From positions 1,488,001-1,552,000 of the forward strand of contig NC_005125.1 of the NCBI RefSeq assembly GCF_000011385.1: a DNA stretch of 64,000 nucleotides, given 5' to 3'. Source of the stretch: Gloeobacter violaceus PCC 7421 (lineage in GTDB: Bacteria; Cyanobacteriota; Cyanobacteriia; Gloeobacterales; Gloeobacteraceae). Under the pieces are notes generated by a model. It saw only the letters and a list, made by a program, of their open reading frames with translations, made no database searches and was not told where the DNA came from. Made by a program: the position numbers and the translations under genes. Shown here piece after piece: positions 1 to 64,000 of the stretch; position 1 is the stretch's first letter; each line of letters starts with the position of its first letter.

Positions 1-90
1 CGATCGATAACCTAAGGCAAAAGCTGATAAGAGAATTTAGAGTCCCATCTTTTTCTGGGGCTCATGGATTGCCACAGTGGTTCGGAGTGA

Positions 91-2811
91 ATGGAAATGA
101 ACAATACGTTCCAACGCAAGTTGGGTTCAAGTTTTGTGTGGGCCGCGCTATTGCCCGCTCTGTCTACCGGTCTGATGGGTGCGGCGGTATACGCCCAAGC
201 CGACCAGATCGCCGGTTTGCCCCAGGATGCAGTTGCCCGCGCCACCGAGGCGAAAAGTCAGACGCTCAGCATCGAGGATGCCAGGCAACTGCTCGATAAA
301 ACCAGTGCCAAGGCTGCGGATCTGGAGTACCGCCCGCCGCTGTGGGATTGGACAGCGCTGGCAGTGCAGGACAACGGACGACAGAGACAGACGGCTCAAG
401 CGACTCCGGCCACCGCACCGACGGCCCAAGCGCCTGGTACCAGCGACGAGCCCGACGAACAGGGCGATGTGCTCGACGAGGTGTCGGTGACCGCCACTCG
501 GCGCGCCACCCGGGCGCGCGACACACCGTCGGTGGTCTATGCCGTCAAAAAAGAAGACTTTCAGGCGGTTCGGGCGACAACGGCAACCGATGCCCTGACG
601 CTGATCCCTGGCTTCACGACGCTCCCCTCGCTGGGCGGGGTGCGCGGTGCCGGTGGGATTTTCCTGCGCGGCTTCGACGATCAGCGCTTTCAGGTGCTCA
701 GAGACGGCCTGTCGATCCAGCGCTCCTCGAACAACCGCTCGGACCTCTCTTCGTTCGTCGTCGACGATCTCGAGCGCATCGAAGTGGTGACCGGTGGTGC
801 CACACTGCGCTACGGCTCAGGAGCGGTGGGCGGCGTCATCAACTTGATCACCGAGACGCCCAAGGGTCCTCCGAAGCTGACACTGCAGTATCTGGTCGGT
901 AACTACGGCAACAGCCGCTATCTTGCCAAGTACGGCGGGGGCGACGACACCTTTAGCTACAACCTGGTCTACTCGGGGGTTGCTGCTTTTAACGACTATC
1001 CTTTCAGTGTCACGCTGCCAAACCAGGCCCAGTTCTACGGCCCCACGACTAACCCGAACTCCATCGATCCGTTTCTTGGTCCGGGCTTCAACTCCTCCGG
1101 TCTTCCCGGTGCCGACCCCGACAACAGCGGTGACCTCGATTTGTACGGTTTTATGAAACCGGAAGTCGGTCCACCGCTGACGGTAAGCGGCGTCAACAAC
1201 TCCTCGATTAACGCCTCGGATACCTACACCGGTAAGATCACCTTCAAGCCAGACCCCGACAACAAGCTCACCTTGCGCGTTGGCCAGCTCAACAGCCAGT
1301 TCCGTTTCGCCAGTTCGGGCAATGCCTACGGTACCCTCTGCACCGGCAGCAACGGCCTTGGAACCCCAGGAGCCAACGGCACGCTGCTTGGCGAGCGCTA
1401 CTTGCCCCTCAATCCCGATGGGACCGAAGCACCCTGCCCCCAACAGCGCTACTTCGTGAATACCCCTTCGAACTTTTATTCCTCGCCGTATTTTCGCTAC
1501 AGCAACTCGCTGAGCGGTGTAACCGTCGCCCCGGGCCAGGCCTACCAGGTAGAACCGGTGATCACTGAGGGTTTTTTCTACCAGACCAACAATCAGAGCC
1601 AGACCGAAGCTGCCTTGCAGTGGGATCTCAATCTGTCGCCGACCACGACGCTCAACAGTTACGTTCAGTACTTTCAGTTTCTGGGGAACGCCTATAACCT
1701 TTCCCCGGTCTTCAACTTCAACACCAACATCGATCCGATTCTCTTCGGGCTCACCACTCCCGGTCAGGCCACCGTCAACCCACCGGCCCAGCCCTACTTT
1801 GAAGGCAGAAAATTTGAAGCCCAAACAGCCATCAACACCCAGATTTCCCCGGGACAGAACCTGCAGTTCGGCGTCAACTACAACGAAGACCGCAGCTACC
1901 AGCAGAAGCAGGGTGGCCGCCGGTTTTTCGATCAAACGATCTCCCGCACGTCTATCTTTTTGATTGACGACATTAGTTTCAGCGAGGAGCTGAAATTGAA
2001 TGTGGGCTTCCGCTATACCTACAGCACACAGTTCGGCTCGGTGGGAACACCGGGGGCGGGTCTGCGCTACACCCCCAGCAATTTTATTTCCCTGCGCACC
2101 AACTGGAACTATATCTTCAATGCTCCGAGTATCTCGGATCTGAACGTTTCGGGCGGCATATTCGTCGCCAACCCCAACCTCAAACCGGAGTCGGGCGTGG
2201 CGTTCGACGCCGGTGTGGATGTCACGCCCCTGCCGAATGTCAGTTTGCAGGCCACCTACTTCAACATTTACCTGGACGGCGTCTTTGGCAATGCCATCCT
2301 TCCCAACCCCAACTTCCTCGTGCCGGGAGATCCCACTTCGAACTTTGCCTTTATCCAGCAGCGCGTCAACCGCGATACCCAGATATCGACCGGGTTCGAG
2401 CTTCTGGCCCGCTGGCAGGTCACCCCTGAGTTGACCTTTCAGGCCAACTACACCAACAGCGATTCGCGGCTGGTCGGCAGAACCGACTCCATCGACACCA
2501 CGTTGTTCATCTACCAGCTCCAGAACGCGGGCATCCCCTTCAACAATGCGGGGGCACGGTTGACCTACGCGAATAAGGGCTGGCTCGCGGCTCTGGTTTT
2601 CCGCTACCAGGACGGCTTCACGCTGGACTACACGACGTTCACGCCCTCGTGGGCGACGCTGGATATCAACGTCGAAGTGCCGCTTACGCCCTTCTTTACC
2701 GTGCTGGGCAGCGTGCGCAATGTCACCAACACCACCTACGAGAATCCGGTCCTCGTCCCAGCCATCGGAACAAACTTCCTGATGGGCGGCCGCTTCGAGA
2801 TAGGCGGCTAA
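91..2811 (+). CDS. TonB-dependent outer-membrane receptor
   Basis: About 906 residues, the usual size of a TonB-dependent siderophore or metal-complex receptor. An N-terminal signal peptide (hydrophobic stretch near residues 14-35, ending around VYAQA) is followed by a low-complexity linker. A TonB-box-like DEVSVTATRR lies near residues 130-140. The plug domain begins at TPSVVYAVKKEDF and contains RDGLSIQR and GGATLRYGSGAVGGVINL. The rest has the aromatic, alternating pattern of a 22-strand barrel and ends in GGRFEIGG. A GGAG at 84-87 sits 3 nt from the ATG at 91 and 9 nt from an in-frame ATG at 97, so 97 may be the true start. The exbB-exbD-tonB genes follow on the same strand, so receptor and energising complex are probably made together. 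Substrate is not visible; ferric siderophore is the usual guess. Confidence 0.93.
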   Translation: MEMNNTFQRKLGSSFVWAALLPALSTGLMGAAVYAQADQIAGLPQDAVARATEAKSQTLSIEDARQLLDKTSAKAADLEYRPPLWDWTALAVQDNGRQRQTAQATPATAPTAQAPGTSDEPDEQGDVLDEVSVTATRRATRARDTPSVVYAVKKEDFQAVRATTATDALTLIPGFTTLPSLGGVRGAGGIFLRGFDDQRFQVLRDGLSIQRSSNNRSDLSSFVVDDLERIEVVTGGATLRYGSGAVGGVINLITETPKGPPKLTLQYLVGNYGNSRYLAKYGGGDDTFSYNLVYSGVAAFNDYPFSVTLPNQAQFYGPTTNPNSIDPFLGPGFNSSGLPGADPDNSGDLDLYGFMKPEVGPPLTVSGVNNSSINASDTYTGKITFKPDPDNKLTLRVGQLNSQFRFASSGNAYGTLCTGSNGLGTPGANGTLLGERYLPLNPDGTEAPCPQQRYFVNTPSNFYSSPYFRYSNSLSGVTVAPGQAYQVEPVITEGFFYQTNNQSQTEAALQWDLNLSPTTTLNSYVQYFQFLGNAYNLSPVFNFNTNIDPILFGLTTPGQATVNPPAQPYFEGRKFEAQTAINTQISPGQNLQFGVNYNEDRSYQQKQGGRRFFDQTISRTSIFLIDDISFSEELKLNVGFRYTYSTQFGSVGTPGAGLRYTPSNFISLRTNWNYIFNAPSISDLNVSGGIFVANPNLKPESGVAFDAGVDVTPLPNVSLQATYFNIYLDGVFGNAILPNPNFLVPGDPTSNFAFIQQRVNRDTQISTGFELLARWQVTPELTFQANYTNSDSRLVGRTDSIDTTLFIYQLQNAGIPFNNAGARLTYANKGWLAALVFRYQDGFTLDYTTFTPSWATLDINVEVPLTPFFTVLGSVRNVTNTTYENPVLVPAIGTNFLMGGRFEIGG

Positions 2812-3047
2812 GACAGGCAGTATGACGCCAGGTCACTCCAAAGCGGGGAGCGCCTCTCCCAGACTCCATTCTGGACAGCCGCTCTCCTCGGGGGCGGCCG
2901 TTTTATGGCAATTCACTAAGTGTTTACTATGGACATTGCACTTCGGCGGTATTGTGTTACCAAGGTATCTGCCTTGTGCTTTCCGACGTGTTGTGCGTTC
3001 GAGAGAGCCTGGCGTGCAAGCACAATTACGAGAGAGACCGGGAAGAA

Positions 3048-3683
3048 ATGGCAGTAATAGACTGGTTTGTGCGGGGCGGCATCGTCATGTGGCCGATGCT
3101 GCTGTGCTCGATCATCGCCCTGGCCATCATCATCGAGCGCATCATCTACTACGTCCGCCTGCTGCCGCGCCAGAAGGCTTTCGTCGAACAGGCCTTCGCC
3201 ACCGAGCGCTACCAGCCCGACCAGCTCAGGCGGCTGATTAACGAAAATGCGGACATTCCGCTGGGTCGGATCTTCGGTTCGGCGCTCTCGGTGCGCACCG
3301 ACGACGAGACGGCCTTCCGCCTGGCGATCGAAGGGGCGGCCAAAACCGAGATCCCGAAGCTGAAGCGCTTCGTGTCGGTACTGGACACGATCGTGACCTT
3401 GTCGCCGTTGTTGGGTCTGTTGGGAACGGTGCTGGGTCTGATCAATTCCTTTGCGTCGCTGGGGTTGGGTACGGAGGCCTCCAGCAAGGGTCTGGAAGTG
3501 GCGGGTGGCATTTCCGAGGCGCTGATTGCGACGGCGACGGGGATGATGGTGGCGCTGTTTACGCTGATATTTGCGAGTTTGTTTCGGGCGTTGGCCCGCC
3601 GTCAGATTGTGCTGATGGAGACGGCGGGGACGCAGCTGGAGTTGCGCTGGCGGATGGCGGAGACCGAGGGAGTGAAGCGATGA
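3048..3683 (+). CDS. exbB: ExbB/TolQ-type proton channel subunit
   Basis: A 211-residue ExbB/TolQ/MotA-family inner-membrane protein that, with ExbD, couples the proton gradient to TonB. Three membrane segments are visible: near residues 12-32 (MWPMLLCSIIALAIIIERII), near 110-140 (TIVTLSPLLGLLGTVLGLI) and near 150-185 (ALIATATGMMVALFTLIFAS). The conserved family core LSPLLGLLGTVLGLI is intact. The ATG at 3048 is preceded by GGGAAG and starts exactly at the expected N-terminus; the open frame reaches back to 2952 but that extension is not ExbB-like. The stop overlaps the exbD start by 4 nt, so the two are translationally coupled. Confidence 0.95.
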   Translation: MAVIDWFVRGGIVMWPMLLCSIIALAIIIERIIYYVRLLPRQKAFVEQAFATERYQPDQLRRLINENADIPLGRIFGSALSVRTDDETAFRLAIEGAAKTEIPKLKRFVSVLDTIVTLSPLLGLLGTVLGLINSFASLGLGTEASSKGLEVAGGISEALIATATGMMVALFTLIFASLFRALARRQIVLMETAGTQLELRWRMAETEGVKR

Positions 3684-4099
3684 CGATCAAGCTCAGCGAC
3701 AGCGACGGCGACGAGGGTGGAGCGGGCGAGATCAACATGGTGCCGCTCATCGACGTGCTGTTTTCGATTTTGACGTTTTTTGTGCTGGCGTCGATTTTCT
3801 TGACGCGTCAGCAGGGGCTCTCGCTGGATCTGCCGACCGCGAAGGCTGCCAAGACCACCCAGATGAGCGAGCAGGTGACCCTCTCGGTGACCAAAGAGGG
3901 CAAGTTCTTCCTCAATAAAGAATCCATCGATCTCAAGAGCATCGGTCCGGCGATCAAAGCGGTAGTGGAAAGAGATCCCGATCGCCTTATCGTCATCGCG
4001 GGCGACAAGTCAGTCCGCTACAAGCACATTGTCAACATCCTCGACGAACTCAGGCAGGTCAATGCAACCCGGATCGCTATGGCAACGGACACCAAATGA
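3680..4099 (+). CDS. exbD: ExbD/TolR-type biopolymer transport protein
   Basis: A 139-residue ExbD/TolR protein with a short acidic cytoplasmic N-terminus. It has one membrane helix near residues 22-45, with the family Asp in PLIDVLFSILTFFVLASIF, and a periplasmic domain ending in RIAMATDTK. The Asp in LIDVLF is the protonatable residue of the family. It overlaps exbB by ATGA at 3680-3683 and its 3' end overlaps the probable tonB start, so exbB, exbD and tonB form a tight operon energising the receptor at 91-2811. Confidence 0.95.
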   Translation: MTIKLSDSDGDEGGAGEINMVPLIDVLFSILTFFVLASIFLTRQQGLSLDLPTAKAAKTTQMSEQVTLSVTKEGKFFLNKESIDLKSIGPAIKAVVERDPDRLIVIAGDKSVRYKHIVNILDELRQVNATRIAMATDTK

Positions 4100-4832
4100 C
4101 GACGACGGTGGCCTCAAACTCATCCTCGCCTGCGTGGTAGGCTCCGCCCTCCTCCACGCCGGACTGTTCGCCCTCAAACTGCCCGAACCGAAGCCTCCCG
4201 AAATCCCCAAGGCCCAAAAAATGGTCATGGTCGAGACGGCTCCCAAACTGCCGCCTCCCAAACCAAAAGTCGAACCGCCCAAACCGAAACCGCCCGAACC
4301 GAAGAGCTTCTCCAGAAAGCCCGTTCCCAAAAAGAGCGCCCCCCAAAAGGCCAAAGCCTCGCGGACGATCCTCTCTTCCAAGGCGGTGAGCGCCGATGCG
4401 GGCACAGTCAGCGAAAACCAACTGGCCGGTTCGCGCGGCACCGGCTACGGCACCGAAAAGGGCGACGATTTTGGCAGCATTGCGCCTCTGGGTGTCGATG
4501 GCGGCAGCGGCGGGACGGACGTGGTGGAGACGCCGCCGCCGCCCCCACCGCCGCCGCCGCCGTTGGTGAACGCCCGTCCGAAGGGGGCGGTGCAGCCGGA
4601 GTACCCGGAAATCGCCCAGCAGAACAACTGGGAAGGTCGGGTAATCGTCAAGGCTTACATCAACGCGGACGGTTCGGTGGGCGAGGTGCAGGTGGCCAAA
4701 TCTTCCGGGCACAGCGAGTTGGACAATGCGGCGCTGGCGGCGGTGCGCAACACGAAGTTCGAGCCGGCGCGGCGGGGGGAGGAGTCGGTGGGGGCGTGGG
4801 TGCGCATCCCGGTCACCTTCTCCCTGCAGTAG
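4062..4832 (+). CDS. tonB: TonB energy-transducing protein
   Basis: About 256 residues with classical TonB architecture. One N-terminal membrane anchor (LILACVVGSALLHAGLFAL) is followed by a long Pro/Lys/Glu-rich spacer crossing the periplasm (residues about 40-100) and a second proline run near residue 160. The C-terminal domain has PEYPEIAQ, GRVIVKAYINADGSVGEV and LDNAALAAVRNTKFEPARR. The start is chosen at ATG 4062, preceded by AGGCAGG. An in-frame TTG at 4029 gives a longer form, but both lie inside exbD. C-terminus and length fit the family. A strong hairpin terminator follows at 4858. Confidence 0.93.
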   Translation: MQPGSLWQRTPNDDDGGLKLILACVVGSALLHAGLFALKLPEPKPPEIPKAQKMVMVETAPKLPPPKPKVEPPKPKPPEPKSFSRKPVPKKSAPQKAKASRTILSSKAVSADAGTVSENQLAGSRGTGYGTEKGDDFGSIAPLGVDGGSGGTDVVETPPPPPPPPPPLVNARPKGAVQPEYPEIAQQNNWEGRVIVKAYINADGSVGEVQVAKSSGHSELDNAALAAVRNTKFEPARRGEESVGAWVRIPVTFSLQ

Positions 4833-4857
4833 CTTCCAGTTGTCTTGATCCCAGCCT

Positions 4858-4894
4858 GCGGGCGGCGGTATCGTACCGCCGCCCGCGTTGTTTT
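4858..4894 (+). terminator. Rho-independent terminator of the TonB operon
   Basis: A perfect 13-bp stem (4858-4870 with 4874-4886) closes a TCG loop and is followed by GTTGTTTT. It lies 25 nt after the tonB stop and separates the transport operon from the ATPase gene at 4954. Confidence 0.85.
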
Positions 4895-4953
4895 AGCCCG
4901 GCCACGCCGATGGACCCGGAGGCTATTACCATTGAGATTAAGGAATCTTAAAA

Positions 4954-6189
4954 GTGAGCAACCCGATGGCGACGCAGAGCGCAGCAGCAAGACGCCGGGA
5001 CAAAATGCGCATTATCTTGATGACCGGCAAAGGTGGGGTAGGCAAGACCAGCATGGCCGCCGCCACCGGGCTGCGTTGCGCCGAGTTGGGCTATCGGACG
5101 CTGGTGCTCTCTACCGATCCTGCCCACTCCCTCGCCGACTCCCTCGATCAGCCTCTGGGGCACGAGCCGCGGCGGGTGAGCGAGAACCTCTGGGCCGCCG
5201 AACTGGACGCCCTCGTGGAACTGGAAGAGAACTGGGGCTCGGTCAAAAAATACATCACCACCGTCCTGCAGGCGCGCGGCCTCGATGGCATCCAGGCAGA
5301 AGAGTTGGCAGTGCTGCCGGGCATGGACGAGATCTTCTCCCTGGTGCGGGTCAAGCGACACTACGACGAGGCCGACTACGATGTGCTGATTATCGATTCG
5401 GCCCCCACCGGCACGGCTTTGCGCCTATTGAGTCTGCCGGAGGTCTCAGGCTGGTACGTGCGCAAGTTCTTCAAGCCGATGCAGGGAATCGCCAAGGCCC
5501 TCACGCCCATCTTCGACCCGGTGGCCCGGCGGGTGGTGGGCATCCCGCTGCCGAACGCCGAGGTGATCGACGCGCCCTACGAGTTCTACGAAAAAATCGA
5601 GGCGTTGGAGCGCATTCTCACCGACAACACCCTCACCACCGTCCGCCTAGTCACCAACCCCGAGAAGATGGTGATCAAAGAGTCGCTGCGCGCCCACGCC
5701 TATCTGAGCCTTTACAACGTGGCCACCGACCTGGTGATCGCCAACCGGATCATCCCCGACGGGGTCCAAGACCCGTACTTTCAGCGCTGGAAACAGGCCC
5801 AGCAGGTTTACCGCCGGCAAATCCATGAAAACTTTGCCCCCCTGCCGGTGCGGGAGATCCCGCTCTACCAGGAGGAAATGGTGGGTATCGCCGCTCTCGA
5901 ACGCCTCAAAGACGATCTCTACGGTGAGGAGGATCCGGCGGCCGTGCTGTACGCCGAAACTACCCTTAAGGTCGTTCAAGAGGCGGGTGCCTACCGCCTC
6001 GACCTCTATTTGCCCGGCGTGCCGAAGTCGGAGGTGCAACTGGCCAAGACCGGCGATGAGTTGAACATTCGCATCGGCAACCACCGCCGCAACCTGGTGC
6101 TGCCGCAGTCGCTTGCTGCTCTGCAGCCGAGTGGAGCCCGGATGCACGAGGACTTCCTACAGATTCGCTTCGTCGCTGCCGGTCCGTAG
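4954..6189 (+). CDS. ArsA/GET3-family anion-transporting ATPase with C-terminal HSP20-like domain
   Basis: A 411-residue SIMIBI-class ATPase of the ArsA/GET3 family. A P-loop GKGGVGKTS lies near residue 27, the switch I-like [11 protein letters not shown] follows near residue 54, and [20 protein letters not shown] marks the switch II region. After residue about 325 the sequence changes to a beta-rich alpha-crystallin-like domain ([20 protein letters not shown]), an arrangement common in cyanobacterial ArsA homologues. The GTG start at 4954 is preceded by AAGGAA at good spacing; an in-frame ATG at 4966 is the alternative. No arsenic genes are nearby, so a role in membrane-protein targeting or stress is as likely as arsenite export; that is inference. 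Confidence 0.9.
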
Positions 6190-6200
6190 ATAACGGCAGA

Positions 6201-6235
6201 ATGCAAAAACCCGGCGAGAGCAGTACGTCGCCGGG
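6201..6235 (-). terminator. Terminator between convergent ArsA-type and RNA-binding protein genes
   Basis: An 8-bp stem (6210-6217 with 6228-6235) is followed, read on the minus strand, by a run of five T. It therefore terminates the leftward RNA-binding protein gene and may also stop transcription from the rightward ATPase gene. Confidence 0.75.
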
Positions 6236-6253
6236 CTTGATATGGCTTATCGC

Positions 6254-6622
6254 TTAGTAGCGGCGGTCGCGGCCACCGCCGCCACCCGCACCGCCACCGC
6301 CACCACCGCTACCGCGGTAGCCACCGCCACCGCCGCCACTACGGTTGCCGCCACCGCCGCCGCCGCCGGCACGGCGGTCGGGGCGAGGCTCCGCCTTGTT
6401 GACGCGAATTTCACGGTTGTTCCAGGTGGCGCCGTCCAGATCGTCAATGGCTGCCTGCTCGGCCGTTTCCGATTCGAGGTCCACGAAGGCAAAGCCCCGG
6501 GGACGACCAGTCTCCCGGTCCATCGGAATCTTGACCGATTTCACTTCGCCGTACTCGGTGAAGGCTTCGACGATTTCCTGCTCGGTGGCAGAGAAGGGCA
6601 GGTTACCCACAAATAAAGTCAC
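6254..6622 (-). CDS. RRM-type glycine-rich RNA-binding protein
   Basis: A 122-residue protein with a single RNA-recognition motif (residues about 1-78) and a Gly-rich tail. RNP2 is LFVGNL near the N-terminus and RNP1 is RGFAFVDL near residue 42. The tail (residues about 85-122) is almost entirely Gly with Arg, Asn, Ser and Tyr, as in cyanobacterial Rbp proteins, which bind U-rich RNA and are often cold-induced. The start is GTG, with GGAGA about 6 nt upstream. About 240 bases of non-coding sequence precede it, consistent with a long regulated leader. It is read alone and ends in its own terminator. Confidence 0.93.
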   Translation of the reverse strand: MTLFVGNLPFSATEQEIVEAFTEYGEVKSVKIPMDRETGRPRGFAFVDLESETAEQAAIDDLDGATWNNREIRVNKAEPRPDRRAGGGGGGGNRSGGGGGGYRGSGGGGGGAGGGGGRDRRY

Positions 6623-6863
6623 TGCTTGTCTCCAGAACGAGATGAACCAATCGACAAGGACAAAACAGCGACCCTACCGATGGCTTGCACGAAATGGACA
6701 TCCGTCAATCCCGGGTGGGTATGACGGTTTCTGGAACTATCAAGTGCACCTATTTCGAGGACCGAAAACATGCTCTAATCGTTGCCAGACTTTGGTTTCC
6801 GCGTGTCCGCGCGGTACTGGGTAGATACTAGCATAGACCCCGAAAGGGCGGGTACGTCAGCGA

Positions 6864-7526
6864 TTAACCCAATAATTCCCGCAGTTCGCTGTATACCACT
6901 TCCGGCGACCGATCCCCATCGACACTCGTCAGTTTCTGCTGCTCCTGGTAGTACCGAATCAGCGGCTCGGTCGATTCGCGATAGACGTTCAGCCGTTTGC
7001 TGACCACCTCAAGGGTGTCGTCGGGGCGCTGCACCAGTTCGCTCGGGCAGTCGGTATGGTCGGTACAAAAAGGCGGCGCCGCGGGCGGCGGATTGAAGCG
7101 CACGTGAAAGATGCGCTTGCACAGCGGGCAAGTGCGCCGTCCGGTGAGCCGCTCGATGAGTTGCGCCTCGGGTACGTCGATGAGCACGACCGCCTCCAGG
7201 GACTGAGCCAGGTGGGCAAGCAGTCCGTCGAGCGCTTCCGCCTGGGCGGGGGTGCGGGGAAAGCCGTCGAGGATCCAGCCGCCGCCGGCGTCCGGCCGGG
7301 CCAGGCGGTCTTCGATCAAGCCGACGACCACCGCGTCAGGCACCAGCGCGCCGCGGTTCATATAGCTCTGGGCTTCGAGTCCCAGGGGGGTGCCTTCTTT
7401 GACCGCAGCGCGCAGAATATCGCCCGTTGAAACCTGTGGCAGTCCCAGCTCCTGCATGAGCAGTTGGGCCTGGGTACCCTTGCCCGCTCCCGGAGCGCCG
7501 AGCAACATCAGCCGTCGAGTGGCCAC
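6864..7526 (-). CDS. adk: Adenylate kinase
   Basis: A 220-residue adenylate kinase, which balances ATP + AMP with 2 ADP in the cytoplasm. The P-loop GAPGAGKGTQ is near residue 10, the AMP-binding segment STGDILRAAV follows, and DGFPRTPAQAEAL is near residue 87. The LID domain carries CPLC and a second Cys pair (FCTDHTDC), suggesting a zinc-binding long-type enzyme. The GTG start shares one base with the secY stop (TAGTG), so secY and adk are translationally coupled, the order seen in the bacterial spc ribosomal operon. Confidence 0.96.
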   Translation of the reverse strand: MATRRLMLLGAPGAGKGTQAQLLMQELGLPQVSTGDILRAAVKEGTPLGLEAQSYMNRGALVPDAVVVGLIEDRLARPDAGGGWILDGFPRTPAQAEALDGLLAHLAQSLEAVVLIDVPEAQLIERLTGRRTCPLCKRIFHVRFNPPPAAPPFCTDHTDCPSELVQRPDDTLEVVSKRLNVYRESTEPLIRYYQEQQKLTSVDGDRSPEVVYSELRELLG

Positions 7527-8827
7527 TAGCGTTTCACCATGCCTTCGTAGCGCTGGGAGATCACGTAGGTCTGGATCTGGCGCACGGTGTCGATGGCGAC
7601 GCCCACCAGAATCAACAGCGAGGTGGCCCCCAGACCGTTAAAGGTGGTGATGCCGGTCCCCTGCTCGACAAAGGTCGGAATGATCGCCACCGCCGACAGG
7701 AAAATCGCCCCCAGAAAAGTCAGCCGGTTCATCACCTTGGCGATGTATTCGGAAGTGGCGGTGCCGGGGCGCACGCCCGGAATGCTCGAACCCATGCGCT
7801 TGAGGTTCTTGGAGACATCCTCGGGGTTGATGATGAGCGTCGCGTAGAAGAAGCTGAAAAACAGGATCAACACCAGATAGAGGATGTTGTGGATCCAGCC
7901 GCTGGAAATGGCGTTGACCACCTGATCGACGGTGGCGTTGCGGGCGAACTGGGCAAAGGTGAGAGGCAGGTACAGCAGCGAGGAGGCGAAGATGATCGGC
8001 ATGACGCCGCCCTGGTTGACACGCAGAGGCAGGTAGCTCGTCTGCTGCTGCTGGTACTGTTGGCGGCGCGGTCCCACCTGACGGCGGGCCGAGATAATCG
8101 GGATGCGGCGGGTGCCCTCCTGCACAAAGACGATCCCCACGATCATGGCGAGGAAAACCAGCAGCAGCACGACCACCCCCGCCACCCGCGAGGAGTCGGC
8201 CTGCAACAGCTGGAAGGTCTGGCTGAAGGCGGTGGGCAAGCTGGAGACGATGCTCACAAAAATGAGCAGCGAGGCGCCGTTGCCGATTCCTTTTTCGGTG
8301 ATCAGTTCTCCCAGCCACATTACGAAGATCGCCCCGGCGGTGAGTGCCAGGGTGGTCTGGATGACAAACAGCGGACTCCAGTCGGCAACAAAGGGCTTGA
8401 TGTAAATGGCCACACCGATGCTCTGGATAATCGCCCAGCCAAGGGCCAGATAGCGCGTGTACTGGGCGATCTGGCGCCGTCCCTGCTCGCCTTCGTTCTT
8501 TTGAAGGTCTTCGAGTTTGGGGAAAACCGGCACCAGCAGCTGCATGATGATGCTGGCGTTGATGTAGGGCAAGATGCCCAGCATGAAGACGCCCAGAGTC
8601 GTGAAACCGCCGCCCGCAAAAATGTTCAAAAAGCCGATGATGGCGTTATTCTGAGTAGCCTGCTGGAAGGCGGCCTGGTTGATCTCCGGCAGTGGGATGT
8701 AGATACCGATGCGTGAGAGTACCAGTAGTCCCAGGGTGAACAGCAAGCGGCGGCGTAACCCGGAGGCTGACGCCATCTGGGCAAAGGTTTCCTGCGCCGA
8801 CAGTTGCCTTTCGCGACCTCGTTCCAT
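7526..8827 (-). CDS. secY: Preprotein translocase subunit SecY
   Basis: A 433-residue SecY, the pore subunit of the Sec translocon, with ten hydrophobic segments. Recognisable parts include the N-terminal GLRRRLLFTLGLLVLSRIGI, the plug/TM2 region NIFAGGGFTTLGVFMLGILP, GIGNGASLLIFVSIVSSLP and the C-terminal loop with ISARRQVG. The C-terminus ISQRYEGMVKR is typical of cyanobacterial SecY. It is followed directly by adk. No ribosomal protein gene lies upstream; the next gene is an unrelated radical SAM gene, so this pair stands outside the usual spc operon. Confidence 0.97.
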   Translation of the reverse strand: MERGRERQLSAQETFAQMASASGLRRRLLFTLGLLVLSRIGIYIPLPEINQAAFQQATQNNAIIGFLNIFAGGGFTTLGVFMLGILPYINASIIMQLLVPVFPKLEDLQKNEGEQGRRQIAQYTRYLALGWAIIQSIGVAIYIKPFVADWSPLFVIQTTLALTAGAIFVMWLGELITEKGIGNGASLLIFVSIVSSLPTAFSQTFQLLQADSSRVAGVVVLLLVFLAMIVGIVFVQEGTRRIPIISARRQVGPRRQQYQQQQTSYLPLRVNQGGVMPIIFASSLLYLPLTFAQFARNATVDQVVNAISSGWIHNILYLVLILFFSFFYATLIINPEDVSKNLKRMGSSIPGVRPGTATSEYIAKVMNRLTFLGAIFLSAVAIIPTFVEQGTGITTFNGLGATSLLILVGVAIDTVRQIQTYVISQRYEGMVKR

Positions 8828-8916
8828 CGAACCGCACCCTCCCGCGCCTTTGCTACGGCTGAGTTGACTGCAAACTTATCCAATCATAGTAACCCGCAGC
8901 CCAGGTGCGCGGGTTG

Positions 8917-10482
8917 TTAGACAGCGACCGGAGCACTGAGGGCCTCGGCCAGTGCGGCTCGCCCCAGGCGGGTTTCGAGAATATCCATCACTGTGCGGCC
9001 AAAGTCGTTGGAATCGCGCCGCCAGGCTTCGAGGCAGACGCGGCCGAAGAAAGCTCCCAGCGGTTCCGGGTTCCACAGCATCTTGGAGGCCGTCCAGGGC
9101 ATCATGCTCATCGGGTCGTAGCCCGGCTTGAGGATGCGGTTGTCGAGGGCGTATTCTTCAAGGCCCGTGTGCGGTTGCAGGCCGATGAAGAAAATCGCCG
9201 GTTCGACTTTATCGCGGCCAAAAATCGCCTCCAGTTCGCGGTGAAAGGCGATCGTCTCGCGGATGGTCTGGTGGGTCTCGCCGATGACGTTAAACGAATA
9301 GTTGACCGAGACCAGATCGTTGAAGCCGCTCGTTTTGAGGTGGCGGCAGTTTTCGAGCACCGTGCGCAGGTTGTAGCCCAAGCGCATCTTGCGCACCAGC
9401 GACTGGGAGCCGGAGGTGATGCCGATTTCGAAGTAGTTCATGCCGGTCTCGACCATCAGGCGGGTGAGTTCGGGGGGCAGATTGTCGGCGCGGATGTAGG
9501 CGGCCCAGTGGATATCCTGCATACCCGAGGCTTTGATCGCCCCGAGTAGTTCGATGCAGTCGGCAATATATTTCTTGGACGGCACAAACTGGGCATCGGT
9601 GAACCAGAAATTGCGGATGCCCCGGTCGTAGAGCTGGCGCATCTCCCGGACCACCTCATGGGCCGGGTTGACGCGCACCTGCTTGCCCTCGACGACGGTG
9701 TAGATGCAGTAGATGCAGTTGTGGGGACAGCCGCGCTTGGTCTGCACACCGATATAAAAGTCCCCGTCCAGGTAGTAGTCGAACTGCGGCCAGATTTGCC
9801 CGATGTAATCGTAATTGCAGGCGGTCTTGACCATCGGGGTGGGGGGCTCGGCCACCAGACCCGGCCGCGGCCGGGTGCGGCCGACCACGTAGCAGCGCTC
9901 GGAGGCGATATCCTCGCCGCGCAGGAGTTTCTCAAAAAGCGTTTCCCCCTCGCCCACCGAGACGATCGTGCCCTGGGGAAGCTGAGAAGCGAGTTGCTCG
10001 TAGAACACCGAGATGGCGCCGCCCCCCACCACCACCCGGGCCTCGCGGTTGTGGGCGCGGGCCATGGCGTAGCCGCGGCGGATCAGGCCCAGATTGCGCC
10101 ACAGTTCGCCGTAATAATCGGTGGCCAGACGCAAACCGCCCAGGGCTCCCTGCACGCGCTCCAAAGGGTTCTCGGAATAAAAAAGCTGAAAGGCGTTCTG
10201 CAGGGGGTTGCCCGCCCGGCCGCCCACGGGCGCGTAGATCTGGATGTCGCGCCAGGAGTAGACCAGCAGGCTCGGCTTGAAGGTGATGATCTTGTCTTCG
10301 AGGGCTTTGTAAAAATCGAGCGGGGGCACCGCGCCCAGATCAAAGATCTCCTGCTCGATGGTCGGAAAAAGCTTGTGGACGTGATCGGCAAGATAGACGA
10401 CGCCGATCGGAAAAATCGGGTTGCAGGGCAGGCGCACGTAGAGAATGCGCTCGGGCCGGGCGGCGGAGGACGGTGAGGGCAT
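8917..10482 (-). CDS. B12-binding radical SAM protein (cyanobacterial family)
   Basis: A 521-residue protein with an N-terminal cobalamin-binding-like domain (residues about 10-210, starting RILYVRLPCNPIFPIG) and a radical SAM core. The core has the CxxxCxxC cluster motif in GCPHNCIYCIY near residue 255, which binds a 4Fe-4S cluster and SAM. The SAM-binding GITSGSQSLVRKMRLGYN follows. Close relatives occur across cyanobacteria, and I recall this family being annotated as linked to photosystem II high-light acclimation; substrate and reaction are unknown to me. It is on the same strand as secY-adk but 89 nt upstream. Confidence 0.85.
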   Translation of the reverse strand: MPSPSSAARPERILYVRLPCNPIFPIGVVYLADHVHKLFPTIEQEIFDLGAVPPLDFYKALEDKIITFKPSLLVYSWRDIQIYAPVGGRAGNPLQNAFQLFYSENPLERVQGALGGLRLATDYYGELWRNLGLIRRGYAMARAHNREARVVVGGGAISVFYEQLASQLPQGTIVSVGEGETLFEKLLRGEDIASERCYVVGRTRPRPGLVAEPPTPMVKTACNYDYIGQIWPQFDYYLDGDFYIGVQTKRGCPHNCIYCIYTVVEGKQVRVNPAHEVVREMRQLYDRGIRNFWFTDAQFVPSKKYIADCIELLGAIKASGMQDIHWAAYIRADNLPPELTRLMVETGMNYFEIGITSGSQSLVRKMRLGYNLRTVLENCRHLKTSGFNDLVSVNYSFNVIGETHQTIRETIAFHRELEAIFGRDKVEPAIFFIGLQPHTGLEEYALDNRILKPGYDPMSMMPWTASKMLWNPEPLGAFFGRVCLEAWRRDSNDFGRTVMDILETRLGRAALAEALSAPVAV

Positions 10483-10577
10483 CGTTTTTGCGCTTTTTTG
10501 TGAAGAACTGTCACTTTCATCTTACTTGCGGGTGCCGGGGCAGGTGATATCGTCGGGAGAGCCACCCCACCGACGCC

Positions 10578-11009
10578 ATGCAAGTCATCCTGCGCGAGAT
10601 CAACTGGACCGACCTCTGGCTGTGGCTTCTCTTTGAGGAGGCGCCGGCGGAGCGCCAGCGCCTCTACCTGGAACAGGTGCTGGATGCCTGGTACTCGCTG
10701 GGTCTGTTGGGCGGCTTCAACGCCTCACGACTGCCGCTGCACGAGGCCGCCGAGGATCTGAGCCTTTCTTACGCGACCTACGACTTGGGCGCAGAAGATG
10801 TGATGCCCGCTTTGATGCACAACATGGGCGACATCGAGTACGACGGGCGCACGGCCAAGTGCTGGTTCGATCTGGGCACCGCCGACTCGCTTTCGCTCGA
10901 TGTGCTCATCAATGCCGTGCAGACTCTAAATCAAGAGTATCTGCCCGTCGAGCGCTTGGTAATTGGCGGCTCGGGGGACGCTCCGCCCTGGGGCAACCTG
11001 GACGAGTGA
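10578..11009 (+). CDS. DUF3531 family conserved cyanobacterial protein
   Basis: A 143-residue soluble acidic protein resembling the DUF3531 family of cyanobacteria and plastids. The tryptophan-rich start (NWTDLWLWLLFEE) and the tail (LVIGGSGDAPPWGNLDE) are the recognisable parts. No membrane segment or catalytic motif is visible. It is divergent from the radical SAM gene and converges on cdsA, whose stop codon abuts its own (TGATCA at 11007-11012), leaving no room for a separate terminator. Function unknown. Confidence 0.8.
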   Translation: MQVILREINWTDLWLWLLFEEAPAERQRLYLEQVLDAWYSLGLLGGFNASRLPLHEAAEDLSLSYATYDLGAEDVMPALMHNMGDIEYDGRTAKCWFDLGTADSLSLDVLINAVQTLNQEYLPVERLVIGGSGDAPPWGNLDE

Positions 11010-11813
11010 TCAAGGCAACGGCAGGCGGCCCAGGACGATGAAATCGATGAAGTAAAAAGCGACCGGGGCGGTGAAGATGTAGCTGTCGGCGCGGTCGAGA
11101 ATGCCGCCGTGGCCGGGGATCAAGTTGCCCGCGTCCTTGAGGCCGACATCGCGCTTCATCAGCGACTCGGTCAGGTCGCCCAACAGCCCGCTCACGCCCA
11201 CGAGCAACCCAAAGACGACGCCGGTGAGGGGCCAGAGCGACCAGCCCAGCAGGGCGGCCCCGGCCAGACCGACCAGAATGCTCGCCGTCGTGCCGAAGAT
11301 TGCTCCTTCGACGGTCTTTTTGGGGCTGATGGGTGTGAGCGGTGTGCGGCCGAAAGCCTTGCCGAAGAAAAACGCGCCGATATCCGAGGCCCAGATGCAG
11401 GCAAAGGTAAGCAGCAGCAGATAGCCCAATCCATCGAGGGCTCGAAGCTGCACCAAGAAACTGGGCAAATAGCCGGTGTAGAAAAGCCCCAGAAGACTGG
11501 TGGCCATATCGGAGATCGTGGCCGGGGGCTGGCGGCGAAACAGCAGCGACACGCACACCAGCCCCCCGGCCAGCACAAAGGCACCATTGGCCAGTTGCGG
11601 ATAGAGCTGCTGAATGGCAAGCAGCGTCAGGCTCAGACCCAGGCAGAGGTTCTCGGTGGGCCGGTAGCCCTTGCGGCGGACAATCTCAAAAAACTCGATC
11701 TGCCCCAGCACCACCAGTACCGCGAGCGCCAGGGTGAAAAACCAGCCCCCGAGGTAGATGGCCAGCAGGACCACGGGGATGAGAACACTCGCGCTGAGGA
11801 TGCGGGCCGACAT
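11010..11813 (-). CDS. cdsA: Phosphatidate cytidylyltransferase
   Basis: A 267-residue polytopic membrane enzyme making CDP-diacylglycerol from phosphatidate and CTP, the branch point of phospholipid synthesis. About seven hydrophobic helices are visible. The CDP-alcohol signature is present near residues 215-242: SLMKRDVGLKDAGNLIPGHG followed by GILDRADS. The ATG start at 11813 opens with MSARILSASVLIPVVLLAIY, typical of the family. It is convergent with the DUF3531 gene and divergent from the gene at 11866. Confidence 0.95.
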   Translation of the reverse strand: MSARILSASVLIPVVLLAIYLGGWFFTLALAVLVVLGQIEFFEIVRRKGYRPTENLCLGLSLTLLAIQQLYPQLANGAFVLAGGLVCVSLLFRRQPPATISDMATSLLGLFYTGYLPSFLVQLRALDGLGYLLLLTFACIWASDIGAFFFGKAFGRTPLTPISPKKTVEGAIFGTTASILVGLAGAALLGWSLWPLTGVVFGLLVGVSGLLGDLTESLMKRDVGLKDAGNLIPGHGGILDRADSYIFTAPVAFYFIDFIVLGRLPLP

Positions 11814-11865
11814 GCAACCACTATAGGCGCGCGCACCGGCCCGACCCTACGGCGAGCGGGGGATA

Positions 11866-12315
11866 ATGCGATGGTACCGACAAAAGGTCATGGCTTTTTG
11901 GCATCGGGCGGCACTGCTGTTCGTCTACGGCACGCTCAGGCAAGGGGAGTGCAACCACGGCCTGCTGCGCGGGCGGGCGGATTGGGTGCGTGAAGCCACC
12001 TGCCGCGGGCATCTTTATTCGGTCGAGGATCACTACCCGGCGCTATCGCTTGACAAGGCCGCCCCGCCGGTGGTGGGGGAACTGTACACCCCACACCCGG
12101 CCGCCCGCGCAGCGCTGATGATCGATCTCGACCGGCTCGAAGGCATCGAAGAGCAGTACTATCGGCCAGTGGTGCTGGAGCGGCCCGACGGCACCTGGCT
12201 GGTCTATGCCGTCGGGTCGGGCCTCGAAAGTTACTGTCGCCCGGATCGGCGCATCGCCGGGGGGGACTGGTGCCGCTACCGCGCGGGGCGCGATAGGCTG
12301 GGTCCGAACGAATAG
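11866..12315 (+). CDS. Gamma-glutamylcyclotransferase-like protein
   Basis: Up to 149 residues of the AIG2/GGCT-like fold. The substrate-loop motif FVYGTLRQGECNHGLL is near residues 19-34, the conserved GxLYSVEDHYPAL region follows, and LDRLEGIEEQYYRP contains the family glutamate. Members act on gamma-glutamyl amines or glutathione-derived dipeptides; the exact substrate cannot be read here. An ATG at 11890 (MAFWHRAALLF) is an alternative start that removes eight unconserved residues. Neither start has an ideal ribosome-binding site: a G run precedes 11866 and AAAAGG lies only 2 nt from 11890. Confidence 0.85.
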   Translation: MRWYRQKVMAFWHRAALLFVYGTLRQGECNHGLLRGRADWVREATCRGHLYSVEDHYPALSLDKAAPPVVGELYTPHPAARAALMIDLDRLEGIEEQYYRPVVLERPDGTWLVYAVGSGLESYCRPDRRIAGGDWCRYRAGRDRLGPNE

Positions 12316-12324
12316 AGCAAGGCC

Positions 12325-12729
12325 GTGCGATCAAAGTTGCTTGGGGCGGCGATCTTGACACTAGCTCTAGTCTGGGGGGCGGTGGGCCTGCGGGCGGCCA
12401 CCCGCTTCGAGACGGCCGCCGCCAAAGTCTACGAGCAGATGCCGAATCTCGAGCGCGGCGAGTTGCCCGGCAAGCCCGACAGTACCCTGGTGCGCCGCTT
12501 GATGCTTTATCACGCAAGTATCCGCGGCCGTCCGGAGACCTCGCGCCTCGACTGGAAGCTGACCCTATCTGACTATCTGGGCTACAACCTCAACATCGAC
12601 CCGGCCACCTACCCCGAGTACAAAGCGGGCCAGGACACCCTCGCGCGCGACCGGGCCGCCGTCGACGCCCTCAGCCGCCGCGAGCGCAACCGCCTGGTTG
12701 ACGTGCTCGTCTTTGCCCTGCAGCGCTGA
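12325..12729 (+). CDS. Conserved cyanobacterial secreted protein of unknown function
   Basis: A 134-residue protein from a GTG start with an N-terminal signal segment (LLGAAILTLALVWGAVGLRA). The mature part is highly charged and contains RRLMLYHASIRGRP and LDWKLTLSDYLGYN, a pattern I associate with small conserved cyanobacterial hypotheticals. No enzyme motif is visible. It lies 9 nt after the cyclotransferase-like gene and its stop overlaps the next start (TGATG), so it belongs to a short operon 11866-13115 and perhaps onward to purN. Confidence 0.7.
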   Translation: MRSKLLGAAILTLALVWGAVGLRAATRFETAAAKVYEQMPNLERGELPGKPDSTLVRRLMLYHASIRGRPETSRLDWKLTLSDYLGYNLNIDPATYPEYKAGQDTLARDRAAVDALSRRERNRLVDVLVFALQR

Positions 12730-13115
12730 TGGGTTTCTGGCGAGAGACCGACAAGTGGATCGTCGCCTTTGATCCTGAGCGCGAACCCTACTGCGCGCTG
12801 GTGGGCGGCGCGGACTGGTCTTTTGAATTGACCCGGCCGGAGACGGTGCAGTTGCTCGCGGCCCTCGTCTCGCTCCTCCGGCAATGGCAGGTGAGCCTCG
12901 CGGAGTTGATGGACGGCGAGAGTGCGGAACTCGGCGTCGGGAATCTTTATGTGGAATTGAATCTATCTGGTACAGCCGCCGCCTTCGGGTTGCGGCTGCG
13001 CATGGTCGAGGGCCGGGCCGCCGAGGGAAGCTGGCCTGCTCCCATAGCCGCCCAGGTGATAGAAGCTCTGGAGCAGCTGGCGGGGGCAGGCTTGCTGTCC
13101 GGGCTCCAGCAGTAG
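12729..13115 (+). CDS. DUF1818 family cyanobacterial protein
   Basis: A 128-residue soluble protein matching the DUF1818 pattern, with WRETDKWIVAFDPEREPYCA, LVGGADWSFELT near residue 28 and the RAAEGSWP motif near residue 96. The family is restricted to cyanobacteria and plastids and its role is unknown. Its ATG overlaps the preceding stop by one base, showing coupling with the secreted protein gene at 12325. Confidence 0.82.
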   Translation: MGFWRETDKWIVAFDPEREPYCALVGGADWSFELTRPETVQLLAALVSLLRQWQVSLAELMDGESAELGVGNLYVELNLSGTAAAFGLRLRMVEGRAAEGSWPAPIAAQVIEALEQLAGAGLLSGLQQ

Positions 13116-13149
13116 ACAATGGTTCAGGACGCCTCCTGAGAGTATCGAA

Positions 13150-13836
13150 GTGACCAGCAAACGCACTGTGTCCGATAGCAAGCGGGCCTTTTTCGCCGCC
13201 TACCCGCGGCCCGTCAACTCGATCTACCGCCGGGTAATCGACGAGTTGCTGGTGGAAGTGCACTTGCTCATCACCAACCAGGACTTTCGCCACGACCCGC
13301 TGTTTGCCACGGGTCTACTGACCGCTTACCAGGCTTTGATGGAGGGCTACACGCCCGTCGAACAGCGCGATGCCATCTTGCGCGCCTTGTGCACGGCCCT
13401 CGAATTGTCCTACGAGCAGTTGCATACGGACGCCGCCCAGTGGCGGGCGATTGCCGCCGAGCTGCCTGCGCAGGAGGTGCTCGAGGTGATGGCGGGCAAG
13501 CGCGAAGCGGGCGACGGCCGGCTCAAGGCCATGGGCGACACCCTGGCCGGGATCGCCAATGCCGAACGCTTCAAGTACAGCCGGTTGTTCTCGTTGGGGC
13601 TCGCCAATATTCTGGAGCAGGCGGGCCGCGCGGCGGCGATGTCCGAAAAAGATCGCCTCGAGCGGCTCCAGCAGATCTGCACCTACCTCAAACTCGACTA
13701 CAACCGCGTCAAGCGCGATCTCGACTTTTTCCACTCGGTGCTCGAACGCATCAAGCGCTCCAAAGAAGTCGTCGACGAACTGAGCCAGACCGAGCGCCGC
13801 AAGCGCGAGGAACGGGCCGTTTCCCAGCCTGGTTGA
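13150..13836 (+). CDS. thf1: Thf1/Psb29 thylakoid-formation protein homologue
   Basis: A 228-residue, largely helical protein of the Thf1/Psb29 family, which in other cyanobacteria and chloroplasts assists FtsH-dependent photosystem II turnover and membrane biogenesis. The diagnostic N-terminus TVSDSKRAFFAAYPRPVNSI, the central LFATGLLTAYQALMEGYTP and FKYSRLFSLGLANILEQAG are all present. The C-terminal 50 residues form a charged coiled-coil-like tail (KRSKEVVDELSQTERRKREE). The start is GTG at 13150. It precedes purN by 8 nt. If the host is Gloeobacter, which lacks thylakoids, its role must be at the cytoplasmic membrane. Confidence 0.95.
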   Translation: MTSKRTVSDSKRAFFAAYPRPVNSIYRRVIDELLVEVHLLITNQDFRHDPLFATGLLTAYQALMEGYTPVEQRDAILRALCTALELSYEQLHTDAAQWRAIAAELPAQEVLEVMAGKREAGDGRLKAMGDTLAGIANAERFKYSRLFSLGLANILEQAGRAAAMSEKDRLERLQQICTYLKLDYNRVKRDLDFFHSVLERIKRSKEVVDELSQTERRKREERAVSQPG

Positions 13837-13844
13837 GGCGAGGG

Positions 13845-14486
13845 TTGCTGCGCGTCGGCATTCTGGCCTCCGGTAGCGGCACCAACTTTCAGGTGCTCGC
13901 CGATGCGGCGCGCTCGGGCCGGTTGCCAGTCGAAATCGCCGTACTCGTCTACAACAACCCCGGCGCCTACGTCGCCGATCGCGCCCGCGCCGCGGGCATC
14001 GCGGCAGTCCTACTCGACCACCGCAAATTCGTCAGCCGCGAAGTACTCGATGAGGAGATTGTCGCCACCCTCGAAGCCCACGGCGTCGAACTGGTGGTGA
14101 TGGCCGGTTGGATGCGCAAGGTGACGGAGGTGCTGATCGGCCGCTTTGCAGATCGCATCCTCAACATCCATCCGAGTTTGCTGCCTGCCTTTCGGGGCGC
14201 CAAAGCGATCGAGCAGGCCCTCGACTACGGCGTCAAAGTGGCGGGTTGCACAGTCCATATCGTGCGCCTCGAAGTCGACGCCGGTCCGATTATCCTGCAG
14301 GCGGCGGAGGCGGTGCGCGAGGACGACACCCCCGAAACCCTGGCTGTGCGCATCCACGCCCACGAATACCGGATCCTTCCCGAGGCGGTACGGCTTTTTG
14401 CCGAGGGCCGGGTGCGCGTCGAGGGCAACCGCGCCCGTATTGTTATCGATGAAGTCGAACCGACCGGTTTTGAAGAGCAACTCTAG
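13845..14486 (+). CDS. purN: Phosphoribosylglycinamide formyltransferase (GAR transformylase)
   Basis: About 213 residues catalysing the folate-dependent formylation of GAR, the third step of de novo purine synthesis. The N-terminal GILASGSGTNFQVL binds GAR. The catalytic Asn-His pair is in LNIHPSLLPAFRG and the catalytic Asp in RLEVDAGPIILQ. No ATG lies at the proper position. The likely start is TTG at 13845 with GAGG at 13835-13838. The open frame runs back to 13389, but that part lies inside thf1 in another frame and is an artefact. Confidence 0.92.
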   Translation: MLRVGILASGSGTNFQVLADAARSGRLPVEIAVLVYNNPGAYVADRARAAGIAAVLLDHRKFVSREVLDEEIVATLEAHGVELVVMAGWMRKVTEVLIGRFADRILNIHPSLLPAFRGAKAIEQALDYGVKVAGCTVHIVRLEVDAGPIILQAAEAVREDDTPETLAVRIHAHEYRILPEAVRLFAEGRVRVEGNRARIVIDEVEPTGFEEQL

Positions 14487-14682
14487 CGAAGGGCGAAAGA
14501 GATGTACGCCATTAAATCTAATTGAATAGTCAGGCCGGCAAAAGGCGTTATCTCTGACCTGTCAGACGGCAGTAATTCAGTTAGTAACCGCAGGCCTCTG
14601 ACATCGTTGCGGTGCTCTGGTATGGGGGTTGCATGTATCTCAGTTATATTAAACTCGTTTGACGTGATTCTGTAATCTGTAA

Positions 14683-15468
14683 TTAATCTTTTGTGGCCAC
14701 ACCAATGGAGCGGCTGAACCGTTGAGCGACCAGCAGCACCAGGCTCACCCCCACAACCCATAGGGTCGAAAGGGCGTTGATCTCCGGGGTGATGCTGAAG
14801 CGCACCATCGAGAAGATGCGCAAGGGCAACGTCGTCGCCCCCGGCCCGGCGGTAAACAACGCCAGCACATAATCGTCGAGCGAGAGCGTAAAAGCCAGCA
14901 GTGCCCCCGAGAGCACGCCCGGCCAGATGGCGGGCATCGTCACCCGCCAGAAAGTGGTCCATTCGCGTGCCCCCAGATCCATCGCCGCCTCTTCGAGGGT
15001 GCGGTCGTAGCCCGAGAGGCGGGCACGCACGGTGAGGGCGACAAACGGTGTACACAGCACCACATGCCCGGTCGCCACCGTGACCAGGCCCGCGGCGATC
15101 CCCAGTTGCGAGAACCAGATAAGCAGGGCAATGCCGAGCACCACCTCCGGCACGATGATTGCGATGTAGAGCAGCAGTTCCGCCGGTTGGGCAAGCCGGT
15201 AGCGCGCCAGGGCGAGGGCGAGCAGCGTACCCAGGACGGTCGCTGTGGTGGTGGCCGCCCCCGCCACCACCAGCGAATTGATCGCCGCCTCCTGGATGCG
15301 CGTATCGGCCAGCAGCACTCGGTACCAGTCGAGGGTGAAGCCCTGCCAGCGCAGGTTGAGCTTCTGGCTGTTGAAGGAAAATACCACCAACACCAAGATG
15401 GGCAGGTATAGATAACCGAAGACCGCCACGGCCCACAGCCTGAGCCACAATGCCCGCCTGCCGCTCAT
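14683..15468 (-). CDS. potC: Spermidine/putrescine-type ABC transporter permease PotC
   Basis: A 261-residue inner-membrane permease with six hydrophobic segments. The cytoplasmic EAA loop AAMDLGAREWTTFWRVTMPA contacts the ATPase. N-terminal FGYLYLPILVLVVFSFN and the overall length match PotC. Its start overlaps potB by 4 nt. The order on this strand is potA, potB, potC with no potD-type binding protein after it; about 200 nt downstream lies the convergent end of purN. Substrate could be polyamine or another small organic cation. Confidence 0.9.
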   Translation of the reverse strand: MSGRRALWLRLWAVAVFGYLYLPILVLVVFSFNSQKLNLRWQGFTLDWYRVLLADTRIQEAAINSLVVAGAATTTATVLGTLLALALARYRLAQPAELLLYIAIIVPEVVLGIALLIWFSQLGIAAGLVTVATGHVVLCTPFVALTVRARLSGYDRTLEEAAMDLGAREWTTFWRVTMPAIWPGVLSGALLAFTLSLDDYVLALFTAGPGATTLPLRIFSMVRFSITPEINALSTLWVVGVSLVLLVAQRFSRSIGVATKD

Positions 15469-16319
15469 ACGAGTGTTTCCTTCTCGGCAAAGCGGGTGTA
15501 GAGGACCAGCAGCCCGAGGGTGAGGATCACCAGCACCATGGCCGCCGCCGCTCCAAAGGGCCAGTCGCGTGCGACTAGAAACTGGTTGCGGATCAAATTG
15601 CCCACCAGCAACGTGCGTGCCCCACCCATCAAATCGGGCACGGCGAACATGCCCATCGCCGGGACAAAAACCAGGGTGCTGCCCGCCACCAGGCCCGGTA
15701 GTCCCAGGGGCAGCACGACGCGCCAGAATACCTGGAACGGTCTGGCGCCAAGATCGGCGGCGGCGGCGAGCTGCGCTTCGTCGATCTTTTCGAGGCTGGC
15801 GTAGAGCGGCAGCACCATGAAGGGCAAAAACTCGTAGACCATACCGATGAGCACCGCCCAGGGAGTGTAGAGAATTTCGATCGAACCGCGCCAGAGCCCC
15901 AATCCCGCAAGCAGCCCTTCAAGCAGTCCCCCAGAACGCAGAATTAAGATCCAGGCGTAGATGCGGATCAAAAAATTTGTCCAGAACGGTACCAGAATGG
16001 CAAACAGCGCCACCGAGCGCACCCGTTGCGGGACGCGGGCCATCCACCAAGCGAGCGGATAGCCGATGAGCAACGTGATGGCCGTTGTCGCCCCGGCAAT
16101 CGTCAGCGAATCGAGCAGGATGTTGAGATAGAGAGGATCGAACAGACGGGTGTAGTTGTCGGCGGTGAATTTGAAGACCACTTCGCCGTAGGGGCTACGG
16201 CTCAGCACACTCGTAGCGGCCACCAGGGCAAGGGGAGCCGCGAGGAAAGCCAGTAGATACATGACGGCTGGGGCGGTGAGCAGAATGCCCCGCAGGGGGG
16301 AGAAGGCAGAGGTTTTCAA
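15465..16319 (-). CDS. potB: Spermidine/putrescine-type ABC transporter permease PotB
   Basis: A 284-residue permease of the PotB type, paired with PotC. Six membrane helices are visible, beginning with [20 protein letters not shown]. The EAA loop is [20 protein letters not shown] near residue 190. The start overlaps the potA stop by 4 nt and its stop overlaps the potC start, so the transporter genes are translationally coupled. Confidence 0.9.
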
Positions 16320-17422
16320 TTCCCCTCCGCAAGCACGATCGTGTCATGACAATCAGCGCTCAAAACACACGCCGCTCCCTCCGCCAATACTTCCCGGCCA
16401 TTGCGATTGGTCAGCAACAGCCAGAAGCGCTCCCCCCCAGCCAGGAGCACCTCCTGACGGGTCAGGGCACCTTCGTAGCGGGTAGCTCCCAACGTCGCGG
16501 CGAACCGGTTCACCCCGGCACACGCCACAGCGTCCGCGCCCAACAGCACCAGCTTCTCGGGCCGAATCGCAACCGATACGCGCTCCCCCGATACCACGGC
16601 TGCGGTCGCCATTCCCCGCACCACCTGATCGATCCCCGGTACGAACACCGACACCACGCCCGCCTCGACCGATTCGACGCTCCCGGTAAGCCAGTTGGTC
16701 TCGCCCACGAACTCGGCCACGAAGCGGCTGGTCGGCCGCTCGTAAATTTCCGCAGCGGTCCCTACCTGCAAAAGCCTTCCCGCGCGCATCACCCCCACCC
16801 GATCAGACAGGCTCAAAGCCTCCTCCTGGTCGTGGGTGACAAAGATAAACGTAATTCCCGTCTGCCGCTGCAATGCCTTCAATTCCAACCGCAACTGCCG
16901 GCGCAACTGCAAATCCAGTGCACTTAAAGGTTCATCGAGCAGCAGCACCGCCGGGCGTTTGGCAAGCGCCCGGGCCAGGGCCACCCGCTGCTTCTGGCCG
17001 CCGGAAAGTTGCTGGGGTTTGCGAGCGGCCAGCTTCTCCAGGCGCACCAGGGCGAGCATCTCCTCGACGCGCAAACGCACCTCGCCGCGCCCCAACCGCT
17101 CCATCTCCAGGCCGAAGGCGACGTTCCGGTACACGTTCAGGTGCGGGAAAAGCGCGTAACTTTGAAAGACCGTGTTGACCGGCCGACGGTAGGGCGGTAC
17201 CCCCGCCATCGGCTGACCGGCAATCGCGATCGTGCCGCCATCCGGTTGCTCGAAGCCGCCGATGAGCCTGAGTACCGTGGTTTTGCCGCAGCCGCTTTCG
17301 CCCAACAGCGAAAAAAATTCGCCCGCCCGCACCGCGAGACTCACCGCGTCCACGGCGCGCAGTGGCTTGCCGCCGGGCTCACTGAAGCACTTGACGACCT
17401 GGTCCAACTCGACGACGTTCAA
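16316..17422 (-). CDS. potA: Polyamine-type ABC transporter ATPase PotA
   Basis: About 368 residues. The Walker A motif is [10 protein letters not shown], the ABC signature is [15 protein letters not shown], and Walker B is [12 protein letters not shown]. Then come the H-loop [10 protein letters not shown] and a C-terminal regulatory TOBE-like domain ([14 protein letters not shown] and IRPEKLVLL). There is no ATG at the expected N-terminus. The chosen start is TTG at 17422, which puts [11 protein letters not shown] at residues 3-13; TTG at 17434 is possible. The longer open frame to 17608 overlaps the phosphatase gene and is rejected. It starts about 15 nt after that gene, so the transporter may be read from the long upstream operon. 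Confidence 0.88.
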
Positions 17423-17436
17423 CGGCGGCAGCAAAA

Positions 17437-18804
17437 TTAGGCGGCGTACTTCAAAAGAATAAACGTTATATTGTCGTGCCCCAGTTCCTGGAGAGCCAAA
17501 TCGATCAACTGCCGCGCCCCGGCGGCGAGATCGCCGGTGAGCATGGGTAGGAGCACCGTCTGCCAGCAGCGCTCGACAAGCGACCCGTCGCACAGCCCAT
17601 CGCTGCACAGCAGCACCAGACAGTCTTCAGGCAGCACAAAGGTCTGGACTGTGGGCTGCAAAGCCTCCATGGCGATCACCCCGAGCGCCTGGGTGAGATG
17701 GCCGCTGCCGTCCATGCGCAGCACAGCACTGCTGGTGGTGCGCGCCAGACTCACCTCCTGGTTGGCCACGTCGTCATCGACGGTGAGCTGCTGGCAGTGG
17801 TGCCGGTCGATGAGGTAGATGCGGCTGTCGCCGACGTGGGCAATGTGCAGCAGGCTGCCCGTCAGGCAGTAGGCGACGACGGTCGTACCCATCTGGTGCC
17901 GGCGCTGGCGTCCCTGGCGGCGGTTGGTCTCCAAGAGCAACTGGTTGGCGCGGTAGAGGGCCAACGCCATGCCCCGGCGCACCTGCAAAGGCGGCAGGGG
18001 CTGGGTCTGACGGCTGAGTTGCTGCAGTTCGCGATCGAGCAGATCCAGAGCCAGGCGGCTTGCCACCGCGCCGCCTTCGTGCCCGCCCATGCCGTCGCAG
18101 ACGATGCCGTAGGTGCCGGGCGGATCGTGGATGAAGCAGTCCTCGTTGGCCTTGCGGCTGCCCGGGTGGGTCGCACCCAGCACGCCCGCCGGACCGCGGC
18201 CAGGGTTGGCGGCGGCGAGATTTTCGAGGGCGGCGGACAGCTCCTCGACGCGGGCGATTCGGCCCAGGCAGAGTGCCCCGACGATTGCGGCGAGCGGCGG
18301 GCTGAGGGGGATCAGGCTCTGCCAGCTTTGCCCCAAGGCCGCGAGCGGCGGCGGCGCCGGGTCGCCGCTCAAATAAAACAGGCAAGCCTGCCAGCCGAGT
18401 ACGCCGATGTTGTCGGGGGCAAGCAGCGAAGAGGCTACCCCCTCCTGCACACAGGGTTCCCAGAGGCGGGCCAGTTGAACCAGCCAGCCAATCTGCTGCA
18501 ACGGTGGGGCGGCGGGCCAGCCCTGGCGCAATGTCGGCCAGGGGGTGCCGTCGGCTGCGAGCGGCCCGCGCGCCAACAGCACGCACGGTTCGCCGCCATT
18601 TGGGGCCGCCATGCAGGTGTGAATCTCGGGGATCGCCCAGCGAAAGTGGTGCAGCCTCTGGTAAGGGCGGCAACCGGCAGGCAGGCCCGCGGGGGCGGCG
18701 GTGGGCTGGTCCGGCAGCAGATCCCGGGCGATTGCCGGGGACTGGCCGACCACCCGGTAGCGCCGGTCGAGGGCCTGGCGATTGCCGGTGACCAGATAGT
18801 GCAT
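17437..18804 (-). CDS. PP2C-family serine/threonine phosphatase with extra N-terminal domain
   Basis: A 455-residue protein. The C-terminal half (from about residue 205) is a PP2C/PPM metal-dependent phosphatase with the usual aspartate motifs: [45 protein letters not shown] and HDNITFILL. The N-terminal 200 residues are Trp/Pro/Leu-rich without a membrane segment and resemble the poorly defined N-terminal half of other cyanobacterial PP2C proteins. It lies 7 nt after the FHA gene at the end of the injection-system operon. FHA plus PP2C is the pairing used for phospho-control of type VI secretion; a similar control of the apparatus encoded upstream is inference. Confidence 0.92.
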
Positions 18805-18811
18805 GGGCGGT

Positions 18812-19567
18812 TTACTCTTCGATTTCGAAGCGGAAGCTCATCTTGTTGGCTTTGCCGAGGGCGATGGTGTCGCCCGCTTTGAGCTTACGGCGAAAGCGCG
18901 TTCCCGGTTTGATCAGTTCGCCGTTCAAGAAGGTGCCGTTGCTGCTGCCGGCGTCCTCGAGGGCAAAATTTCCTTCGCTGCTGTGGATGGCGGCGTGGAC
19001 GCGCGAGACCACTTCTGCGCCGGGCAGGTGGGAGACGTCGATATCGGGCGGTAGATCTTCGTTGGGTTTGCCGAGGTAGACCAGGGGCTGATCCGCCGGC
19101 AGTTCGAGCCGCTCGTCGCTGCCGATATGGACGAGGACGGCGGTGGCAATCTGCAGGCGCGTGCCGGGCGAGGCGAAGGGCGGCGGCGCACCGGCGTTGG
19201 GGCGCGGAGGCGGGCTTTCCATGGGGCGGGCAACCTGGGGTAGAGGTGGATCGACAGGGGCCGGGTCGGCCCGGCGGGCGGAACGCCGCTCGGGGGGCAC
19301 GACAGGGGCGGATGCGGGGGGGGCCTCAGGAGCAGGCGATGGGGCAAGGACCGATGCAACGACTGGCGAAGCGGCAATAGCCACCGGCTGCGGTGGGGCG
19401 GAAACGACGTGGGGCAACTCGACGCCGCATTCGCCGCAATACTGGCAGGGTGTCGGGTTGATGCTGCCGCATTCAAGACACAGTACGGCGATCTCCCCCT
19501 GGCAGCGCCGGCAGTTCAGGGCGGTGTCGGGGTTGGCGTGCTGGCACTGGGAGCAGACGATAGCCAT
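18812..19567 (-). CDS. Zinc-ribbon and FHA domain protein
   Basis: A 251-residue cytoplasmic protein. Residues 1-50 carry four CxxC-type knuckles (CSQCQHA, CRRCQG, CLECGS, CQYCGECG), a double zinc ribbon. A Pro/Ala-rich linker follows to about residue 150. The C-terminal 100 residues are a forkhead-associated domain with the phosphothreonine-binding residues VSRVHAAI and EDAGSSNGTFLNGE. It lies between the membrane protein gene (5-nt gap) and the PP2C gene (7-nt gap). Likely a phospho-dependent scaffold for the system encoded in the same operon; partner unknown. Confidence 0.92.
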   Translation of the reverse strand: MAIVCSQCQHANPDTALNCRRCQGEIAVLCLECGSINPTPCQYCGECGVELPHVVSAPPQPVAIAASPVVASVLAPSPAPEAPPASAPVVPPERRSARRADPAPVDPPLPQVARPMESPPPRPNAGAPPPFASPGTRLQIATAVLVHIGSDERLELPADQPLVYLGKPNEDLPPDIDVSHLPGAEVVSRVHAAIHSSEGNFALEDAGSSNGTFLNGELIKPGTRFRRKLKAGDTIALGKANKMSFRFEIEE

Positions 19568-19572
19568 GGCGG

Positions 19573-21564
19573 TTAGGGAGCGGGAGCGGTGGGTTCGGGG
19601 GCGGTTTTAAGGGCCGGGGCGGCGGGTTTGCCGGGATTTTTGGGAGCGTCCTTGCCGGGGGGCGGTGGCGGCGGGGTCGGGTCGAAGGTCTCGATGACGA
19701 AGCCGCGGCGCACCTCACCCGCTTTGTTGGCCGCTTTGAGGGTGATTGGGATCTGCCGGCCCGCGCGCGTAAAAGGCGGCAAACTCAGCGATCCGTTGGG
19801 GCCGAAGGTACCGTAGGTCTCCAGTTCGACACTCACATCCTTGCCGGTGACCTGCCAGGAGAGCACCACCTTGTCGCCGGGATTGGTATCGGTCTTAATC
19901 TTAAGAGGAACATTGGCCGGGGCGGCGGTGCCGTTGAGGGTAAATTTGCCGATCACCGGCTTGGAGAGCGTTTCCGGCTTCGGTTTGGGCTTGGGGACGA
20001 TCTCGATGAGATCGCTCTGGGTGGTGACCGCCGGGGCGTCGCGGTGGCGCTGGAGTACCTTCATCTCGAAGACATAGTAGCCGCCTTTGCGGGCGTCGGT
20101 CTTGACGTTTCGGCAGGCGAGCAGGTCCTCGGTGATCTGGCATTTGCCCTTGAGGGCGGCGGGCAGGTCGGCCACCTCTTTGAGCTGATCGCCGAAGGTC
20201 AGTTCCATCGGTTTGCTGACCGGCTGGCCGTTGCCCGCGCGGGCATTGACGGTGATCTTGCGGATCTGACCGGGGTTGCGCAGTTGCCAGTTGAGGGTGA
20301 TCCGGTCGCCGTTGGTCTCCAGGTAGCGGATGCTGTCGGACTGGAAGCTCTCGACGCGCACGGGGTCGGGAGCGCGAAAGTACACCAGCCAGACTAGATA
20401 GAATATCCCCCCCAGCGCCGCGAGCACCAGCAAAGCGGCCAGCAGCAGCTGCCACCAGGGCCGGGCCAGCCATTCGAGCTTGGCCTTGGGCGGTGTCTTG
20501 GGCAGCGGCAGCGCCTTGGCGTCGGTAAGATCGATCTTGAAGGGAATCTCGAAGGGTTCGCCCCAGAAGGGCCGCTGCCACCAGTTCTTGGGTTTGATCG
20601 TGAGATCGATGCCGACACTTCTACCCGGCAGGAGGCGCACCTCCTCGGGTCTGCACTCGTAGGCGGCGTACTCGTCCTCCTCGCTGCTGCTGGCCCCGAC
20701 CCCCAGTTCGCGGATGACGTTGCCTTCGTTGGCGATGTTCACCTTGAAGCGCCCCGGCTTGCGGGTGACTTTGCCGAGTAGCGTCTCGATTTCGACTTTG
20801 AGTCCGTAGGTGGTCGGAATTTGCAGATATACCAGATCGAGGAGCACCAGGTCTGGGGTGTTGGCGGAATAGACCCGCAAAGTCGGCGAATAGCTGCCCG
20901 ACAGCGTGTCGGTGGGCGGCTGGAACAGCAGAACAATCTGGCCCCGGGTGTTGGGGTTGAGATCGAGGCCGTCGGGGCAGTCCACCAGGCCCGGGCCGCT
21001 CAGGCTCGGCACCTGGTAGCGCACCGAGTACCAGCTCTCTTCGAGGTCCGGGCAGGTGAGCCTGAAGCGGTCGACCCGGTCGGAGCGGTTGTGCACCTGG
21101 ATCTGGACCACCTGGGGTTTGCCGGGTTGGACCACCAGCGGCTGCTGGGGGGTGGTCTGGGGTTTGAGCGCGAAGGTCGGATCGCTGACGCGCACCGCCT
21201 GCTGGTCGCGCGGCAACAGTTGCAGCTGGCGGGGCCGCTGCAGGGGGGTGTCCTCCGGGTAGTGCTCGGGAGCGTCCACGACGATGGCGTAGTCGTAGAT
21301 GCCCGGAAAAGCCTGCGGCGGGATGGTGAAGCGAAAGGCCACCTCGCTGCTCTGCTTGGGATCGAGGGCGAGGCGCTGGCGCGGCGAATCGCACCACTTG
21401 CGCAAGTCGCGCTCGGAATCGTCGATAAAGACGTCGATCACCGCGCTCTGGTCGCCCTGGTTGCTCACGGTGACAAACAGCTCGACCTGCGAACCCGGCG
21501 TCGCCTGCTGGGGGCCGGGCGGGTTCATGATCAGCACAATCGGGCAGGAGCGAGTCTGGATCAC
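19573..21564 (-). CDS. Ig-like, single-membrane-span protein of the injection-system operon
   Basis: A 663-residue protein without signal peptide. Residues 1-350 contain repeated Ig-like/COG1470-like beta modules (for example PGSQVELFVTVSNQGDQSAV and VVQIQVHNRSDRVDRFRLTC). A single strong membrane helix near residues 375-398 (WWQLLLAALLVLAALGGIFY) follows a basic stretch, suggesting the N-terminal part is cytoplasmic. The C-terminal part has two more beta domains and a Pro-rich tail. Its start overlaps the WD40 gene by 4 nt. The architecture suits a membrane anchor or docking protein for the baseplate, but I know no characterised homologue. Confidence 0.75.
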   Translation of the reverse strand: MIQTRSCPIVLIMNPPGPQQATPGSQVELFVTVSNQGDQSAVIDVFIDDSERDLRKWCDSPRQRLALDPKQSSEVAFRFTIPPQAFPGIYDYAIVVDAPEHYPEDTPLQRPRQLQLLPRDQQAVRVSDPTFALKPQTTPQQPLVVQPGKPQVVQIQVHNRSDRVDRFRLTCPDLEESWYSVRYQVPSLSGPGLVDCPDGLDLNPNTRGQIVLLFQPPTDTLSGSYSPTLRVYSANTPDLVLLDLVYLQIPTTYGLKVEIETLLGKVTRKPGRFKVNIANEGNVIRELGVGASSSEEDEYAAYECRPEEVRLLPGRSVGIDLTIKPKNWWQRPFWGEPFEIPFKIDLTDAKALPLPKTPPKAKLEWLARPWWQLLLAALLVLAALGGIFYLVWLVYFRAPDPVRVESFQSDSIRYLETNGDRITLNWQLRNPGQIRKITVNARAGNGQPVSKPMELTFGDQLKEVADLPAALKGKCQITEDLLACRNVKTDARKGGYYVFEMKVLQRHRDAPAVTTQSDLIEIVPKPKPKPETLSKPVIGKFTLNGTAAPANVPLKIKTDTNPGDKVVLSWQVTGKDVSVELETYGTFGPNGSLSLPPFTRAGRQIPITLKAANKAGEVRRGFVIETFDPTPPPPPPGKDAPKNPGKPAAPALKTAPEPTAPAP

Positions 21565-23801
21565 GGCAGGGGCACCCGTCGCATCGACACTTGAAAATCG
21601 TCGCCGCCGCTTACACCGATGATCCCCTCGCGGTCGCGGCCGAGGTCAACGGCGTTCACCTTTTTGGGGCGCTCCTCCAGCAAGCGGCCGGTGACGGAGC
21701 GCGCCGCGCGCGTGCCTTTGGGGGTGAGCTGCCAGAGCATCACCCGGTGATCGTCCCCGCCGCTAATCAGCGACAGGCCGTCGCCGCCGAAGGCGAGCGA
21801 GCGGACCGCGAAACTGCCGTGGCCCAACCAGCGATCCAGCACCGGGCAGGTGACATCGACGGGCACGTTCGCAGGCACCGTTTCGGCGCTCTGGACGGGG
21901 ACGGCCCGGTCCTGCGCCTTCGGGTCCGCTTTGACCAGGGAGCCGAGGGCGGTCGCCCCGCTAAACGGCGCCTTTGCGGCGTTCGGGTCGGCGCAGCGGG
22001 CGAGGTCGTAGGTGGTGATGTTGCCTTGGGAATCGGCGGTGGCGAGCAAATTCGGGTTTTTGGGCGAGAGGGCGACGCTCCAGATGACGTCGTTCTGGCC
22101 GCCGCGCGGCTGCAATCGGCGCGGTCTGGCGTCGGGTTTATCCAGATCCCAGAGCAACAGCCTGAAAAACCGGCCGGCGCTAATCAGCGTGCGCTCGTCG
22201 CCGCTCAGTTCGAGCGCCTGCACGGTGTAATCGAGTTTTTTATCCAGTTCGAGGACGCGCACCGGCTGGGTGGCCTCCGATTGCAGGTCCCACATCTGCA
22301 CCATGCCGCTGCCGTGGGCGCTAAATAGATGGCGCGAGTTGGCGGTGAAGACAAGGTCGAAGACCCGGTCGTCCACCTCCGGCTGGTAGTCGAGCTGGCG
22401 CAGCTTCTCGCCGGTGGCGACGTTCCAGATTTGCACCGCTCCGTTTTCGAGCCCGGCGGCCAGCTGGCTGTTGTTCTTGGGCATAAAGCGCAGCGCGCGC
22501 ACGGGCCGGCCGGTATCGACCAGAATGCCCTCGTAGCTGAGATCGCCGCCTTCTTTGCCGATGCGCCAGCTGCGGATGGTGCGGTCGTCGCTGGCGCTGT
22601 AGACCATGCGCGCGTCGCCGCTGACGCGCACCGAATTGACCAGGTCGGTGTGGGCGCGGGGATTGAAATGCTCGTGGACCGTGACCGCCCCCCAACTGCC
22701 CGAGATAAACGTGAGTGCAAAGGACAATACCTGCATCCAGACGGGCAACTTCGGCAACACGCGCAGTTCGAGTTTTTGCGAGGGCGGATCGGCACCTCCC
22801 AGCCGCTCGTCGGACAGGACCGCCACCGCCTCCAATTGCAGTGTCTTGGGTAGGCCGAACAGCGAGCGCTTGCGGGTGATTTCGAGTTTGAGTTCGGTGG
22901 TGGTGGAGACCCCCAGCACCCCCTGGGGCGGTTCGGTGCGGGCGGTGCACCTGCCGCTGTCGCGGCCTTCGACGGCGACGCTCACCTCCTGGCGCAGGTT
23001 GCTCGCGTTTTTAAACAGCAACGGAAAGGTGGCGGCAAGCTCGCTCCAGTCGGGCCACCAGGCGCCGCCTTTTTCCGGCAGACGTTGCCGCGGTTCGCTG
23101 CAATTGAACTGCACGAAGCCTACCGGCAACACCTCCAGCGACCCTTCCGCGCGCGCGGCGCTCCCGCTCTGGGGGAGCGCTTCGACCGCAAAGGGATACT
23201 CCTGGCCGAGGGCCTGGTTCGGCCCCGGCGGCAGGCACTGAAAGGCGACATCCACCAGGGCGCCCGCTTCGACGACGAAGCGCCGCTCGGTGCCGGTGGC
23301 CATCCAGACCGGGTCGATTCCCAAAAAGCGCAAAACGATATCCACCGGCCGCTGGCTGAGGTTGCGCACCCGCACCGGAATATCCACGGGATTGCGCGGA
23401 TAGGTCTGAAACTGGCGCACCGGCAGGTCGACCAATAGTTGCGACGGTCCCGAACCCGCTTCGACAATCAGCCGCAGCAGGTACTTGCGCTCCTCCTTGA
23501 GCTGCGGGGAGGTGATCAAGATCGTGACGTTGATCGCCCCTACAAAACCGGGAATGGGCGAATCGACGATCGTCACCTGAAACTGGGTGCGGCTGCCGGG
23601 GGGCTTGGCGGTGGAGACTTCCGGAAAGAGCTGGTACCAGTTGGGATTGCGCCCCGTCCCCGCCGCCAGTAACTCCAGTTTGAATCCCGCGAACTGGTTG
23701 CTGTCGTTGCTGACGGTCACCTCAAAAGTGACCGGCGGACCACCGGGGCGGTAGGTGACCGCCTGCTCCGAGAGCACAGCGCTGATGACGCGTTTTTCCA
23801 T
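21561..23801 (-). CDS. Ig-like and WD40-repeat membrane protein of the injection-system operon
   Basis: A 746-residue protein. Residues 1-350 are Ig-like beta modules similar in style to the downstream gene (TFEVTVSNDSNQFAGFKLEL, VDIPVRVRNLSQRPVDIVL). A moderately hydrophobic segment near 360-380 (WMQVLSFALTFISGSWGAV) could span the membrane. Residues 390-746 show about seven WD40 units (SASDDRTIRSW, AGLENGAVQIWN, AHGSGMVQMWD, ATADSQGNITTYD, SGGDDHRVMLWQ), enough for a full propeller. A protein-interaction platform is the safe reading. Its stop overlaps the next gene start, so the two are coupled. Confidence 0.8.
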   Translation of the reverse strand: MEKRVISAVLSEQAVTYRPGGPPVTFEVTVSNDSNQFAGFKLELLAAGTGRNPNWYQLFPEVSTAKPPGSRTQFQVTIVDSPIPGFVGAINVTILITSPQLKEERKYLLRLIVEAGSGPSQLLVDLPVRQFQTYPRNPVDIPVRVRNLSQRPVDIVLRFLGIDPVWMATGTERRFVVEAGALVDVAFQCLPPGPNQALGQEYPFAVEALPQSGSAARAEGSLEVLPVGFVQFNCSEPRQRLPEKGGAWWPDWSELAATFPLLFKNASNLRQEVSVAVEGRDSGRCTARTEPPQGVLGVSTTTELKLEITRKRSLFGLPKTLQLEAVAVLSDERLGGADPPSQKLELRVLPKLPVWMQVLSFALTFISGSWGAVTVHEHFNPRAHTDLVNSVRVSGDARMVYSASDDRTIRSWRIGKEGGDLSYEGILVDTGRPVRALRFMPKNNSQLAAGLENGAVQIWNVATGEKLRQLDYQPEVDDRVFDLVFTANSRHLFSAHGSGMVQMWDLQSEATQPVRVLELDKKLDYTVQALELSGDERTLISAGRFFRLLLWDLDKPDARPRRLQPRGGQNDVIWSVALSPKNPNLLATADSQGNITTYDLARCADPNAAKAPFSGATALGSLVKADPKAQDRAVPVQSAETVPANVPVDVTCPVLDRWLGHGSFAVRSLAFGGDGLSLISGGDDHRVMLWQLTPKGTRAARSVTGRLLEERPKKVNAVDLGRDREGIIGVSGGDDFQVSMRRVPLP

Positions 23802-23847
23802 ACGGGTGCGGGTTGGCTAGGCGGGCCGGGGGTGGCCGCGCGGGTGT

Positions 23848-24432
23848 TCACGCCCTTCTTTCGAAGAAGCTTCGCAAGTTGGTGTACATCTGGCTGAAGG
23901 AGCGGTGGACGCCCTGGGAAACAAAGTTCATGCCGCGCGCCTTGAGCAAATAAATTTCTTGCTCGGCGCGGGTTTGCACAGCGTTGCCCTTGCCGCTGGG
24001 CGGTGCGTTGAGACCGGGGATCTGGGGCAGATTGTTGATGTTCATGCCGAACAACTGTGCTCCCTGGGCGGATTTGTCCAACTGCCGGTTCGGGTTGGGG
24101 GCGGGCATGCCGGGGGGCATCCCCGGGCGCTGGGGAGCAGCGGGCGGGCGCGGGCCGGGGGCACCCGCCGCGGGGCGTTGGGGAGCAGGGGCACCGGGCC
24201 GCTGCGGCGCGGCTCCCTGGGCGGGCGGGGCGCCGGGGCGCTGGGGAGCGGGGGCACCGGGCCGCTGCGGCGGGCGCATACCGGGGCGCAGGGGGGCCGC
24301 TACGCCGGGCACCACCGAACTGGCACCGGACTGGGGACGGGTCAGCCGGGAAAACGCCCCGCCGAACAGGTTCATCCACGTGCTGTAGATGAAACTCTCC
24401 ACGTTCATGAAGTCTTTAAAGAAGTTGGACAT
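23848..24432 (-). CDS. Proline-rich linker protein, unknown function
   Basis: About 194 residues from the ATG at 24432, preceded by GAGGGAG. The first 35 residues look like an amphipathic or membrane-associating segment (FIYSTWMNLFGGAFSRL). Residues about 40-125 are a Pro/Gly/Ala/Gln/Arg repeat built on PQRPGAPA, with a 63-nt internal DNA repeat. The C-terminal 65 residues return to ordinary composition (QTRAEQEIYLLKARGMNFVS). It sits between a baseplate-type gene and the WD40 gene, so it is probably a structural connector of the same apparatus, but I do not recognise it. The open frame extends to 24708 inside the upstream gene; that part is not credible. Confidence 0.65.
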   Translation of the reverse strand: MSNFFKDFMNVESFIYSTWMNLFGGAFSRLTRPQSGASSVVPGVAAPLRPGMRPPQRPGAPAPQRPGAPPAQGAAPQRPGAPAPQRPAAGAPGPRPPAAPQRPGMPPGMPAPNPNRQLDKSAQGAQLFGMNINNLPQIPGLNAPPSGKGNAVQTRAEQEIYLLKARGMNFVSQGVHRSFSQMYTNLRSFFERRA

Positions 24433-24580
24433 CGCTCGCTCCCTCATGCTTGCGGGCTGACTGCTATTACTACTCCGGCCGCCGGGACGATGGATCGCCC
24501 TGCCCCCTTGCTGTGGGGCGGTCGGTCCGGGGTAGGGGCTCCTAGGGACAACTCCCGGCAGGCCATAGCGCCGTCTTCTT

Positions 24581-25792
24581 TCAGGTGCCGCCCATCCAGG
24601 CTGTGTCCTTGCCCTGCAGGGCAAACAGCTGCCGCCGGCGCCAGGCGTAGGCCAGGATATTGATGCCCAGTTCGTGGGCGGTGCGGATGGCCAGGCGCGA
24701 GAGGGCAAAGTTGTCGTCGATGCCCCAGGCGGCGGCCAGTTCGCCGATCGTCAGCACGATGCCGCCGCCGGTGAGCAGCCGCAAAGGTTGCTGGTTGATC
24801 GCGGGCAGCGCCGAGAACAAGAACGGGTGGGTGCGCAGCGGGTGATCCCGGCGCAGGCGCTCAAGGTACTCCAGGGGGGTCTCCAGTTGCTGGGCGAGGG
24901 CGAGCACGCTCTCGACCAGGGGAGCGGCGTCGGCAGGGGCGTCCACCATCAGTACCCCGCCGCGGTCGAGGTAGCCTTTGAGCGCTTCGAATTCGCGGCT
25001 GTTGAGCACCAGCGGCTGGCGGCCGGTCAGGTACAGCAGGTCATGGGCTTCCAGGCCCTCCGCTTCATCGAAGCTCACCTGGCCCACCTCGCCCACCCCC
25101 TGCAGGGCCGGGTAGAGCGCGCCGGTGGCCCGGAGCAAGTGGGGCAGGTTGAAGAAGTGGCGGGTGCCGTCGGGGTCGGGGTGGTTGACCACCGCCATGC
25201 TGATCAGTGCCTGGGGGCGCGGCTGCGCCTGCAGCCGGAAGCGCAGGTCGACGTTGCTGTAGCCCGGAAAGAAGACTTCGCGCGGGTTCTCGAGCTGCAC
25301 GGTCCCAGGCTGCAGCAGCACCCGGCAGACTTCGACTTCCAGTTCTTCGGGGGGGCTGCTTTTTTCATCGACACGGAACGTCTCCTGGACAATGTCGCGG
25401 CGCTCCTCGCGGCGCAAGTCGTCGGGATCGACGTACTTGACCACCAGATAGACCATCGCGGGCTCGTTGTCGGCAAGTTCGACGGCGACGCGAAAGTCGA
25501 TGGGCTGGGGGACGACGATCGGATTACCCACCAGGTCGATAGCGATCCCCGGCTGAATGCGCACCCAGCGCCCGTCGCGATATTCGGCCTTGACCTCGCT
25601 CGGGGCGGGGATCGCCTGCACCCCCAGGCCGCAGACGATCCCCGGCTGGTTGAGCGCCTGGTAGTGCATGCCCTGGCGCAGCCGGTGGTACTCGTGGGCG
25701 CGCCGCCAGCGCTCGGCGTTGATGAGCAGACCGTCGGCGGCCTGCAGGCGTTCGAAAGGACGGATGGGCGGGGCGGGGAACAGTTGGCTCAT
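24581..25792 (-). CDS. Tail/baseplate-associated protein with DUF4159-like C-terminus
   Basis: A 403-residue protein. The N-terminal 240 residues start PPIRPFERLQAADGLLINAE and contain YQALNQPGIVCGLGV, a pattern seen in cyanobacterial tail-like baseplate clusters. Residues about 240-395 resemble DUF4159, a glutamine-amidotransferase-like fold: LNSREFEALKGYLDRGGVLM, then HPLRTHPFLFSALPAI, then a C-terminal TAHELGINILAYAWRRRQ. No signal peptide. It lies 6 nt after the tail protein gene. A wedge or tail-fibre-proximal part is plausible; this is inferred from context. Confidence 0.72.
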   Translation of the reverse strand: MSQLFPAPPIRPFERLQAADGLLINAERWRRAHEYHRLRQGMHYQALNQPGIVCGLGVQAIPAPSEVKAEYRDGRWVRIQPGIAIDLVGNPIVVPQPIDFRVAVELADNEPAMVYLVVKYVDPDDLRREERRDIVQETFRVDEKSSPPEELEVEVCRVLLQPGTVQLENPREVFFPGYSNVDLRFRLQAQPRPQALISMAVVNHPDPDGTRHFFNLPHLLRATGALYPALQGVGEVGQVSFDEAEGLEAHDLLYLTGRQPLVLNSREFEALKGYLDRGGVLMVDAPADAAPLVESVLALAQQLETPLEYLERLRRDHPLRTHPFLFSALPAINQQPLRLLTGGGIVLTIGELAAAWGIDDNFALSRLAIRTAHELGINILAYAWRRRQLFALQGKDTAWMGGT

Positions 25793-25798
25793 GGGTCT

Positions 25799-27061
25799 TT
25801 ATGGCGAAGAGGATTCGAGTGGCGCAGACGGGGGTTCGGGGCGTTTCGGGTCGGGTTGGCCCGGAGCGGGCGGCTTGGGGGGCAGGGGCTTCGGGGTGCC
25901 CTGGGCGGATTTGGGAGGCGGCGCACCGGGGCGGCCGTTGGGGGTAGCAGGAGCCGGACGGCGGCTCGGAGCGGGAGGCGACGGGGCGGCCTGGCCGGCC
26001 TGGCCCGGCGGGGTGGCCGGGGGTGGGGGTGGGCTTTCGATGTAGAGGTCGTAAGTGCAAAAAGCGGGGCGCTCCTGCTCGATGATCAGCCGCACCAGCC
26101 GCTCGTCGATCTGCCCGGGGCGCTCCTCGCGCAGGCGCACCACAAAGTGAAACGGCCGCCCGCCCCCCAGCACCGTGCCCTGGCCGAGGCGTTCGCCCCC
26201 CAGCACAAAGCCGCGCCCGAAGTGGTCGGTGATCGCGATGTGCTTGGCTGCTTCCTCGGGAAGCTGGTCGTCGAGGGGCAGCCCCGTGTACAGGTGCAGG
26301 TAGAGCCTGAGGCCCTTGCGGGTGCCGCGCCAGCGGTAAATTTCGACCGCCCGCTTGATGAGGCGGCGCTGCTGCGGCAGTTCCCAGCGCGCGTCCATCG
26401 GCCAGGACACCCAGTAGGCCAGAAAAGGCAATAGCGCCCTGGGGGCAGTCAGCGGGTCGAGGTTGGCCCACATGCCCTCCAGCCCATGGAAAGCGGGCTC
26501 GAAGGTCTCCTCAAAAATTTTGAGAAACCGGCCGATAAAGTCGACTTCGCGGTAGAGGGCCGGCAGGTAGTTGAGATAAAGACTGTGGGCACGCACATGG
26601 ACGCTGAACTCCTCCAATTCGACCTGGTCGAGTTCGAGGGCGTTGATGCCGTAGAAAAAATAGATGCGGCCCTGAAAATCGAGGTCGAGGTGGCGCTTCT
26701 TTTTGGGGGTGAGCGCTTTTTGATCTTCAAAATAGGACGCAGGCACCTGGAAGTAGATGACTGCCTCCATCTGATGACCGGGGGCGATCTGGTTGCCCTC
26801 CATGCCGATGCGGTACCAGTCGACCGGAAAGTCGCCCTCGACGCGCAAATTGAGCCAGATGGGGCGCTTGCCCAGGTTTTTGATCTGCACCACCATCTCG
26901 CTGGGTTCACCCGGATGGAGCAACAGACCGTTGCTGCGGGCGCTCACCGCCACACTTTCATCGGGGCCGTTGACCATCAGCCCGGCCAGGGGCACCGCCT
27001 CGGGCACCCGCATCGGGGTGATCTGGACGGTCAGGAGTTTGCGGTCGTGGGCCTGGGTCAC
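25799..27061 (-). CDS. Phage tail protein (TIGR02242-like) of a contractile injection system
   Basis: About 420 residues from GTG 27061, which has AGGAGG 6 nt upstream; the longer frame to 27082 overlaps the previous gene. An N-terminal Ig-like module (residues about 20-165, GEPSEMVVQIKNLGKRPIWL) is fused to a domain matching the phage-tail family TIGR02242. Its hallmarks are SLYLNYLPALYREVDFIGRF, EGMWANLDPLTAPRALLPFL and the closing YRWRGTRKGLRLYLHLYTG. The family occurs beside baseplate-J genes in contractile injection systems. The last 90 residues are a Pro/Ala-rich tail. The Ig-like extension echoes the two membrane proteins further down the operon. Confidence 0.85.
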   Translation of the reverse strand: MTQAHDRKLLTVQITPMRVPEAVPLAGLMVNGPDESVAVSARSNGLLLHPGEPSEMVVQIKNLGKRPIWLNLRVEGDFPVDWYRIGMEGNQIAPGHQMEAVIYFQVPASYFEDQKALTPKKKRHLDLDFQGRIYFFYGINALELDQVELEEFSVHVRAHSLYLNYLPALYREVDFIGRFLKIFEETFEPAFHGLEGMWANLDPLTAPRALLPFLAYWVSWPMDARWELPQQRRLIKRAVEIYRWRGTRKGLRLYLHLYTGLPLDDQLPEEAAKHIAITDHFGRGFVLGGERLGQGTVLGGGRPFHFVVRLREERPGQIDERLVRLIIEQERPAFCTYDLYIESPPPPPATPPGQAGQAAPSPPAPSRRPAPATPNGRPGAPPPKSAQGTPKPLPPKPPAPGQPDPKRPEPPSAPLESSSP

Positions 27062-27071
27062 CGTGCGCCTC

Positions 27072-29267
27072 CTAGCGGGCAATCAGGTTGATGACGTGGC
27101 TGGAGCGCAGGCGGTTGTCGGCCCACGAACAGATGAGCCCCAGGGGACCAGGATCGACCACCGGGTCGGGGGCGGGTTTGCGCGTCCAGTTCGGGCCGCG
27201 CTTGCGCACCGAAAAGAGCAGCACCGCCCCCAGATAGCGCACCCCCGCCGTTTGCTGCAACAGCGCCACGATATCCGAGGGGTAGACCGGCCTCCCGAAG
27301 GGCCAGCCTTTGCTGTCCGGACCGCCGGTGACCGGGTTGAGAAACCGGTAGAGCGCCACGCGCAGGTTGAACAAAATTTCCTGCTGGGCGCGGGGGTTGT
27401 TGTACTCGGGCTCCAGGGCCACTTCGGTCTGCACCGCCACCCCGACGTACTCGGGTTCGGCCAGTTGCACCTGCACCCCCATCAGCCGCCGCTGCTCCAA
27501 ATAGCCCAGAATCTGCTGCTGCAGCTGGGGCCTGAGGGTGAAGCGATCGGGGTTGAGGCCCTCCCCGCGCCCGACCGCATCCACGTTCGCCTGGGGAACG
27601 ACCATCAGCCGCACGGTACCCGCCGCCCCCTCGGGGGTGGGCAGGCACTTGACCCGGGCTACCGCCCCACCCGCTCCGCGCTCGGTGAGAATCTCAAAGT
27701 CCTCGGCGGTCACCGCCCGGTCGCGGGTGCGCAGCATCTGCGGGGCGCGCAGCACGGCCTGATCGAGCGATTCGGCGTCCGCACCGTTGCGGGCGGGCTG
27801 GTGGTTGGTCACCCGGGCGATGTAGGGAACGGCCGATTTGAGCACTTTGAGCGTCCCTGCCTGGACGTTGCCCGTCCGGCCGCCCCCCACCCGGTAGGCC
27901 ACCATGCGGATCACCGAGCCGCGGGGGGGGATGGCGCCGTACTGCCGCTCTTCCTGGGCGTTCGCCTCGGCGACGGCGGCCAGTTGCGGGGTGAGCCCCT
28001 GCTGCTGGATGCGCGAACGGATGGCGGTCTGGTGTTGGAGCTGGGCCGGTTCGCGGATGAGCGGCCCGAACTGCACCGTGCCGGTGAGCGAATCGACGGT
28101 GTAGTGCAGATCCTCCGGGCCGGAGTCGGCAAAGTCGGCCACTTCCTTCCAGATCTGCGGCAGGCCGCTCGGAGGGGAGACGAGAACGTGTTCGGCGGCG
28201 CTGCGCGCCAGCACCGGCGAACCTTGCAGTTGAAATTTCTGACCCGGGGTGCCGTCGCTCATGCCGAGGCGCTCCTCGCGCACCGTCGTGCTGTTGCTCG
28301 CCCCGACGGTGCCGCCGATCGAACGCACGGCAAGGCCGACGATGCGCGGCGAAGCGCTGTAGGCGGGCTGGTTGGGGGCGGCGGGCAGGCAGATGCAGCG
28401 CAGCCAGCGGCCCTGATAGCTGGTGAAGCGCGCCGGGGGCCAGCGCTGCGGCAGGTGCAAAATCACATCGACGCCCTGCAGCGGGTTTTTGCCCTGCTGG
28501 GCCATTTCGCTAAAACTAAATCCGCGCGTAGCGTCGTCGACCTCGCGCAACAGCACCGGCTGCCAGCGCTGGCCGTCCCAGGCTTCCCAGCGACGCGGGG
28601 GCAGGTTGGGGTTGATGCCGGTGGGAGTAGCGGCGGCTCCCTTGAGGGTGATGGCGAGCACGTTGCCGTCGAGGGGCTGTTCCGGGTCGACCACCAGATA
28701 AAAACAATTGCCCGCCTGGGGCTGCTCGTCGAATATCGGCTGCTCGCTGCCGCCCCACTGGCCGCCCGGCTGGCGGGTCCAGAGGTCCGTGACCCGGTCG
28801 CGCAGCGCCTGGGGGGTTTCGTCGGTGGTCTGGGCGGTCAAAAAGTGCAGCAGACTGGGCTTACCCACCAACAGCGGCCGGTCGGTGCTGAAGACGATCG
28901 CCTCCTGGGTCTGGGTGCGCTCGGTGGCCACCTCGGTGCCGGCCGGTACCCGGTAGACATCCGGCAGGGCGTTGGTCAGATAAAACGTCACGTCCGTTCC
29001 CGCCGGGGCCGGGGGCTGCAGACGGATGCCAAGCAGTTCCAGAAACGCCACGTAGTTGCGGCGGGGCACCTGGTTGAAGCGCAGCAGCATCTGGTCGGTC
29101 AGCCAGGCGAACAGCTCAATGAGCGTGATGCCCGGGTCGCTCAGGTTGTAGTCGGTCCACTCCGGGCAGTAGCGGGGGATGCGCAGCAGACACTCGGCCA
29201 CCAGATCGTCGAAGGTGCGATCGTCGAGGTCGGACTTGGGCAACTTGGGCAAAAAATCGAATTCCAC
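27072..29267 (-). CDS. Baseplate-J-like wedge protein (putative baseplate assembly protein)
   Basis: A 731-residue protein matching the large putative baseplate assembly family (TIGR02243-like, related to phage gpJ/T4 gp6). The N-terminus has the family pattern YCPEWTDYNLSDPGITLIEL followed by FAWLTDQMLLRFNQVP. The central part is variable. Near residues 460-560 it has the GGGRTGNVQAGTL and RAPQMLRTRDRAVTAEDFE region typical of J proteins. The C-terminus closes with YPSDIVALLQQTAGVRYLGA. It forms the wedge ring of the baseplate in this family. It follows the gp25-like gene by 4 nt. Confidence 0.9.
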   Translation of the reverse strand: MEFDFLPKLPKSDLDDRTFDDLVAECLLRIPRYCPEWTDYNLSDPGITLIELFAWLTDQMLLRFNQVPRRNYVAFLELLGIRLQPPAPAGTDVTFYLTNALPDVYRVPAGTEVATERTQTQEAIVFSTDRPLLVGKPSLLHFLTAQTTDETPQALRDRVTDLWTRQPGGQWGGSEQPIFDEQPQAGNCFYLVVDPEQPLDGNVLAITLKGAAATPTGINPNLPPRRWEAWDGQRWQPVLLREVDDATRGFSFSEMAQQGKNPLQGVDVILHLPQRWPPARFTSYQGRWLRCICLPAAPNQPAYSASPRIVGLAVRSIGGTVGASNSTTVREERLGMSDGTPGQKFQLQGSPVLARSAAEHVLVSPPSGLPQIWKEVADFADSGPEDLHYTVDSLTGTVQFGPLIREPAQLQHQTAIRSRIQQQGLTPQLAAVAEANAQEERQYGAIPPRGSVIRMVAYRVGGGRTGNVQAGTLKVLKSAVPYIARVTNHQPARNGADAESLDQAVLRAPQMLRTRDRAVTAEDFEILTERGAGGAVARVKCLPTPEGAAGTVRLMVVPQANVDAVGRGEGLNPDRFTLRPQLQQQILGYLEQRRLMGVQVQLAEPEYVGVAVQTEVALEPEYNNPRAQQEILFNLRVALYRFLNPVTGGPDSKGWPFGRPVYPSDIVALLQQTAGVRYLGAVLLFSVRKRGPNWTRKPAPDPVVDPGPLGLICSWADNRLRSSHVINLIAR

Positions 29268-29271
29268 AGGC

Positions 29272-29703
29272 CTACTCCGCCGCTGCTTGCGGATTCAAAT
29301 AAAAGGGGTACACCAGGCTGCGCGGGTCGGGACTGCCCTTGAGGCGATAGTCGATGACTATATCAATACGCCCGGCCACCGGATCGGGATCGGCGCGCAC
29401 CTCGGTGAGATCAATGCGCGGCTCCCAAATTTCGAGCGCCTCGCGCACATAGGAGCGGATGCGCAACAGGGTCGAGGTGTTGAGGGGCGCAAAGGCCAGA
29501 TCCGCAAGGCGCGAGCCGAAGTTCGGGCGGTAGACCCGCTCGCCGATGCCCGTGCGCAGGATAATCCAGATGGCCTCCTCGACATCCTGGGCGGCGGAAC
29601 TGAGCTGGATACCACCCTGCAGATTGAGCCTGAGCGGAAAGGCGAGACCCGTCCCCAGATATGCCCGCTGCCTGTCGTTCAACGCTTCTTCCATCGCCGC
29701 CAC
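29272..29703 (-). CDS. GPW/gp25-family baseplate protein
   Basis: About 143 residues of the T4 gp25/GPW family, the baseplate component that nucleates the sheath in contractile systems. It shows LAFPLRLNLQGGIQLSSAAQ, WIILRTGIGERVYRPNFGSR and the conserved EPRIDLTEVRADPD near the C-terminus. The start is set at GTG 29703, with GGAGGG 6 nt upstream; an open frame reaches 29763 but lacks support. It is the first recognisable gene of the leftward injection-system operon. Confidence 0.9.
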   Translation of the reverse strand: MAAMEEALNDRQRAYLGTGLAFPLRLNLQGGIQLSSAAQDVEEAIWIILRTGIGERVYRPNFGSRLADLAFAPLNTSTLLRIRSYVREALEIWEPRIDLTEVRADPDPVAGRIDIVIDYRLKGSPDPRSLVYPFYLNPQAAAE

Positions 29704-29808
29704 GGCACACCCTCCAGACCCCGTCAGACTAGCTATGGCTAGGGGTGAGCAACCATTCGCCAAAGGTCGAGGGCGCTTTGCCTGATGAACGGTTAGGGAA
29801 GCGGCGTC

Positions 29809-29954
29809 CTACGGCAGAAACAGCGCAGACAGAGAAACAACCAGGTCGGGAAAGGCCATCGGGAACAAAGCATCCGAGGCAGACAGGTTCATCTCGAAAG
29901 CGTAGCCCTCACTACCAGGGTCGCGAAAAATGATCGCCTGGCCTTTGAAGGCCG
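29809..29954 (-). pseudogene. Uma2-like C-terminal fragment
   Basis: Read on the minus strand, about 48 codons continue beyond the stop of the Uma2 gene in another frame. They include FEMNLSASDALFPMAFPDLV and end in SLSALFLP. The PDLVVSLSALF ending resembles the C-terminal strand of Uma2 proteins (typically PxLxxDLxELF). There is no start of its own. It is probably the relic of a neighbouring or ancestral paralogue. Identification rests on a short resemblance. Confidence 0.35.
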
Positions 29955-30755
29955 TCAGCACGGCTTTCTTGGAGTCTGGCTGGAAAGTTCGCCATTGTCC
30001 GGGTCGATCCCCAGTTGGCGCAACCGCTCGGCCAGACGCTCGGCGCGTTGCTCGGCCGATTGTGCCCGCAAACTCTCTTGCTCGGCACGTTGCTCGGCCG
30101 ATTGTGCCCGCAAACTCTCCTGCTCGGCACGTTGCTCGGCCGATTGTGCCCGCAAACTCTCCTGCGCCGCGCGCTGCTTTTCTTGCGCTGCCCGGGCGGC
30201 AATTTCCACGTAGCTCTCGAAGGGCGTGCCGTCCGGCCGCCACAACTGCAGATCTCCTTGCGGCGTGATTCCGAAGCGCGTGCCCAGCCGTGGGCTCACC
30301 CAGCCTTCCATCCGCTCGATACCCACCAACGCTCCTTCTTCGCGCACAAACCCATCCAATGTCCCTTCGTCCGGGTCATAAAGGTAATACTCTTCGACGC
30401 CGTGGCGATGGTAGAACTGGAATTTGCGGGTCATCTCCGAAATGGTATTGCCGGGCGAAAGGACCTCGAAGACCACCTGGGGTGGAATGTTGTCCTCTTC
30501 CCACTGGCGGTAGCTGCCCCGGTCCCCTTTAGGGCGGCCGAAGGCGACCATCGCGTCGGGAGCCTGGCGGATCTTATTGTCTCCCTCGACCGGGTACCAC
30601 AGCAGATCGCCTGCGACAAAGACGTTCGGATCGTCCGCGAACAGCCACTCCAAGCCTTCTTTGATGTAGACGATCCAGCGAAACTGCCGGGTGTTGTCGG
30701 ACATGGGCTTGCCGTCCGATTCCGGATAGATCACTGCTTGAGTGTAAAGGACCAA
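29955..30755 (-). CDS. Uma2-family (DUF820) putative endonuclease with coiled-coil tail
   Basis: About 266 residues. The core has the Uma2 PD-(D/E)xK fold pattern: YPESDGKPMSDNTRQFRWIV, DLLWYPVEG, RQAPDAMVAFGRPKGDRGSY with the motif Asp, and PQVVFEVLSPGNT with the motif Glu, then the HGVEEYYLYDPDEG region. The last 90 residues are a charged coiled coil built from repeats of ESLRAQSAEQRAEQ. No clear start is present: TTG 30755 is chosen, the frame continues to TTG 30827, and an ATG at 30703 lies too far in. Uma2 genes are strongly amplified in cyanobacteria; their biological role is unknown. Confidence 0.82.
   Translation of the reverse strand: MVLYTQAVIYPESDGKPMSDNTRQFRWIVYIKEGLEWLFADDPNVFVAGDLLWYPVEGDNKIRQAPDAMVAFGRPKGDRGSYRQWEEDNIPPQVVFEVLSPGNTISEMTRKFQFYHRHGVEEYYLYDPDEGTLDGFVREEGALVGIERMEGWVSPRLGTRFGITPQGDLQLWRPDGTPFESYVEIAARAAQEKQRAAQESLRAQSAEQRAEQESLRAQSAEQRAEQESLRAQSAEQRAERLAERLRQLGIDPDNGELSSQTPRKPC
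30046..30163. repeat. 42-bp tandem repeat in the Uma2 coiled-coil region
   Basis: Two full and one partial copy of a 42-bp unit start at 30046, 30088 and 30130, nearly identical at DNA level. The unit is 14 codons, so copy-number change would keep the frame and alter coiled-coil length. Confidence 0.9.
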
Positions 30756-31051
30756 TGGGTAAGTTTGAGCCGTTGCCTGCCATAGTAATCCACCCACTGC
30801 GGCGCCCGCGACTGAGTGCCTCTCCAAATGCCGTGGTTTTGTCAGGTTCGACTACAGGCTTTCAGCCGTTACACACTCACCCGCTCACACAGCCTCAAAA
30901 TGGTCAAAGTACGATGATGAAGGTCACTCTGCGCCCCGGCTTTGCTTGAGACGCTTCGCTCAAGTATGGATTATTGAAGAAATTTTCTCGGGTTCGGCGA
31001 TGGAAGACGAACTGAACCATACATTTTCCGGTTGCGAAGACTGTTAGTCCG

Positions 31052-31297
31052 GTGACCACGAAACCCTACTTAGCGATTTTGCCCTCTCAAGCAGTGGCGA
31101 TAGCCGGCAAATCGCCGATGATTTGTACCTGGGATTTGGAGGAGTACGCGCTCCTGCCTGAACTCGAGTTAGGTCCATCAAGCCACGGCTACGAAAAGAC
31201 CACAGTCCTGCAACTGGAAGATTTTGTTTATCCGATAGCCTTTCCATCATTGGCCATTTCTGTCGCAGAGCTGTTCACCCGCAGGAGCAGGCTTTGA
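31052..31297 (+). pseudogene. Uma2-like C-terminal remnant or small hypothetical protein
   Basis: An 81-codon frame from GTG. Its second half (HGYEKTTVLQLEDFVYPIAF then PSLAISVAELFTRR) resembles the C-terminal strand of Uma2 proteins and also the fragment at 29809-29954 (PMAFPDLVVSLSALF). No catalytic residues of the fold are present, so it is probably a remnant. It could still be a short expressed protein of unknown role. Confidence 0.35.
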
Positions 31298-31323
31298 TCG
31301 ATTCGCAAGGATAAATCCAGGGA

Positions 31324-32025
31324 CTACCCGATCGGTTGAATACCCAAGTCCGACCGCCACTGGGACAGGGGCTTTTCCCAGGCTGCTTCCCATTTTTGGG
31401 CGAACAGCGATTTCGCATTGCTACCCATCCTCCAGCCCCGGCAGAGCGCCTCCAGAAGAGCCGGCAGCGCTTCGGGAGCAAGAAGCGTGCCGGACATCAA
31501 CCCGGTGGCGATCAACATCGTCGCGAGCGGATAAGGAAACTGGGCCAGATGCAGCGCCTGCAAACCCAGTTCACCGGCGGGCGAGGTATCAAAACCGGTG
31601 ACGATGTGCCAGATGTCATGGGTCTGACCGAGACGGGCCTCGACATAACTGGCGTCCGAATCGATCTCAAGGTAAGAATACAAATCCGGATCGAAGCCTT
31701 GGGCTTTGATGCTAGAGGCATAGGCGTAGCCCAGGGAATCTTGAGGACATTGCAACAGCTGTTCCAGGTCGTGGGGGGGAGCCATGTGCCTTTGCTCGAT
31801 GAGCGAGGCGCAGGCCGGATCGCCCTTCAAATGCTCTACCGCCAGATCGAACGCCTGGGTTTCCACCAGAGCCGACGACAGTTCACCCACCGGTTGCAGC
31901 CCTTCGTCTCCTGCCAGAATTGCGCAGTGCGCCTTCAAGATGATCAAAAGCTGGTGATGGAGCCGGCGTTGAAGCTCGGGCTGGGATATCTCTTTGGACA
32001 TACGTATGGAATTGATCGATTGCAT
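31324..32025 (-). CDS. Coq4-family protein
   Basis: A 233-residue helical protein with the Coq4 zinc-binding signature HDxxHx11E, seen as HDIWHIVTGFDTSPAGE near residues 133-149. In eukaryotes Coq4 acts in ubiquinone synthesis. Cyanobacteria use plastoquinone, so the substrate here is open; a prenyl-quinone role is inference. The ATG at 32025 has GGGGGC about 7 nt upstream; an ATG at 32001 is the alternative. It is divergent from the TetR gene across a region with a long inverted repeat. Confidence 0.85.
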   Translation of the reverse strand: MQSINSIRMSKEISQPELQRRLHHQLLIILKAHCAILAGDEGLQPVGELSSALVETQAFDLAVEHLKGDPACASLIEQRHMAPPHDLEQLLQCPQDSLGYAYASSIKAQGFDPDLYSYLEIDSDASYVEARLGQTHDIWHIVTGFDTSPAGELGLQALHLAQFPYPLATMLIATGLMSGTLLAPEALPALLEALCRGWRMGSNAKSLFAQKWEAAWEKPLSQWRSDLGIQPIG

Positions 32026-32106
32026 GGATAGCCCCCAAAGACTTGTTGAATTTCAAAACCCGGGTATTCAAGCGGTTGGGCTTCGACAGACCCGACAGGC
32101 ACACTC

Positions 32107-32186
32107 AAAAAAGCGAGCGCTCGCTCACTATTATTTCGCCCAAGCGGCCGGTTCGTCAACTGCACAACGGAGCGCTCGCTTTTTTT
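32107..32186. repeat. 16-bp inverted repeat, possible operator pair or miniature element
   Basis: Two perfect 16-bp inverted arms (32107-32122 and 32170-32185) enclose 47 bases. Each contains the self-complementary core GAGCGCTC, part of a 12-bp palindrome GCGAGCGCTCGC in the left arm. The A/T runs lie on the outside. It sits between the divergent Coq4 and TetR genes, so it could bind the TetR protein twice or be a small mobile palindrome. Confidence 0.6.
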
Positions 32187-32306
32187 GACAGCCCTACGTG
32201 TGCCCTGCGCGGGCTCTGGGATAATGAACAGGCTTCGACGTACCGGACTGGGCACCAGCCGGCCGGCCGATCGCTGAACACACCTCCCCCTGCTGCCCTC
32301 CGGGTC

Positions 32307-32900
32307 ATGCCGAAAGTCGATCCAAAGTTCAAGGAGCTTCGCCGCGAGCAAATCCTGCAGGCGGCCGTCACCTGTTTCGCCCGCAAGGGTTTCCACGCCG
32401 CGACCACCGACGACATCTGTGCTGAGGCCCGGTTGAGCCCTGGGAGCATCTACCGGTACTTCCACAACAAAGAAGCGATCATGCTTGCGATCGCCCAGTC
32501 CCACCAGCAGGTGGTCGTCGGTTGGATGCAGGAGGCGGCGCAGCGCACCGATGTCATCGAAGCGTTGGCGATGTTCGCGGCCCGGTTTGTGGGCGAACTC
32601 GACGCCCCCAACGCCCGCATCGCCCTGGAGATTGTGGTGGAGGCCGGACGCAACCCGACGCTGGCCGCCCAGGTCAGCCGCTACGACGAGGAGGTGAACG
32701 ACGGCATCGTCGATTTGTTGCTCAGCGGCAAGCAACGGGGCCAGATCGCCGCGGATATTGACTTTGTGGCGACGGCTTTTCTGTTGCGTGCCGCCATCGA
32801 AGGTCTGGGAATCGCGATGACCCTCGAGCGGCGCGTCGAACCCGAAGCAGCCCTTGCCGAGTTCCGGGGGTGGCTGGTGCGTCTTTTCGGCCCGCCCTAG
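32307..32900 (+). CDS. TetR/AcrR-family transcriptional regulator
   Basis: A 197-residue repressor-type protein from ATG 32307. The N-terminal helix-turn-helix (residues about 15-60) reads ILQAAVTCFARKGFHAATTD then ICAEARLSPGSIYRYFHNKE, the standard TetR pattern. The C-terminal ligand-binding domain is all-helical and resembles the AcrR type. The frame is open from 32043 but the extra part crosses the inverted repeat and is not protein-like. It precedes the ADOP permease, whose promoter carries a matching palindrome, so that gene is its likely target. Confidence 0.9.
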   Translation: MPKVDPKFKELRREQILQAAVTCFARKGFHAATTDDICAEARLSPGSIYRYFHNKEAIMLAIAQSHQQVVVGWMQEAAQRTDVIEALAMFAARFVGELDAPNARIALEIVVEAGRNPTLAAQVSRYDEEVNDGIVDLLLSGKQRGQIAADIDFVATAFLLRAAIEGLGIAMTLERRVEPEAALAEFRGWLVRLFGPP

Positions 32901-32917
32901 CCCCTGGTCATCGCCCT

Positions 32918-32976
32918 TGACAGACCGACGGGACAGCGCTATTTTATCCACATCAGATACATCCATAGTGGATAAA
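32918..32976 (+). promoter_or_regulatory. Sigma-70-like promoter with overlapping palindrome, upstream of the permease
   Basis: A consensus -35 TTGACA (32918-32923) is separated by 17 bases from a -10 TATTTT (32941-32946). Immediately after it is a perfect inverted repeat TTATCCAC (32945-32952) / GTGGATAA (32969-32976) with a 16-base spacer, covering the expected transcription start. This is where a repressor would act; the TetR protein just upstream is the natural candidate. Confidence 0.6.
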
Positions 32977-33083
32977 TCAATGTTGTGCTTAGGCGACTCT
33001 CGCCCTGGCTGCGGGCCACAGGCGGGGGCTTGCAGCCAGGCCGACCGGCAGCCTGCCGCAACGCCCCTCGACAGAAACTGACG

Positions 33084-35723
33084 ATGCCCCAGCCTGCTGC
33101 CTTGTCTGAGCGCCTTTACCGGTGGCTGCTGCTGGCCTACCCGACGGAGTTTCGTACCGAGTACGGCGAGGAGCTGGTGCAGGTTTTCCTTGACAACCTG
33201 CACGAAGAAAGTGTGGCGTACGGCCGTCGAGGTGTTCTTCGACTCTGGTGGGAAACGATGACGGATCTCTCGAGCACGGCCTTTGCCGAACACCTGGCCA
33301 TCTTCTGGCAGGATCTGCGCTACGGCGCCCGCATGCTTCTCAAAAGCGCCGGTTTTTCACTGGTGGCCATCTTCGTGCTCGCCCTCGGCATCGGCGCCAC
33401 CAGCGCCATGTTCAGCGTCGTCAACGGCGTGCTCCTCAGGCCCCTGTCTTTTCCTGAGCCTGAGCAGGTGGTGATGCTCTGGCAGACGAATCAGCGCGAG
33501 AACGATGAAAAAGTACGCACCTCGGTGGCCAACTTTGTCGACTGGCGCGAGCGCAACCGGGTCTTCTCGCATCTATCGCTGCTGCGCAGCTACCCGCAAA
33601 ATTACGTGAGCGACCGGGTGCCGGAGCGGCTGAGTGCTGCCCTGGTCTCGCCGGCTCTGCTGGAACTGGCGGGAATCCAGCCGCTCATCGGTCGGCCCTT
33701 CACCCAGGATGAGGAGATTGAAGGCAAAAACCAGGTGGTCATTCTGAGCGAGAGCTACTGGCGGCGCCGCTTCGATGCGAGCCCGGCGGTATTGGGCAAG
33801 CAGATGAAACTCGACGGCAAAAACCACACGGTCGTAGGAGTTGTACCTAACAATTTCGAATTTACCAACACGGTCGCCCGGCCGGTGGACATCTGGATTC
33901 CCTCGTCGATCAACCCGCCGAAGCGCGAGGAAAACCGCGGTGCCTTTGCCCATACCGTTGTCGGCCGCCTGAAGCCGGGCATATCAGTAGCACAAGCGCA
34001 ATCGGAGATGGACGCCATCGCCGCGCAACTGGCCCGGCAGCACCCGGAGGAGAACACCGGCTTCGGCATCCGGGTGGTGCCTTACTACGAGCAACTGGTA
34101 GGGGAGATCCGCCCGGCGCTGTTGGTGCTGCTCGGGGCGGTGGGCTGTGTGCTGCTCATCTGCTGCGCGAACGTTGCCAACTTGCTGCTGGTGCGCGCGG
34201 CGGTCCGTCAGCGTGAGATTGCCATCCGCACGGCCCTGGGGGCGAGCCGCTCCCGATTGTTCCGCCAGCTGCTTACCGAGAATATTTTGCTTACGGTGCT
34301 GGGAGGCGCTCTGGGTCTCGGTTTCGCCTGGGGAGCGGTGCAGTTGCTGGTGGCTCTCAATCCCGGCTCGCTGCCGCGCCTCGCCGAAATCCGCCTGGAC
34401 GGGACGGTGCTCGCCTTTACTGCAGCCATCGTGCTGGTCACCGGCACCGTCTTCAGCGTCGCTCCCGCCCTCCAGATTTCCCAGATTGATCTTGCCGATA
34501 ACCTCAAAGACGGCGGCCGGGGCTCCACCGCCGGAGCGGCCCGCAACCGGGTGCGCAGCGGCCTGGTCATTTCCGAGGTGGCACTGGCGCTGGTGCTGCT
34601 CAGTTGCGCGGGGCTATTGGCCAGGAGCTATCTGCTGTTGCAGGGAGTTGATCCGGGCTTTAACCCCAAAAACCTGATCTCCGCCCCCGTCATGCTCCCG
34701 GAGGCCAACTACGCCAAACCCCAGACGCAGGCAGCTTTTTTCGAACGGCTCGTTGAGCGGGTGCGCACCCTGCCGGGGGTCACTTCCGCAAGTGCGGTCA
34801 GCACCCTGCCGATGAGCGGCTCCAGCATGGTGATCGGCTTCACCGTGCGCGAGCAGCCCCCCAAGCCTCCCGGCCAGGGCAATGCGGCGGGTTACAACAG
34901 CGTCGATCCGGCCTATTTTCGAACGATGGGCATCCCGCTCATCCGGGGCCGGGCCTTTACCGACGCCGACAACGCAAAAGCCCCAAAAGTCGCCCTGATC
35001 AGCCAGGCCACCGCCCGACGCTTCTTCAAGAACGAAGATCCGATCGGCAAACACCTACGTCTTGATATTTCCAGAGGCGAAGGTGACTGCGAAATCATCG
35101 GCATCGTGGGCGATGTGCACCACGACGATCTTGCAAGCGAATCGCGCGCCGACATCTACGCGCCCTACCAGCAGGCCCCTTTGCCCTTCATGACCGTGGT
35201 AGCGCGCACGGCAGGCGAGCCGGCCGCCCTGGGCGATTCGCTGCGCCGGGTGGTAGCTGAAATCGACCCGGCCCAACCGGTCGGGACCATCCAGAGCGCC
35301 GAACAATATCTGGCGGATTCCACCGCCCAACCGCGCTTCAACACGGTGCTTCTGGGCGCCTTCGCTGCGGCTGCCCTGGTGCTCGCCGCCGTGGGCCTCT
35401 ACGGGGTGATGGCCTACTCGGTCACCCAGCGCACCCACGAAATCGGCGTGCGGCTCGCCCTGGGCGCCCGGCCCCGCGACATCCTGCAGATGGTCGTGGG
35501 CCAGGGCATGGGACTGGCCCTTTTGGGAGTCGGTCTCGGCCTCGCGGTCACCTTCGCCCTTGCCCGGCTCCTGTCGAGTCTGCTCTTCGGCGTCGAGGCC
35601 ATCGACCCACTCACCTTCCTGGCGGTAGCCGCCTTGCTCGCGTCGGTGGCGCTGCTGGCCAGTTACGTGCCCGCCCGCCGCGCCACCCGCGTCGATCCGA
35701 TGGTCGCTTTGCGCTATGAGTGA
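33084..35723 (+). CDS. ADOP-type (MacB/FtsX-like) ABC permease
   Basis: An 879-residue membrane protein. Residues 1-60 form the short soluble prefix typical of ADOP permeases ([20 protein letters not shown]). Two copies of the FtsX/MacB permease module follow, each with a large extracytoplasmic domain. The first has [20 protein letters not shown] and the third-helix region [20 protein letters not shown] with [16 protein letters not shown]. The second has [20 protein letters not shown] and [18 protein letters not shown]. No ATPase gene is adjacent, which is usual for these orphan permeases. Probably exports a lipid, peptide or drug under TetR control; the substrate is not visible. Confidence 0.88.
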
Positions 35724-35817
35724 AGCGCCGCAATCCGGCTGCCGGCTCAACCCGCCTGTTTGTCCGAGTGGTAATGCACGTCTAATCTGGAACTGTTCAA
35801 AACGATATTTCCCAGAT

Positions 35818-36885
35818 ATGCGTCGTCGTAGCTTGCTTTCCCTTCTGCCTATCCCTGTTGTTGTGCAAGTGCTGCCGCTGTACGCATCCGAGGTTTTACT
35901 CGATGCGAATCGCCGGCAGTTATTGTACGAGTTCCACAGCGGTCTCTGGATGAACCTGCATCACTTGTTGTACGAGCAGGCAGAGGCGCGGCGGGCGCGG
36001 GCCGGCGGCGGCTTGCCAACCCAGGTGAAGGCCCGGCTGGACGCCCTGCTCTCGCAGATCGATACCCTGCCCGCTGCGCCGAGGCGGATCTGGAACGATG
36101 CCCTGGAAGCCTACGAGCGAGTCTGGGTTCGTCGGGATCTGCTGTTCGACGACGGGATGACCCGGATCAAACTGCGCCTGGCCGAGCGGGAAGCGAGCCT
36201 CTCCCTGGTGGGGGCCAGTCTGCCGGATGACCTGCGGCGAGCCCTCCAGCTGGCGGCGCCGGTCTATCGGAAGCATTGGTGGCCCGAGCACGACCGGAAC
36301 AACCGCCAGAAGGCCGACGATCTCGCGCGGCGGGTGCAGGAGCTGGGTCTCGCCCTCACCGGACAGCTGGCCGCTCTGTATCGCTCCCCCTGGCCATCGA
36401 AGGGAAGACTGCGGGTCGAAATGGCTCCCTACGCAGGGTTCGGGGGCGCGTACACCTCCTTGGACCCGACTTTCACCGTCTACCAGAACACCGACCCACG
36501 CAAGCGGGACTGGTTGGGTCTTGAGATCCTCTTTCACGAAACCAGCCACGCCATGATCGCCCCGGTGGAGACAGCGATCACTCGCTCCTGCCAAAAGCGG
36601 GGGCGGGCGGTGCCAGAGGACCTTTGGCATGTCCTGCTCTTCTACACGACTGGGGAGGCGGTTCGGCAGGCTCTAGCCAGACGCGGCATCGAAGGGTACG
36701 TTCAGTACGCCGATGCCAACGGGGTGTACGGACGGGCCGGTTGGTTGCCGTACCGACAAGCACTCGCCCTCCACTGGCAGCCCTACATCGACGGGCAGGC
36801 TGATTTCGACGGGGCTATCGCGGGCATCGTTGACGCCTTGCCACCGAAGCCGACAATGGATAACGGGCGAAGCACTCCTTCTTAA
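35818..36885 (+). CDS. Secreted HExxH zinc-metallopeptidase-like protein
   Basis: About 355 residues from ATG 35818 with an N-terminal signal peptide (RRRSLLSLLPIPVVVQVLPL). A gluzincin-like HExxH motif occurs as ILFHETSHAMIAP near residue 240, preceded by a domain with VEMAPYAGFGGAYTSLDPTF. A possible third ligand Glu lies in TTGEAVRQAL about 40 residues later. I do not recognise a named family. The open frame extends to 35716, but those residues precede the signal peptide and overlap the permease end. The 3' end runs into a repeat-rich region. Confidence 0.72.
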   Translation: MRRRSLLSLLPIPVVVQVLPLYASEVLLDANRRQLLYEFHSGLWMNLHHLLYEQAEARRARAGGGLPTQVKARLDALLSQIDTLPAAPRRIWNDALEAYERVWVRRDLLFDDGMTRIKLRLAEREASLSLVGASLPDDLRRALQLAAPVYRKHWWPEHDRNNRQKADDLARRVQELGLALTGQLAALYRSPWPSKGRLRVEMAPYAGFGGAYTSLDPTFTVYQNTDPRKRDWLGLEILFHETSHAMIAPVETAITRSCQKRGRAVPEDLWHVLLFYTTGEAVRQALARRGIEGYVQYADANGVYGRAGWLPYRQALALHWQPYIDGQADFDGAIAGIVDALPPKPTMDNGRSTPS

Positions 36886-36968
36886 TCCGACCACTGGAAA
36901 AAGTTGAGGGCGATAAATTGTCTCTGAAGCGGCAGCTTGCAGCTTTCCAGGTTGGTTATCGATTGAAC

Positions 36969-37066
36969 GATATAGCTGTCGCCACTTAGGCTAGGACTTT
37001 TTGACCATGTCCGAGTTCATAGGCACTTGATCCATGTGTCCTAAGGATCTAGGCGACAGCTATATC
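36969..37066. repeat. 98-bp MITE-like element
   Basis: Perfect 15-bp terminal inverted repeats (36969-36983 and 37052-37066, GATATAGCTGTCGCC and its complement), extended inward by CTTAGG/CCTAAG. They enclose a short AT-rich core with no reading frame. The size and TA-containing ends suggest a non-autonomous element of an IS630/Tc1-like transposase; family assignment is tentative. Confidence 0.65.
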
Positions 37067-37108
37067 AACGTAAATCATCCGCTTATTTCTATTGGCGTCA
37101 GTATAGAT

Positions 37109-37441
37109 CCCACATTCCGCATGTGTATTTATACTCAGTCAAAAATTCTCCGGGGGTGGAGCGGCAGTTGTAGGAATTTGTGAGAAACCTTGAAAGCTTT
37201 GCAGGGCAAGAACTTTGGCCTTCAATGCCCGAATGGGTGCTTCAGGCCGAGGCAGGGGAGTGAGCGTCAAGCAGTGCTCAAATTGCCCAAAACGACAGAA
37301 ATTGAGGGGATTCGGCTTGCTTTCTGATGTTTCAGACTGGATCTTGACGTGAACTACTCAATTCATTGAAAATCCAGGATCCCTACGCAGAGGCTGTTTC
37401 GATAATTCATTGAGAAATTAGATTAACCTGCGGAAAGTGGG
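37109..37441 (+). repeat. 333-bp repeat, left copy of an inverted pair
   Basis: This unit recurs at 41226-41558 in opposite orientation with the same length; by eye I found one clear mismatch. Its own ends are imperfect terminal inverted repeats (CCCACATTCCGCA and TGCGGAAAGTGGG, one mismatch in 13). ATAGAT occurs directly on both sides (37103-37108 and 37442-37447), as a target duplication would. It carries no credible reading frame, so it looks like a miniature transposable element. Confidence 0.88.
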
Positions 37442-37447
37442 ATAGAT

Positions 37448-37657
37448 CCTACATTCCGCACTTCCAACTGGCACATTGAGAATTAACGACGAAGCAATCG
37501 AGTTTACAGCAATCGTACCCTGTGCGATTCGCAACTGTACCAGCTTATTGAGAGTGAAGAACGCATAGTTCGTCTGAACTAAATATCTTGAAACGCTTGC
37601 TGTGAAAGAGTTTTGAGCTTAATAGTTTGGTGTGACACTTAAAGGGCGGAAAGTGGG
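37448..37657. repeat. Second element with the same terminal repeats (about 210 bp)
   Basis: It starts CCTACATTCCGCA (37448-37460) and ends GGGCGGAAAGTGGG (37644-37657), the same terminal sequences as the 333-bp repeat but with a different interior. It abuts the left 333-bp copy. The interior is AT-rich with no frame. Probably a related or internally deleted element. Confidence 0.5.
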
Positions 37658-37717
37658 TTTCTAGTATCGTCTGTGGGATTTTCCTTTCAAGGATTAGTTG
37701 CACATCGCGTTATTTAC

Positions 37718-38326
37718 CTAATCTAATATTGGGCAGGCTTGCAATGCCGTCTGAACAACTTGTAGGAGTTCCGTGCGACTGGCTCCACCTGCTGCTTGCA
37801 CGGACAGTCCAGCGTTGACCGTGAGTACAAAGCGGGCAAGGGCAGCAGGGTCAGCATCAGGCGGCAAGTCCCCCTCAGATAACGCCCGCTCGAAGCGAGC
37901 GCGGATAGCAATCTCGCCTGCCGCTCGGCGTTCTGCCAATTCTTGATGAAGCGGATCCTCTGGCTCTGCACAGGCGAGCAGACTCTGTGTAACCAGACAT
38001 CTAGACGGATTGCCTGGATTGGTCACTAAATCCACAACGCCCTGCATCATCCGCTCGATCACTCTCCGAGCCGTTGGTTCCTCAAGGGCATCCCGATAGT
38101 TGTGCTGATCGCGATAGCGGTCGAGTGCCTTGCGGAATAAAGTCTCCTTGTTGCCAAAGGCGGCGTAAAGGCTGGGACGGTTAATACCCATCGCCTCAGT
38201 CAGATCGGTGAGCGATGTCCCCAAATAGCCCTTGCGCCAGAACAGCAGCAAAGCCTGATCTAAAGCTGTGTCGATATTAAAAGCGCGAGGACGACCCTGC
38301 ACACCCTGAGACTTTCTCGTTTCCAT
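37718..38326 (-). CDS. TetR-family regulator of the dehydrogenase/hydrolase cassette
   Basis: About 202 residues from ATG 38326. The N-terminal helix-turn-helix reads ALDQALLLFWRKGYLGTSLT then DLTEAMGINRPSLYAAFGNK, the TetR subgroup near ComR/YcdC-like repressors with a TetR_C_16-like C-terminus (VIERMMQGVVDLVTNPGNPS). The open frame to 38422 lacks support. It is divergent from the SDR gene across about 110 bases holding promoter and palindrome, so it most likely represses the three-gene operon in response to a small electrophile or quinone; the ligand is a guess. Confidence 0.88.
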   Translation of the reverse strand: METRKSQGVQGRPRAFNIDTALDQALLLFWRKGYLGTSLTDLTEAMGINRPSLYAAFGNKETLFRKALDRYRDQHNYRDALEEPTARRVIERMMQGVVDLVTNPGNPSRCLVTQSLLACAEPEDPLHQELAERRAAGEIAIRARFERALSEGDLPPDADPAALARFVLTVNAGLSVQAAGGASRTELLQVVQTALQACPILD

Positions 38327-38347
38327 ACCGTTCAGTATAAAACTTCC

Positions 38348-38390
38348 TTGACAGCTTGAGAAGTCCTGCGCTAATCTGTACCAATCGGTA
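38348..38390 (+). promoter_or_regulatory. Promoter and TetR operator candidate for the cassette operon
   Basis: TTGACA (38348-38353) and TAATCT (38372-38377) are 18 bases apart. The 12-bp palindrome-like TACCAATCGGTA (38379-38390) follows directly, where a TetR protein would block initiation. AAAGGAG then precedes the SDR start at 38434. Confidence 0.5.
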
Positions 38391-38433
38391 AATAAATACT
38401 GATTTGGCAGTGACACACCCAAAGGAGTCCATC

Positions 38434-39189
38434 ATGACGACAACACTGGCAGGCAAAGTTGCACTGGTTACGGGTGGTTCTCGCGGTCTAGGAGCGGCGA
38501 TCGCCTCAGCACTAGCCGCCCAAGGTGCTGACGTTGCAATCAGCTATGTCGTGTCAGCAGAAAAAGCGGAGGCGGTCGTTCAGGAGTTGAAAAAGACAGG
38601 CGTGCGCGCCATCGCGATCAAGAGCGACCAGTCCGACCCGTCTTCCGCTAAGTCCTTGATCGATGCCGTCGTCTCACATTTCGGTAAGCTCCACATCCTC
38701 GTGAACAATGCGGCGATCGTGGTTCAGGGCAAGAAGGTTGACGATCCTGAACTCAATGCCGATGAATACGACCGTCAGTGGTACATCAATGTGCTCGGTG
38801 CTGTTGCAACAACGCGAGCCGCAGCACAGAAACTCTCGGACTGTGGGCGGATCATTTTCATCGGTTCTGGCCTTGGCAGCCGTGTCCCATTCCCAGGCGT
38901 GGCGGACTACGCGGGCACTAAGGCGGCGATCGTAGGGTATGCGAAAGGTGTCCAGCGTGATCTTGGTCCGCGCAACATCACCGTAAACGTCGTGCAGCCA
39001 GGCATCATGCCGACGGACATGGCGGCAGCCGTAGCCGACAAACTGCCGGAAGCGATCATGGATCTTCACGCAATCCGCCGGATCGCAACCTTGGAGGAGG
39101 TGGCGGCGACCGTTTGCTTCCTTGCAGGTTCAGACGCTGGCTACATCAGCGGCGGCGTAGTGGATGTGTCCGGCGGATTCCAAATCTGA
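38434..39189 (+). CDS. Short-chain dehydrogenase/reductase
   Basis: A 251-residue classical SDR from ATG 38434 (AAAGGAG 7 nt upstream). The cofactor-binding TGGSRGLGAAIA is near residue 13, NNAA follows near residue 90, and the active-site Ser is in FIGSGLGS. The Tyr and Lys are in YAGTKAAIVGYAKG and the C-terminal GGVVDVSGGFQI closes the fold. The Arg after the first glycines suggests NADPH. It is the first gene of a three-gene operon with the hydrolase and second SDR. Substrate unknown. Confidence 0.92.
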   Translation: MTTTLAGKVALVTGGSRGLGAAIASALAAQGADVAISYVVSAEKAEAVVQELKKTGVRAIAIKSDQSDPSSAKSLIDAVVSHFGKLHILVNNAAIVVQGKKVDDPELNADEYDRQWYINVLGAVATTRAAAQKLSDCGRIIFIGSGLGSRVPFPGVADYAGTKAAIVGYAKGVQRDLGPRNITVNVVQPGIMPTDMAAAVADKLPEAIMDLHAIRRIATLEEVAATVCFLAGSDAGYISGGVVDVSGGFQI

Positions 39190-39237
39190 GCGCCGAAGCA
39201 GCTCAAAACTTTTACACGTGCAATCAAAGGAAAAGAT

Positions 39238-40116
39238 ATGAAAATACGCTACGGGTTTCGACAGGTCGGCGATGTCGAAGTGTTCTACCGCGAGGCTGGG
39301 TCAAGCGATGCGCCAGTGATACTGCTGTTGCACGGCTTTCCAACCGCTAGCCACATGTTCCGCGACCTGATCCCTCTCCTTGCCGATCGCTTTCGGCTCG
39401 TCGCGCCGGATCTGCCTGGTTTCGGACAGACCAAGGCACCGCCGCGCGGGACGTTCGACTACACGTTCGACCGCCTTGCCGACGTGATCGAGGGCTTCGT
39501 CGATGCTTTGTCGCTCGATCAATACGTGCTCTACATCTTCGACTACGGTGCGCCGATAGGACTGCGTCTGGCGATGCGCCATTCTGAACGGATATCTGCG
39601 ATCGTCTCGCAGAACGGCAACGCCTACATTGAGGGTTTCAGTGACGAATGGGGCACGTGGGAGTCCTATTGGCGCGAACCGAGCGCAGCGAACCGGGAAG
39701 CCTGCCGACCCTCGCTCGCGCCGGACATAATCCGGAACTGGCAGTATGGTACCGGAGCCGATCCAAACCTTTTGTCGCCCGACGGCTACGAACTTGACAT
39801 CGCCTACATGGGGCGACCGGGCGCGGAGGAGATCCAGCTCGACCTAATCCTCGACTACCGCAGCAACGTCGCGCTCTATCCGGTCTTCCAGTCCTACTTT
39901 CGCGAGCACCGTCCGCCGCTTCTCGCCGTTTGGGGCCGTCATGATCCGGCGTTTCTGCCCGCTGGTGCCGCCGCTTATCAGCGAGATCTCCCGGATGCAA
40001 AGATTCATCTGCTCGATGCCGGACATTTCGCGCTGGAGACACATGCGGAGGAGGTGGCAATTTTGATCCGCACGTTCCTCGATAGCGCGATCGGTTCCAC
40101 CACAGTGAAAATCTAA
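39238..40116 (+). CDS. Alpha/beta hydrolase (epoxide hydrolase/dehalogenase type)
   Basis: A 292-residue alpha/beta hydrolase. The oxyanion motif LLLHGFPTASHMFRDL is near residue 33. The nucleophile elbow reads IFDYGAPIGLRLA, so the nucleophile is Asp rather than Ser, as in epoxide hydrolases and haloalkane dehalogenases. The catalytic His is in DAGHFALETH near residue 262 and the acid is probably in WGRHDPAFLP. It lies 48 nt after the SDR gene in an operon suggesting detoxification or metabolism of a small organic compound. Confidence 0.9.
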   Translation: MKIRYGFRQVGDVEVFYREAGSSDAPVILLLHGFPTASHMFRDLIPLLADRFRLVAPDLPGFGQTKAPPRGTFDYTFDRLADVIEGFVDALSLDQYVLYIFDYGAPIGLRLAMRHSERISAIVSQNGNAYIEGFSDEWGTWESYWREPSAANREACRPSLAPDIIRNWQYGTGADPNLLSPDGYELDIAYMGRPGAEEIQLDLILDYRSNVALYPVFQSYFREHRPPLLAVWGRHDPAFLPAGAAAYQRDLPDAKIHLLDAGHFALETHAEEVAILIRTFLDSAIGSTTVKI

Positions 40117-40135
40117 CTCAGTAAAGGATGAAGTC

Positions 40136-41101
40136 ATGACCCAAAAATATGGACCCAAGACAACAACCGACGAAGTGCTTTCCGGCATTGAACTCAAGGG
40201 AAAGCGATTTCTGATTACGGGTGCATCGTCGGGCATTGGGCTTGAAACCGCCCGCTCACTGGTCTCTCACGGCGCTAGCGTCGTCGGCGCGGTCAGAAAC
40301 CTCGCTAAAGCTGAGCCAGCCACTGCATCGGTTCGTGATGCCGCGTCGCAGGGCGGCAGCTTGGAGTTGATCAATCTCGATCTGGCATCCTTGCAAAGCG
40401 TTCGCGCCTGTGCGGATAAACTGTTGGCTGACGGTCAACCGTTCGATGCCATCATCGCTAACGCTGGTGTTATGGCAACTCCGTTCGGTCGGACGATCGA
40501 CGGCTTTGAAGTCCAGTTCGGGACGAACCATCTTGGCCATTTTGCCCTGATCAATCAGATCGAGCCGCTGCTCGCCAATGATGGACGGCTGGTGGTCCTA
40601 TCATCGCTCGCGCATCGCGGTGCCGATATCGACTTGGACGATCCGAATTTCGAGCAGCAGGCATACGATCCATGGGTCGCTTATAGCCGATCGAAAACCG
40701 CCAATTCACTATTCGCTGTGGAGTTTGACAGGCGGTATCGCGATCGCGGCATTCGGGCTGCTTCGGTGATGCCCGGAAACAGTCTGACGGATCTACCCCG
40801 CCATCTCTCGCCAGAGGACTTGCAGGGACTTTTGCAGACTGTTGACGCAGCGCGCACGGAAGCGGGTCTGCCGCCGAAAGAGTTGAAAGAAATTTCGCAG
40901 GCAGCCGCGACATCGGTCTGGGCAGCAGTCGTGGCGAATAAAGACGAGATCGGTGGACATTATCTTGAGGATTGTGCGGTCGTGCCGATCGATGATACGC
41001 CCAACCCGTTTGCCGACGGCGTCAGGTCGTATGCGCTCGACGCTAACAGGGCTAAGCAACTGTGGGCGAAAAGCGAGGAATTGATCAGCGCTGCGTCTTG
41101 A
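40136..41101 (+). CDS. Short-chain dehydrogenase/reductase (retinol/WWOX-like subgroup)
   Basis: A 321-residue SDR with cofactor motif ITGASSGIGLETAR near residue 27, ANAGVMATP near residue 103, NHLGHFALI near 125, active-site VVLSSLAHRG and YSRSKTANSLFAVE. The long C-terminal extension and the NHLGHF motif place it in the subgroup of retinol dehydrogenase-like and protochlorophyllide-reductase-like proteins. It is the third gene of the cassette operon, 19 nt after the hydrolase. Confidence 0.9.
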   Translation: MTQKYGPKTTTDEVLSGIELKGKRFLITGASSGIGLETARSLVSHGASVVGAVRNLAKAEPATASVRDAASQGGSLELINLDLASLQSVRACADKLLADGQPFDAIIANAGVMATPFGRTIDGFEVQFGTNHLGHFALINQIEPLLANDGRLVVLSSLAHRGADIDLDDPNFEQQAYDPWVAYSRSKTANSLFAVEFDRRYRDRGIRAASVMPGNSLTDLPRHLSPEDLQGLLQTVDAARTEAGLPPKELKEISQAAATSVWAAVVANKDEIGGHYLEDCAVVPIDDTPNPFADGVRSYALDANRAKQLWAKSEELISAAS

Positions 41102-41225
41102 AGGTTATCGCGCAAGAATCTGAAAGAAACCGAGCATTAGAATTCATTACAATTCGGTTAAATCAGACAAGAATCCAATGCGGTATTCATAGGAGATTGC
41201 AATGCCTTACGCTACTGTTGGTCAA

Positions 41226-41558
41226 CCCACTTTCCGCAGGTTAATCTAATTTCTCAATGAATTATCGAAACAGCCTCTGCGTAGGGAGCCTGGATTTTCA
41301 ATGAATTGAGTAGTTCACGTCAAGATCCAGTCTGAAACATCAGAAAGCAAGCCGAATCCCCTCAATTTCTGTCGTTTTGGGCAATTTGAGCACTGCTTGA
41401 CGCTCACTCCCCTGCCTCGGCCTGAAGCACCCATTCGGGCATTGAAGGCCAAAGTTCTTGCCCTGCAAAGCTTTCAAGGTTTCTCACAAATTCCTACAAC
41501 TGCCGCTCCACCCCCGGAGAATTTTTGACTGAGTATAAATACACATGCGGAATGTGGG
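41226..41558 (-). repeat. 333-bp repeat, right copy of the inverted pair
   Basis: Reverse complement of 37109-37441 over its full length, with one mismatch seen. Its right end abuts directly the duplicated devA 3' region that starts at 41559. No target duplication is visible around this copy (GGTCAA left, CTTCAT right). Confidence 0.88.
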
Positions 41559-41708
41559 CTTCATCAGCGAGCGAGGGCAATGAAAGCCATGACTGCGAAG
41601 CCGATGCCCTTTTAAAGAGCATTCGTGGGGCATTGTTCAAGCGCGCACGGCGGTTTCACTCTGCACCAGTCGGCCGTCCTCCATGTGCGCGGTGCGGGTG
41701 GCGACATC
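41559..41708. repeat. Direct repeat 1: duplicated devA 3' end and flank
   Basis: About 150 bases match 42761-42909 in the same orientation with scattered differences (about 90 percent or better by eye). The match covers the last codons of devA, its stop and about 75 bases beyond. Confidence 0.85.
41637..41708 (-). pseudogene. Truncated devA copy (C-terminal 23 codons)
   Basis: The minus-strand reading ends DVATRTAHMEDGRLVQSETA then VRA and a stop, the same C-terminus as the intact devA at 42838 with Val to Ala replaced once. Upstream of 41708 the sequence diverges, so only the tail remains. It marks an old duplication of the dev locus or an insertion between two copies. Confidence 0.75.
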
Positions 41709-41779
41709 AGCGATGTTGCTCATGTGTTTGGCCACGGTACCGGTGTTCGCGTTTGTTGCTGCAGGGTAGGATCGTGGGC

Positions 41780-42142
41780 ATGGCAGGCCCCTTTACGGCG
41801 GATTTTGCGGTTGAACCTTTGAGTAGCAAGCAGCTCGGACGGCTACTCGCCGATTTGCGTTCGGAACTCGAAATACTGTACGGTCCGCGTCTGGTGCGGT
41901 CGGTCCTGTTCGGCTCCTACGCGCGAGGTGCCGCTGGTTCCGAATCGGATGTGGACGTGCTCACGGTGCTGACAGATCCGGTCGATCCGATGTTGGAGAT
42001 CGAGCGCACCGGTGCGCTGGTGGGGCGGCTACTAAGCGAGCATGGTAAGCTCGTCGGGCTGTTGGCCGTCGGGAAATTGTTATACGACACGGGCGGGTGG
42101 AGCCTTGTCGAGAACGTGCGTGAGGAGGGGATCGAATTTTGA
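41780..42142 (+). CDS. MNT-type minimal nucleotidyltransferase (antitoxin)
   Basis: A 120-residue protein from ATG 41780 with the nucleotidyltransferase signature VLFGSYARGAAGSESDVDVL near residue 43, containing GSxxxG and the DxD metal-binding pair. In MNT/HEPN modules this protein neutralises the HEPN toxin by adding AMP to it. The frame continues upstream to 41525 through the repeat and is not used. Its stop overlaps the next start (TTGA). Confidence 0.9.
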   Translation: MAGPFTADFAVEPLSSKQLGRLLADLRSELEILYGPRLVRSVLFGSYARGAAGSESDVDVLTVLTDPVDPMLEIERTGALVGRLLSEHGKLVGLLAVGKLLYDTGGWSLVENVREEGIEF

Positions 42143-42582
42143 GCCCCGAACAAACTCGGCTGCTGGCGCGGGCGGGCGAAGCGGTCGCTGCGGCGCGTCT
42201 GCTGCTGGAGGCCGGCTTGTTCAACGACAGCGCCTCGCGCTCCTACTACGCGATGTTTTACTGCGCTTCGGCGATGCTGCTGCAACTGGGTGCTCGTCCC
42301 AAAAGCCATGCGGGCACAATCTCGGAGTTCGGCCGCCGTTGTGTCATGGCCGGCATCGCGAGTATCGAAGAGCGCGACGAGCTGATCTTGGCGGAACGCA
42401 GGCGCAATGCGGCCGACTACGGCACCCCTCAGGCAGAGATCGACGCGCACATAGCAGAACGGTTGCTGGAGACCGCCGGGCGGTGGGTGGAGCGCACCCC
42501 GAGGCAAATCACTGAATACGCCCGACAAAGCGAGCCAGGCGGCGGGAAGGAACGCTCCAACGGGCCGGATGTTGAACGTTGA
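42139..42582 (+). CDS. HEPN-domain toxin
   Basis: A 147-residue helical protein starting at TTG inside the MNT stop region. It has the HEPN core SASRSYYAMFYCASAMLLQL, then RPKSHAG and RRNAADYG. A canonical Rx4-6H RNase motif is not fully clear: the RPKSH spacing is Rx3H and DY replaces a later histidine, so ribonuclease activity is uncertain. Paired with MNT as a type VII-like toxin-antitoxin system. A highly charged C-terminal tail follows. Confidence 0.87.
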   Translation: MSPEQTRLLARAGEAVAAARLLLEAGLFNDSASRSYYAMFYCASAMLLQLGARPKSHAGTISEFGRRCVMAGIASIEERDELILAERRRNAADYGTPQAEIDAHIAERLLETAGRWVERTPRQITEYARQSEPGGGKERSNGPDVER

Positions 42583-42760
42583 TATCGCAGGTCGATCGAC
42601 CATTGGGTAGTATGCAACAGCAGCAGGCAGTCGCTTCCCTTTGACATACAATTACCGCTTCTGCGGATGGGGCCTGCTTTCCAAAGATTGCCACTCGGTC
42701 TGAGGGGAGTGCACTTCCATTGCAACTGCTACCACGTTCTTGGTTGTACAAATTGTAGTA

Positions 42761-42909
42761 CTTCTCAGCGAGCGAGGGCAATGAAAGCCATGACTGCGAA
42801 GCCGATGCCCCTTCAAAGAGCATTCGTGGGGCATTGTTCAAGCGCGCACGGCGGTTTCACTCTGCACCAGCCGTCCGTCTTCCATGTGTACGGTGCGGGT
42901 GGCGACATC
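42761..42909. repeat. Direct repeat 2: intact devA 3' end and flank
   Basis: Counterpart of 41559-41708. It includes the end of the intact devA and its downstream flank. The two copies lie 1.2 kb apart and enclose the MNT/HEPN pair. Confidence 0.85.
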
Positions 42910-43536
42910 GAGGATGCGGCTGTCGTGGGTGACCATCAAGATGGCGCAGCCTTGATCGGCGGCCAACTGCTGCATCAACTCCACTACCTCGCGGCCGGAT
43001 TTGCTGTCGAGGGCGGCGGTCGGTTCGTCGGCCAATACCAGGGAAGGTCGGTTCACCAGGGCGCGGGCGATGGCGACGCGCTGCTTCTGACCGCCGGAAA
43101 GATTCTCCGGGTAGTAATCGAGCCGATCGCCCAGACCCACCGCCACCAGCATCGCTTCGGAGAGGGAGCGCGCCTCGGCAGGACTCGCAGCGCTCAGCTC
43201 CGCCGCCATCTGCACGTTCTGGCGGGCAGTTAGAAAGCCGAGCAAATTGTGGGACTGGAAGATATAGCCGATGTTGCGGCGGATGGCCACCAGAGCTGCT
43301 TCGTCCGCTCCGCACAGCTCCTGGCCGAGTACTTGAAGGCTGCCGCTCTGGGGGGAGCGCAGCGCGCCAATCAGCGTGAGCAGCGTCGTTTTGCCGGAAC
43401 CGGAAGGGCCGGTGAGGATCACCAGCTCCCCCCCGGCGATGGTGAGATCGATGTCCGAGAGTACCCGGCGTTCGAGGGCGCCGTGGCCGAAGGTGTGGTC
43501 GAGCCGGCGGATGGCAATCACAGGCGTCTGGGACAT
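42838..43536 (-). CDS. devA: DevA-type ABC exporter ATPase
   Basis: About 232 residues from ATG 43536. Walker A is LTGPSGSGKTTLLTLIGALR, signature [15 protein letters not shown], Walker B LVLADEPTAALDSKSG and the H-loop MVTHDSRI. It belongs to the LolD/MacB/DevA class. With DevB and DevC it forms an exporter that, in heterocyst-forming cyanobacteria, moves glycolipids with TolC; here the cargo is unknown. Its 3' end is duplicated 1.2 kb further left. Confidence 0.93.
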   Translation of the reverse strand: MSQTPVIAIRRLDHTFGHGALERRVLSDIDLTIAGGELVILTGPSGSGKTTLLTLIGALRSPQSGSLQVLGQELCGADEAALVAIRRNIGYIFQSHNLLGFLTARQNVQMAAELSAASPAEARSLSEAMLVAVGLGDRLDYYPENLSGGQKQRVAIARALVNRPSLVLADEPTAALDSKSGREVVELMQQLAADQGCAILMVTHDSRILDVATRTVHMEDGRLVQSETAVRA

Positions 43537-43556
43537 GGTTCGGTGCTCCGGTAGGT

Positions 43557-44708
43557 TTAGGCGAAGATTTCGGCCGGATCGGCGGCGCGCAAGCGGCGCA
43601 CGGCGATGGCGCCGGAAATGGCGCACATCAGTACCGTGAGGGCGAAGATAATGGCCGCGCGCAGCGGATCCATCGCCAGCGGCAACAGCGTCGCCCCCCG
43701 CGTCAGGTCGTACAGACCCAGGGAGATGGCAAAACCGGGAACAAAGCCCAACAGCGACAGCAAGAAGGCTTCCTGGAAGACCACACCGAGCAGGTAGCCG
43801 TTGGTGTAGCCGATCGCCTTGAGCGTCGCGTACTCGGCCAGGTGATCGCTCACATCGGTATAGAGAATCTGGTAGACGATGATCGTACCCACGATGAAAC
43901 CCATGGCCGCACCGAGGGCAAAGATATAACCGATGGGCGTGCTGCGGTTCCAGTAATCTTTTTCGAAGTCCATGTACTCCTGGCGCGACAACACGCGCAC
44001 ATCCGCGGGCAGTGCAGCGCGCAAATCGGCTTTCACCCGCTCCGGGTCGGCGCCGGGAGTGAGGCGCACCAGGCCCAGATCTACCAGGCCCTTGCTGCGC
44101 TCGCCAAAGAGGCGCAAGAAATTGAGGTCGCTGGTGATGAGGGTACCGTTGATGGCAAAGGAAGTGCCCATCTGAAAGAGGCCCCCCACCCGCACCCGCC
44201 GGTCGTTGACCTCGGTGACGATGGACTGGCCGCCGGTGTAGCGGGAGGCAATCGGTCCATATTCGCTGCGCGAGGCCCGATCAAAAAGCACCGTGTCGGA
44301 TTTGCGGATGGAGGCCAGTTTGCGGTTCACCTCGCCCAGGCGAAAGACCGGCTCGCCCGGGTTAAAACCCACCACAAAAATGCCGCGCGTCTCGTTGCTC
44401 TCGGGGTTGCGAAAGCGGCCAAAGTCCAGATAGACGGGACTCGCCCCCGCCACCCCCGGTACGGCCATCGCCTGGTAGAGCCGCCGCTGCGAGAAACTCT
44501 GCATACTCACCAGCGCGCTCGATTTGGGACCGATAAGAAAGATGTCCGCTTCGAAACTCGCGTGCAACCGAACGGCGCCATCGAACAGGGCGGCACGAAA
44601 GCCGAGCTGCAAAAACATCAAGATTACCGCAAAGCCGATGCCGGCCACGGCGACCAGCAGCCGCACCCGCTCGCGGGTCAGTTGCAACCAGGCGAGGGGC
44701 ATCTTCAT
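43557..44708 (-). CDS. devC: DevC-type ABC exporter permease
   Basis: A 383-residue FtsX-like permease with a first membrane helix (LLVAVAGIGFAVILMFLQLG), a large extracytoplasmic domain with RNPESNETRGIFVVGF, and three C-terminal helices (GAAMGFIVGTIIVYQILYTD, VVFQEAFLLSLLGFVPGFAI, AIIFALTVLMCAISGAIAVR). DHLAEYATLKAIGYTN is the coupling motif to the ATPase. It overlaps devB by 4 nt and is followed by devA after 20 nt. Confidence 0.93.
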   Translation of the reverse strand: MKMPLAWLQLTRERVRLLVAVAGIGFAVILMFLQLGFRAALFDGAVRLHASFEADIFLIGPKSSALVSMQSFSQRRLYQAMAVPGVAGASPVYLDFGRFRNPESNETRGIFVVGFNPGEPVFRLGEVNRKLASIRKSDTVLFDRASRSEYGPIASRYTGGQSIVTEVNDRRVRVGGLFQMGTSFAINGTLITSDLNFLRLFGERSKGLVDLGLVRLTPGADPERVKADLRAALPADVRVLSRQEYMDFEKDYWNRSTPIGYIFALGAAMGFIVGTIIVYQILYTDVSDHLAEYATLKAIGYTNGYLLGVVFQEAFLLSLLGFVPGFAISLGLYDLTRGATLLPLAMDPLRAAIIFALTVLMCAISGAIAVRRLRAADPAEIFA

Positions 44709-45802
44709 GGTTTGGCACTCCGATTCGGCTCAATGGCCACATCCACCTGCAGGTTGGTGAGGCCGCTCACCCGGCGACCGTCCGCCGGGTCCAGACGAAT
44801 TTTGACCTCGACCACCCGCGCGTCGATGTCGGCGGCGGGGTCGGTGTTGAGCACATCCTTCTTGGCAATGATCCGACCCACCTGATCCACCGCGCCGCCC
44901 AGGGGACCAGCGAAGGCGCCGTTGGCACTGGTGATCCGCGCCCGCTGCCCCGGGCGCACCCGGCCTATCTCCGTCTCGTACACCTCGGCCACCGCGTACA
45001 TCCGGTCGGTGCGGCCCACCTCGGCGATGCCTTCAGGACCAATCACCTCGCCCGGCCAGGCGTGGATCTTGAGCACCTGGCCATCCGCCAGGGCGCGCAC
45101 GTAGGCCACTTCGAGATCCGCCTCGGCCCGCGCCTGCGCCGAGCGGGCCTGCTCCACCTGCGCCTGGGCTTCGAGCACATCGGTGGGACGCACCTCGGCG
45201 GTGGCGACCAGGGCGTTGCGGGCCTGGGCCAACTGCCCCTCGAGGGTGCGCATCGCCAGGCGCTTGCTGTCGAGGGCAGATGCCGAAATCGCCCCATCGC
45301 GCTCCAGTGCCGCGTAGCGCTCCCACTCGGTGCGGGCAATCTCCAGTTCACCCGCCAGCCGGTCGATCCCGGCGCGCTGGGCTGCCAGTTCACCGCCTTT
45401 TGCCCCGGCGCGCACCTGCGCCAGCCGCGCCTGGGCGACTTTGACCTGGGAGCGGGCCTGGACGACCGTCGCCGCGTAGCGGCCCCGCCGATCGAGCACC
45501 GCTACCGCCTGCCCGGCTTTGACCCGGTCTCCCTCGCGCACCAACAGCTTCTCCAGCCGCGTCGCCTCGAAGGCCGTGGGCGCCGCCAGGCGGACCACCT
45601 CGCCCTCCGGTTCGAGCCGCCCCGAAGCGACCACCGCCCGCACTACCGGCGCAGAAGGCGCCCGCACTACCGGTGCCGCCCCCGGCTGCCGCGCCGAAAG
45701 ACCATAGAACAACACCGCCCCGCCGCCCACCGCGGCAGCGATCGCCAAGAACACCCGCCACCGGCTCGCCGTCTGGCCTGGAAACCGACTGAGAGTTGCC
45801 AT
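44705..45802 (-). CDS. devB: DevB-type membrane fusion protein
   Basis: A 365-residue periplasmic adaptor with one N-terminal membrane anchor (FLAIAAAVGGGAVLFYGLSA). The lipoyl half-motif RLEKLLVREGDRVKAGQAVA is near residue 90. A long coiled-coil hairpin from about residue 120 to 220 is rich in Ala, Gln, Glu and Arg. The beta-barrel region contains YAVAEVYETEIGRVRPGQRA. It joins the DevC/DevA pump to an outer-membrane TolC partner, which is not in this window. First gene of devBCA, under the PadR-type operators at 45840-45899. Confidence 0.93.
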   Translation of the reverse strand: MATLSRFPGQTASRWRVFLAIAAAVGGGAVLFYGLSARQPGAAPVVRAPSAPVVRAVVASGRLEPEGEVVRLAAPTAFEATRLEKLLVREGDRVKAGQAVAVLDRRGRYAATVVQARSQVKVAQARLAQVRAGAKGGELAAQRAGIDRLAGELEIARTEWERYAALERDGAISASALDSKRLAMRTLEGQLAQARNALVATAEVRPTDVLEAQAQVEQARSAQARAEADLEVAYVRALADGQVLKIHAWPGEVIGPEGIAEVGRTDRMYAVAEVYETEIGRVRPGQRARITSANGAFAGPLGGAVDQVGRIIAKKDVLNTDPAADIDARVVEVKIRLDPADGRRVSGLTNLQVDVAIEPNRSAKP

Positions 45803-45839
45803 AAACTCCGCTCCGCCACGCTAGAATCGAATTTGTCAA

Positions 45840-45899
45840 ATGCAATTTGCTGCACTGCAACTCATTGCATATTGGCAGTTTAGATGCAACAATTTGCAT
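45840..45899. promoter_or_regulatory. PadR-type operator region between devB and padR
   Basis: A perfect palindrome ATGCAA-N4-TTGCAT lies at 45884-45899, and a second ATGCAA...TTGCAT pair with wider spacing at 45840-45870. TGCAA half-sites recur several times in between. The position between divergent devBCA and the PadR gene fits an autoregulated repressor site. Confidence 0.6.
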
Positions 45900-45925
45900 A
45901 AGTCAAGCCCCCGGATCAAAATCAC

Positions 45926-46480
45926 ATGGCACTGGCGCACGCGATACTGGCACTGCTGGCGGACCGCTCCTTCAGCGGTTACGAGTTGACTAAAGAATTC
46001 GAAGGCTCGGTGGGGTGTTTCTGGAAAGCGACCCACCAGCAGATTTACCGGGAGTTGGCGGCGCTTGAGGAGCGCGCTTTCGTGCACGCGGATCTGGTCA
46101 CCCAGGAAGGACGGCCCAACAAGAAGCTCTACGAATTGACGGAGGCGGGCAAGCGCTGGCTTTCCGAGTGGCTGGCCGAGCCGAGCGAACCGTGCGTGAT
46201 CCGCGAGGACATGCTAGTCAAAATGTTCGCGGGTTATCTCACCTCCCCGGAGGTGCTCATCGCCGAAATCGAAAGGCGCAAGGCCTTGCACGCCGAGAAG
46301 CTCGAGTACTACCGACAGGTCGAGCGGGAGCACTTCGGCGATCTGAGCACCATACCGATCGAGAAGCGCTTCGGGTACCTTTCGCTCAAGCGCGGGCTGC
46401 GCTATGAAGCGGACTGGGTGGCGTGGTGCGACGAAGCGGCGGCCCTGCTGCACTCCCCCACCTTCGCACCGCCCGGGTAA
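45926..46480 (+). CDS. PadR-family transcriptional regulator
   Basis: A 184-residue regulator with the PadR winged helix at residues 1-85: ILALLADRSFSGYELTKEFE, FWKATHQQIYRELAALEERA and RPNKKLYELTEAGKRWLSEW. The C-terminal half is the helical Vir-like dimerisation domain (IERRKALHAEKLEYYRQVER). It is divergent from devBCA and probably represses it, with de-repression by the exported or a related compound. Confidence 0.92.
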   Translation: MALAHAILALLADRSFSGYELTKEFEGSVGCFWKATHQQIYRELAALEERAFVHADLVTQEGRPNKKLYELTEAGKRWLSEWLAEPSEPCVIREDMLVKMFAGYLTSPEVLIAEIERRKALHAEKLEYYRQVEREHFGDLSTIPIEKRFGYLSLKRGLRYEADWVAWCDEAAALLHSPTFAPPG

Positions 46481-46520
46481 ACCCCGATACAATCGGGTCC
46501 GGTGTTCGCTGTCCTGCACT

Positions 46521-47624
46521 ATGGCCCTGACGGTCGTCTTCAACGGAAATTATCTGTCGCTGCGGCCTACCGGCATCGGCCAGTACGTCCTCAACCTCTG
46601 GCGCTGCTGGCGGCACGCGCAGAAGCCTCTGCGCGCCTTTATGCCTGCGGAGTACCTGCAAGAACCGCTCAGAGGCCACCGCACGGTCAAAACACCCGGC
46701 CACCTGGCCCGTCTCATCTGGAATCAGACGATCCTGCCCACCCGCCTGCGGCCGGGCGAGGTGCTGTTCAATCCGGTACCGGAGGGGCCGCTGGTGGGTG
46801 GACTGCCCCAGGTCACCGCCGCCCACGACACCATTCCGCTCATCTTCCCGGAACTTTTCCCGCGCAAACAGGCGTACTTTCGCTATCTGGTGCCCGCCTG
46901 TCTGCGCCGGGCGGCACGGATCTTGTGCAATTCCGAGCAGACCCGCGCCGATCTGGTGCGCTTCTACGGCCTCGACCCAGCCGGGATGACCGTGATCCCC
47001 CTTGCCTGCGACCGGGAGCGTTTTTTCCCGCGCCCGGCCGATCCCAGGCAACTGGCCTTCTACGGCCTGGAGGCCGACCAGTACCTGCTCTACGTCGGCT
47101 CCCACGAGCCCCACAAAAACCTGGCTCGGCTCATCGAAGCCTTCGCCCGGGTGGCTGGCGATTGGCCGGGCAAGCTCGCTATCGCCGGAGCCTGCGATCC
47201 CCGGTATACTCCCCCGCTGATGCGTCTGGCGGAGCAACGGGGGATCGCTGCCCGGGTGCGCTGGCTCGATTATCCGGCCGACGCGGATCTGCCCTTGCTC
47301 TACAGGGGCGCGCACCTGTTCGCCTTTCCCAGCCTGTACGAAGGATTCGGCCTGCCGGTGCTGGAGGCGATGGCTTGTGGCGCGGCAGTGCTCACCTCCA
47401 CCCGCGGAGCGCTCGCGGAGGTGGCAGGGCAAGCGGCGGTACTGGTCGAACCGGAGTCCGCCGAGGGGATCGCCGCCGGTTTGGAGCAGCTGTTTGACCC
47501 TCGGGTACGGGCGAAGTACCGCACCCTTGCCCTGCAAAGGGCCGCCGAATTCAGCTGGGAGCGCACCGCCGAGGCGACCTGGCAGGTGATTGAGGGGGTG
47601 GGATCCCCCCCTGCCCCCCCTTGA
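46521..47624 (+). CDS. Group 1 (GT4-type) glycosyltransferase
   Basis: A 367-residue GT-B glycosyltransferase from ATG 46521. The N-terminal domain shows the acceptor-side GNYLSLRPTGIGQYVLNL. The donor-side domain has YLLYVGSHEPHKNLARLIEA, then LYRGAHLFAFPSLYEGFGLP with the EGFGLP nucleotide-sugar motif and VLEAMACGAAVLTS. Likely builds an exopolysaccharide or cell-envelope glycan. Its last codons run into a GC-rich palindromic repeat, so the C-terminus GSPPAPP is repeat-encoded. Confidence 0.9.
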   Translation: MALTVVFNGNYLSLRPTGIGQYVLNLWRCWRHAQKPLRAFMPAEYLQEPLRGHRTVKTPGHLARLIWNQTILPTRLRPGEVLFNPVPEGPLVGGLPQVTAAHDTIPLIFPELFPRKQAYFRYLVPACLRRAARILCNSEQTRADLVRFYGLDPAGMTVIPLACDRERFFPRPADPRQLAFYGLEADQYLLYVGSHEPHKNLARLIEAFARVAGDWPGKLAIAGACDPRYTPPLMRLAEQRGIAARVRWLDYPADADLPLLYRGAHLFAFPSLYEGFGLPVLEAMACGAAVLTSTRGALAEVAGQAAVLVEPESAEGIAAGLEQLFDPRVRAKYRTLALQRAAEFSWERTAEATWQVIEGVGSPPAPP

Positions 47625-47633
47625 GAAGGGGGG
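47600..47633 (+). repeat. C/G-rich palindromic repeat at the glycosyltransferase stop
   Basis: A CCCCCCTT/AAGGGGGG hairpin (47615-47622 with 47626-47633, loop GAG) follows GGATCCCCCC. The TGA stop at 47622-47624 lies in the hairpin. An almost identical unit occurs at 49491-49526 in opposite orientation. Confidence 0.8.
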
Positions 47634-47660
47634 TGGTGAGGCGTCGGGGGTTTGTGGGGG

Positions 47661-49367
47661 TCAGCCGCCGTTGCGGAAGACATGCACGTCCCAATCGCTC
47701 AAGTGCACGTTGAGGATGCCGCCTTCGACGTCGACTTCGTAGAGGCGGGTCTTCTCGAACCAGTGGCCGTCCTCGGGGAAGCAGGGCACCTGGTAATCGC
47801 CCAGGTTGCCGTCGCCCAGGTGGGCGACGACCGCCACCCGCGAGCCCTCGGCGTTGAAGCGCACGTAGGCGATCACCCGCGCTTCTTGGTCGATGTGGAA
47901 AAAATCGATCTCGTTGGTCCAGAGCGCCTGGGTCTCGCGCCGCAGGTCGATGAGACCTTTGTAGCGCTCCAGAAGCGCCACGTGCCGGTCGTGATCGAGC
48001 AGTGTCCACTCCACCGCGTGCACTTCCTCGTCCTGGGGATAGGCCTGGCCCATCGCCTGGCCCTGGTAGAGCATCGGCAGACCCACCGAGGTCATCAGCA
48101 AGGCCGCCGCGCACTCCAGGCGCTTGAAGCTGCCCTCTTCGTTGATGCCCGCGTCGCGCAGCCGCTGCAGCAGGCGGGGCTTGTCGTGGTTTTCGTAGAA
48201 GTTGACGGCGTTGCTCGGCCCCGGATAGCCGTGGTGCAGGGGGTTGATCGAGTCGACAATCTGGTCGGTGTCGAACATGTTGCGCACCATCAGATCATCG
48301 ATCATCCAGTAGTAAGTCTCGTGGTAGGCGCCGTCCATCGGGCCGTCCGCACCGGTAATCGCCGGGTTTTCGGGGATATGCTCGCCGACGAGGTAGAAGG
48401 GTTTGCCCCCCGAATTGGCCTTCGAACGCCTGGCCACTTCGCCCAGAAAATCGAAGTATTTAATTTGGGCGGCGGCGTCGATGCGGTAGCCGTCGATGTG
48501 GTACTCGCGCACCCAGTAATCGACCAGATCGTAGAGGTATTCGCGGGCCGGGTTGCGCTTGTAGTGCTCGTCGTAAAATTCGAGGTTGAACTTGGGTCCC
48601 CAGACATTGCCCGGTTCGTCCGGCTCGGTGCCCGGCGCATAGAACCAGTAGGTAAAGTCGATGCGCGTGAGCGGGCTTTCCGATTCGGAGTGGTTGAGGA
48701 CAATGTCCAGGATGACCCGAAAACCGCGCTCGTGACAGGCGTCCACGAAGGCTTTGAGATCTTCGGGCTTGCCGTAGGAGGATTCGGGGGCAAAGGGATG
48801 GCGGGGGTTGTAACCCCAGTAGTGCTCGCCCGGGTACTCGGTGACGGGCATCAACTGCACGCAGTTGACCCCCAGATCCACCAGGTAGTCGAGCTGTTGG
48901 ATCGCATCGATGAACGTGTCGCCGCCAAAGGCGCTCACGTGCAGTTCATAGATGATCAAATGGTCGTCCGGGGAAAGGGGCACATCGTCGTGCTCCCAGA
49001 CATACTCGTCGGTGATTTGCTTGCCGTCTTTGATGCGGATGACGGTATTTTCGCGGTTTTTCTCATCGACTTGGCGGGCATACGGGTCGGCGATCGCCAC
49101 CGTCTCGCCCTCGCAGAAGAAACTCTTGGAAACGAGCTTGAACTTGTACTGATGTTCACCATCCGGTAAATCGATCTCGACGAAAAAGCAGCCCTTGTCG
49201 TCCTTCTCCATTGGGATCTCTTCCCAGTTCGAGAATGAGCCTACGAGTGCCGCTTTTTCGTTGTAGGGGGCCAGCAGTTGAAAGCGAATCATGCCGGTCT
49301 TCGCATCGGCTTTTGCTTCGGACTGCGGCTGCACCTTGCTCTCGGACGGATCTTTGGTCGTCGTCAT
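47661..49367 (-). CDS. GH13 alpha-amylase-family enzyme with CBM48-like N-terminus
   Basis: About 568 residues from ATG 49367 (GGGGAG upstream). Residues about 25-110 form a CBM48-like beta sandwich (KAALVGSFSNWEEIPMEKDD). The TIM-barrel GH13 regions follow: region I DIVLNHSES, region II DGYRIDAAAQ with the nucleophile Asp, region III YLVGEH with the acid Glu, and region IV NFYENHDKPRLL. The sequence resembles branching or debranching-type enzymes of glycogen metabolism but is shorter than GlgB or GlgX, so the exact bond is not clear. Transcribed towards the glycosyltransferase. Confidence 0.88.
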   Translation of the reverse strand: MTTTKDPSESKVQPQSEAKADAKTGMIRFQLLAPYNEKAALVGSFSNWEEIPMEKDDKGCFFVEIDLPDGEHQYKFKLVSKSFFCEGETVAIADPYARQVDEKNRENTVIRIKDGKQITDEYVWEHDDVPLSPDDHLIIYELHVSAFGGDTFIDAIQQLDYLVDLGVNCVQLMPVTEYPGEHYWGYNPRHPFAPESSYGKPEDLKAFVDACHERGFRVILDIVLNHSESESPLTRIDFTYWFYAPGTEPDEPGNVWGPKFNLEFYDEHYKRNPAREYLYDLVDYWVREYHIDGYRIDAAAQIKYFDFLGEVARRSKANSGGKPFYLVGEHIPENPAITGADGPMDGAYHETYYWMIDDLMVRNMFDTDQIVDSINPLHHGYPGPSNAVNFYENHDKPRLLQRLRDAGINEEGSFKRLECAAALLMTSVGLPMLYQGQAMGQAYPQDEEVHAVEWTLLDHDRHVALLERYKGLIDLRRETQALWTNEIDFFHIDQEARVIAYVRFNAEGSRVAVVAHLGDGNLGDYQVPCFPEDGHWFEKTRLYEVDVEGGILNVHLSDWDVHVFRNGG

Positions 49368-49490
49368 AATCTCCCCATTGCAGACCGATGACATTTCCAA
49401 GGCCGGTTTCTGCTATATGCAATGTAGGACAGCTCCCAAATCCCGGTATCTACCCGCCGGTAGAACCGATAGCTCCCTCCCAGCCTCTCA

Positions 49491-49526
49491 CCCCCCCTTT
49501 TCAAAGGGGGGGCAGGGGGGGGATCC
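49491..49526 (-). repeat. C/G-rich palindromic repeat at the holB stop
   Basis: Hairpin of CCCCCCCTTT (49491-49500) and AAAGGGGGGG (49503-49512) next to CAGGGGGGGGATCC. The holB stop at 49501-49503 lies in the loop. Same family as 47600-47633, reversed. Confidence 0.8.
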
Positions 49527-50427
49527 CCACCTCCCAGGCCAGCCGGGGCGAGACATAACCCAACAGCTGAGTGCGCAAAGCCTCCAAGGGCGCCAGCCGC
49601 TCCACCCGGCCCGCCGCCCAGGCGAGTTGCTGCAAATAATCGACCAGGGGAATTTGTTGTTCGAGATTCAGTTCGGCGTCGATGCGGCGGGCGAGGGTGA
49701 GGGCACTGCGCAGGTCGAGGGGCCGGTAAGCCCACTTTTCGGCCTCCGCCAGCAGTTCGGGCGGGATGCCGAAAAGCCAAGTCTGCAATTCGAGGGCACG
49801 GCCGGGACTGCCCTGGGCCATGGCGAGCAGCCGTTCGTCCACCGACTTGCCCAAGGCCGCCAGGATTTGCGCTACCAGTTCGTGGGGCAGGCAACAAAAG
49901 GGCACCTTCTGGCAGCGCGAGCGCACGGTGGCAAGCAAGCCGCCCGCAGAAGGAGCGATCAGCACGAAGACCGCCCCCCCCGGTTCTTCGAGAATCTTGA
50001 GCAGGGCGTTGGCCGCCCCGTCGCCCATCGCCTCGGCACCTTCGATCACAATCACCTGGCGAGCGGCTTCCAGCGGCGGGCGGCTCAAAAACTGGTTGAT
50101 CCCCCGCACCTGCTCAAGGCGCACCTGCGGAAGCGCCCGGGGCAGATTGCCCCCTTCTGCCAGGGCCTCGGCGCGGCTGAGCAGCTTGTCGCCTTTTTTG
50201 TAGGTCGGCTCGACCCAGAGCAGATCCGGGTGGTTGCCCCGCTCGATGCGGCCAAGGGCGCTTTCGAGCAGCCGGGCCGCGAAGTGGCGGGCGGCCATCG
50301 CCTTGCCCACCCCCTGCGGTCCGCAAAACAGGTACGCCGGGGCGATGCGGCCGGTGACAATCGCCCGTTCGAGCAAGGCCATCGCCAGGGGTTGGCCCTT
50401 GACGGAGCTTTGGGCAGTGCAGTTCAT
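49501..50427 (-). CDS. holB: DNA polymerase III delta-prime subunit
   Basis: A 308-residue clamp-loader subunit. An AAA+ P-loop-like GPQGVGKAMAARHFA is near residue 35, with Lys-Ala where active ATPases have Lys-Thr/Ser, as expected for the non-hydrolysing delta-prime. VIVIEGAEAMGDGAANALLK and ILEEPGGAVFVLIAPSAGGL are the Walker B and sensor regions, and TVRSRCQKVPF is the SRC motif. Its start overlaps the upstream small gene by 4 nt. The last residues are encoded by a repeat. Confidence 0.92.
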   Translation of the reverse strand: MNCTAQSSVKGQPLAMALLERAIVTGRIAPAYLFCGPQGVGKAMAARHFAARLLESALGRIERGNHPDLLWVEPTYKKGDKLLSRAEALAEGGNLPRALPQVRLEQVRGINQFLSRPPLEAARQVIVIEGAEAMGDGAANALLKILEEPGGAVFVLIAPSAGGLLATVRSRCQKVPFCCLPHELVAQILAALGKSVDERLLAMAQGSPGRALELQTWLFGIPPELLAEAEKWAYRPLDLRSALTLARRIDAELNLEQQIPLVDYLQQLAWAAGRVERLAPLEALRTQLLGYVSPRLAWEVGIPPLPPL

Positions 50428-50768
50428 GCCGCCATTTCACGCAGGCTCAAAGCAGCCAATTCCCGGATCTGCGCCCAGTCTTGATGGTGGTGCAGGGCTT
50501 CCTCCGTCCAGAGTGTCTGCTGTTCGCTCATTTGGGTCAATCGTCGATCGACGGCATACACCAGTTCCGCCTGCCGCGGGGTCAACAACCGCTTCTCGAC
50601 GAGCACCGGCAAACCGGCCAACGAATCGTCAAACTCCAGGGCCAGTTCGTCTGCCGAGGGACTGACGCCCAGTTTTTCCAGGTAAGCCGCCTGCTCGTCC
50701 GCCGGGGCCGCCAATCGCAAAAGGCACAATTCCAGTGCGTGAAGCCGTTGCTCTAACTGCTTGTCCAT
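50424..50768 (-). CDS. Small hypothetical protein upstream of holB
   Basis: A 114-residue acidic, Leu-rich helical protein from ATG 50768, with no membrane segment and no motif I recognise. Two parts are notable: EQRLHALELCLLRLAAPADE and TPRQAELVYAVDRRLTQMSE. Its stop overlaps the holB start, so the two are translated together. It may be a lineage-specific protein. Confidence 0.6.
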   Translation of the reverse strand: MDKQLEQRLHALELCLLRLAAPADEQAAYLEKLGVSPSADELALEFDDSLAGLPVLVEKRLLTPRQAELVYAVDRRLTQMSEQQTLWTEEALHHHQDWAQIRELAALSLREMAA

Positions 50769-50797
50769 GGACCGGACCCCATGCGTACTCTTTAAGA

Positions 50798-51070
50798 TCA
50801 GCAAATGATGTCTGATTTTCCGTTGAATGTGTTGACCCGCCAGTACGGCTGTGGTCCGTGGCGCCCACCCCCAGGATGCCAACGGATCATGCGACCCGTT
50901 GGCTGCCCTTCAAGGTTGTACTCGCGCAGAACCCACCCCTGCCCTTTTTTGCTGCCTTTGCGCAGCGTCTCTGTCTGCCAGCCGACAGGCAACTCGCCGA
51001 TCATTCTAGCGATCTCGTCCGGGGTCTTGCCAGCCAGTTGTTCCGGGAATTCCAGGATGTACTCCAGCAT
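50798..51070 (-). CDS. Small protein resembling a polymorphic-toxin C-terminal domain
   Basis: A 90-residue protein. LPVGWQTETLRKGSKKGQGW then VLREYNLEGQPTGRMIRWHP and GGGRHGPQPYWRV resemble RNase-like toxin domains found at the C-termini of Rhs/WapA-type proteins, where a GKGW...WHPG...HGPxPYW pattern recurs. Here it stands alone, with no delivery domain and no obvious immunity gene other than possibly the 114-residue protein 29 nt downstream. Assignment is from memory of the pattern only. Confidence 0.55.
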   Translation of the reverse strand: MLEYILEFPEQLAGKTPDEIARMIGELPVGWQTETLRKGSKKGQGWVLREYNLEGQPTGRMIRWHPGGGRHGPQPYWRVNTFNGKSDIIC

Positions 51071-51097
51071 TTTCCCGGACTTCGCAAGGTTGGCGGT

Positions 51098-52051
51098 CTA
51101 CAAAGCCACGAAGCGGTCGGTGGCTTCGATAAGGGCGGAGCGGATACCCGGCTCGCTCATCGAGTGACCCGCGTCGGCAACTATAATCAGCTCCGCTTCC
51201 GGCCAGGCGCGGTGCAGTTCCCAGGCCGACTCCATCGGGCAGACCACGTCGTAGCGCCCCTGGACGATCACCGCCGGCAGGTGGCGGAGGCGGCCGACGT
51301 TTTCGAGCAGTTGCTCTTCGCGATCCAGAAAACCCTTGTTGACAAAGTAGTGGCACTCGATGCGGGCAAACGCGGTCGAAAATTTGACCTCGCCGAAGCG
51401 CTCCACCAGGCGGGGGTCGGCGATCAATTTGCTGGTGGACGCTTCCCAGATCGACCAGGCGCGGGCGGCGGCGGAGCGCACCTCCGGGTTGTCGCCGGTG
51501 AGCCGCCGGTAGTAGGCGCCCATCAGATCGCCGCGCTCCTCGGTCGGGATCACTGCCACAAAGCGCTCCCAGGCGTCCGCAAAGATGCGGCCGGCCCCTT
51601 CTTGGTAAAACCAGAGCAGTTCCTTGCGCCTGAGCAGAAAGATGCCCCGCAAAATCAGCCCCTTGCAGGCTTCGGGGTGGGTCTGGGCGTAGGCGAGCGC
51701 CAGGGTGCTCCCCCAACTGCCGCCGAAGACGACCCAGCGGTCGATGCCCAGATGAACCCGCAGTTTCTCGATATCTTCGACTAGATCCCAAGTGGTGTTT
51801 TCGGCCAGTTCGGCGTTGGGAGTGCTCCGGCCGCAGCCGCGCTGGTCGAACAGCACCAGCCGCCATTTGTCGGGGTCGAAGTATTGGCGGTAGGTCGGGT
51901 CGATCCCGCCGCCCGGCCCGCCGTGCAGGAAGACCGCCGGTTTGCCCCGGGGATTGCCCACCTGTTGGTAGTGAATGGTGTGCAGGGCCGAAACGGCGAG
52001 AAATCCTTGATCGTAAGGCTCGATGGGGGCAAACAGTTCGCGCATGGACAT
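51098..52051 (-). CDS. pip: Proline iminopeptidase
   Basis: About 317 residues of the alpha/beta-hydrolase family S33, which removes N-terminal proline from peptides. The oxyanion motif FLHGGPGGGIDPTYRQYFDP, the DQRGCGRSTP segment, nucleophile VVFGGSWGSTLALAYA with Ser in GGSWGS, acid in VQGRYDVVCP and base in DAGHSMSEPG are all typical. Starts at 52051 (MSMRELF), 52045 or 52072 are possible. A cytoplasmic peptide-recycling enzyme. Confidence 0.95.
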   Translation of the reverse strand: MSMRELFAPIEPYDQGFLAVSALHTIHYQQVGNPRGKPAVFLHGGPGGGIDPTYRQYFDPDKWRLVLFDQRGCGRSTPNAELAENTTWDLVEDIEKLRVHLGIDRWVVFGGSWGSTLALAYAQTHPEACKGLILRGIFLLRRKELLWFYQEGAGRIFADAWERFVAVIPTEERGDLMGAYYRRLTGDNPEVRSAAARAWSIWEASTSKLIADPRLVERFGEVKFSTAFARIECHYFVNKGFLDREEQLLENVGRLRHLPAVIVQGRYDVVCPMESAWELHRAWPEAELIIVADAGHSMSEPGIRSALIEATDRFVAL

Positions 52052-52187
52052 CCGGGCGGGGGCAACCCGCAAATCCTAGCGCGCTCCCTCCGGGTCTGGG
52101 TAGGCGGCAAGGTCGCACTCAACTGCGAACGCAAAAAGCTGCAAAGGCCGGATCTACCAGCCAACATCCTGCGTCGCCTGGAGGCGT

Positions 52188-52703
52188 TCAGGCCCCATCT
52201 CGGTGCCCTTGCACAGCCGACATCGTTGTCAGCAGTTCGTCAAGCCGGTCGTAGCTCTCGGCCAGACCGCTTTCCATCGGAGAGGCGAGGACAGCGTCAC
52301 GCGCCTCGCGCGTTTCGTAGAGCACCGTGCTTGTGAGCGTGGTCCTGCCGTTTTGTTCGGTGAGGACCGACGTCACCAGGGCATTACCCGGATACCAGGA
52401 AACATCGAATGTTTCGGTGGCCACGACCCGTTCGCACGGCACGATCTCGCGATAAACGCCGCCCCATCCCATTTCGGCTCCGTCGGGGCCGCGCATCACA
52501 TAGCGGTAGGTGCCGCCCACTTGCAGTTCGATTTCGCAGACCACCAATTGCCAGTCGCGCGGTCCAAGCCAGCGCTTGAGCAACTCGGGCCTGGTCAAGG
52601 CATCGAAGACCAGGCGGGGCGGCGCGTTAAAGACGCGCACCATCGCGATCTCACGATCGCTGGGCGTGGTGATTTTCAGGCTGTTGGCATCGTGCATCAT
52701 CAT
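52188..52703 (-). CDS. SRPBCC/AHSA1-family protein
   Basis: A 171-residue START-like (AHSA1/CalC) protein with the usual VRVFNAPPRLVFDALTRPEL near residue 22, RWLGPRDWQL, GGTYRYVMRGPDGAEMGWGG and a C-terminal ESGLAESYDRLDELL helix. The fold binds a hydrophobic ligand. It follows the ArsR regulator by 6 nt, a very common pairing in proteobacteria and actinobacteria in which the ArsR protein controls the pair. Ligand unknown. Confidence 0.9.
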   Translation of the reverse strand: MMMHDANSLKITTPSDREIAMVRVFNAPPRLVFDALTRPELLKRWLGPRDWQLVVCEIELQVGGTYRYVMRGPDGAEMGWGGVYREIVPCERVVATETFDVSWYPGNALVTSVLTEQNGRTTLTSTVLYETREARDAVLASPMESGLAESYDRLDELLTTMSAVQGHRDGA

Positions 52704-52709
52704 TTCTCC

Positions 52710-53057
52710 TTAAGTTCCTGGGTTCTTCTCGCTGGCCTTCAGCTCATCAAGCAGGGCGTCGAGGCGCTCGAAGCTGCCTTCCCAAAACTGCCGGTACTGC
52801 TCCAGCCAACCGGTGGCCTCGGCGAGCGGCTTGCCCTCAAGCCGGCACGGCCGCCGCTGCGCCTCACGGCCGCGCGAGATGAGCCCGGCACCCTCCAGCA
52901 CCTTGAGGTGCTTCGAGATCGCAGGCTGGCTCATCGCGAACGGCTCGGCCAGCTCCATCACCGACGCCTCGCCCAAGGCGAGCCGGGCGAGGATCGCCCG
53001 CCGCGTCGGATCGGCGAGCGCGGCAAACGTTGCATCGAGACGATCGGCAGAGGGCAT
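52710..53057 (-). CDS. ArsR-family transcriptional regulator
   Basis: A 115-residue winged-helix regulator: ADPTRRAILARLALGEASVM and AMSQPAISKHLKVLEGAGLI are the helix-turn-helix parts. It has no Cys cluster, so it is probably not a metal sensor but the SRPBCC-associated subgroup. First gene of the two-gene operon. Confidence 0.92.
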   Translation of the reverse strand: MPSADRLDATFAALADPTRRAILARLALGEASVMELAEPFAMSQPAISKHLKVLEGAGLISRGREAQRRPCRLEGKPLAEATGWLEQYRQFWEGSFERLDALLDELKASEKNPGT

Positions 53058-53612
53058 TTTATAACCAGCAATTTATATAAAAAAACAGTTATATGACTTC
53101 CGGGCGCCGCCGTCAAGTCCCCCGAACGCTCGGACCTGAAATATCCGCTCTTCGCCCTCCTCGATCTGCAAAACCCCATCCCGCGCGAAGCAAGGCAAGC
53201 ACACCAACAGCCGGTTGCCCGATGGTCGGTTGGTCCGATTCGCACTGTGCCATCGAACCGGCGAAGCGGGAAAGATGCGAACTCTGTACGGCGTCGCCGC
53301 CACGACGGTCTTCGAGGCGGCAAGCAATTCCATCGAACAATGCTTTTCGGCGTTTCACCCGTCTTCTGGGCGCAGTTGAAGGATGTCGAGGATGCGCCGG
53401 TTCTCCAGTTGCGAGTCTCTTCGAGCGCAACCCTTCCCCACCAGAAATCCTTGTCGAGTGCGTCGGCTTGCTGCGCTTCGCAGAAACCGAAAATCGATTT
53501 GATTCGACGCTGGCCGCGCTGAACGAGCCGGCCCCGCCCGCAAGCAAGGCTCAGCATTGAGGTGAGGCGGCGAAGGGGCCTGCGCGTCTTCCGGATTCTT
53601 GCCGTCTATTCC
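53058..53612. other. Non-coding stretch between two probable acquired gene pairs
   Basis: About 555 bases without a convincing gene on either strand. The overlapping open frames here are rich in Arg, Ser and Pro and have no recognisable motif, as expected from GC-rich non-coding DNA. I see no tRNA, terminal repeats or transposase remnant. It may contain decayed coding sequence that I cannot recognise. Confidence 0.5.
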
Positions 53613-54173
53613 TTAAGCTGGCGCCTTGCGCTCATCGGCGACGATATCACTCACCGCAAGCATCATTTCGGTCAGATAGGCCACCTCGGCCTCAAGCCTA
53701 TATTCCGTGTGACGGAGCGCCCAGCGCTTGGCCTGACCGACCTTCGGTCGTGCCCATTCGTTGATCCGTTTGGTCTCTGCCAATAACGCTTTAACCGCCT
53801 CCAAACGGTTGGCCAGTATGGTTGGTAGCTCGCCCAGCAAGTCCGGCTTTGCCCGCGTCAGCGCCAGGTCGAAGGGATCATATTTGAACCAGACCTCGCT
53901 CAGGCCGGAGCGGCGCAGTGCGGCCAAGTGGCGGCGGCCTTCGTCGGTGATCTCATAGACCTGTCGGGTCGGCCGATTGCCTTCCTGCTCGCGCGCGGTT
54001 TCTCGCAAAAGCCCCTCGGCAACGAGCCGCTTCATCGCGCCGTAAACGGCACCAACAGAGATATCGGTCCAAAGATGGACATGATTGTGCTCGGCTTCCA
54101 GGCGGAGCCGATGGCCGTGCATGGGGCCATGCTCAGCGAATGATGACAGGATGAAAAGCCGGATTGATGACAT
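53613..54173 (-). CDS. PadR-family transcriptional regulator
   Basis: About 186 residues from ATG 54173. The N-terminal winged helix reads [40 protein letters not shown] and [20 protein letters not shown]. The C-terminal part is helical ([20 protein letters not shown]). It is divergent from the epimerase gene; the short spacer holds the palindrome CTCGCGCGAG (54180-54189) and GACATA/TATGTC arms, a plausible operator. It likely represses that gene. Confidence 0.87.
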
Positions 54174-54250
54174 ATTGCTCTCGCGCGAGTAATCTCGTAT
54201 GGTATGTCCAACCTGTAACATTCATCGCCAAAATTGGAGGAGTTATCGCC

Positions 54251-55144
54251 ATGCGAATTTTCGTCACCGGAGCCACCGGCTTTGTCGGCTCTGCCGTCGT
54301 CCAGGAACTGGTCAACGCCGGTCATCAGGTGCTCGGGCTAGCGCGCTCAGATGCGGGAGCGGCAGCGCTCACGAACATGGGTGCGGAAGTCCATCGTGGT
54401 TCTCTCGAAGACCTTGCCAGCCTGCGCAGCGGCGCTACGGCTGCGGACGGCGTGATCCACACGGGCTTCAACCACGATTTCTCGAAGTTTGCCGAGAACT
54501 GCGAACTCGACAAGCAGGTGATTGAGGCCCTCGGCGATGCGCTCGAAGGCTCCGACCGGCCACTGCTTGTCACCTCCGGCCTGTCGCTCGTAACGGCGGG
54601 CGGCGTCGGGACCGAGGCGGATGCGCCCATCCCCGCCTCCAGCGCCTATCCTCGCGCTTCGGAAGCAACTGCCGCCGCGCTGGCAGCGCGCGGCGTGCGC
54701 GCATCTGCTGTGCGGCTTCCCCCGTCAGTCCACGGTGATGGCGATCATGGCTTTGTGCCGACGCTGATCGCCATTGCGCGTGAAAAAGGGGTATCTGCCT
54801 ATACGGGCGAAGGGCGCAATCACTGGCCCGCTGTGCATCGGTTAGATGCGGCCCGCGTGTTCAGGCTTGCGATAGAGCATGGGGTCGAGAGCGGTCCCTA
54901 TCATGCCGTCGCCGAAGAAGGCGTGGCGTTCAAAGACATCGCCAGTGTGGTCGCGCGCCGCCTGAACGTGCCGCTCGTCGCCAAATCATCCGAGGAAGCG
55001 ACGGAGCATTTTGGCTGGTTCGCCTTGTTCGCAGCGATGGACGTGCCCACGTCAAGCGAGCGAACCCGCGCTCTGCTGGGCTGGAAACCCGAGCAACCCG
55101 AGCTGATTGCTGATATAGATCGACCAAGCTACTTCGCAGCTTAA
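54251..55144 (+). CDS. NAD-dependent epimerase/dehydratase-like SDR
   Basis: A 297-residue extended/atypical SDR from ATG 54251 (GGAGGAG 9 nt upstream). The cofactor loop [20 protein letters not shown] is at residue 4. The active-site region is unusual: [14 protein letters not shown] followed by [14 protein letters not shown], so Tyr is present but the usual YxxxK Lys is not. [20 protein letters not shown] and [14 protein letters not shown] match the family common in proteobacteria. Function unknown; with its PadR partner it looks like an acquired stress-response pair. Confidence 0.85.
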
Positions 55145-55156
55145 ACGACAAGGTAA

Positions 55157-55244
55157 TGGCGGAGAGGGGGAGATTCGAACTCCCGGAGGCTTTCGCCTCA
55201 ACGGTTTTCGAGACCGTCACAATCAACCGCTCTGTCACCTCTCC
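55157..55244 (-). tRNA. tRNA-Ser(CGA)
   Basis: On the minus strand a complete class II tRNA of 88 nt including an encoded CCA. The acceptor stem is GGAGAGG/CCTCTCC with discriminator G. The anticodon loop gives CGA (decoding UCG), a long variable arm AGGCGAAAGCCT follows, and the T-arm has GTTCGAATC. The long variable arm and anticodon agree on serine. Confidence 0.97.
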
Positions 55245-55281
55245 AGAGCCTACCTAAGCTATCACAGGGCTTATCCGGCCC

Positions 55282-55869
55282 TCAACTGATCGTAAAGGAG
55301 TTGACGATCTGGTAAATTTTTTCGCGCCGCTCGCCCCAGGCAATGGCGGCGGAGCCGGTGACCAGGGTGAAGACTTTGCCGCCGCTCACTGCCACGCAGT
55401 AGACCTGGTGGACAGCCCGGCCCCCCGAGGCGATCACCACCTCGAAGGAGTAGTAGGGCACCCCTTTGCTGTCGGTGCGCTGGGCGGCGTTGGAGACTTC
55501 GATCACCGCGCCGGGGGGCGATTTTTTCTTGAGCACGTCGTTGGCAAAGCGGTCGGCCACCTGCTGGGGGGTGCCGAAGGCGCGGATATCTTTGATGTCC
55601 TTGCGCGGGGCGTCGCTCACCACCACCGACACCTGATAGGTGGCATCCGCCGGGTCCGACAGCCGCACCGCCCCCTTCGGATCCGGATTGAAGGTCCAGG
55701 TATCGGGGTAGACCAGCGTAAAGGTGGAATTGGGCTCAGAAAAACGCTGAAATCCTTTGGGCGCGTCGATACCCGAGCGGCTGCAGCCGACGAGTGCTGC
55801 GCTGAGCACGGCGGCGACACCGGCTTGGACCAACTGCTTGCGACCGATGCGGATCATGCTTTTGCCCAC
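55282..55869 (-). CDS. PsbP-family (CyanoP-like) lipoprotein
   Basis: A 195-residue exported lipoprotein. A basic N-terminus and hydrophobic helix end in the lipobox LVGC near residue 29, so the mature protein is lipid-anchored. The PsbP fold is shown by GFQRFSEPNSTFTLVYPDTW, ADATYQVSVVVSD, FGTPQQVADRFANDVLKKKS and the ending KIYQIVNSFTIS. It is a photosystem II assembly-related luminal or periplasmic protein. The GTG at 55869 has GAAGGG 4 nt upstream; ATG 55857 is the alternative. Confidence 0.92.
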   Translation of the reverse strand: MGKSMIRIGRKQLVQAGVAAVLSAALVGCSRSGIDAPKGFQRFSEPNSTFTLVYPDTWTFNPDPKGAVRLSDPADATYQVSVVVSDAPRKDIKDIRAFGTPQQVADRFANDVLKKKSPPGAVIEVSNAAQRTDSKGVPYYSFEVVIASGGRAVHQVYCVAVSGGKVFTLVTGSAAIAWGERREKIYQIVNSFTIS

Positions 55870-55968
55870 TGGACCCTTCCCAATCTATCAGCAATCGAGC
55901 GTACCAGAACGCCGTGCAGAGCGCCCCAGGAGGCTACAGTGGAGGGCGTCGGCAGGAGGTGCCTACCT

Positions 55969-56301
55969 GTGAAGTTTCTGCCCAAATCCCCCGGCGAATG
56001 GTGGCAACTCGCCCGCCGCATGGGACGTTTTTACAGCAGCGCCCGGGTGCCGCGGGGGCTCAAGATCGCCGTTGTGGCGCTGTGCGCCCTCTACTTTTTG
56101 CTGCCGACCGACTTGCTGTTGGATCGCTTTCCCCTGCTGGGGCGCCTCGACGACCTGACGGCCATCGCGCTCATCCACCTCGGTGCTGTGGTCTGGGCTC
56201 AGCACCAGTACCGCCTCGACGAGCCGGAGCGGTCCCCTGCTTCGCTGCAGGCAGACCCGGCGGTTACGACGACCGTCGATGTGCCTGGTCGATCAACGTA
56301 A
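55969..56301 (+). CDS. YkvA-like DUF1232 membrane protein
   Basis: A 110-residue protein from GTG 55969 (AGGAGG 9 nt upstream). The DUF1232 signature ALYFLLPTDLLLDRFPLLGR then LDDLTAIAL is near residues 40-70 and includes a membrane segment. Role unknown. Its 3' end overlaps the convergent UvrC-like gene by 38 bases. The longer frame from 55408 is an artefact across the psbP-like gene. Confidence 0.85.
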   Translation: MKFLPKSPGEWWQLARRMGRFYSSARVPRGLKIAVVALCALYFLLPTDLLLDRFPLLGRLDDLTAIALIHLGAVVWAQHQYRLDEPERSPASLQADPAVTTTVDVPGRST

Positions 56302-57376
56302 GCAGCAGTTCCGCAGCCCGCTCGGGCTCGATTCCCGCCAACCACAAAAGCGTGTCGTCGGTGCGGTGACGATAGAGCCAGCCGCTCACCATCTGCACTT
56401 CGTCGAGATCCTGTTGGGGCAGGGCAAATAGCGGGGCTGGCGGCAACCCTTCACTGTAGTGGCCGGCAAGGGTGTGGGCCAGTTCGGCGCGCAGCCGCTC
56501 CTGCGGCAGATCGCCTGCGAAACTCTGCTGCAAAGTAAGTTTGCCCTGGCGGATCCAAAAAAGCTGCACGCTGGTCGGGGAGCGGGGCGCCCCCGGGTAG
56601 ACCGCCACCGCATCGAGGCTGACCCGCTCGCGCAAGTGGCCCTGGTGGGTCACAAAGTTTGCGAGCGCCTGCCGGCGATCCCGCCAGCGCGCCGCCTGCT
56701 CAAAATCCTCGCGCTGGGCGGCGTTCAGCATCTGCCGCTCGAAATCCACGATAATCCCGCTGCCAGTGTCTTCGCCGCGCAACAGCGCCCGCAGCCGCTC
56801 GACGCGCTCGCGGTACTGCGCTACCAGCGCCCCGGTGCGGCACGGTCCCAGGCATTTGCCGAGCTGGTCGAGCAGACAGCCGTGATAGATGGCCGAAAAG
56901 TCGCGGCAGGTGCGCAGACCCAGGCTCGCCGAGAGCAAATCCGCCATCCAGCTCACAAAGCGCGCCTGGCTGTAGGGGCCGTAGTACTCGGCGCCGTCGC
57001 CTGCAAGCACCCGGGTCAGATGCAGCCGCGGATAGTCCTCCTGGACCGACAAACGCAAAAACGGATACTGGCGGTAGCGCTTTTGGGCCTGGTTAAAAGG
57101 CGGCAGATACTCGCGGATCAGCCGGCCCTCCAGCAGGAGTGCGGCCAGTTCCGAGCCGGTGCACAGCACCTCCACCGCCTGCGCCTCGAACTTGAGCCGC
57201 TCGGTCTGGCGGGAGTGGCCGCCGTCGCGGCGCAGGTAGGAGCGCACCCGCGTGCGCAGGTGCACGGACTTGCCGATATAGAGCAAACGGCCGTCGCAGT
57301 CGACAAACCGGTAAACCCCCGGCGCGTCGGGCAAGTCCTCCAGACGGTCGAGCGAAACACGAAACCACGGTTGCAT
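56264..57376 (-). CDS. UvrC-like GIY-YIG nuclease (N-terminal-half type)
   Basis: About 370 residues from ATG 57376. Residues about 12-90 form the GIY-YIG domain (PGVYRFVDCDGRLLYIGKSV with the R and E residues downstream). Then comes a Cys-containing region (LGLRTCRDFSAIYHGCLLDQ, GKCLGPC) and a UVR helix hairpin (RQMLNAAQREDFEQAARWRD), which binds UvrB in UvrC. The C-terminal RNase H-like nuclease and HhH domains of full UvrC are absent, so this resembles the first half of UvrC or a Cho-type enzyme. It could make only the 3' incision in nucleotide excision repair. Confidence 0.87.
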   Translation of the reverse strand: MQPWFRVSLDRLEDLPDAPGVYRFVDCDGRLLYIGKSVHLRTRVRSYLRRDGGHSRQTERLKFEAQAVEVLCTGSELAALLLEGRLIREYLPPFNQAQKRYRQYPFLRLSVQEDYPRLHLTRVLAGDGAEYYGPYSQARFVSWMADLLSASLGLRTCRDFSAIYHGCLLDQLGKCLGPCRTGALVAQYRERVERLRALLRGEDTGSGIIVDFERQMLNAAQREDFEQAARWRDRRQALANFVTHQGHLRERVSLDAVAVYPGAPRSPTSVQLFWIRQGKLTLQQSFAGDLPQERLRAELAHTLAGHYSEGLPPAPLFALPQQDLDEVQMVSGWLYRHRTDDTLLWLAGIEPERAAELLLTLIDQAHRRSS

Positions 57377-57401
57377 GTTTTTGATGTAGCACAGGCGGCC
57401 C

Positions 57402-57434
57402 AAAAAACACGGGAGCCCCAATCGGGCTCCCGTG
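57402..57434 (-). terminator. Rho-independent terminator of the Hlip gene
   Basis: A perfect 11-bp stem (57408-57418 with 57424-57434) with a 5-base loop is followed on the minus strand by six T. It lies 28 nt after the Hlip stop and before the UvrC-like start. Confidence 0.9.
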
Positions 57435-57462
57435 CAACACTCAAAAAGGCCGATTTCCTGGC

Positions 57463-57621
57463 TTAGATCAGGCCCAGAAAGCTCAGCACACCCTTGCCGG
57501 TGGCCAGCTCGACGACGAGCGCAGCCGCAAAACCGATCATCGCAAGGCGGCCGTTCAACAGCTCGGCGTAAGGGTTGAAGCCAAACTTGGGCTCCGAAGC
57601 AGTGGAGTTGGGGTTGTTCAT
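57463..57621 (-). CDS. High-light-inducible protein (Hlip/SCP)
   Basis: A 52-residue single-helix chlorophyll-binding protein of the light-harvesting superfamily. The helix carries the chlorophyll-binding motif ELLNGRLAMIGFAAALVVEL, preceded by FGFNPYAE and followed by TGKGVLSFLGLI. Such proteins bind chlorophyll and carotenoid and protect photosystem assembly under high light. It has its own leader of about 130 bases shared with the divergent tldD gene and a strong terminator, so it is probably monocistronic and separately regulated. Confidence 0.95.
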   Translation of the reverse strand: MNNPNSTASEPKFGFNPYAELLNGRLAMIGFAAALVVELATGKGVLSFLGLI

Positions 57622-57756
57622 GGTCGGACTCCCGTGTTAGACAGTGTATAAAGAAACATTGCAAACAAATTCATTGTAGTACACAAAAATTTATCTACGG
57701 GGAGAGGCGTAGTTCCAAGCGCCGTACAATGGGGTCTGTCGTCGCTGGCCAATTCG

Positions 57757-59121
57757 ATGCAAGACAGACTCCTCGCGGCCCTGGCTCCCTATCGCTCGGC
57801 GGTCGATTATTTGGAGATTCGCCTGGAGCGCGGTGAATCGAGTTCGGTGTCCTTTCGCGGGCCGCGCCTGGAGGCGATCGACCGCAGCTTCGATCTGGCG
57901 GGCGGCATCCGCGCCTGCCACCGCGGCGGCTGGAGCTTTGTGACCTTCAGCGACCTGGGCGAACTCGAAAGCCGGGTGGCCGAGGCGGTGAGCCAGGCGA
58001 AGCTGGTGGGCCGCGAGACGACCCAACTGGCGGCGGTCGAAGCGGTCGAAGCGACCGTGCGCGCCGAGCTGGGGCGCGACCCGCGCGGGGTGTCTTTGGG
58101 GGAGAAGCGCGATTTGCTGGCCCATTACAACCAATTGCTCCTAGAAGCCGACCCCCGCATCCAGACGACCACCGCCGGGCTCACCGACCGTTTTCGGACG
58201 GTCTGGTTCGTCAACACCACCGGTACGGTCCTGGAGCAGGAGCGCCTCGATGTGACGGGCCGCTTCGGGGTGGTCGCCCGCGACGGCGGCACGATCCGCC
58301 AGGGCTTCGAATCGGTCCATTCGCGCAGCGACTTTGGCGCCCTGGTCGGCATCGAAGCGCGGGTGCTCTCCGCCGTCGAGCGCGCCCTGCGCCAGCTTGA
58401 AGCCACGCCCATCAAGGCGGGCCGCTACACCGCCGTGCTCGATCCGTATCTGGCCGGGGTGTTCATCCATGAAGCCTTCGGCCACCTTTCGGAGGCCGAT
58501 TTTATCTACGAGAACCCGCGCATGCAGCAGTTGCTGCAACTGGGTAAACCGATCGCCGCCCCCCAGCTCAATGTCGTCGACGACGGCACCGTCGCCGGTC
58601 AGCCGGGCACCCTCGCCTACGACGATGAGGGGGTACCCACGCGGCGCAAGTACCTGATCAAAGACGGCATACTCACCGAACGGCTGCACAACCGCGAGAC
58701 CGCCGGCAAGCTGGGGGAGGCACCCACCGGCAACGCCCGCGCCCTGGGGGGCACCTATCCTCCCATTGTGCGGATGACCAACACCGGCATCCTGGCGGGC
58801 GACACGCCCTTCGAGGAAATGATCGCGGGCATCGACGAAGGGGTCTACGCCGTGCGCATGCTGGGCGGTCAGACCAACGGCGAGATGTTCACCTTCGCCG
58901 CCGCCGAGGGCTTCATGATCCGCGGCGGCCAAATCGCCGAACCGGTGAGCGACATCACCCTCACCGGCAATGTCTTCGAGACGCTCAAGGACATCGAAGC
59001 GATCGGCTGCGATCAAGTCTGGCTGAGCGGCGGCTGCGGCAAGGGCGGGCAATCGCCCCTGGCGGTGGCGGTGGGCGGACCGCACCTGCGCATCGGCAAG
59101 GTCGTGGTGGGCGGCCGCTAA
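57757..59121 (+). CDS. tldD: TldD-type metallopeptidase subunit
   Basis: A 454-residue TldD protein. The zinc-binding HExxxH is FIHEAFGHLSEADFI near residue 240, followed by GQPGTLAYDDEGVPTRRKYL, and the C-terminal GGCGKGGQSPLAVAVGGPH supplies the Cys ligand region. TldD works with TldE (PmbA) in a heterodimer that degrades unfolded or leader peptides; no tldE is in this window. The 3' end overlaps the convergent gene by 4 bases. Confidence 0.95.
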   Translation: MQDRLLAALAPYRSAVDYLEIRLERGESSSVSFRGPRLEAIDRSFDLAGGIRACHRGGWSFVTFSDLGELESRVAEAVSQAKLVGRETTQLAAVEAVEATVRAELGRDPRGVSLGEKRDLLAHYNQLLLEADPRIQTTTAGLTDRFRTVWFVNTTGTVLEQERLDVTGRFGVVARDGGTIRQGFESVHSRSDFGALVGIEARVLSAVERALRQLEATPIKAGRYTAVLDPYLAGVFIHEAFGHLSEADFIYENPRMQQLLQLGKPIAAPQLNVVDDGTVAGQPGTLAYDDEGVPTRRKYLIKDGILTERLHNRETAGKLGEAPTGNARALGGTYPPIVRMTNTGILAGDTPFEEMIAGIDEGVYAVRMLGGQTNGEMFTFAAAEGFMIRGGQIAEPVSDITLTGNVFETLKDIEAIGCDQVWLSGGCGKGGQSPLAVAVGGPHLRIGKVVVGGR

Positions 59122-60326
59122 ACGCCCGGACGGCCGGAGCCGGACCCCGACGGCGCGAAGGTGGCCTTGGCCCCGGGCAGTTCGTAGTATGCGGGCAGCG
59201 TCCCCTCCGGCAAGACCGTCAAACCAAAGGCGTAAAGGCCTGGTTTAGGAGGCTCGCTGACGCCCTGAATTTCAAGGGTCAACTCGGAGCCGGGCGGCAC
59301 CGCCGAGCGCATCGAGACGCTGTACTGCCGGCCGGTCAGTTCGACTTTGCGGGCCACCACCGGTCTGTCGGCGACCAGCAGCCGCACACTTTCGCGGCCG
59401 GAAGGCGGCAGGTTGGCCGGAAAGTCCACCAGCAACTGGGCAATCCCCCGCCCGGCTCCCACCGGCAACAGCACGCTGCAGCGATAGGTCACGCCGGCCA
59501 TCGGCAACGTCGCTTTGGTGGAAGGCGTTTGTCCCGGCACTTCCTGCCGCTCGCGCTCGCGGGTAAGGAAGGCCAGTTCCGATTCGAAATCGACCTGCAG
59601 CTGACGCAAAGCCGCCAGATCCGAGCGATCCACCGCCAGATCGCCCGGCTGGGGGTCGAGCAGTTTCAACAAAGCCGCGTTCAGGCGCTCGGCGAAGGCC
59701 CCACGGCTGAAGGAGCGCTCGATGCTGAGGGGCTGTTCGCCCTCCAGGCCGTAGCGCTCCTCGATAAAGCGCAACGAACGATACGCCCAACTGCGCGAGC
59801 CCACCTCCTGCGCCCGCGCCAGGGTGGCGCGCTGCAGTTGGGGGATGGCCTGGCGGTTGAAGAAACTCGGCACCCGCAAAGCCTTCAGCCGCTCGAAGCT
59901 CAACTCGGGGTGCAGCAGCAGTGGGCCGCGGTTACTCGCCTGGAGTTCGCGAACGGGCAGAGCACGGGGATTCTGGCCGCGGGCGGCATCGATCAGTTGC
60001 GGGGCGGAGATGCTTGCCCGCCAGGAACCCGATTCGACCAGAATCAGGCCTCCCCAACGCGGGCGATGGCGCACCAGCAGCAGCGAGCTTTGCAGCGCCG
60101 CTTTCTCAAAAAGGGTTTTGTCCTTGAGCGGCGGTCCTTTGGCAATCAAGCGCCATGGACCCTTCTCACCGGCAAGCAGCGTGTAGGGGCCGTAGCCTGC
60201 CAGATCCCTATCTTCGTTGAGCGATTGCACGACCTGCTCGGGGCTGAGGGCAGCTGCCGCTCCCACCCCGATTAGAAAAGCAAAGATGGCAAGCAGCCAG
60301 TTTTCCGGCCTTTCCAAACGCACCAT
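59118..60326 (-). CDS. Exported protein with DUF2808-like C-terminus
   Basis: A 402-residue protein with signal peptide (NWLLAIFAFLIGVGAAAALS). The middle is Arg/Leu-rich and helical. The C-terminal 130 residues (YRCSVLLPVGAGRGIAQLLV then RKVELTGRQYSVSMRSAVPP and GLYAFGLTVLPEG) resemble the DUF2808 family of cyanobacterial secreted proteins. Function unknown. Convergent with tldD. Confidence 0.65.
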   Translation of the reverse strand: MVRLERPENWLLAIFAFLIGVGAAAALSPEQVVQSLNEDRDLAGYGPYTLLAGEKGPWRLIAKGPPLKDKTLFEKAALQSSLLLVRHRPRWGGLILVESGSWRASISAPQLIDAARGQNPRALPVRELQASNRGPLLLHPELSFERLKALRVPSFFNRQAIPQLQRATLARAQEVGSRSWAYRSLRFIEERYGLEGEQPLSIERSFSRGAFAERLNAALLKLLDPQPGDLAVDRSDLAALRQLQVDFESELAFLTRERERQEVPGQTPSTKATLPMAGVTYRCSVLLPVGAGRGIAQLLVDFPANLPPSGRESVRLLVADRPVVARKVELTGRQYSVSMRSAVPPGSELTLEIQGVSEPPKPGLYAFGLTVLPEGTLPAYYELPGAKATFAPSGSGSGRPGV

Positions 60327-60690
60327 CGTCCTCTGCGATCGGCTACCAGTAATTGTGCCCGACCTCCTTCCCGGCCGCTGAGTCCCGGCAACCCACTGGC
60401 GGGAGAATCCTTATCATAATCACTCAAAAAGCGCGAAGGGCGACGCAATACGGGTAGGGGAGGAACGGATACTTGCGTTTATCCTAATCGCAACGGGCCT
60501 ACCGGACGAACAGGCGTCCCTGCAAATCAAGAATGGCGACGCAACCCCATCGGGCCATCCTGCCTGAGAGCCTTCCAGCGAGCCCCTCACCGGCTTGTTA
60601 ATTTTCTAGAAGCGATCCCGGCGATGGTGTAATGCGATACATCCATGCGCTAACCTTGTACAAAGAACGTTTCGGGCTACGCCTTGCGAT
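60327..60690. other. Leader region before glyQ
   Basis: 364 bases without a gene. Its left part is the divergent leader of the exported-protein gene, its right part the leader of glyQ. I see AT-rich patches but no confident promoter, T-box or other known riboswitch; the sequence does not show the conserved T-box specifier and antiterminator elements. Confidence 0.4.
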
Positions 60691-61563
60691 ATGAACTTTC
60701 AGGACATGACCTTGTCGCTTCATCGGTTTTGGGAGGAGCAGGGATGTCTGATTGTTCAACCGTACGACGTAGAAAAAGGCGCAGGCACGATGAATCCGCA
60801 TACTTTTTTGCGGGCTATCGGACCTGAGCCCTGGAATGTTGCTTATATCGAGCCGTGTCGGCGGCCCACCGATGGTCGCTACGCACAAAATCCCAATCGT
60901 CTTCAGCATTACTACCAGTATCAGGTGCTGATGAAGCCCTCCCCCGGCGACATTCAGGAGCGTTACCTGCGCTCGCTGGAGGTGCTGGGGATTCACCCCG
61001 AAAAACACGACGTCCGGTTTGTCGAAGACAACTGGGAATCGCCGACCCTCGGGGCCTGGGGGGTGGGCTGGGAAGTCTGGCTCGACGGCATGGAGGTGAC
61101 GCAATTTACGTATTTCCAGCAGTGTGGAGGCATCGACTGCCGCCCGGTTTCCATCGAAATCACCTACGGCATTGAGCGACTGGCCATGTATCTGCAGGGT
61201 GTAGATTCGATTTTCGACATCGAATGGGGAGCTGGCCTCACCTACGGCCAGGTCCACCGCGAAGGGGAAATCGAAAATTGCATCTATAATTTTGAACAGG
61301 CGAATCCGGAATTGCTGTTTACCCTTTTCAAGCTCTACGAGCAGGAGGCTACGGCGCTTAGCGAGCGCCGACTGGTGCTTCCGGCGCTCGATTATGTCCT
61401 CAAGTGTTCCCACACATTCAACTTGTTGGATGCGCGCGGTGTGATCGCCGTCACCGAGCGGACCGGCTATATCGGCCGGATACGCCACCTGGCCAGGCGA
61501 ATTGCGCAAGCCTACGCAAAGCAAAGAGAATCTCTGGGGTTTCCTCTGCTAAGCAAAACCTGA
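60691..61563 (+). CDS. glyQ: Glycyl-tRNA synthetase alpha subunit
   Basis: A 290-residue GlyRS alpha chain. The class II motifs are present: [60 protein letters not shown] and [20 protein letters not shown]. The alpha2beta2 bacterial type needs glyS, which is not in this window. Starts at ATG 60691; the next gene is 25 nt downstream on the same strand. Confidence 0.97.
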
Positions 61564-61588
61564 CTTATACCTGCTTTTAGGAGTTTCC

Positions 61589-62161
61589 ATGGTCGCTCAA
61601 TACCGGCAAGATCGCGTGTCGATTTTCATCGACGGCAACAACATGTTTTACGCCCAGCGGTCGAATGGCTGGTTTTTCGATCCGCGCAAGGTGCTCGAAT
61701 ATTTTAATCGTCACGAAGCGCTCGTGAACGCTTTTTGGTACACGGGCATCCGCGATCCCCAGGACCAGCGGGGCTTTCGCGACGCGCTGATCGCGATGGG
61801 CTTTACCGTGCGCGAAAAATTTCTCAAAGAGTACTACGATCGCCTCTCCGGGGAGATGACCCAGAAGGCCAATCTCGATATCGAAATTGTCGTCGATATG
61901 TTCAACACCGTCGCCCAGTACAACCATGCGGTGCTCTTCAGCGGCGACGGCGACTTTGAGCGGGCGGTCGAACTGTTGCGCTCCAAGGATACGCGCATCA
62001 CCGTCGTTTCCACCGAGGGCATGATTGCCCGCGAGTTGCGCAACGCTGCCGATCGCTACATCGACCTCAACGATCTGAGGCCCTTCATCGAAAAGACGAT
62101 CGAAAGCCGGGTGCTTTCTTCCAGTTCGATCAGCGCCGCCTCGCTGCCCAACGGCGGCTGA
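61589..62161 (+). CDS. NYN-domain (LabA/DUF88-like) protein
   Basis: A 190-residue protein with the PIN-like NYN fold. Acidic residues sit in SIFIDGNNMFYAQ near residue 13, KANLDIEIVVDMFNTV near residue 90 and LFSGDGDFERAVELLR near residue 112, and VVSTEGMIARELRNAADRYI follows. The family includes LabA of the cyanobacterial clock and putative RNases. The catalytic aspartates are intact. It may be co-transcribed with glyQ, 25 nt upstream. Confidence 0.92.
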   Translation: MVAQYRQDRVSIFIDGNNMFYAQRSNGWFFDPRKVLEYFNRHEALVNAFWYTGIRDPQDQRGFRDALIAMGFTVREKFLKEYYDRLSGEMTQKANLDIEIVVDMFNTVAQYNHAVLFSGDGDFERAVELLRSKDTRITVVSTEGMIARELRNAADRYIDLNDLRPFIEKTIESRVLSSSSISAASLPNGG

Positions 62162-62177
62162 GGGGCAACGCCGCCGT

Positions 62178-64000
62178 TCACGCTTCCGGTGCGGCAAGCA
62201 GCGGCGCTTCGGTACCCTCCTCCGTGGGTGGTTCCGACTCGTCGCGCACCACCATCAAGTCCACTTGTTGGCGGTAGTAGTCTATCCCCTTGACTTTGAC
62301 GGTGACCGTGTCGCCAATTTGAAAGCGGCGGCGGCTGCGTCTGCCGATCAAGGCGGGTTCGCGCGCCTGGAAGGTGTACCAGTCGTCTTTGAGACCGCTG
62401 ACGTGCACCAGGCCCTCGACGAAGGGTTCTTCGACGGCGACGAAAAATCCGTAGGATTGCACACCGGTAATCAGCCCCCTGAGGGGTTCGGTCTGGGTGC
62501 CGAGCCGGCCGATGCGCTCGAAGCCCTCCAGGTCCGCCTGGGCCTGGTGCACCTGCTGCAGCCGCGCGCTGAGGTGGCTTACCGAGCCTGGCAGCGCCTC
62601 CTCCCAGTCTTTTTGGACTTTGGGTTTGAGCACCGGCCAGTCGATGAGCCCATGGCAGTTCGAAGAGTGCAGATCGACGCTCACCTTGCTGCGCGGCGTC
62701 TTGCGATCGCGGCCGTCGGTGTGCACCTGCTGGAGTAAGCGCTGCACCAACAGGTCGCCGTAGTGTTCGAGCGGACGGCCAAAAGGGGCGACCGCCATGC
62801 TGTCGCGCCCGAAGTGGTGCCGGGGCTCCGCCGCGAATTGTTCCACCGGCAGGGTGGTCAGCAGCAGCTCGCGCAGGGCGCGGTTGGCCCCCTCGGGCTG
62901 CTCCAGAAGCCAGGTGCGGTACTGCCGCACGGTGAGTTCCACCGAAGCGTCCGCCTCGGGCACCTCCAGGCCGCAGGCGCGCGCCAGGCGCAGCCAGTCG
63001 ACCACCTCGCCGCCCTGCGGCCCCGGCTCGAACAAAAAGGGTGCCCCCAGGTGCAGGTGGGCCAGATGCTGCCCGATGAGCGATTCGAGCAGTTCGATAA
63101 AAATGCGCGGATCCGAAGCGCCGAGCAGCGGGCCTGTCCCCTGGGCGGCCAGGGCGGCGGCGACGGCGGCGTAGGGTTCACTCAGGCTCTCCAGGCGGCC
63201 GCGGGCGCGCACCAGCGAGGGTGTCCAGCGAAAGGCGCGCACCTGGCCCGTGGTGTCGAGGTTTACCAGCACCGACCAGGCGGAACGGCCGGTGTCGGGC
63301 AGCAGAGCGCAACGCTCCAGCAGCGCGTCGGGCCACAGTCTGAGGCTGCGATCGCGCAGGCGCGCCGCCAGGCCGCGCCGGTAGGCCTCGGCGTCGAGGG
63401 TCGAACCCGCCTCCACCAGCACCGCCACATCGCTCACGTGCAAACCCAGTTCCCAACCGCCCTCCGTCGGTACCAACGAGAGGGCCGTCTGGAGCAATTC
63501 CCCCGGCAGCGCCCACACTTCGAGCGCCTGCAGATCCTCGCGCCCCTCCGGCGCCGCGGATGCGGCAAGCTGTGCAGCCGCATCGAGCACCGCCTGGGGA
63601 AACTCGAGCGGCAACTGATAGCGGCTGGCCACCAGGTCGAGATCCACCAGCGGATCGTTGGCGTGGCCGAGCACGCGCAGCAATCGGCATTTGGCCGGCC
63701 GCCGCCCTAGAGGATAGCGGGTGATCTCCACCTCGACAATCAAGTCGGCCGCCACGTCCGGAATTTCGGCATCGACCAACTCCAGAACGCTGCCCAGCCG
63801 GTCGTCCAGGGGAGCGACCTGCAGGAGTTTGGGCTTGTCTTCGCCCGCGTCCGCTTCGGCGAGGCGGCCCACCAGGGCGGTGTGCGCCCGCTCGGTCACC
63901 AGCACCACTTCTCCTTCGGGTTTGCGGCGGCGCGAAGCTTTTTTGAGCAGGCGCACCAGCACCCGATCGCCATTCCAGGCATTTTTGAGGCTACCTTCGA
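62178..64000 (-). CDS. RNase II/R-family protein with apparently inactive RNB site (5' end cut by window)
   Basis: The coding frame continues past the window edge; about 606 residues are seen. An upstream RNase R-like segment (EGSLKNAWNGDRVLVRLL) leads into an OB region and an RNB domain (GWELGLHVSDVAVLVEAGST then LDAEAYRRGLAARL, ELLESLIGQHLAHLHLGAPF, EPRHHFGRDSMAVAPFGRPL). The C-terminal S1 domain is intact (GLITGVQSYGFFVAVEEPFV). Where RNase II/R proteins have the catalytic IDxxxAxDxDDA, this protein reads EVWALPGELLQTALSL, so the Asp residues are gone. It is probably an RNA-binding rather than degrading protein, possibly related to the cyanobacterial Zam-type RNB proteins. Confidence 0.85.
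   Translation of the reverse strand, partial: EGSLKNAWNGDRVLVRLLKKASRRRKPEGEVVLVTERAHTALVGRLAEADAGEDKPKLLQVAPLDDRLGSVLELVDAEIPDVAADLIVEVEITRYPLGRRPAKCRLLRVLGHANDPLVDLDLVASRYQLPLEFPQAVLDAAAQLAASAAPEGREDLQALEVWALPGELLQTALSLVPTEGGWELGLHVSDVAVLVEAGSTLDAEAYRRGLAARLRDRSLRLWPDALLERCALLPDTGRSAWSVLVNLDTTGQVRAFRWTPSLVRARGRLESLSEPYAAVAAALAAQGTGPLLGASDPRIFIELLESLIGQHLAHLHLGAPFLFEPGPQGGEVVDWLRLARACGLEVPEADASVELTVRQYRTWLLEQPEGANRALRELLLTTLPVEQFAAEPRHHFGRDSMAVAPFGRPLEHYGDLLVQRLLQQVHTDGRDRKTPRSKVSVDLHSSNCHGLIDWPVLKPKVQKDWEEALPGSVSHLSARLQQVHQAQADLEGFERIGRLGTQTEPLRGLITGVQSYGFFVAVEEPFVEGLVHVSGLKDDWYTFQAREPALIGRRSRRRFQIGDTVTVKVKGIDYYRQQVDLMVVRDESEPPTEEGTEAPLLAAPEA

Follow-up and report, generated by a model that had tools for sequence, protein, structure and literature searches.

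Baseplate genes of Gloeobacter violaceus point to a contractile injection system spread over three loci, with putative docking at the cytoplasmic membrane

The cyanobacterium Gloeobacter violaceus PCC 7421 carries, within the 64,000-nucleotide stretch of chromosome analysed here (the window), an operon which in our reading, held with moderate confidence, supplies the baseplate, a receptor-binding-like adaptor and the membrane and signalling module of a single contractile injection system (CIS). The genes of this system occupy three loci, its structural set is complete except for a CIS-type AAA+ ATPase, which was not found, and it would dock at the cytoplasmic membrane. Unreleased CISs attach to membranes in more than one way, and the tCIS, CIS_Sc with CisA and the haloarchaeal T6SS each differ in this respect. 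The lineage described here provides a further candidate docking set, which is conserved over many cyanobacteria. Gloeobacter cells have no thylakoids, and the genus allows a clean test of membrane docking, because a thylakoid anchor should be impossible there. New in this analysis are the recurrence of Ig membrane protein genes at CIS loci, their paralogy and the Ig module they have in common with protein I, a possible likeness of the adaptor front domain to receptor-binding proteins and TssK, the location of three of six FHA domains and the recurrent dispersal of the loci.

Table 1. Genes of the operon, with window positions and the matches or predicted features behind each assignment
Product	Position	Strand	Evidence
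gp25-like baseplate wedge / sheath initiator, Cis9 type	29272..29763	-	PF04965 E 6.5e-23; syntenic in relatives
Baseplate J protein, Cis11 type	27072..29267	-	TIGR02243 906 bits (cut-off 156)
Baseplate I protein, Cis12 type	25799..27082	-	TIGR02242 176 bits (cut-off 52); weak CIS12_fam match, E 1.4e-16
Cis13-like adaptor with C-terminal DUF4159	24581..25792	-	CIS13_fam at N-terminus, E 1.1e-10 (weak match); DUF4159 PF13709 E 1.3e-14
Pro-rich low-complexity protein	23848..24708	-	no Pfam or NCBIfam match
Single-pass membrane protein, Ig/NEW3-like N-half, WD40 propeller C-half	21561..23801	-	WD40 PF00400 E 1.3e-21; TM near residues 348-366
Single-pass membrane protein, Ig-like domains on both sides of TM	19573..21564	-	TM near residues 366-396
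Double zinc ribbon, Pro-rich linker and FHA	18812..19567	-	FHA E 5.9e-14; DZR E 1.4e-7
PP2C-type Ser/Thr phosphatase	17437..18804	-	PP2C_2 E 1.7e-12; Stp1-like; metal-binding motifs intact by eye

All named genes of the operon are closely packed on the minus strand, and profile matches agree with the order that a sequence-only reading of the window had given (gp25, J, TIGR02242, DUF4159, Pro-rich, Ig, FHA, PP2C). Its assignment of the genes to the baseplate of a CIS also held, through the TIGR02243, TIGR02242 and PF04965 matches. The gene set is not a product of chance, since other genomes of the genus and of the order keep the genes in this arrangement and the seven operon genes tested have dN/dS values of 0.10-0.33 against a same-genus genome (0.10 for J). 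The real start codon of the gp25 gene may lie some codons further downstream. Protein I harbours an Ig/NEW3-like module at its N-terminus (about residues 50-118). The Pro-rich gene, which shares some sequence with the 3' end of the preceding DUF4159 gene by overlap, codes for a protein with a homologue at the equivalent position in same-genus genomes; the PP2C gene, seen within the genus only, is kept at the equivalent position in three same-genus genomes. The accessory proteins, which the earlier reading had not recognised as a set, are real and conserved across cyanobacteria, and its "two large Ig-like proteins" are both Ig-like, although one of them ends in a WD40 propeller.

The sheath, tube, spike and AAA+ genes had been noted as missing from the window, and the locus was taken to be split or reduced. 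It is split but not reduced: a search of the whole genome by family and by stretch, as the sequence-only reading had proposed, found CIS genes at three chromosomal loci (about 0.45, 1.51 and 4.30 Mb), including those for sheath, tubes, cap and spike. The 4.30 Mb locus comprises the cap, the sheath (PF04984/PF17482), three tube genes, two tail-assembly proteins and a kinase, whose gene directly follows the tube/TAC genes. The locus at 0.44-0.46 Mb encodes the VgrG spike/hub (PF04717 and PF05954), a Cis7-type protein, the last of the four gp19 tube proteins of the genome, an FHA protein and a pseudokinase-TM-PBP protein. With sheath, tubes, VgrG, the gp25, J and I baseplate genes in order and, elsewhere in the genome, a Cis7-type protein and a DUF4255 cap, the system is a CIS of the eCIS superfamily (PLTS). 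Location in a single gene cluster, which is usual but not strictly defining for CIS/PLTS, is not the case here. A NarL/HK pair adjoins the sheath operon, an arrangement that recurs in other genomes; regulators of this type near eCIS loci are already known (PMC8213781). A CIS-type AAA+ ATPase, said to be always present in such systems (PMC4122934), was not found in the genome: the best match to a cyanobacterial CIS AAA+ protein reached 54 bits, compared with 640-860 bits for orthologues elsewhere, and the own-genome matches are confined to the AAA domain. Inspection by eye showed no PAAR gene beside VgrG, no effector gene was identified and no effector/immunity pair was seen.

Among solved structures, to which "nearest" refers for both sheath and Cis11, J is nearest to chain 9gtp of the S. 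coelicolor CIS (403 bits) and the sheath is nearest to the Streptomyces CIS (421 bits), with the haloarchaeal CIS sheath 9ezm (317 bits) also among the nearest. These likenesses point to the cytoplasmic CISs (cCIS, lineage IId), of which Streptomyces coelicolor CIS_Sc (9GTP, 8BKY) is the closest solved kin of J and sheath. The cyanobacterial J proteins form one group with full support in the tree. Genomes of the same genus, and one of the same order, retain sheath, J and VgrG and have sheaths that are 75-99% identical; across the class, sheath identity is mostly 60-78%. Nostoc sp. FACHB-152 and Dulcicalothrix desertica PCC 7102 also carry this lineage. A plasmid-borne Streptomyces CIS has a gene order similar to the cyanobacterial one. 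In Streptomyces, CisA follows the baseplate genes within one contiguous cluster that includes an AAA+ ATPase, whereas the cyanobacterial lineage possesses the Cis13/DUF4159 adaptor, which Streptomyces lacks at the equivalent position, and Ig membrane proteins, and its loci are often scattered. The CISs of Chloroflexota (Anaerolineae and relatives) have in common with it the J family TIGR02243 and the gene order LysM7-VgrG-gp25-J-I-Cis13/DUF4159; they form a single cluster where visible, and Ig membrane genes and pseudokinase-PBP were not found there within 10 kb of J. By sequence, the system is not a T6SS: gp25 scores 17.9 bits on TssE (TIGR03357, cut-off 53.2), J is a TIGR02243 protein and the sheath is of the eCIS type.

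Of 25 cyanobacterial genomes, 17 have the N-half of the WD40-bearing membrane protein at their CIS loci and 12 have the second Ig membrane protein (AlphaFold2 pLDDT 81) there; 400 kb of control DNA contained neither. The two proteins are paralogous over 339 columns that run through the TM (hhalign E 3e-16), and the Ig module of protein I matches those of both (E 1e-6 and 4e-6), these latter matches being limited to about 70 residues with a common fold. A PDB fold search with an Ig membrane protein returned generic Ig-fold matches only. Docking at the cytoplasmic membrane, where the earlier reading had placed the anchor in case the host has no thylakoids, is plausible because two accessory proteins carry one membrane span each, with the topology, expected to be N-in/C-out, predicted by hydropathy.

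The Cis13-like/DUF4159 adaptor was modelled by AlphaFold2 with a pLDDT of 90. Its C-domain resembles 4i66 (Z 20.3), and residues 55-188 match the tail fibre of cyanophage A-1(L) with a Z of 7.8 (<8). The front domain matched phage tail proteins and receptor-binding proteins (RBPs; Foldseek E 1e-5 to 1e-3, TM-scores low) and also TssK (Foldseek E 3.6e-4, TM-scores low at 0.17-0.25), and as modelled it may resemble receptor-binding and TssK proteins. TssK links the baseplate to the membrane complex in T6SSs (PMC6300606). Comparison of the adaptor sequence with those in the PDB gave nothing useful.

FHA domains are phosphothreonine readers. The genome encodes six, and three of them lie within CIS loci, a concentration with a post hoc p of about 1e-5 to 3e-5. 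Beyond Gloeobacterales and some Nostocales, FHA genes were present in 9 of 45 regions near CIS loci versus 2 of 20 control regions (Fisher p 0.48), and active kinases numbered 0.56 versus 0.75 per 100 kb, with no significant enrichment. A phylum-wide enrichment of FHA or kinase genes is therefore unsupported by region counts against controls, and phospho-gating would at best be lineage-restricted, namely to Gloeobacterales and some Nostocales. The PBP part of the pseudokinase-TM-PBP protein was matched in 14 of 14 homologues, all of which lack the catalytic HRD aspartate. Homology of this protein to CisA was considered but is not supported by the candidate CisA proteins on Streptomyces plasmids, which, read by eye, combine zinc ribbons and a TM with a discoidin-like end; the pseudokinase-TM-PBP protein is kept as an analogue only.

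From these sequences, the most likely arrangement is that the CIS either docks at the cytoplasmic membrane or is recruited to it. Particles would be assembled in the cytoplasm, and the adaptor together with the Ig module of protein I may attach the baseplate to the two Ig proteins of the membrane. The pseudokinase-TM-PBP protein might sense an envelope signal, while the kinase, phosphatase and FHA proteins could use reversible phosphorylation to gate docking or firing; expression may be controlled by the NarL/HK pair. Two modes are compatible with such a scheme: particles may be permanently anchored in a T6SS-like manner, or brought to the membrane when the cell is stressed, killing the producer as in Streptomyces. 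A bolder version appears doubtful as a whole: a cytoplasmic-lineage CIS with its own docking complex of Ig membrane proteins and a TssK-like DUF4159 adaptor, phospho-gated in Gloeobacter, which independently reached a T6SS-like mode with dispersed loci in cells without thylakoids.

Possible, if on the unlikely side, is a Streptomyces-like CIS whose particles remain free in the cytoplasm and, under stress, fire on the producer to cause regulated cell death, the membrane proteins acting only at firing, like CisA. The kinship of sheath and J with CIS_Sc favours it, as do the bitopic membrane protein that CIS_Sc requires outside the particle (PMC12237407) and the particles free in the cytoplasm of Roseiflexus and Deinococcota relatives (PMC12998442). 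The pseudokinase-TM-PBP protein parallels CisA, in layout only, with a cytoplasmic part, a TM and an external ligand-binding-like domain. However, no protein resembling the CisA candidates was seen by eye beside the cyanobacterial loci, and the adaptor missing from the equivalent position in Streptomyces also speaks against this alternative. Rather improbable is a permanently anchored, T6SS-like weapon of independent origin that fires on neighbours upon contact. The RBP/TssK-like adaptor, the single-pass membrane proteins and the kinase, PP2C phosphatase and FHA genes beside structural genes, as in T6SSs with threonine phosphorylation control (PpkA/PppA/Fha), are consistent with such a weapon, and haloarchaeal CISs of the eCIS group work in this anchored way (PMC11566945). 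Yet neither a CIS-type ATPase for recycling nor an effector/immunity pair was found.

Kinship with thylakoid-anchored CISs, which the sequence-only reading had mentioned as known in multicellular cyanobacteria, did not survive. The Anabaena tCIS (7B5H) is also cyanobacterial, its sheath, tube and baseplate are distantly homologous, and the adaptor and protein I weakly match CIS13_fam and CIS12_fam. Nevertheless, it is a different lineage: its sheath (All3325) scores 187 bits compared to 421 for Streptomyces, protein I has 427 amino acids versus 1,335 in All3315 and thus no Cis12 extension, hydropathy reveals no TM in the Cis13-like protein, and several genomes hold the present lineage together with a second, more distant sheath. 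Membership is rejected on these grounds, and an Anabaena-type system moved to the plasma membrane is very improbable. Equally hard to credit is a functionless, decaying remnant of a prophage or CIS, to which the dispersed genes and missing AAA+ might point, but against which stand the parts found elsewhere in the genome, the retention of sheath, J and VgrG in relatives, purifying selection and related genomes in which no frameshifts or missing core genes were seen.

The three-locus split has been known since 2014, while no description appears to exist of the conserved genes for membrane and signalling proteins that accompany it. Sarris et al. list glr4099-4106, gll0425-0430 (printed gll-425-0430) and gll1410-1413 for Gloeobacter violaceus PCC 7421 (Table 1 in PMC4122934), which from gene counts, strands and spacing we infer to be the loci described here. 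The loci are only listed there; docking is not discussed, FHA is unmentioned in the text, and the range does not extend to the five genes that lie downstream of gll1410 and encode the Pro-rich protein, the two Ig membrane proteins, FHA and PP2C. Systems scattered in this way would tend to be overlooked or cut short in surveys that require a single contiguous cluster, and the dispersal of CIS loci recurs in other closed genomes.

The operon in the window belongs to a genuine contractile injection system (CIS), which was already listed for the species in 2014. All genes named by the sequence-only reading are present, in the order gp25, J (TIGR02243 baseplate protein, Cis11 type), I (TIGR02242, Cis12 type), DUF4159 protein, Pro-rich protein, two large Ig-like proteins, FHA and PP2C. 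The DUF4159 protein starts with a Cis13-like domain (CIS13_fam, E 1.1e-10). Both large proteins are Ig-like as claimed, but the 746-aa one (Ig-WD40) also carries a C-terminal WD40 propeller; each, including the second (Ig-TM), is predicted to cross the membrane once, some 350-365 residues into the chain. Since dN/dS against a same-genus genome lies between 0.10 and 0.33 (J 0.10, Cis13 0.17, I 0.17, Ig-WD40 0.23, Ig-TM 0.24, FHA 0.26, PP2C 0.33; gp25 and the Pro-rich gene left out), these seven genes are maintained.

Table. Locations of the features discussed (L, individual DNA stretches; C1, contig 1)
Feature	Location	Strand
Baseplate and accessory operon	window 17437-29763	minus
Ig-TM gene	window 19573-21564	minus
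Ig-WD40 gene	window 21561-23801	minus
Cis13/DUF4159 gene	window 24581-25792	minus
Uma2-like gene	window 29955-30827	minus
TetR-like regulator gene	window 32043-32900	
FtsX/MacB-like permease gene	window 32985-35723	plus
VgrG locus	own genome 0.444-0.464 Mb	
3,279-codon frame	own genome C1:448968-458804 (L006:13968 to L008:3804)	minus
Sheath locus	own genome 4.297-4.304 Mb	
Two J/VgrG sets	genome G131, C1:3.44-3.47 Mb and C1:5.81 Mb	
Calpain-family protease gene	L065:5138-6253	
FHA-kinase gene	L151:15788-20566	

The locus had been taken as split or reduced. It is split, over three loci of a single 4,659,019-base contig, but not reduced, as the sheath, four tube proteins, cap and VgrG were recovered elsewhere in the genome; the AAA+ ATPase is the sole CIS component not found there. 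The sheath locus encodes a DUF4255/Pvc16 cap, the sheath, three gp19 tube proteins, two TAC-like proteins and a Hanks-type kinase with motifs that appear intact by eye, and a NarL-type regulator and histidine kinase lie divergently upstream; GerE regulators with histidine kinases are known to adjoin eCIS loci (PMC8213781). Besides VgrG itself, the VgrG locus encodes a Cis7-type CIS_tube protein, a fourth gp19 protein, two FHA proteins (the first with a zinc ribbon, the second with a TM) and a pseudokinase-TM-PBP protein. A 3,279-codon, Pro/Glu/Ala-rich, low-complexity frame separates VgrG/Cis7 from the fourth tube gene, and its product is possibly a tape-measure-related protein or an effector. 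Nostoc and Streptomyces encode unassigned proteins of 1,000-1,300 aa at the matching position, and thus length at this position varies greatly.

The three loci fit the tags printed for this strain by Sarris et al. 2014 (PMC4122934; glr4099-4106, gll0425-0430, gll1410-1413), and therefore the three-locus CIS has been published before, as an entry in a table. The five downstream genes of the window operon fall outside gll1410-1413. Provisionally, three points are new, as no earlier account of them was found in the open-access literature searched: the conserved set of membrane and signalling genes, the placement in a lineage and the recurring dispersal.

Scattering of CIS genes is a trait of the lineage. 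Of 386 genomes sampled from the phylum, 22 encode a close TIGR02243 protein (>500 bits), and each of the 22 has a sheath match (best sheath at least 60% identical in 21; only more distant sheaths in G344). Measured on closed or long contigs, the distance between sheath and J runs to megabases in the own genome, G358, G247, G346 and G261, and to at least hundreds of kilobases in two genomes of the same genus and one of the same order; VgrG occupies a third site in G247, G346 and the genus. That the scattered parts belong to one system is shown by genomes in which they are close to each other: 12-25 kb separate sheath and J in G097, G173, G382 and one of the G131 copies, and a single 20-kb contig of a Prochloraceae MAG holds the genes for sheath and tubes, gp25, I, J and Cis13, both Ig genes, and those for FHA and the cap. 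G131 harbours two J/VgrG sets, one adjoining the sheath and the other not, which suggests that dispersal can arise by duplication or acquisition. The Oscillatoria nigro-viridis plasmid pOSC7112.04 (L107) bears CIS baseplate genes, a sign of horizontal spread, along with candidate effectors, namely a number of DUF4157 and ATP-binding proteins. Another candidate effector, a calpain-family (C2) cysteine protease, is encoded right after the TAC genes of a Prochloraceae CIS locus.

The nearest solved chains of sheath and J are those of the Streptomyces coelicolor CIS (421 and 403 bits; J match 9GTP), followed for the sheath by a haloarchaeal match (317 bits) and, much more distantly, the thylakoid-anchored CIS of Anabaena (187 bits). 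Gloeobacter lacks thylakoids. In a quick J tree, of which the rows were picked from matches to the own-genome J and which is read within these rows, the cyanobacterial proteins form one fully supported group with Gloeobacterales nested inside.

The N-terminal half of Ig-WD40 is encoded at CIS loci of 17/25 genomes and Ig-TM at those of 12/25; 400 kb of control DNA, drawn largely from these genomes, encoded neither. The two are paralogues, with similarity running through the TM (hhalign E 3e-16), and protein I contains a matching Ig module of about 70 residues (E 1e-6 and 4e-6). Structure prediction, which the sequence-only reading had proposed, was run on two of the operon proteins: in Ig-TM, AlphaFold2 places Ig-like beta domains on either side of a long helix, with generic Ig folds as PDB matches. 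In the Cis13/DUF4159 model (pLDDT 90), the C-domain resembles Hoch_4089 (4i66; Z 20.3, rmsd 2.4, 181 aligned), and the front domain repeatedly gives weak matches to TssK and to phage receptor-binding proteins, as well as to the tail fibre of A-1(L) (Z 7.8, rmsd 2.5, 81 aligned). In TssK the front domain binds the baseplate and the head the membrane complex (PMC6300606); by analogy, Cis13/DUF4159 may serve as an adaptor.

Three of six FHA domains in the genome fall in CIS loci (post hoc p about 1e-5, or about 3e-5 when the structural genes define the windows), as do 2 of 14 kinases (p about 0.006-0.01). Several Nostocales show tube/TAC genes followed by an FHA protein and kinase; across 45 CIS versus 20 control regions, enrichment of FHA and kinases was not significant. 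The pseudokinase-TM-PBP protein is spread more widely than this association: its gene lies within about 10 kb of CIS loci in 9/25 genomes, and all 14 aligned homologues retain the PBP domain and have the HRD aspartate replaced. The FHA/kinase link to this CIS group may extend beyond cyanobacteria, since the CIS of a Deinococcus psychrotolerans plasmid has a gene, flanked by VgrG and tail genes, whose 1,592-aa product is annotated as an FHA domain-containing Ser/Thr kinase.

Beyond the parts list, lineage, conservation and common Ig module, which are established here, the CIS would assemble in the cytoplasm and dock via Cis13/DUF4159 and protein I onto the Ig membrane proteins, with putative envelope sensing by the pseudokinase-PBP protein and phospho-gating. 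The sequence is equally compatible with permanent anchoring and with recruitment under stress.

Elsewhere in the window, inspection by eye revealed a large FtsX/MacB-like permease of duplicated appearance adjoining a TetR-like regulator, and a Uma2-like protein that carries a short tandem repeat (ESLRAQSAEQRAEQ) close to the C-terminus.
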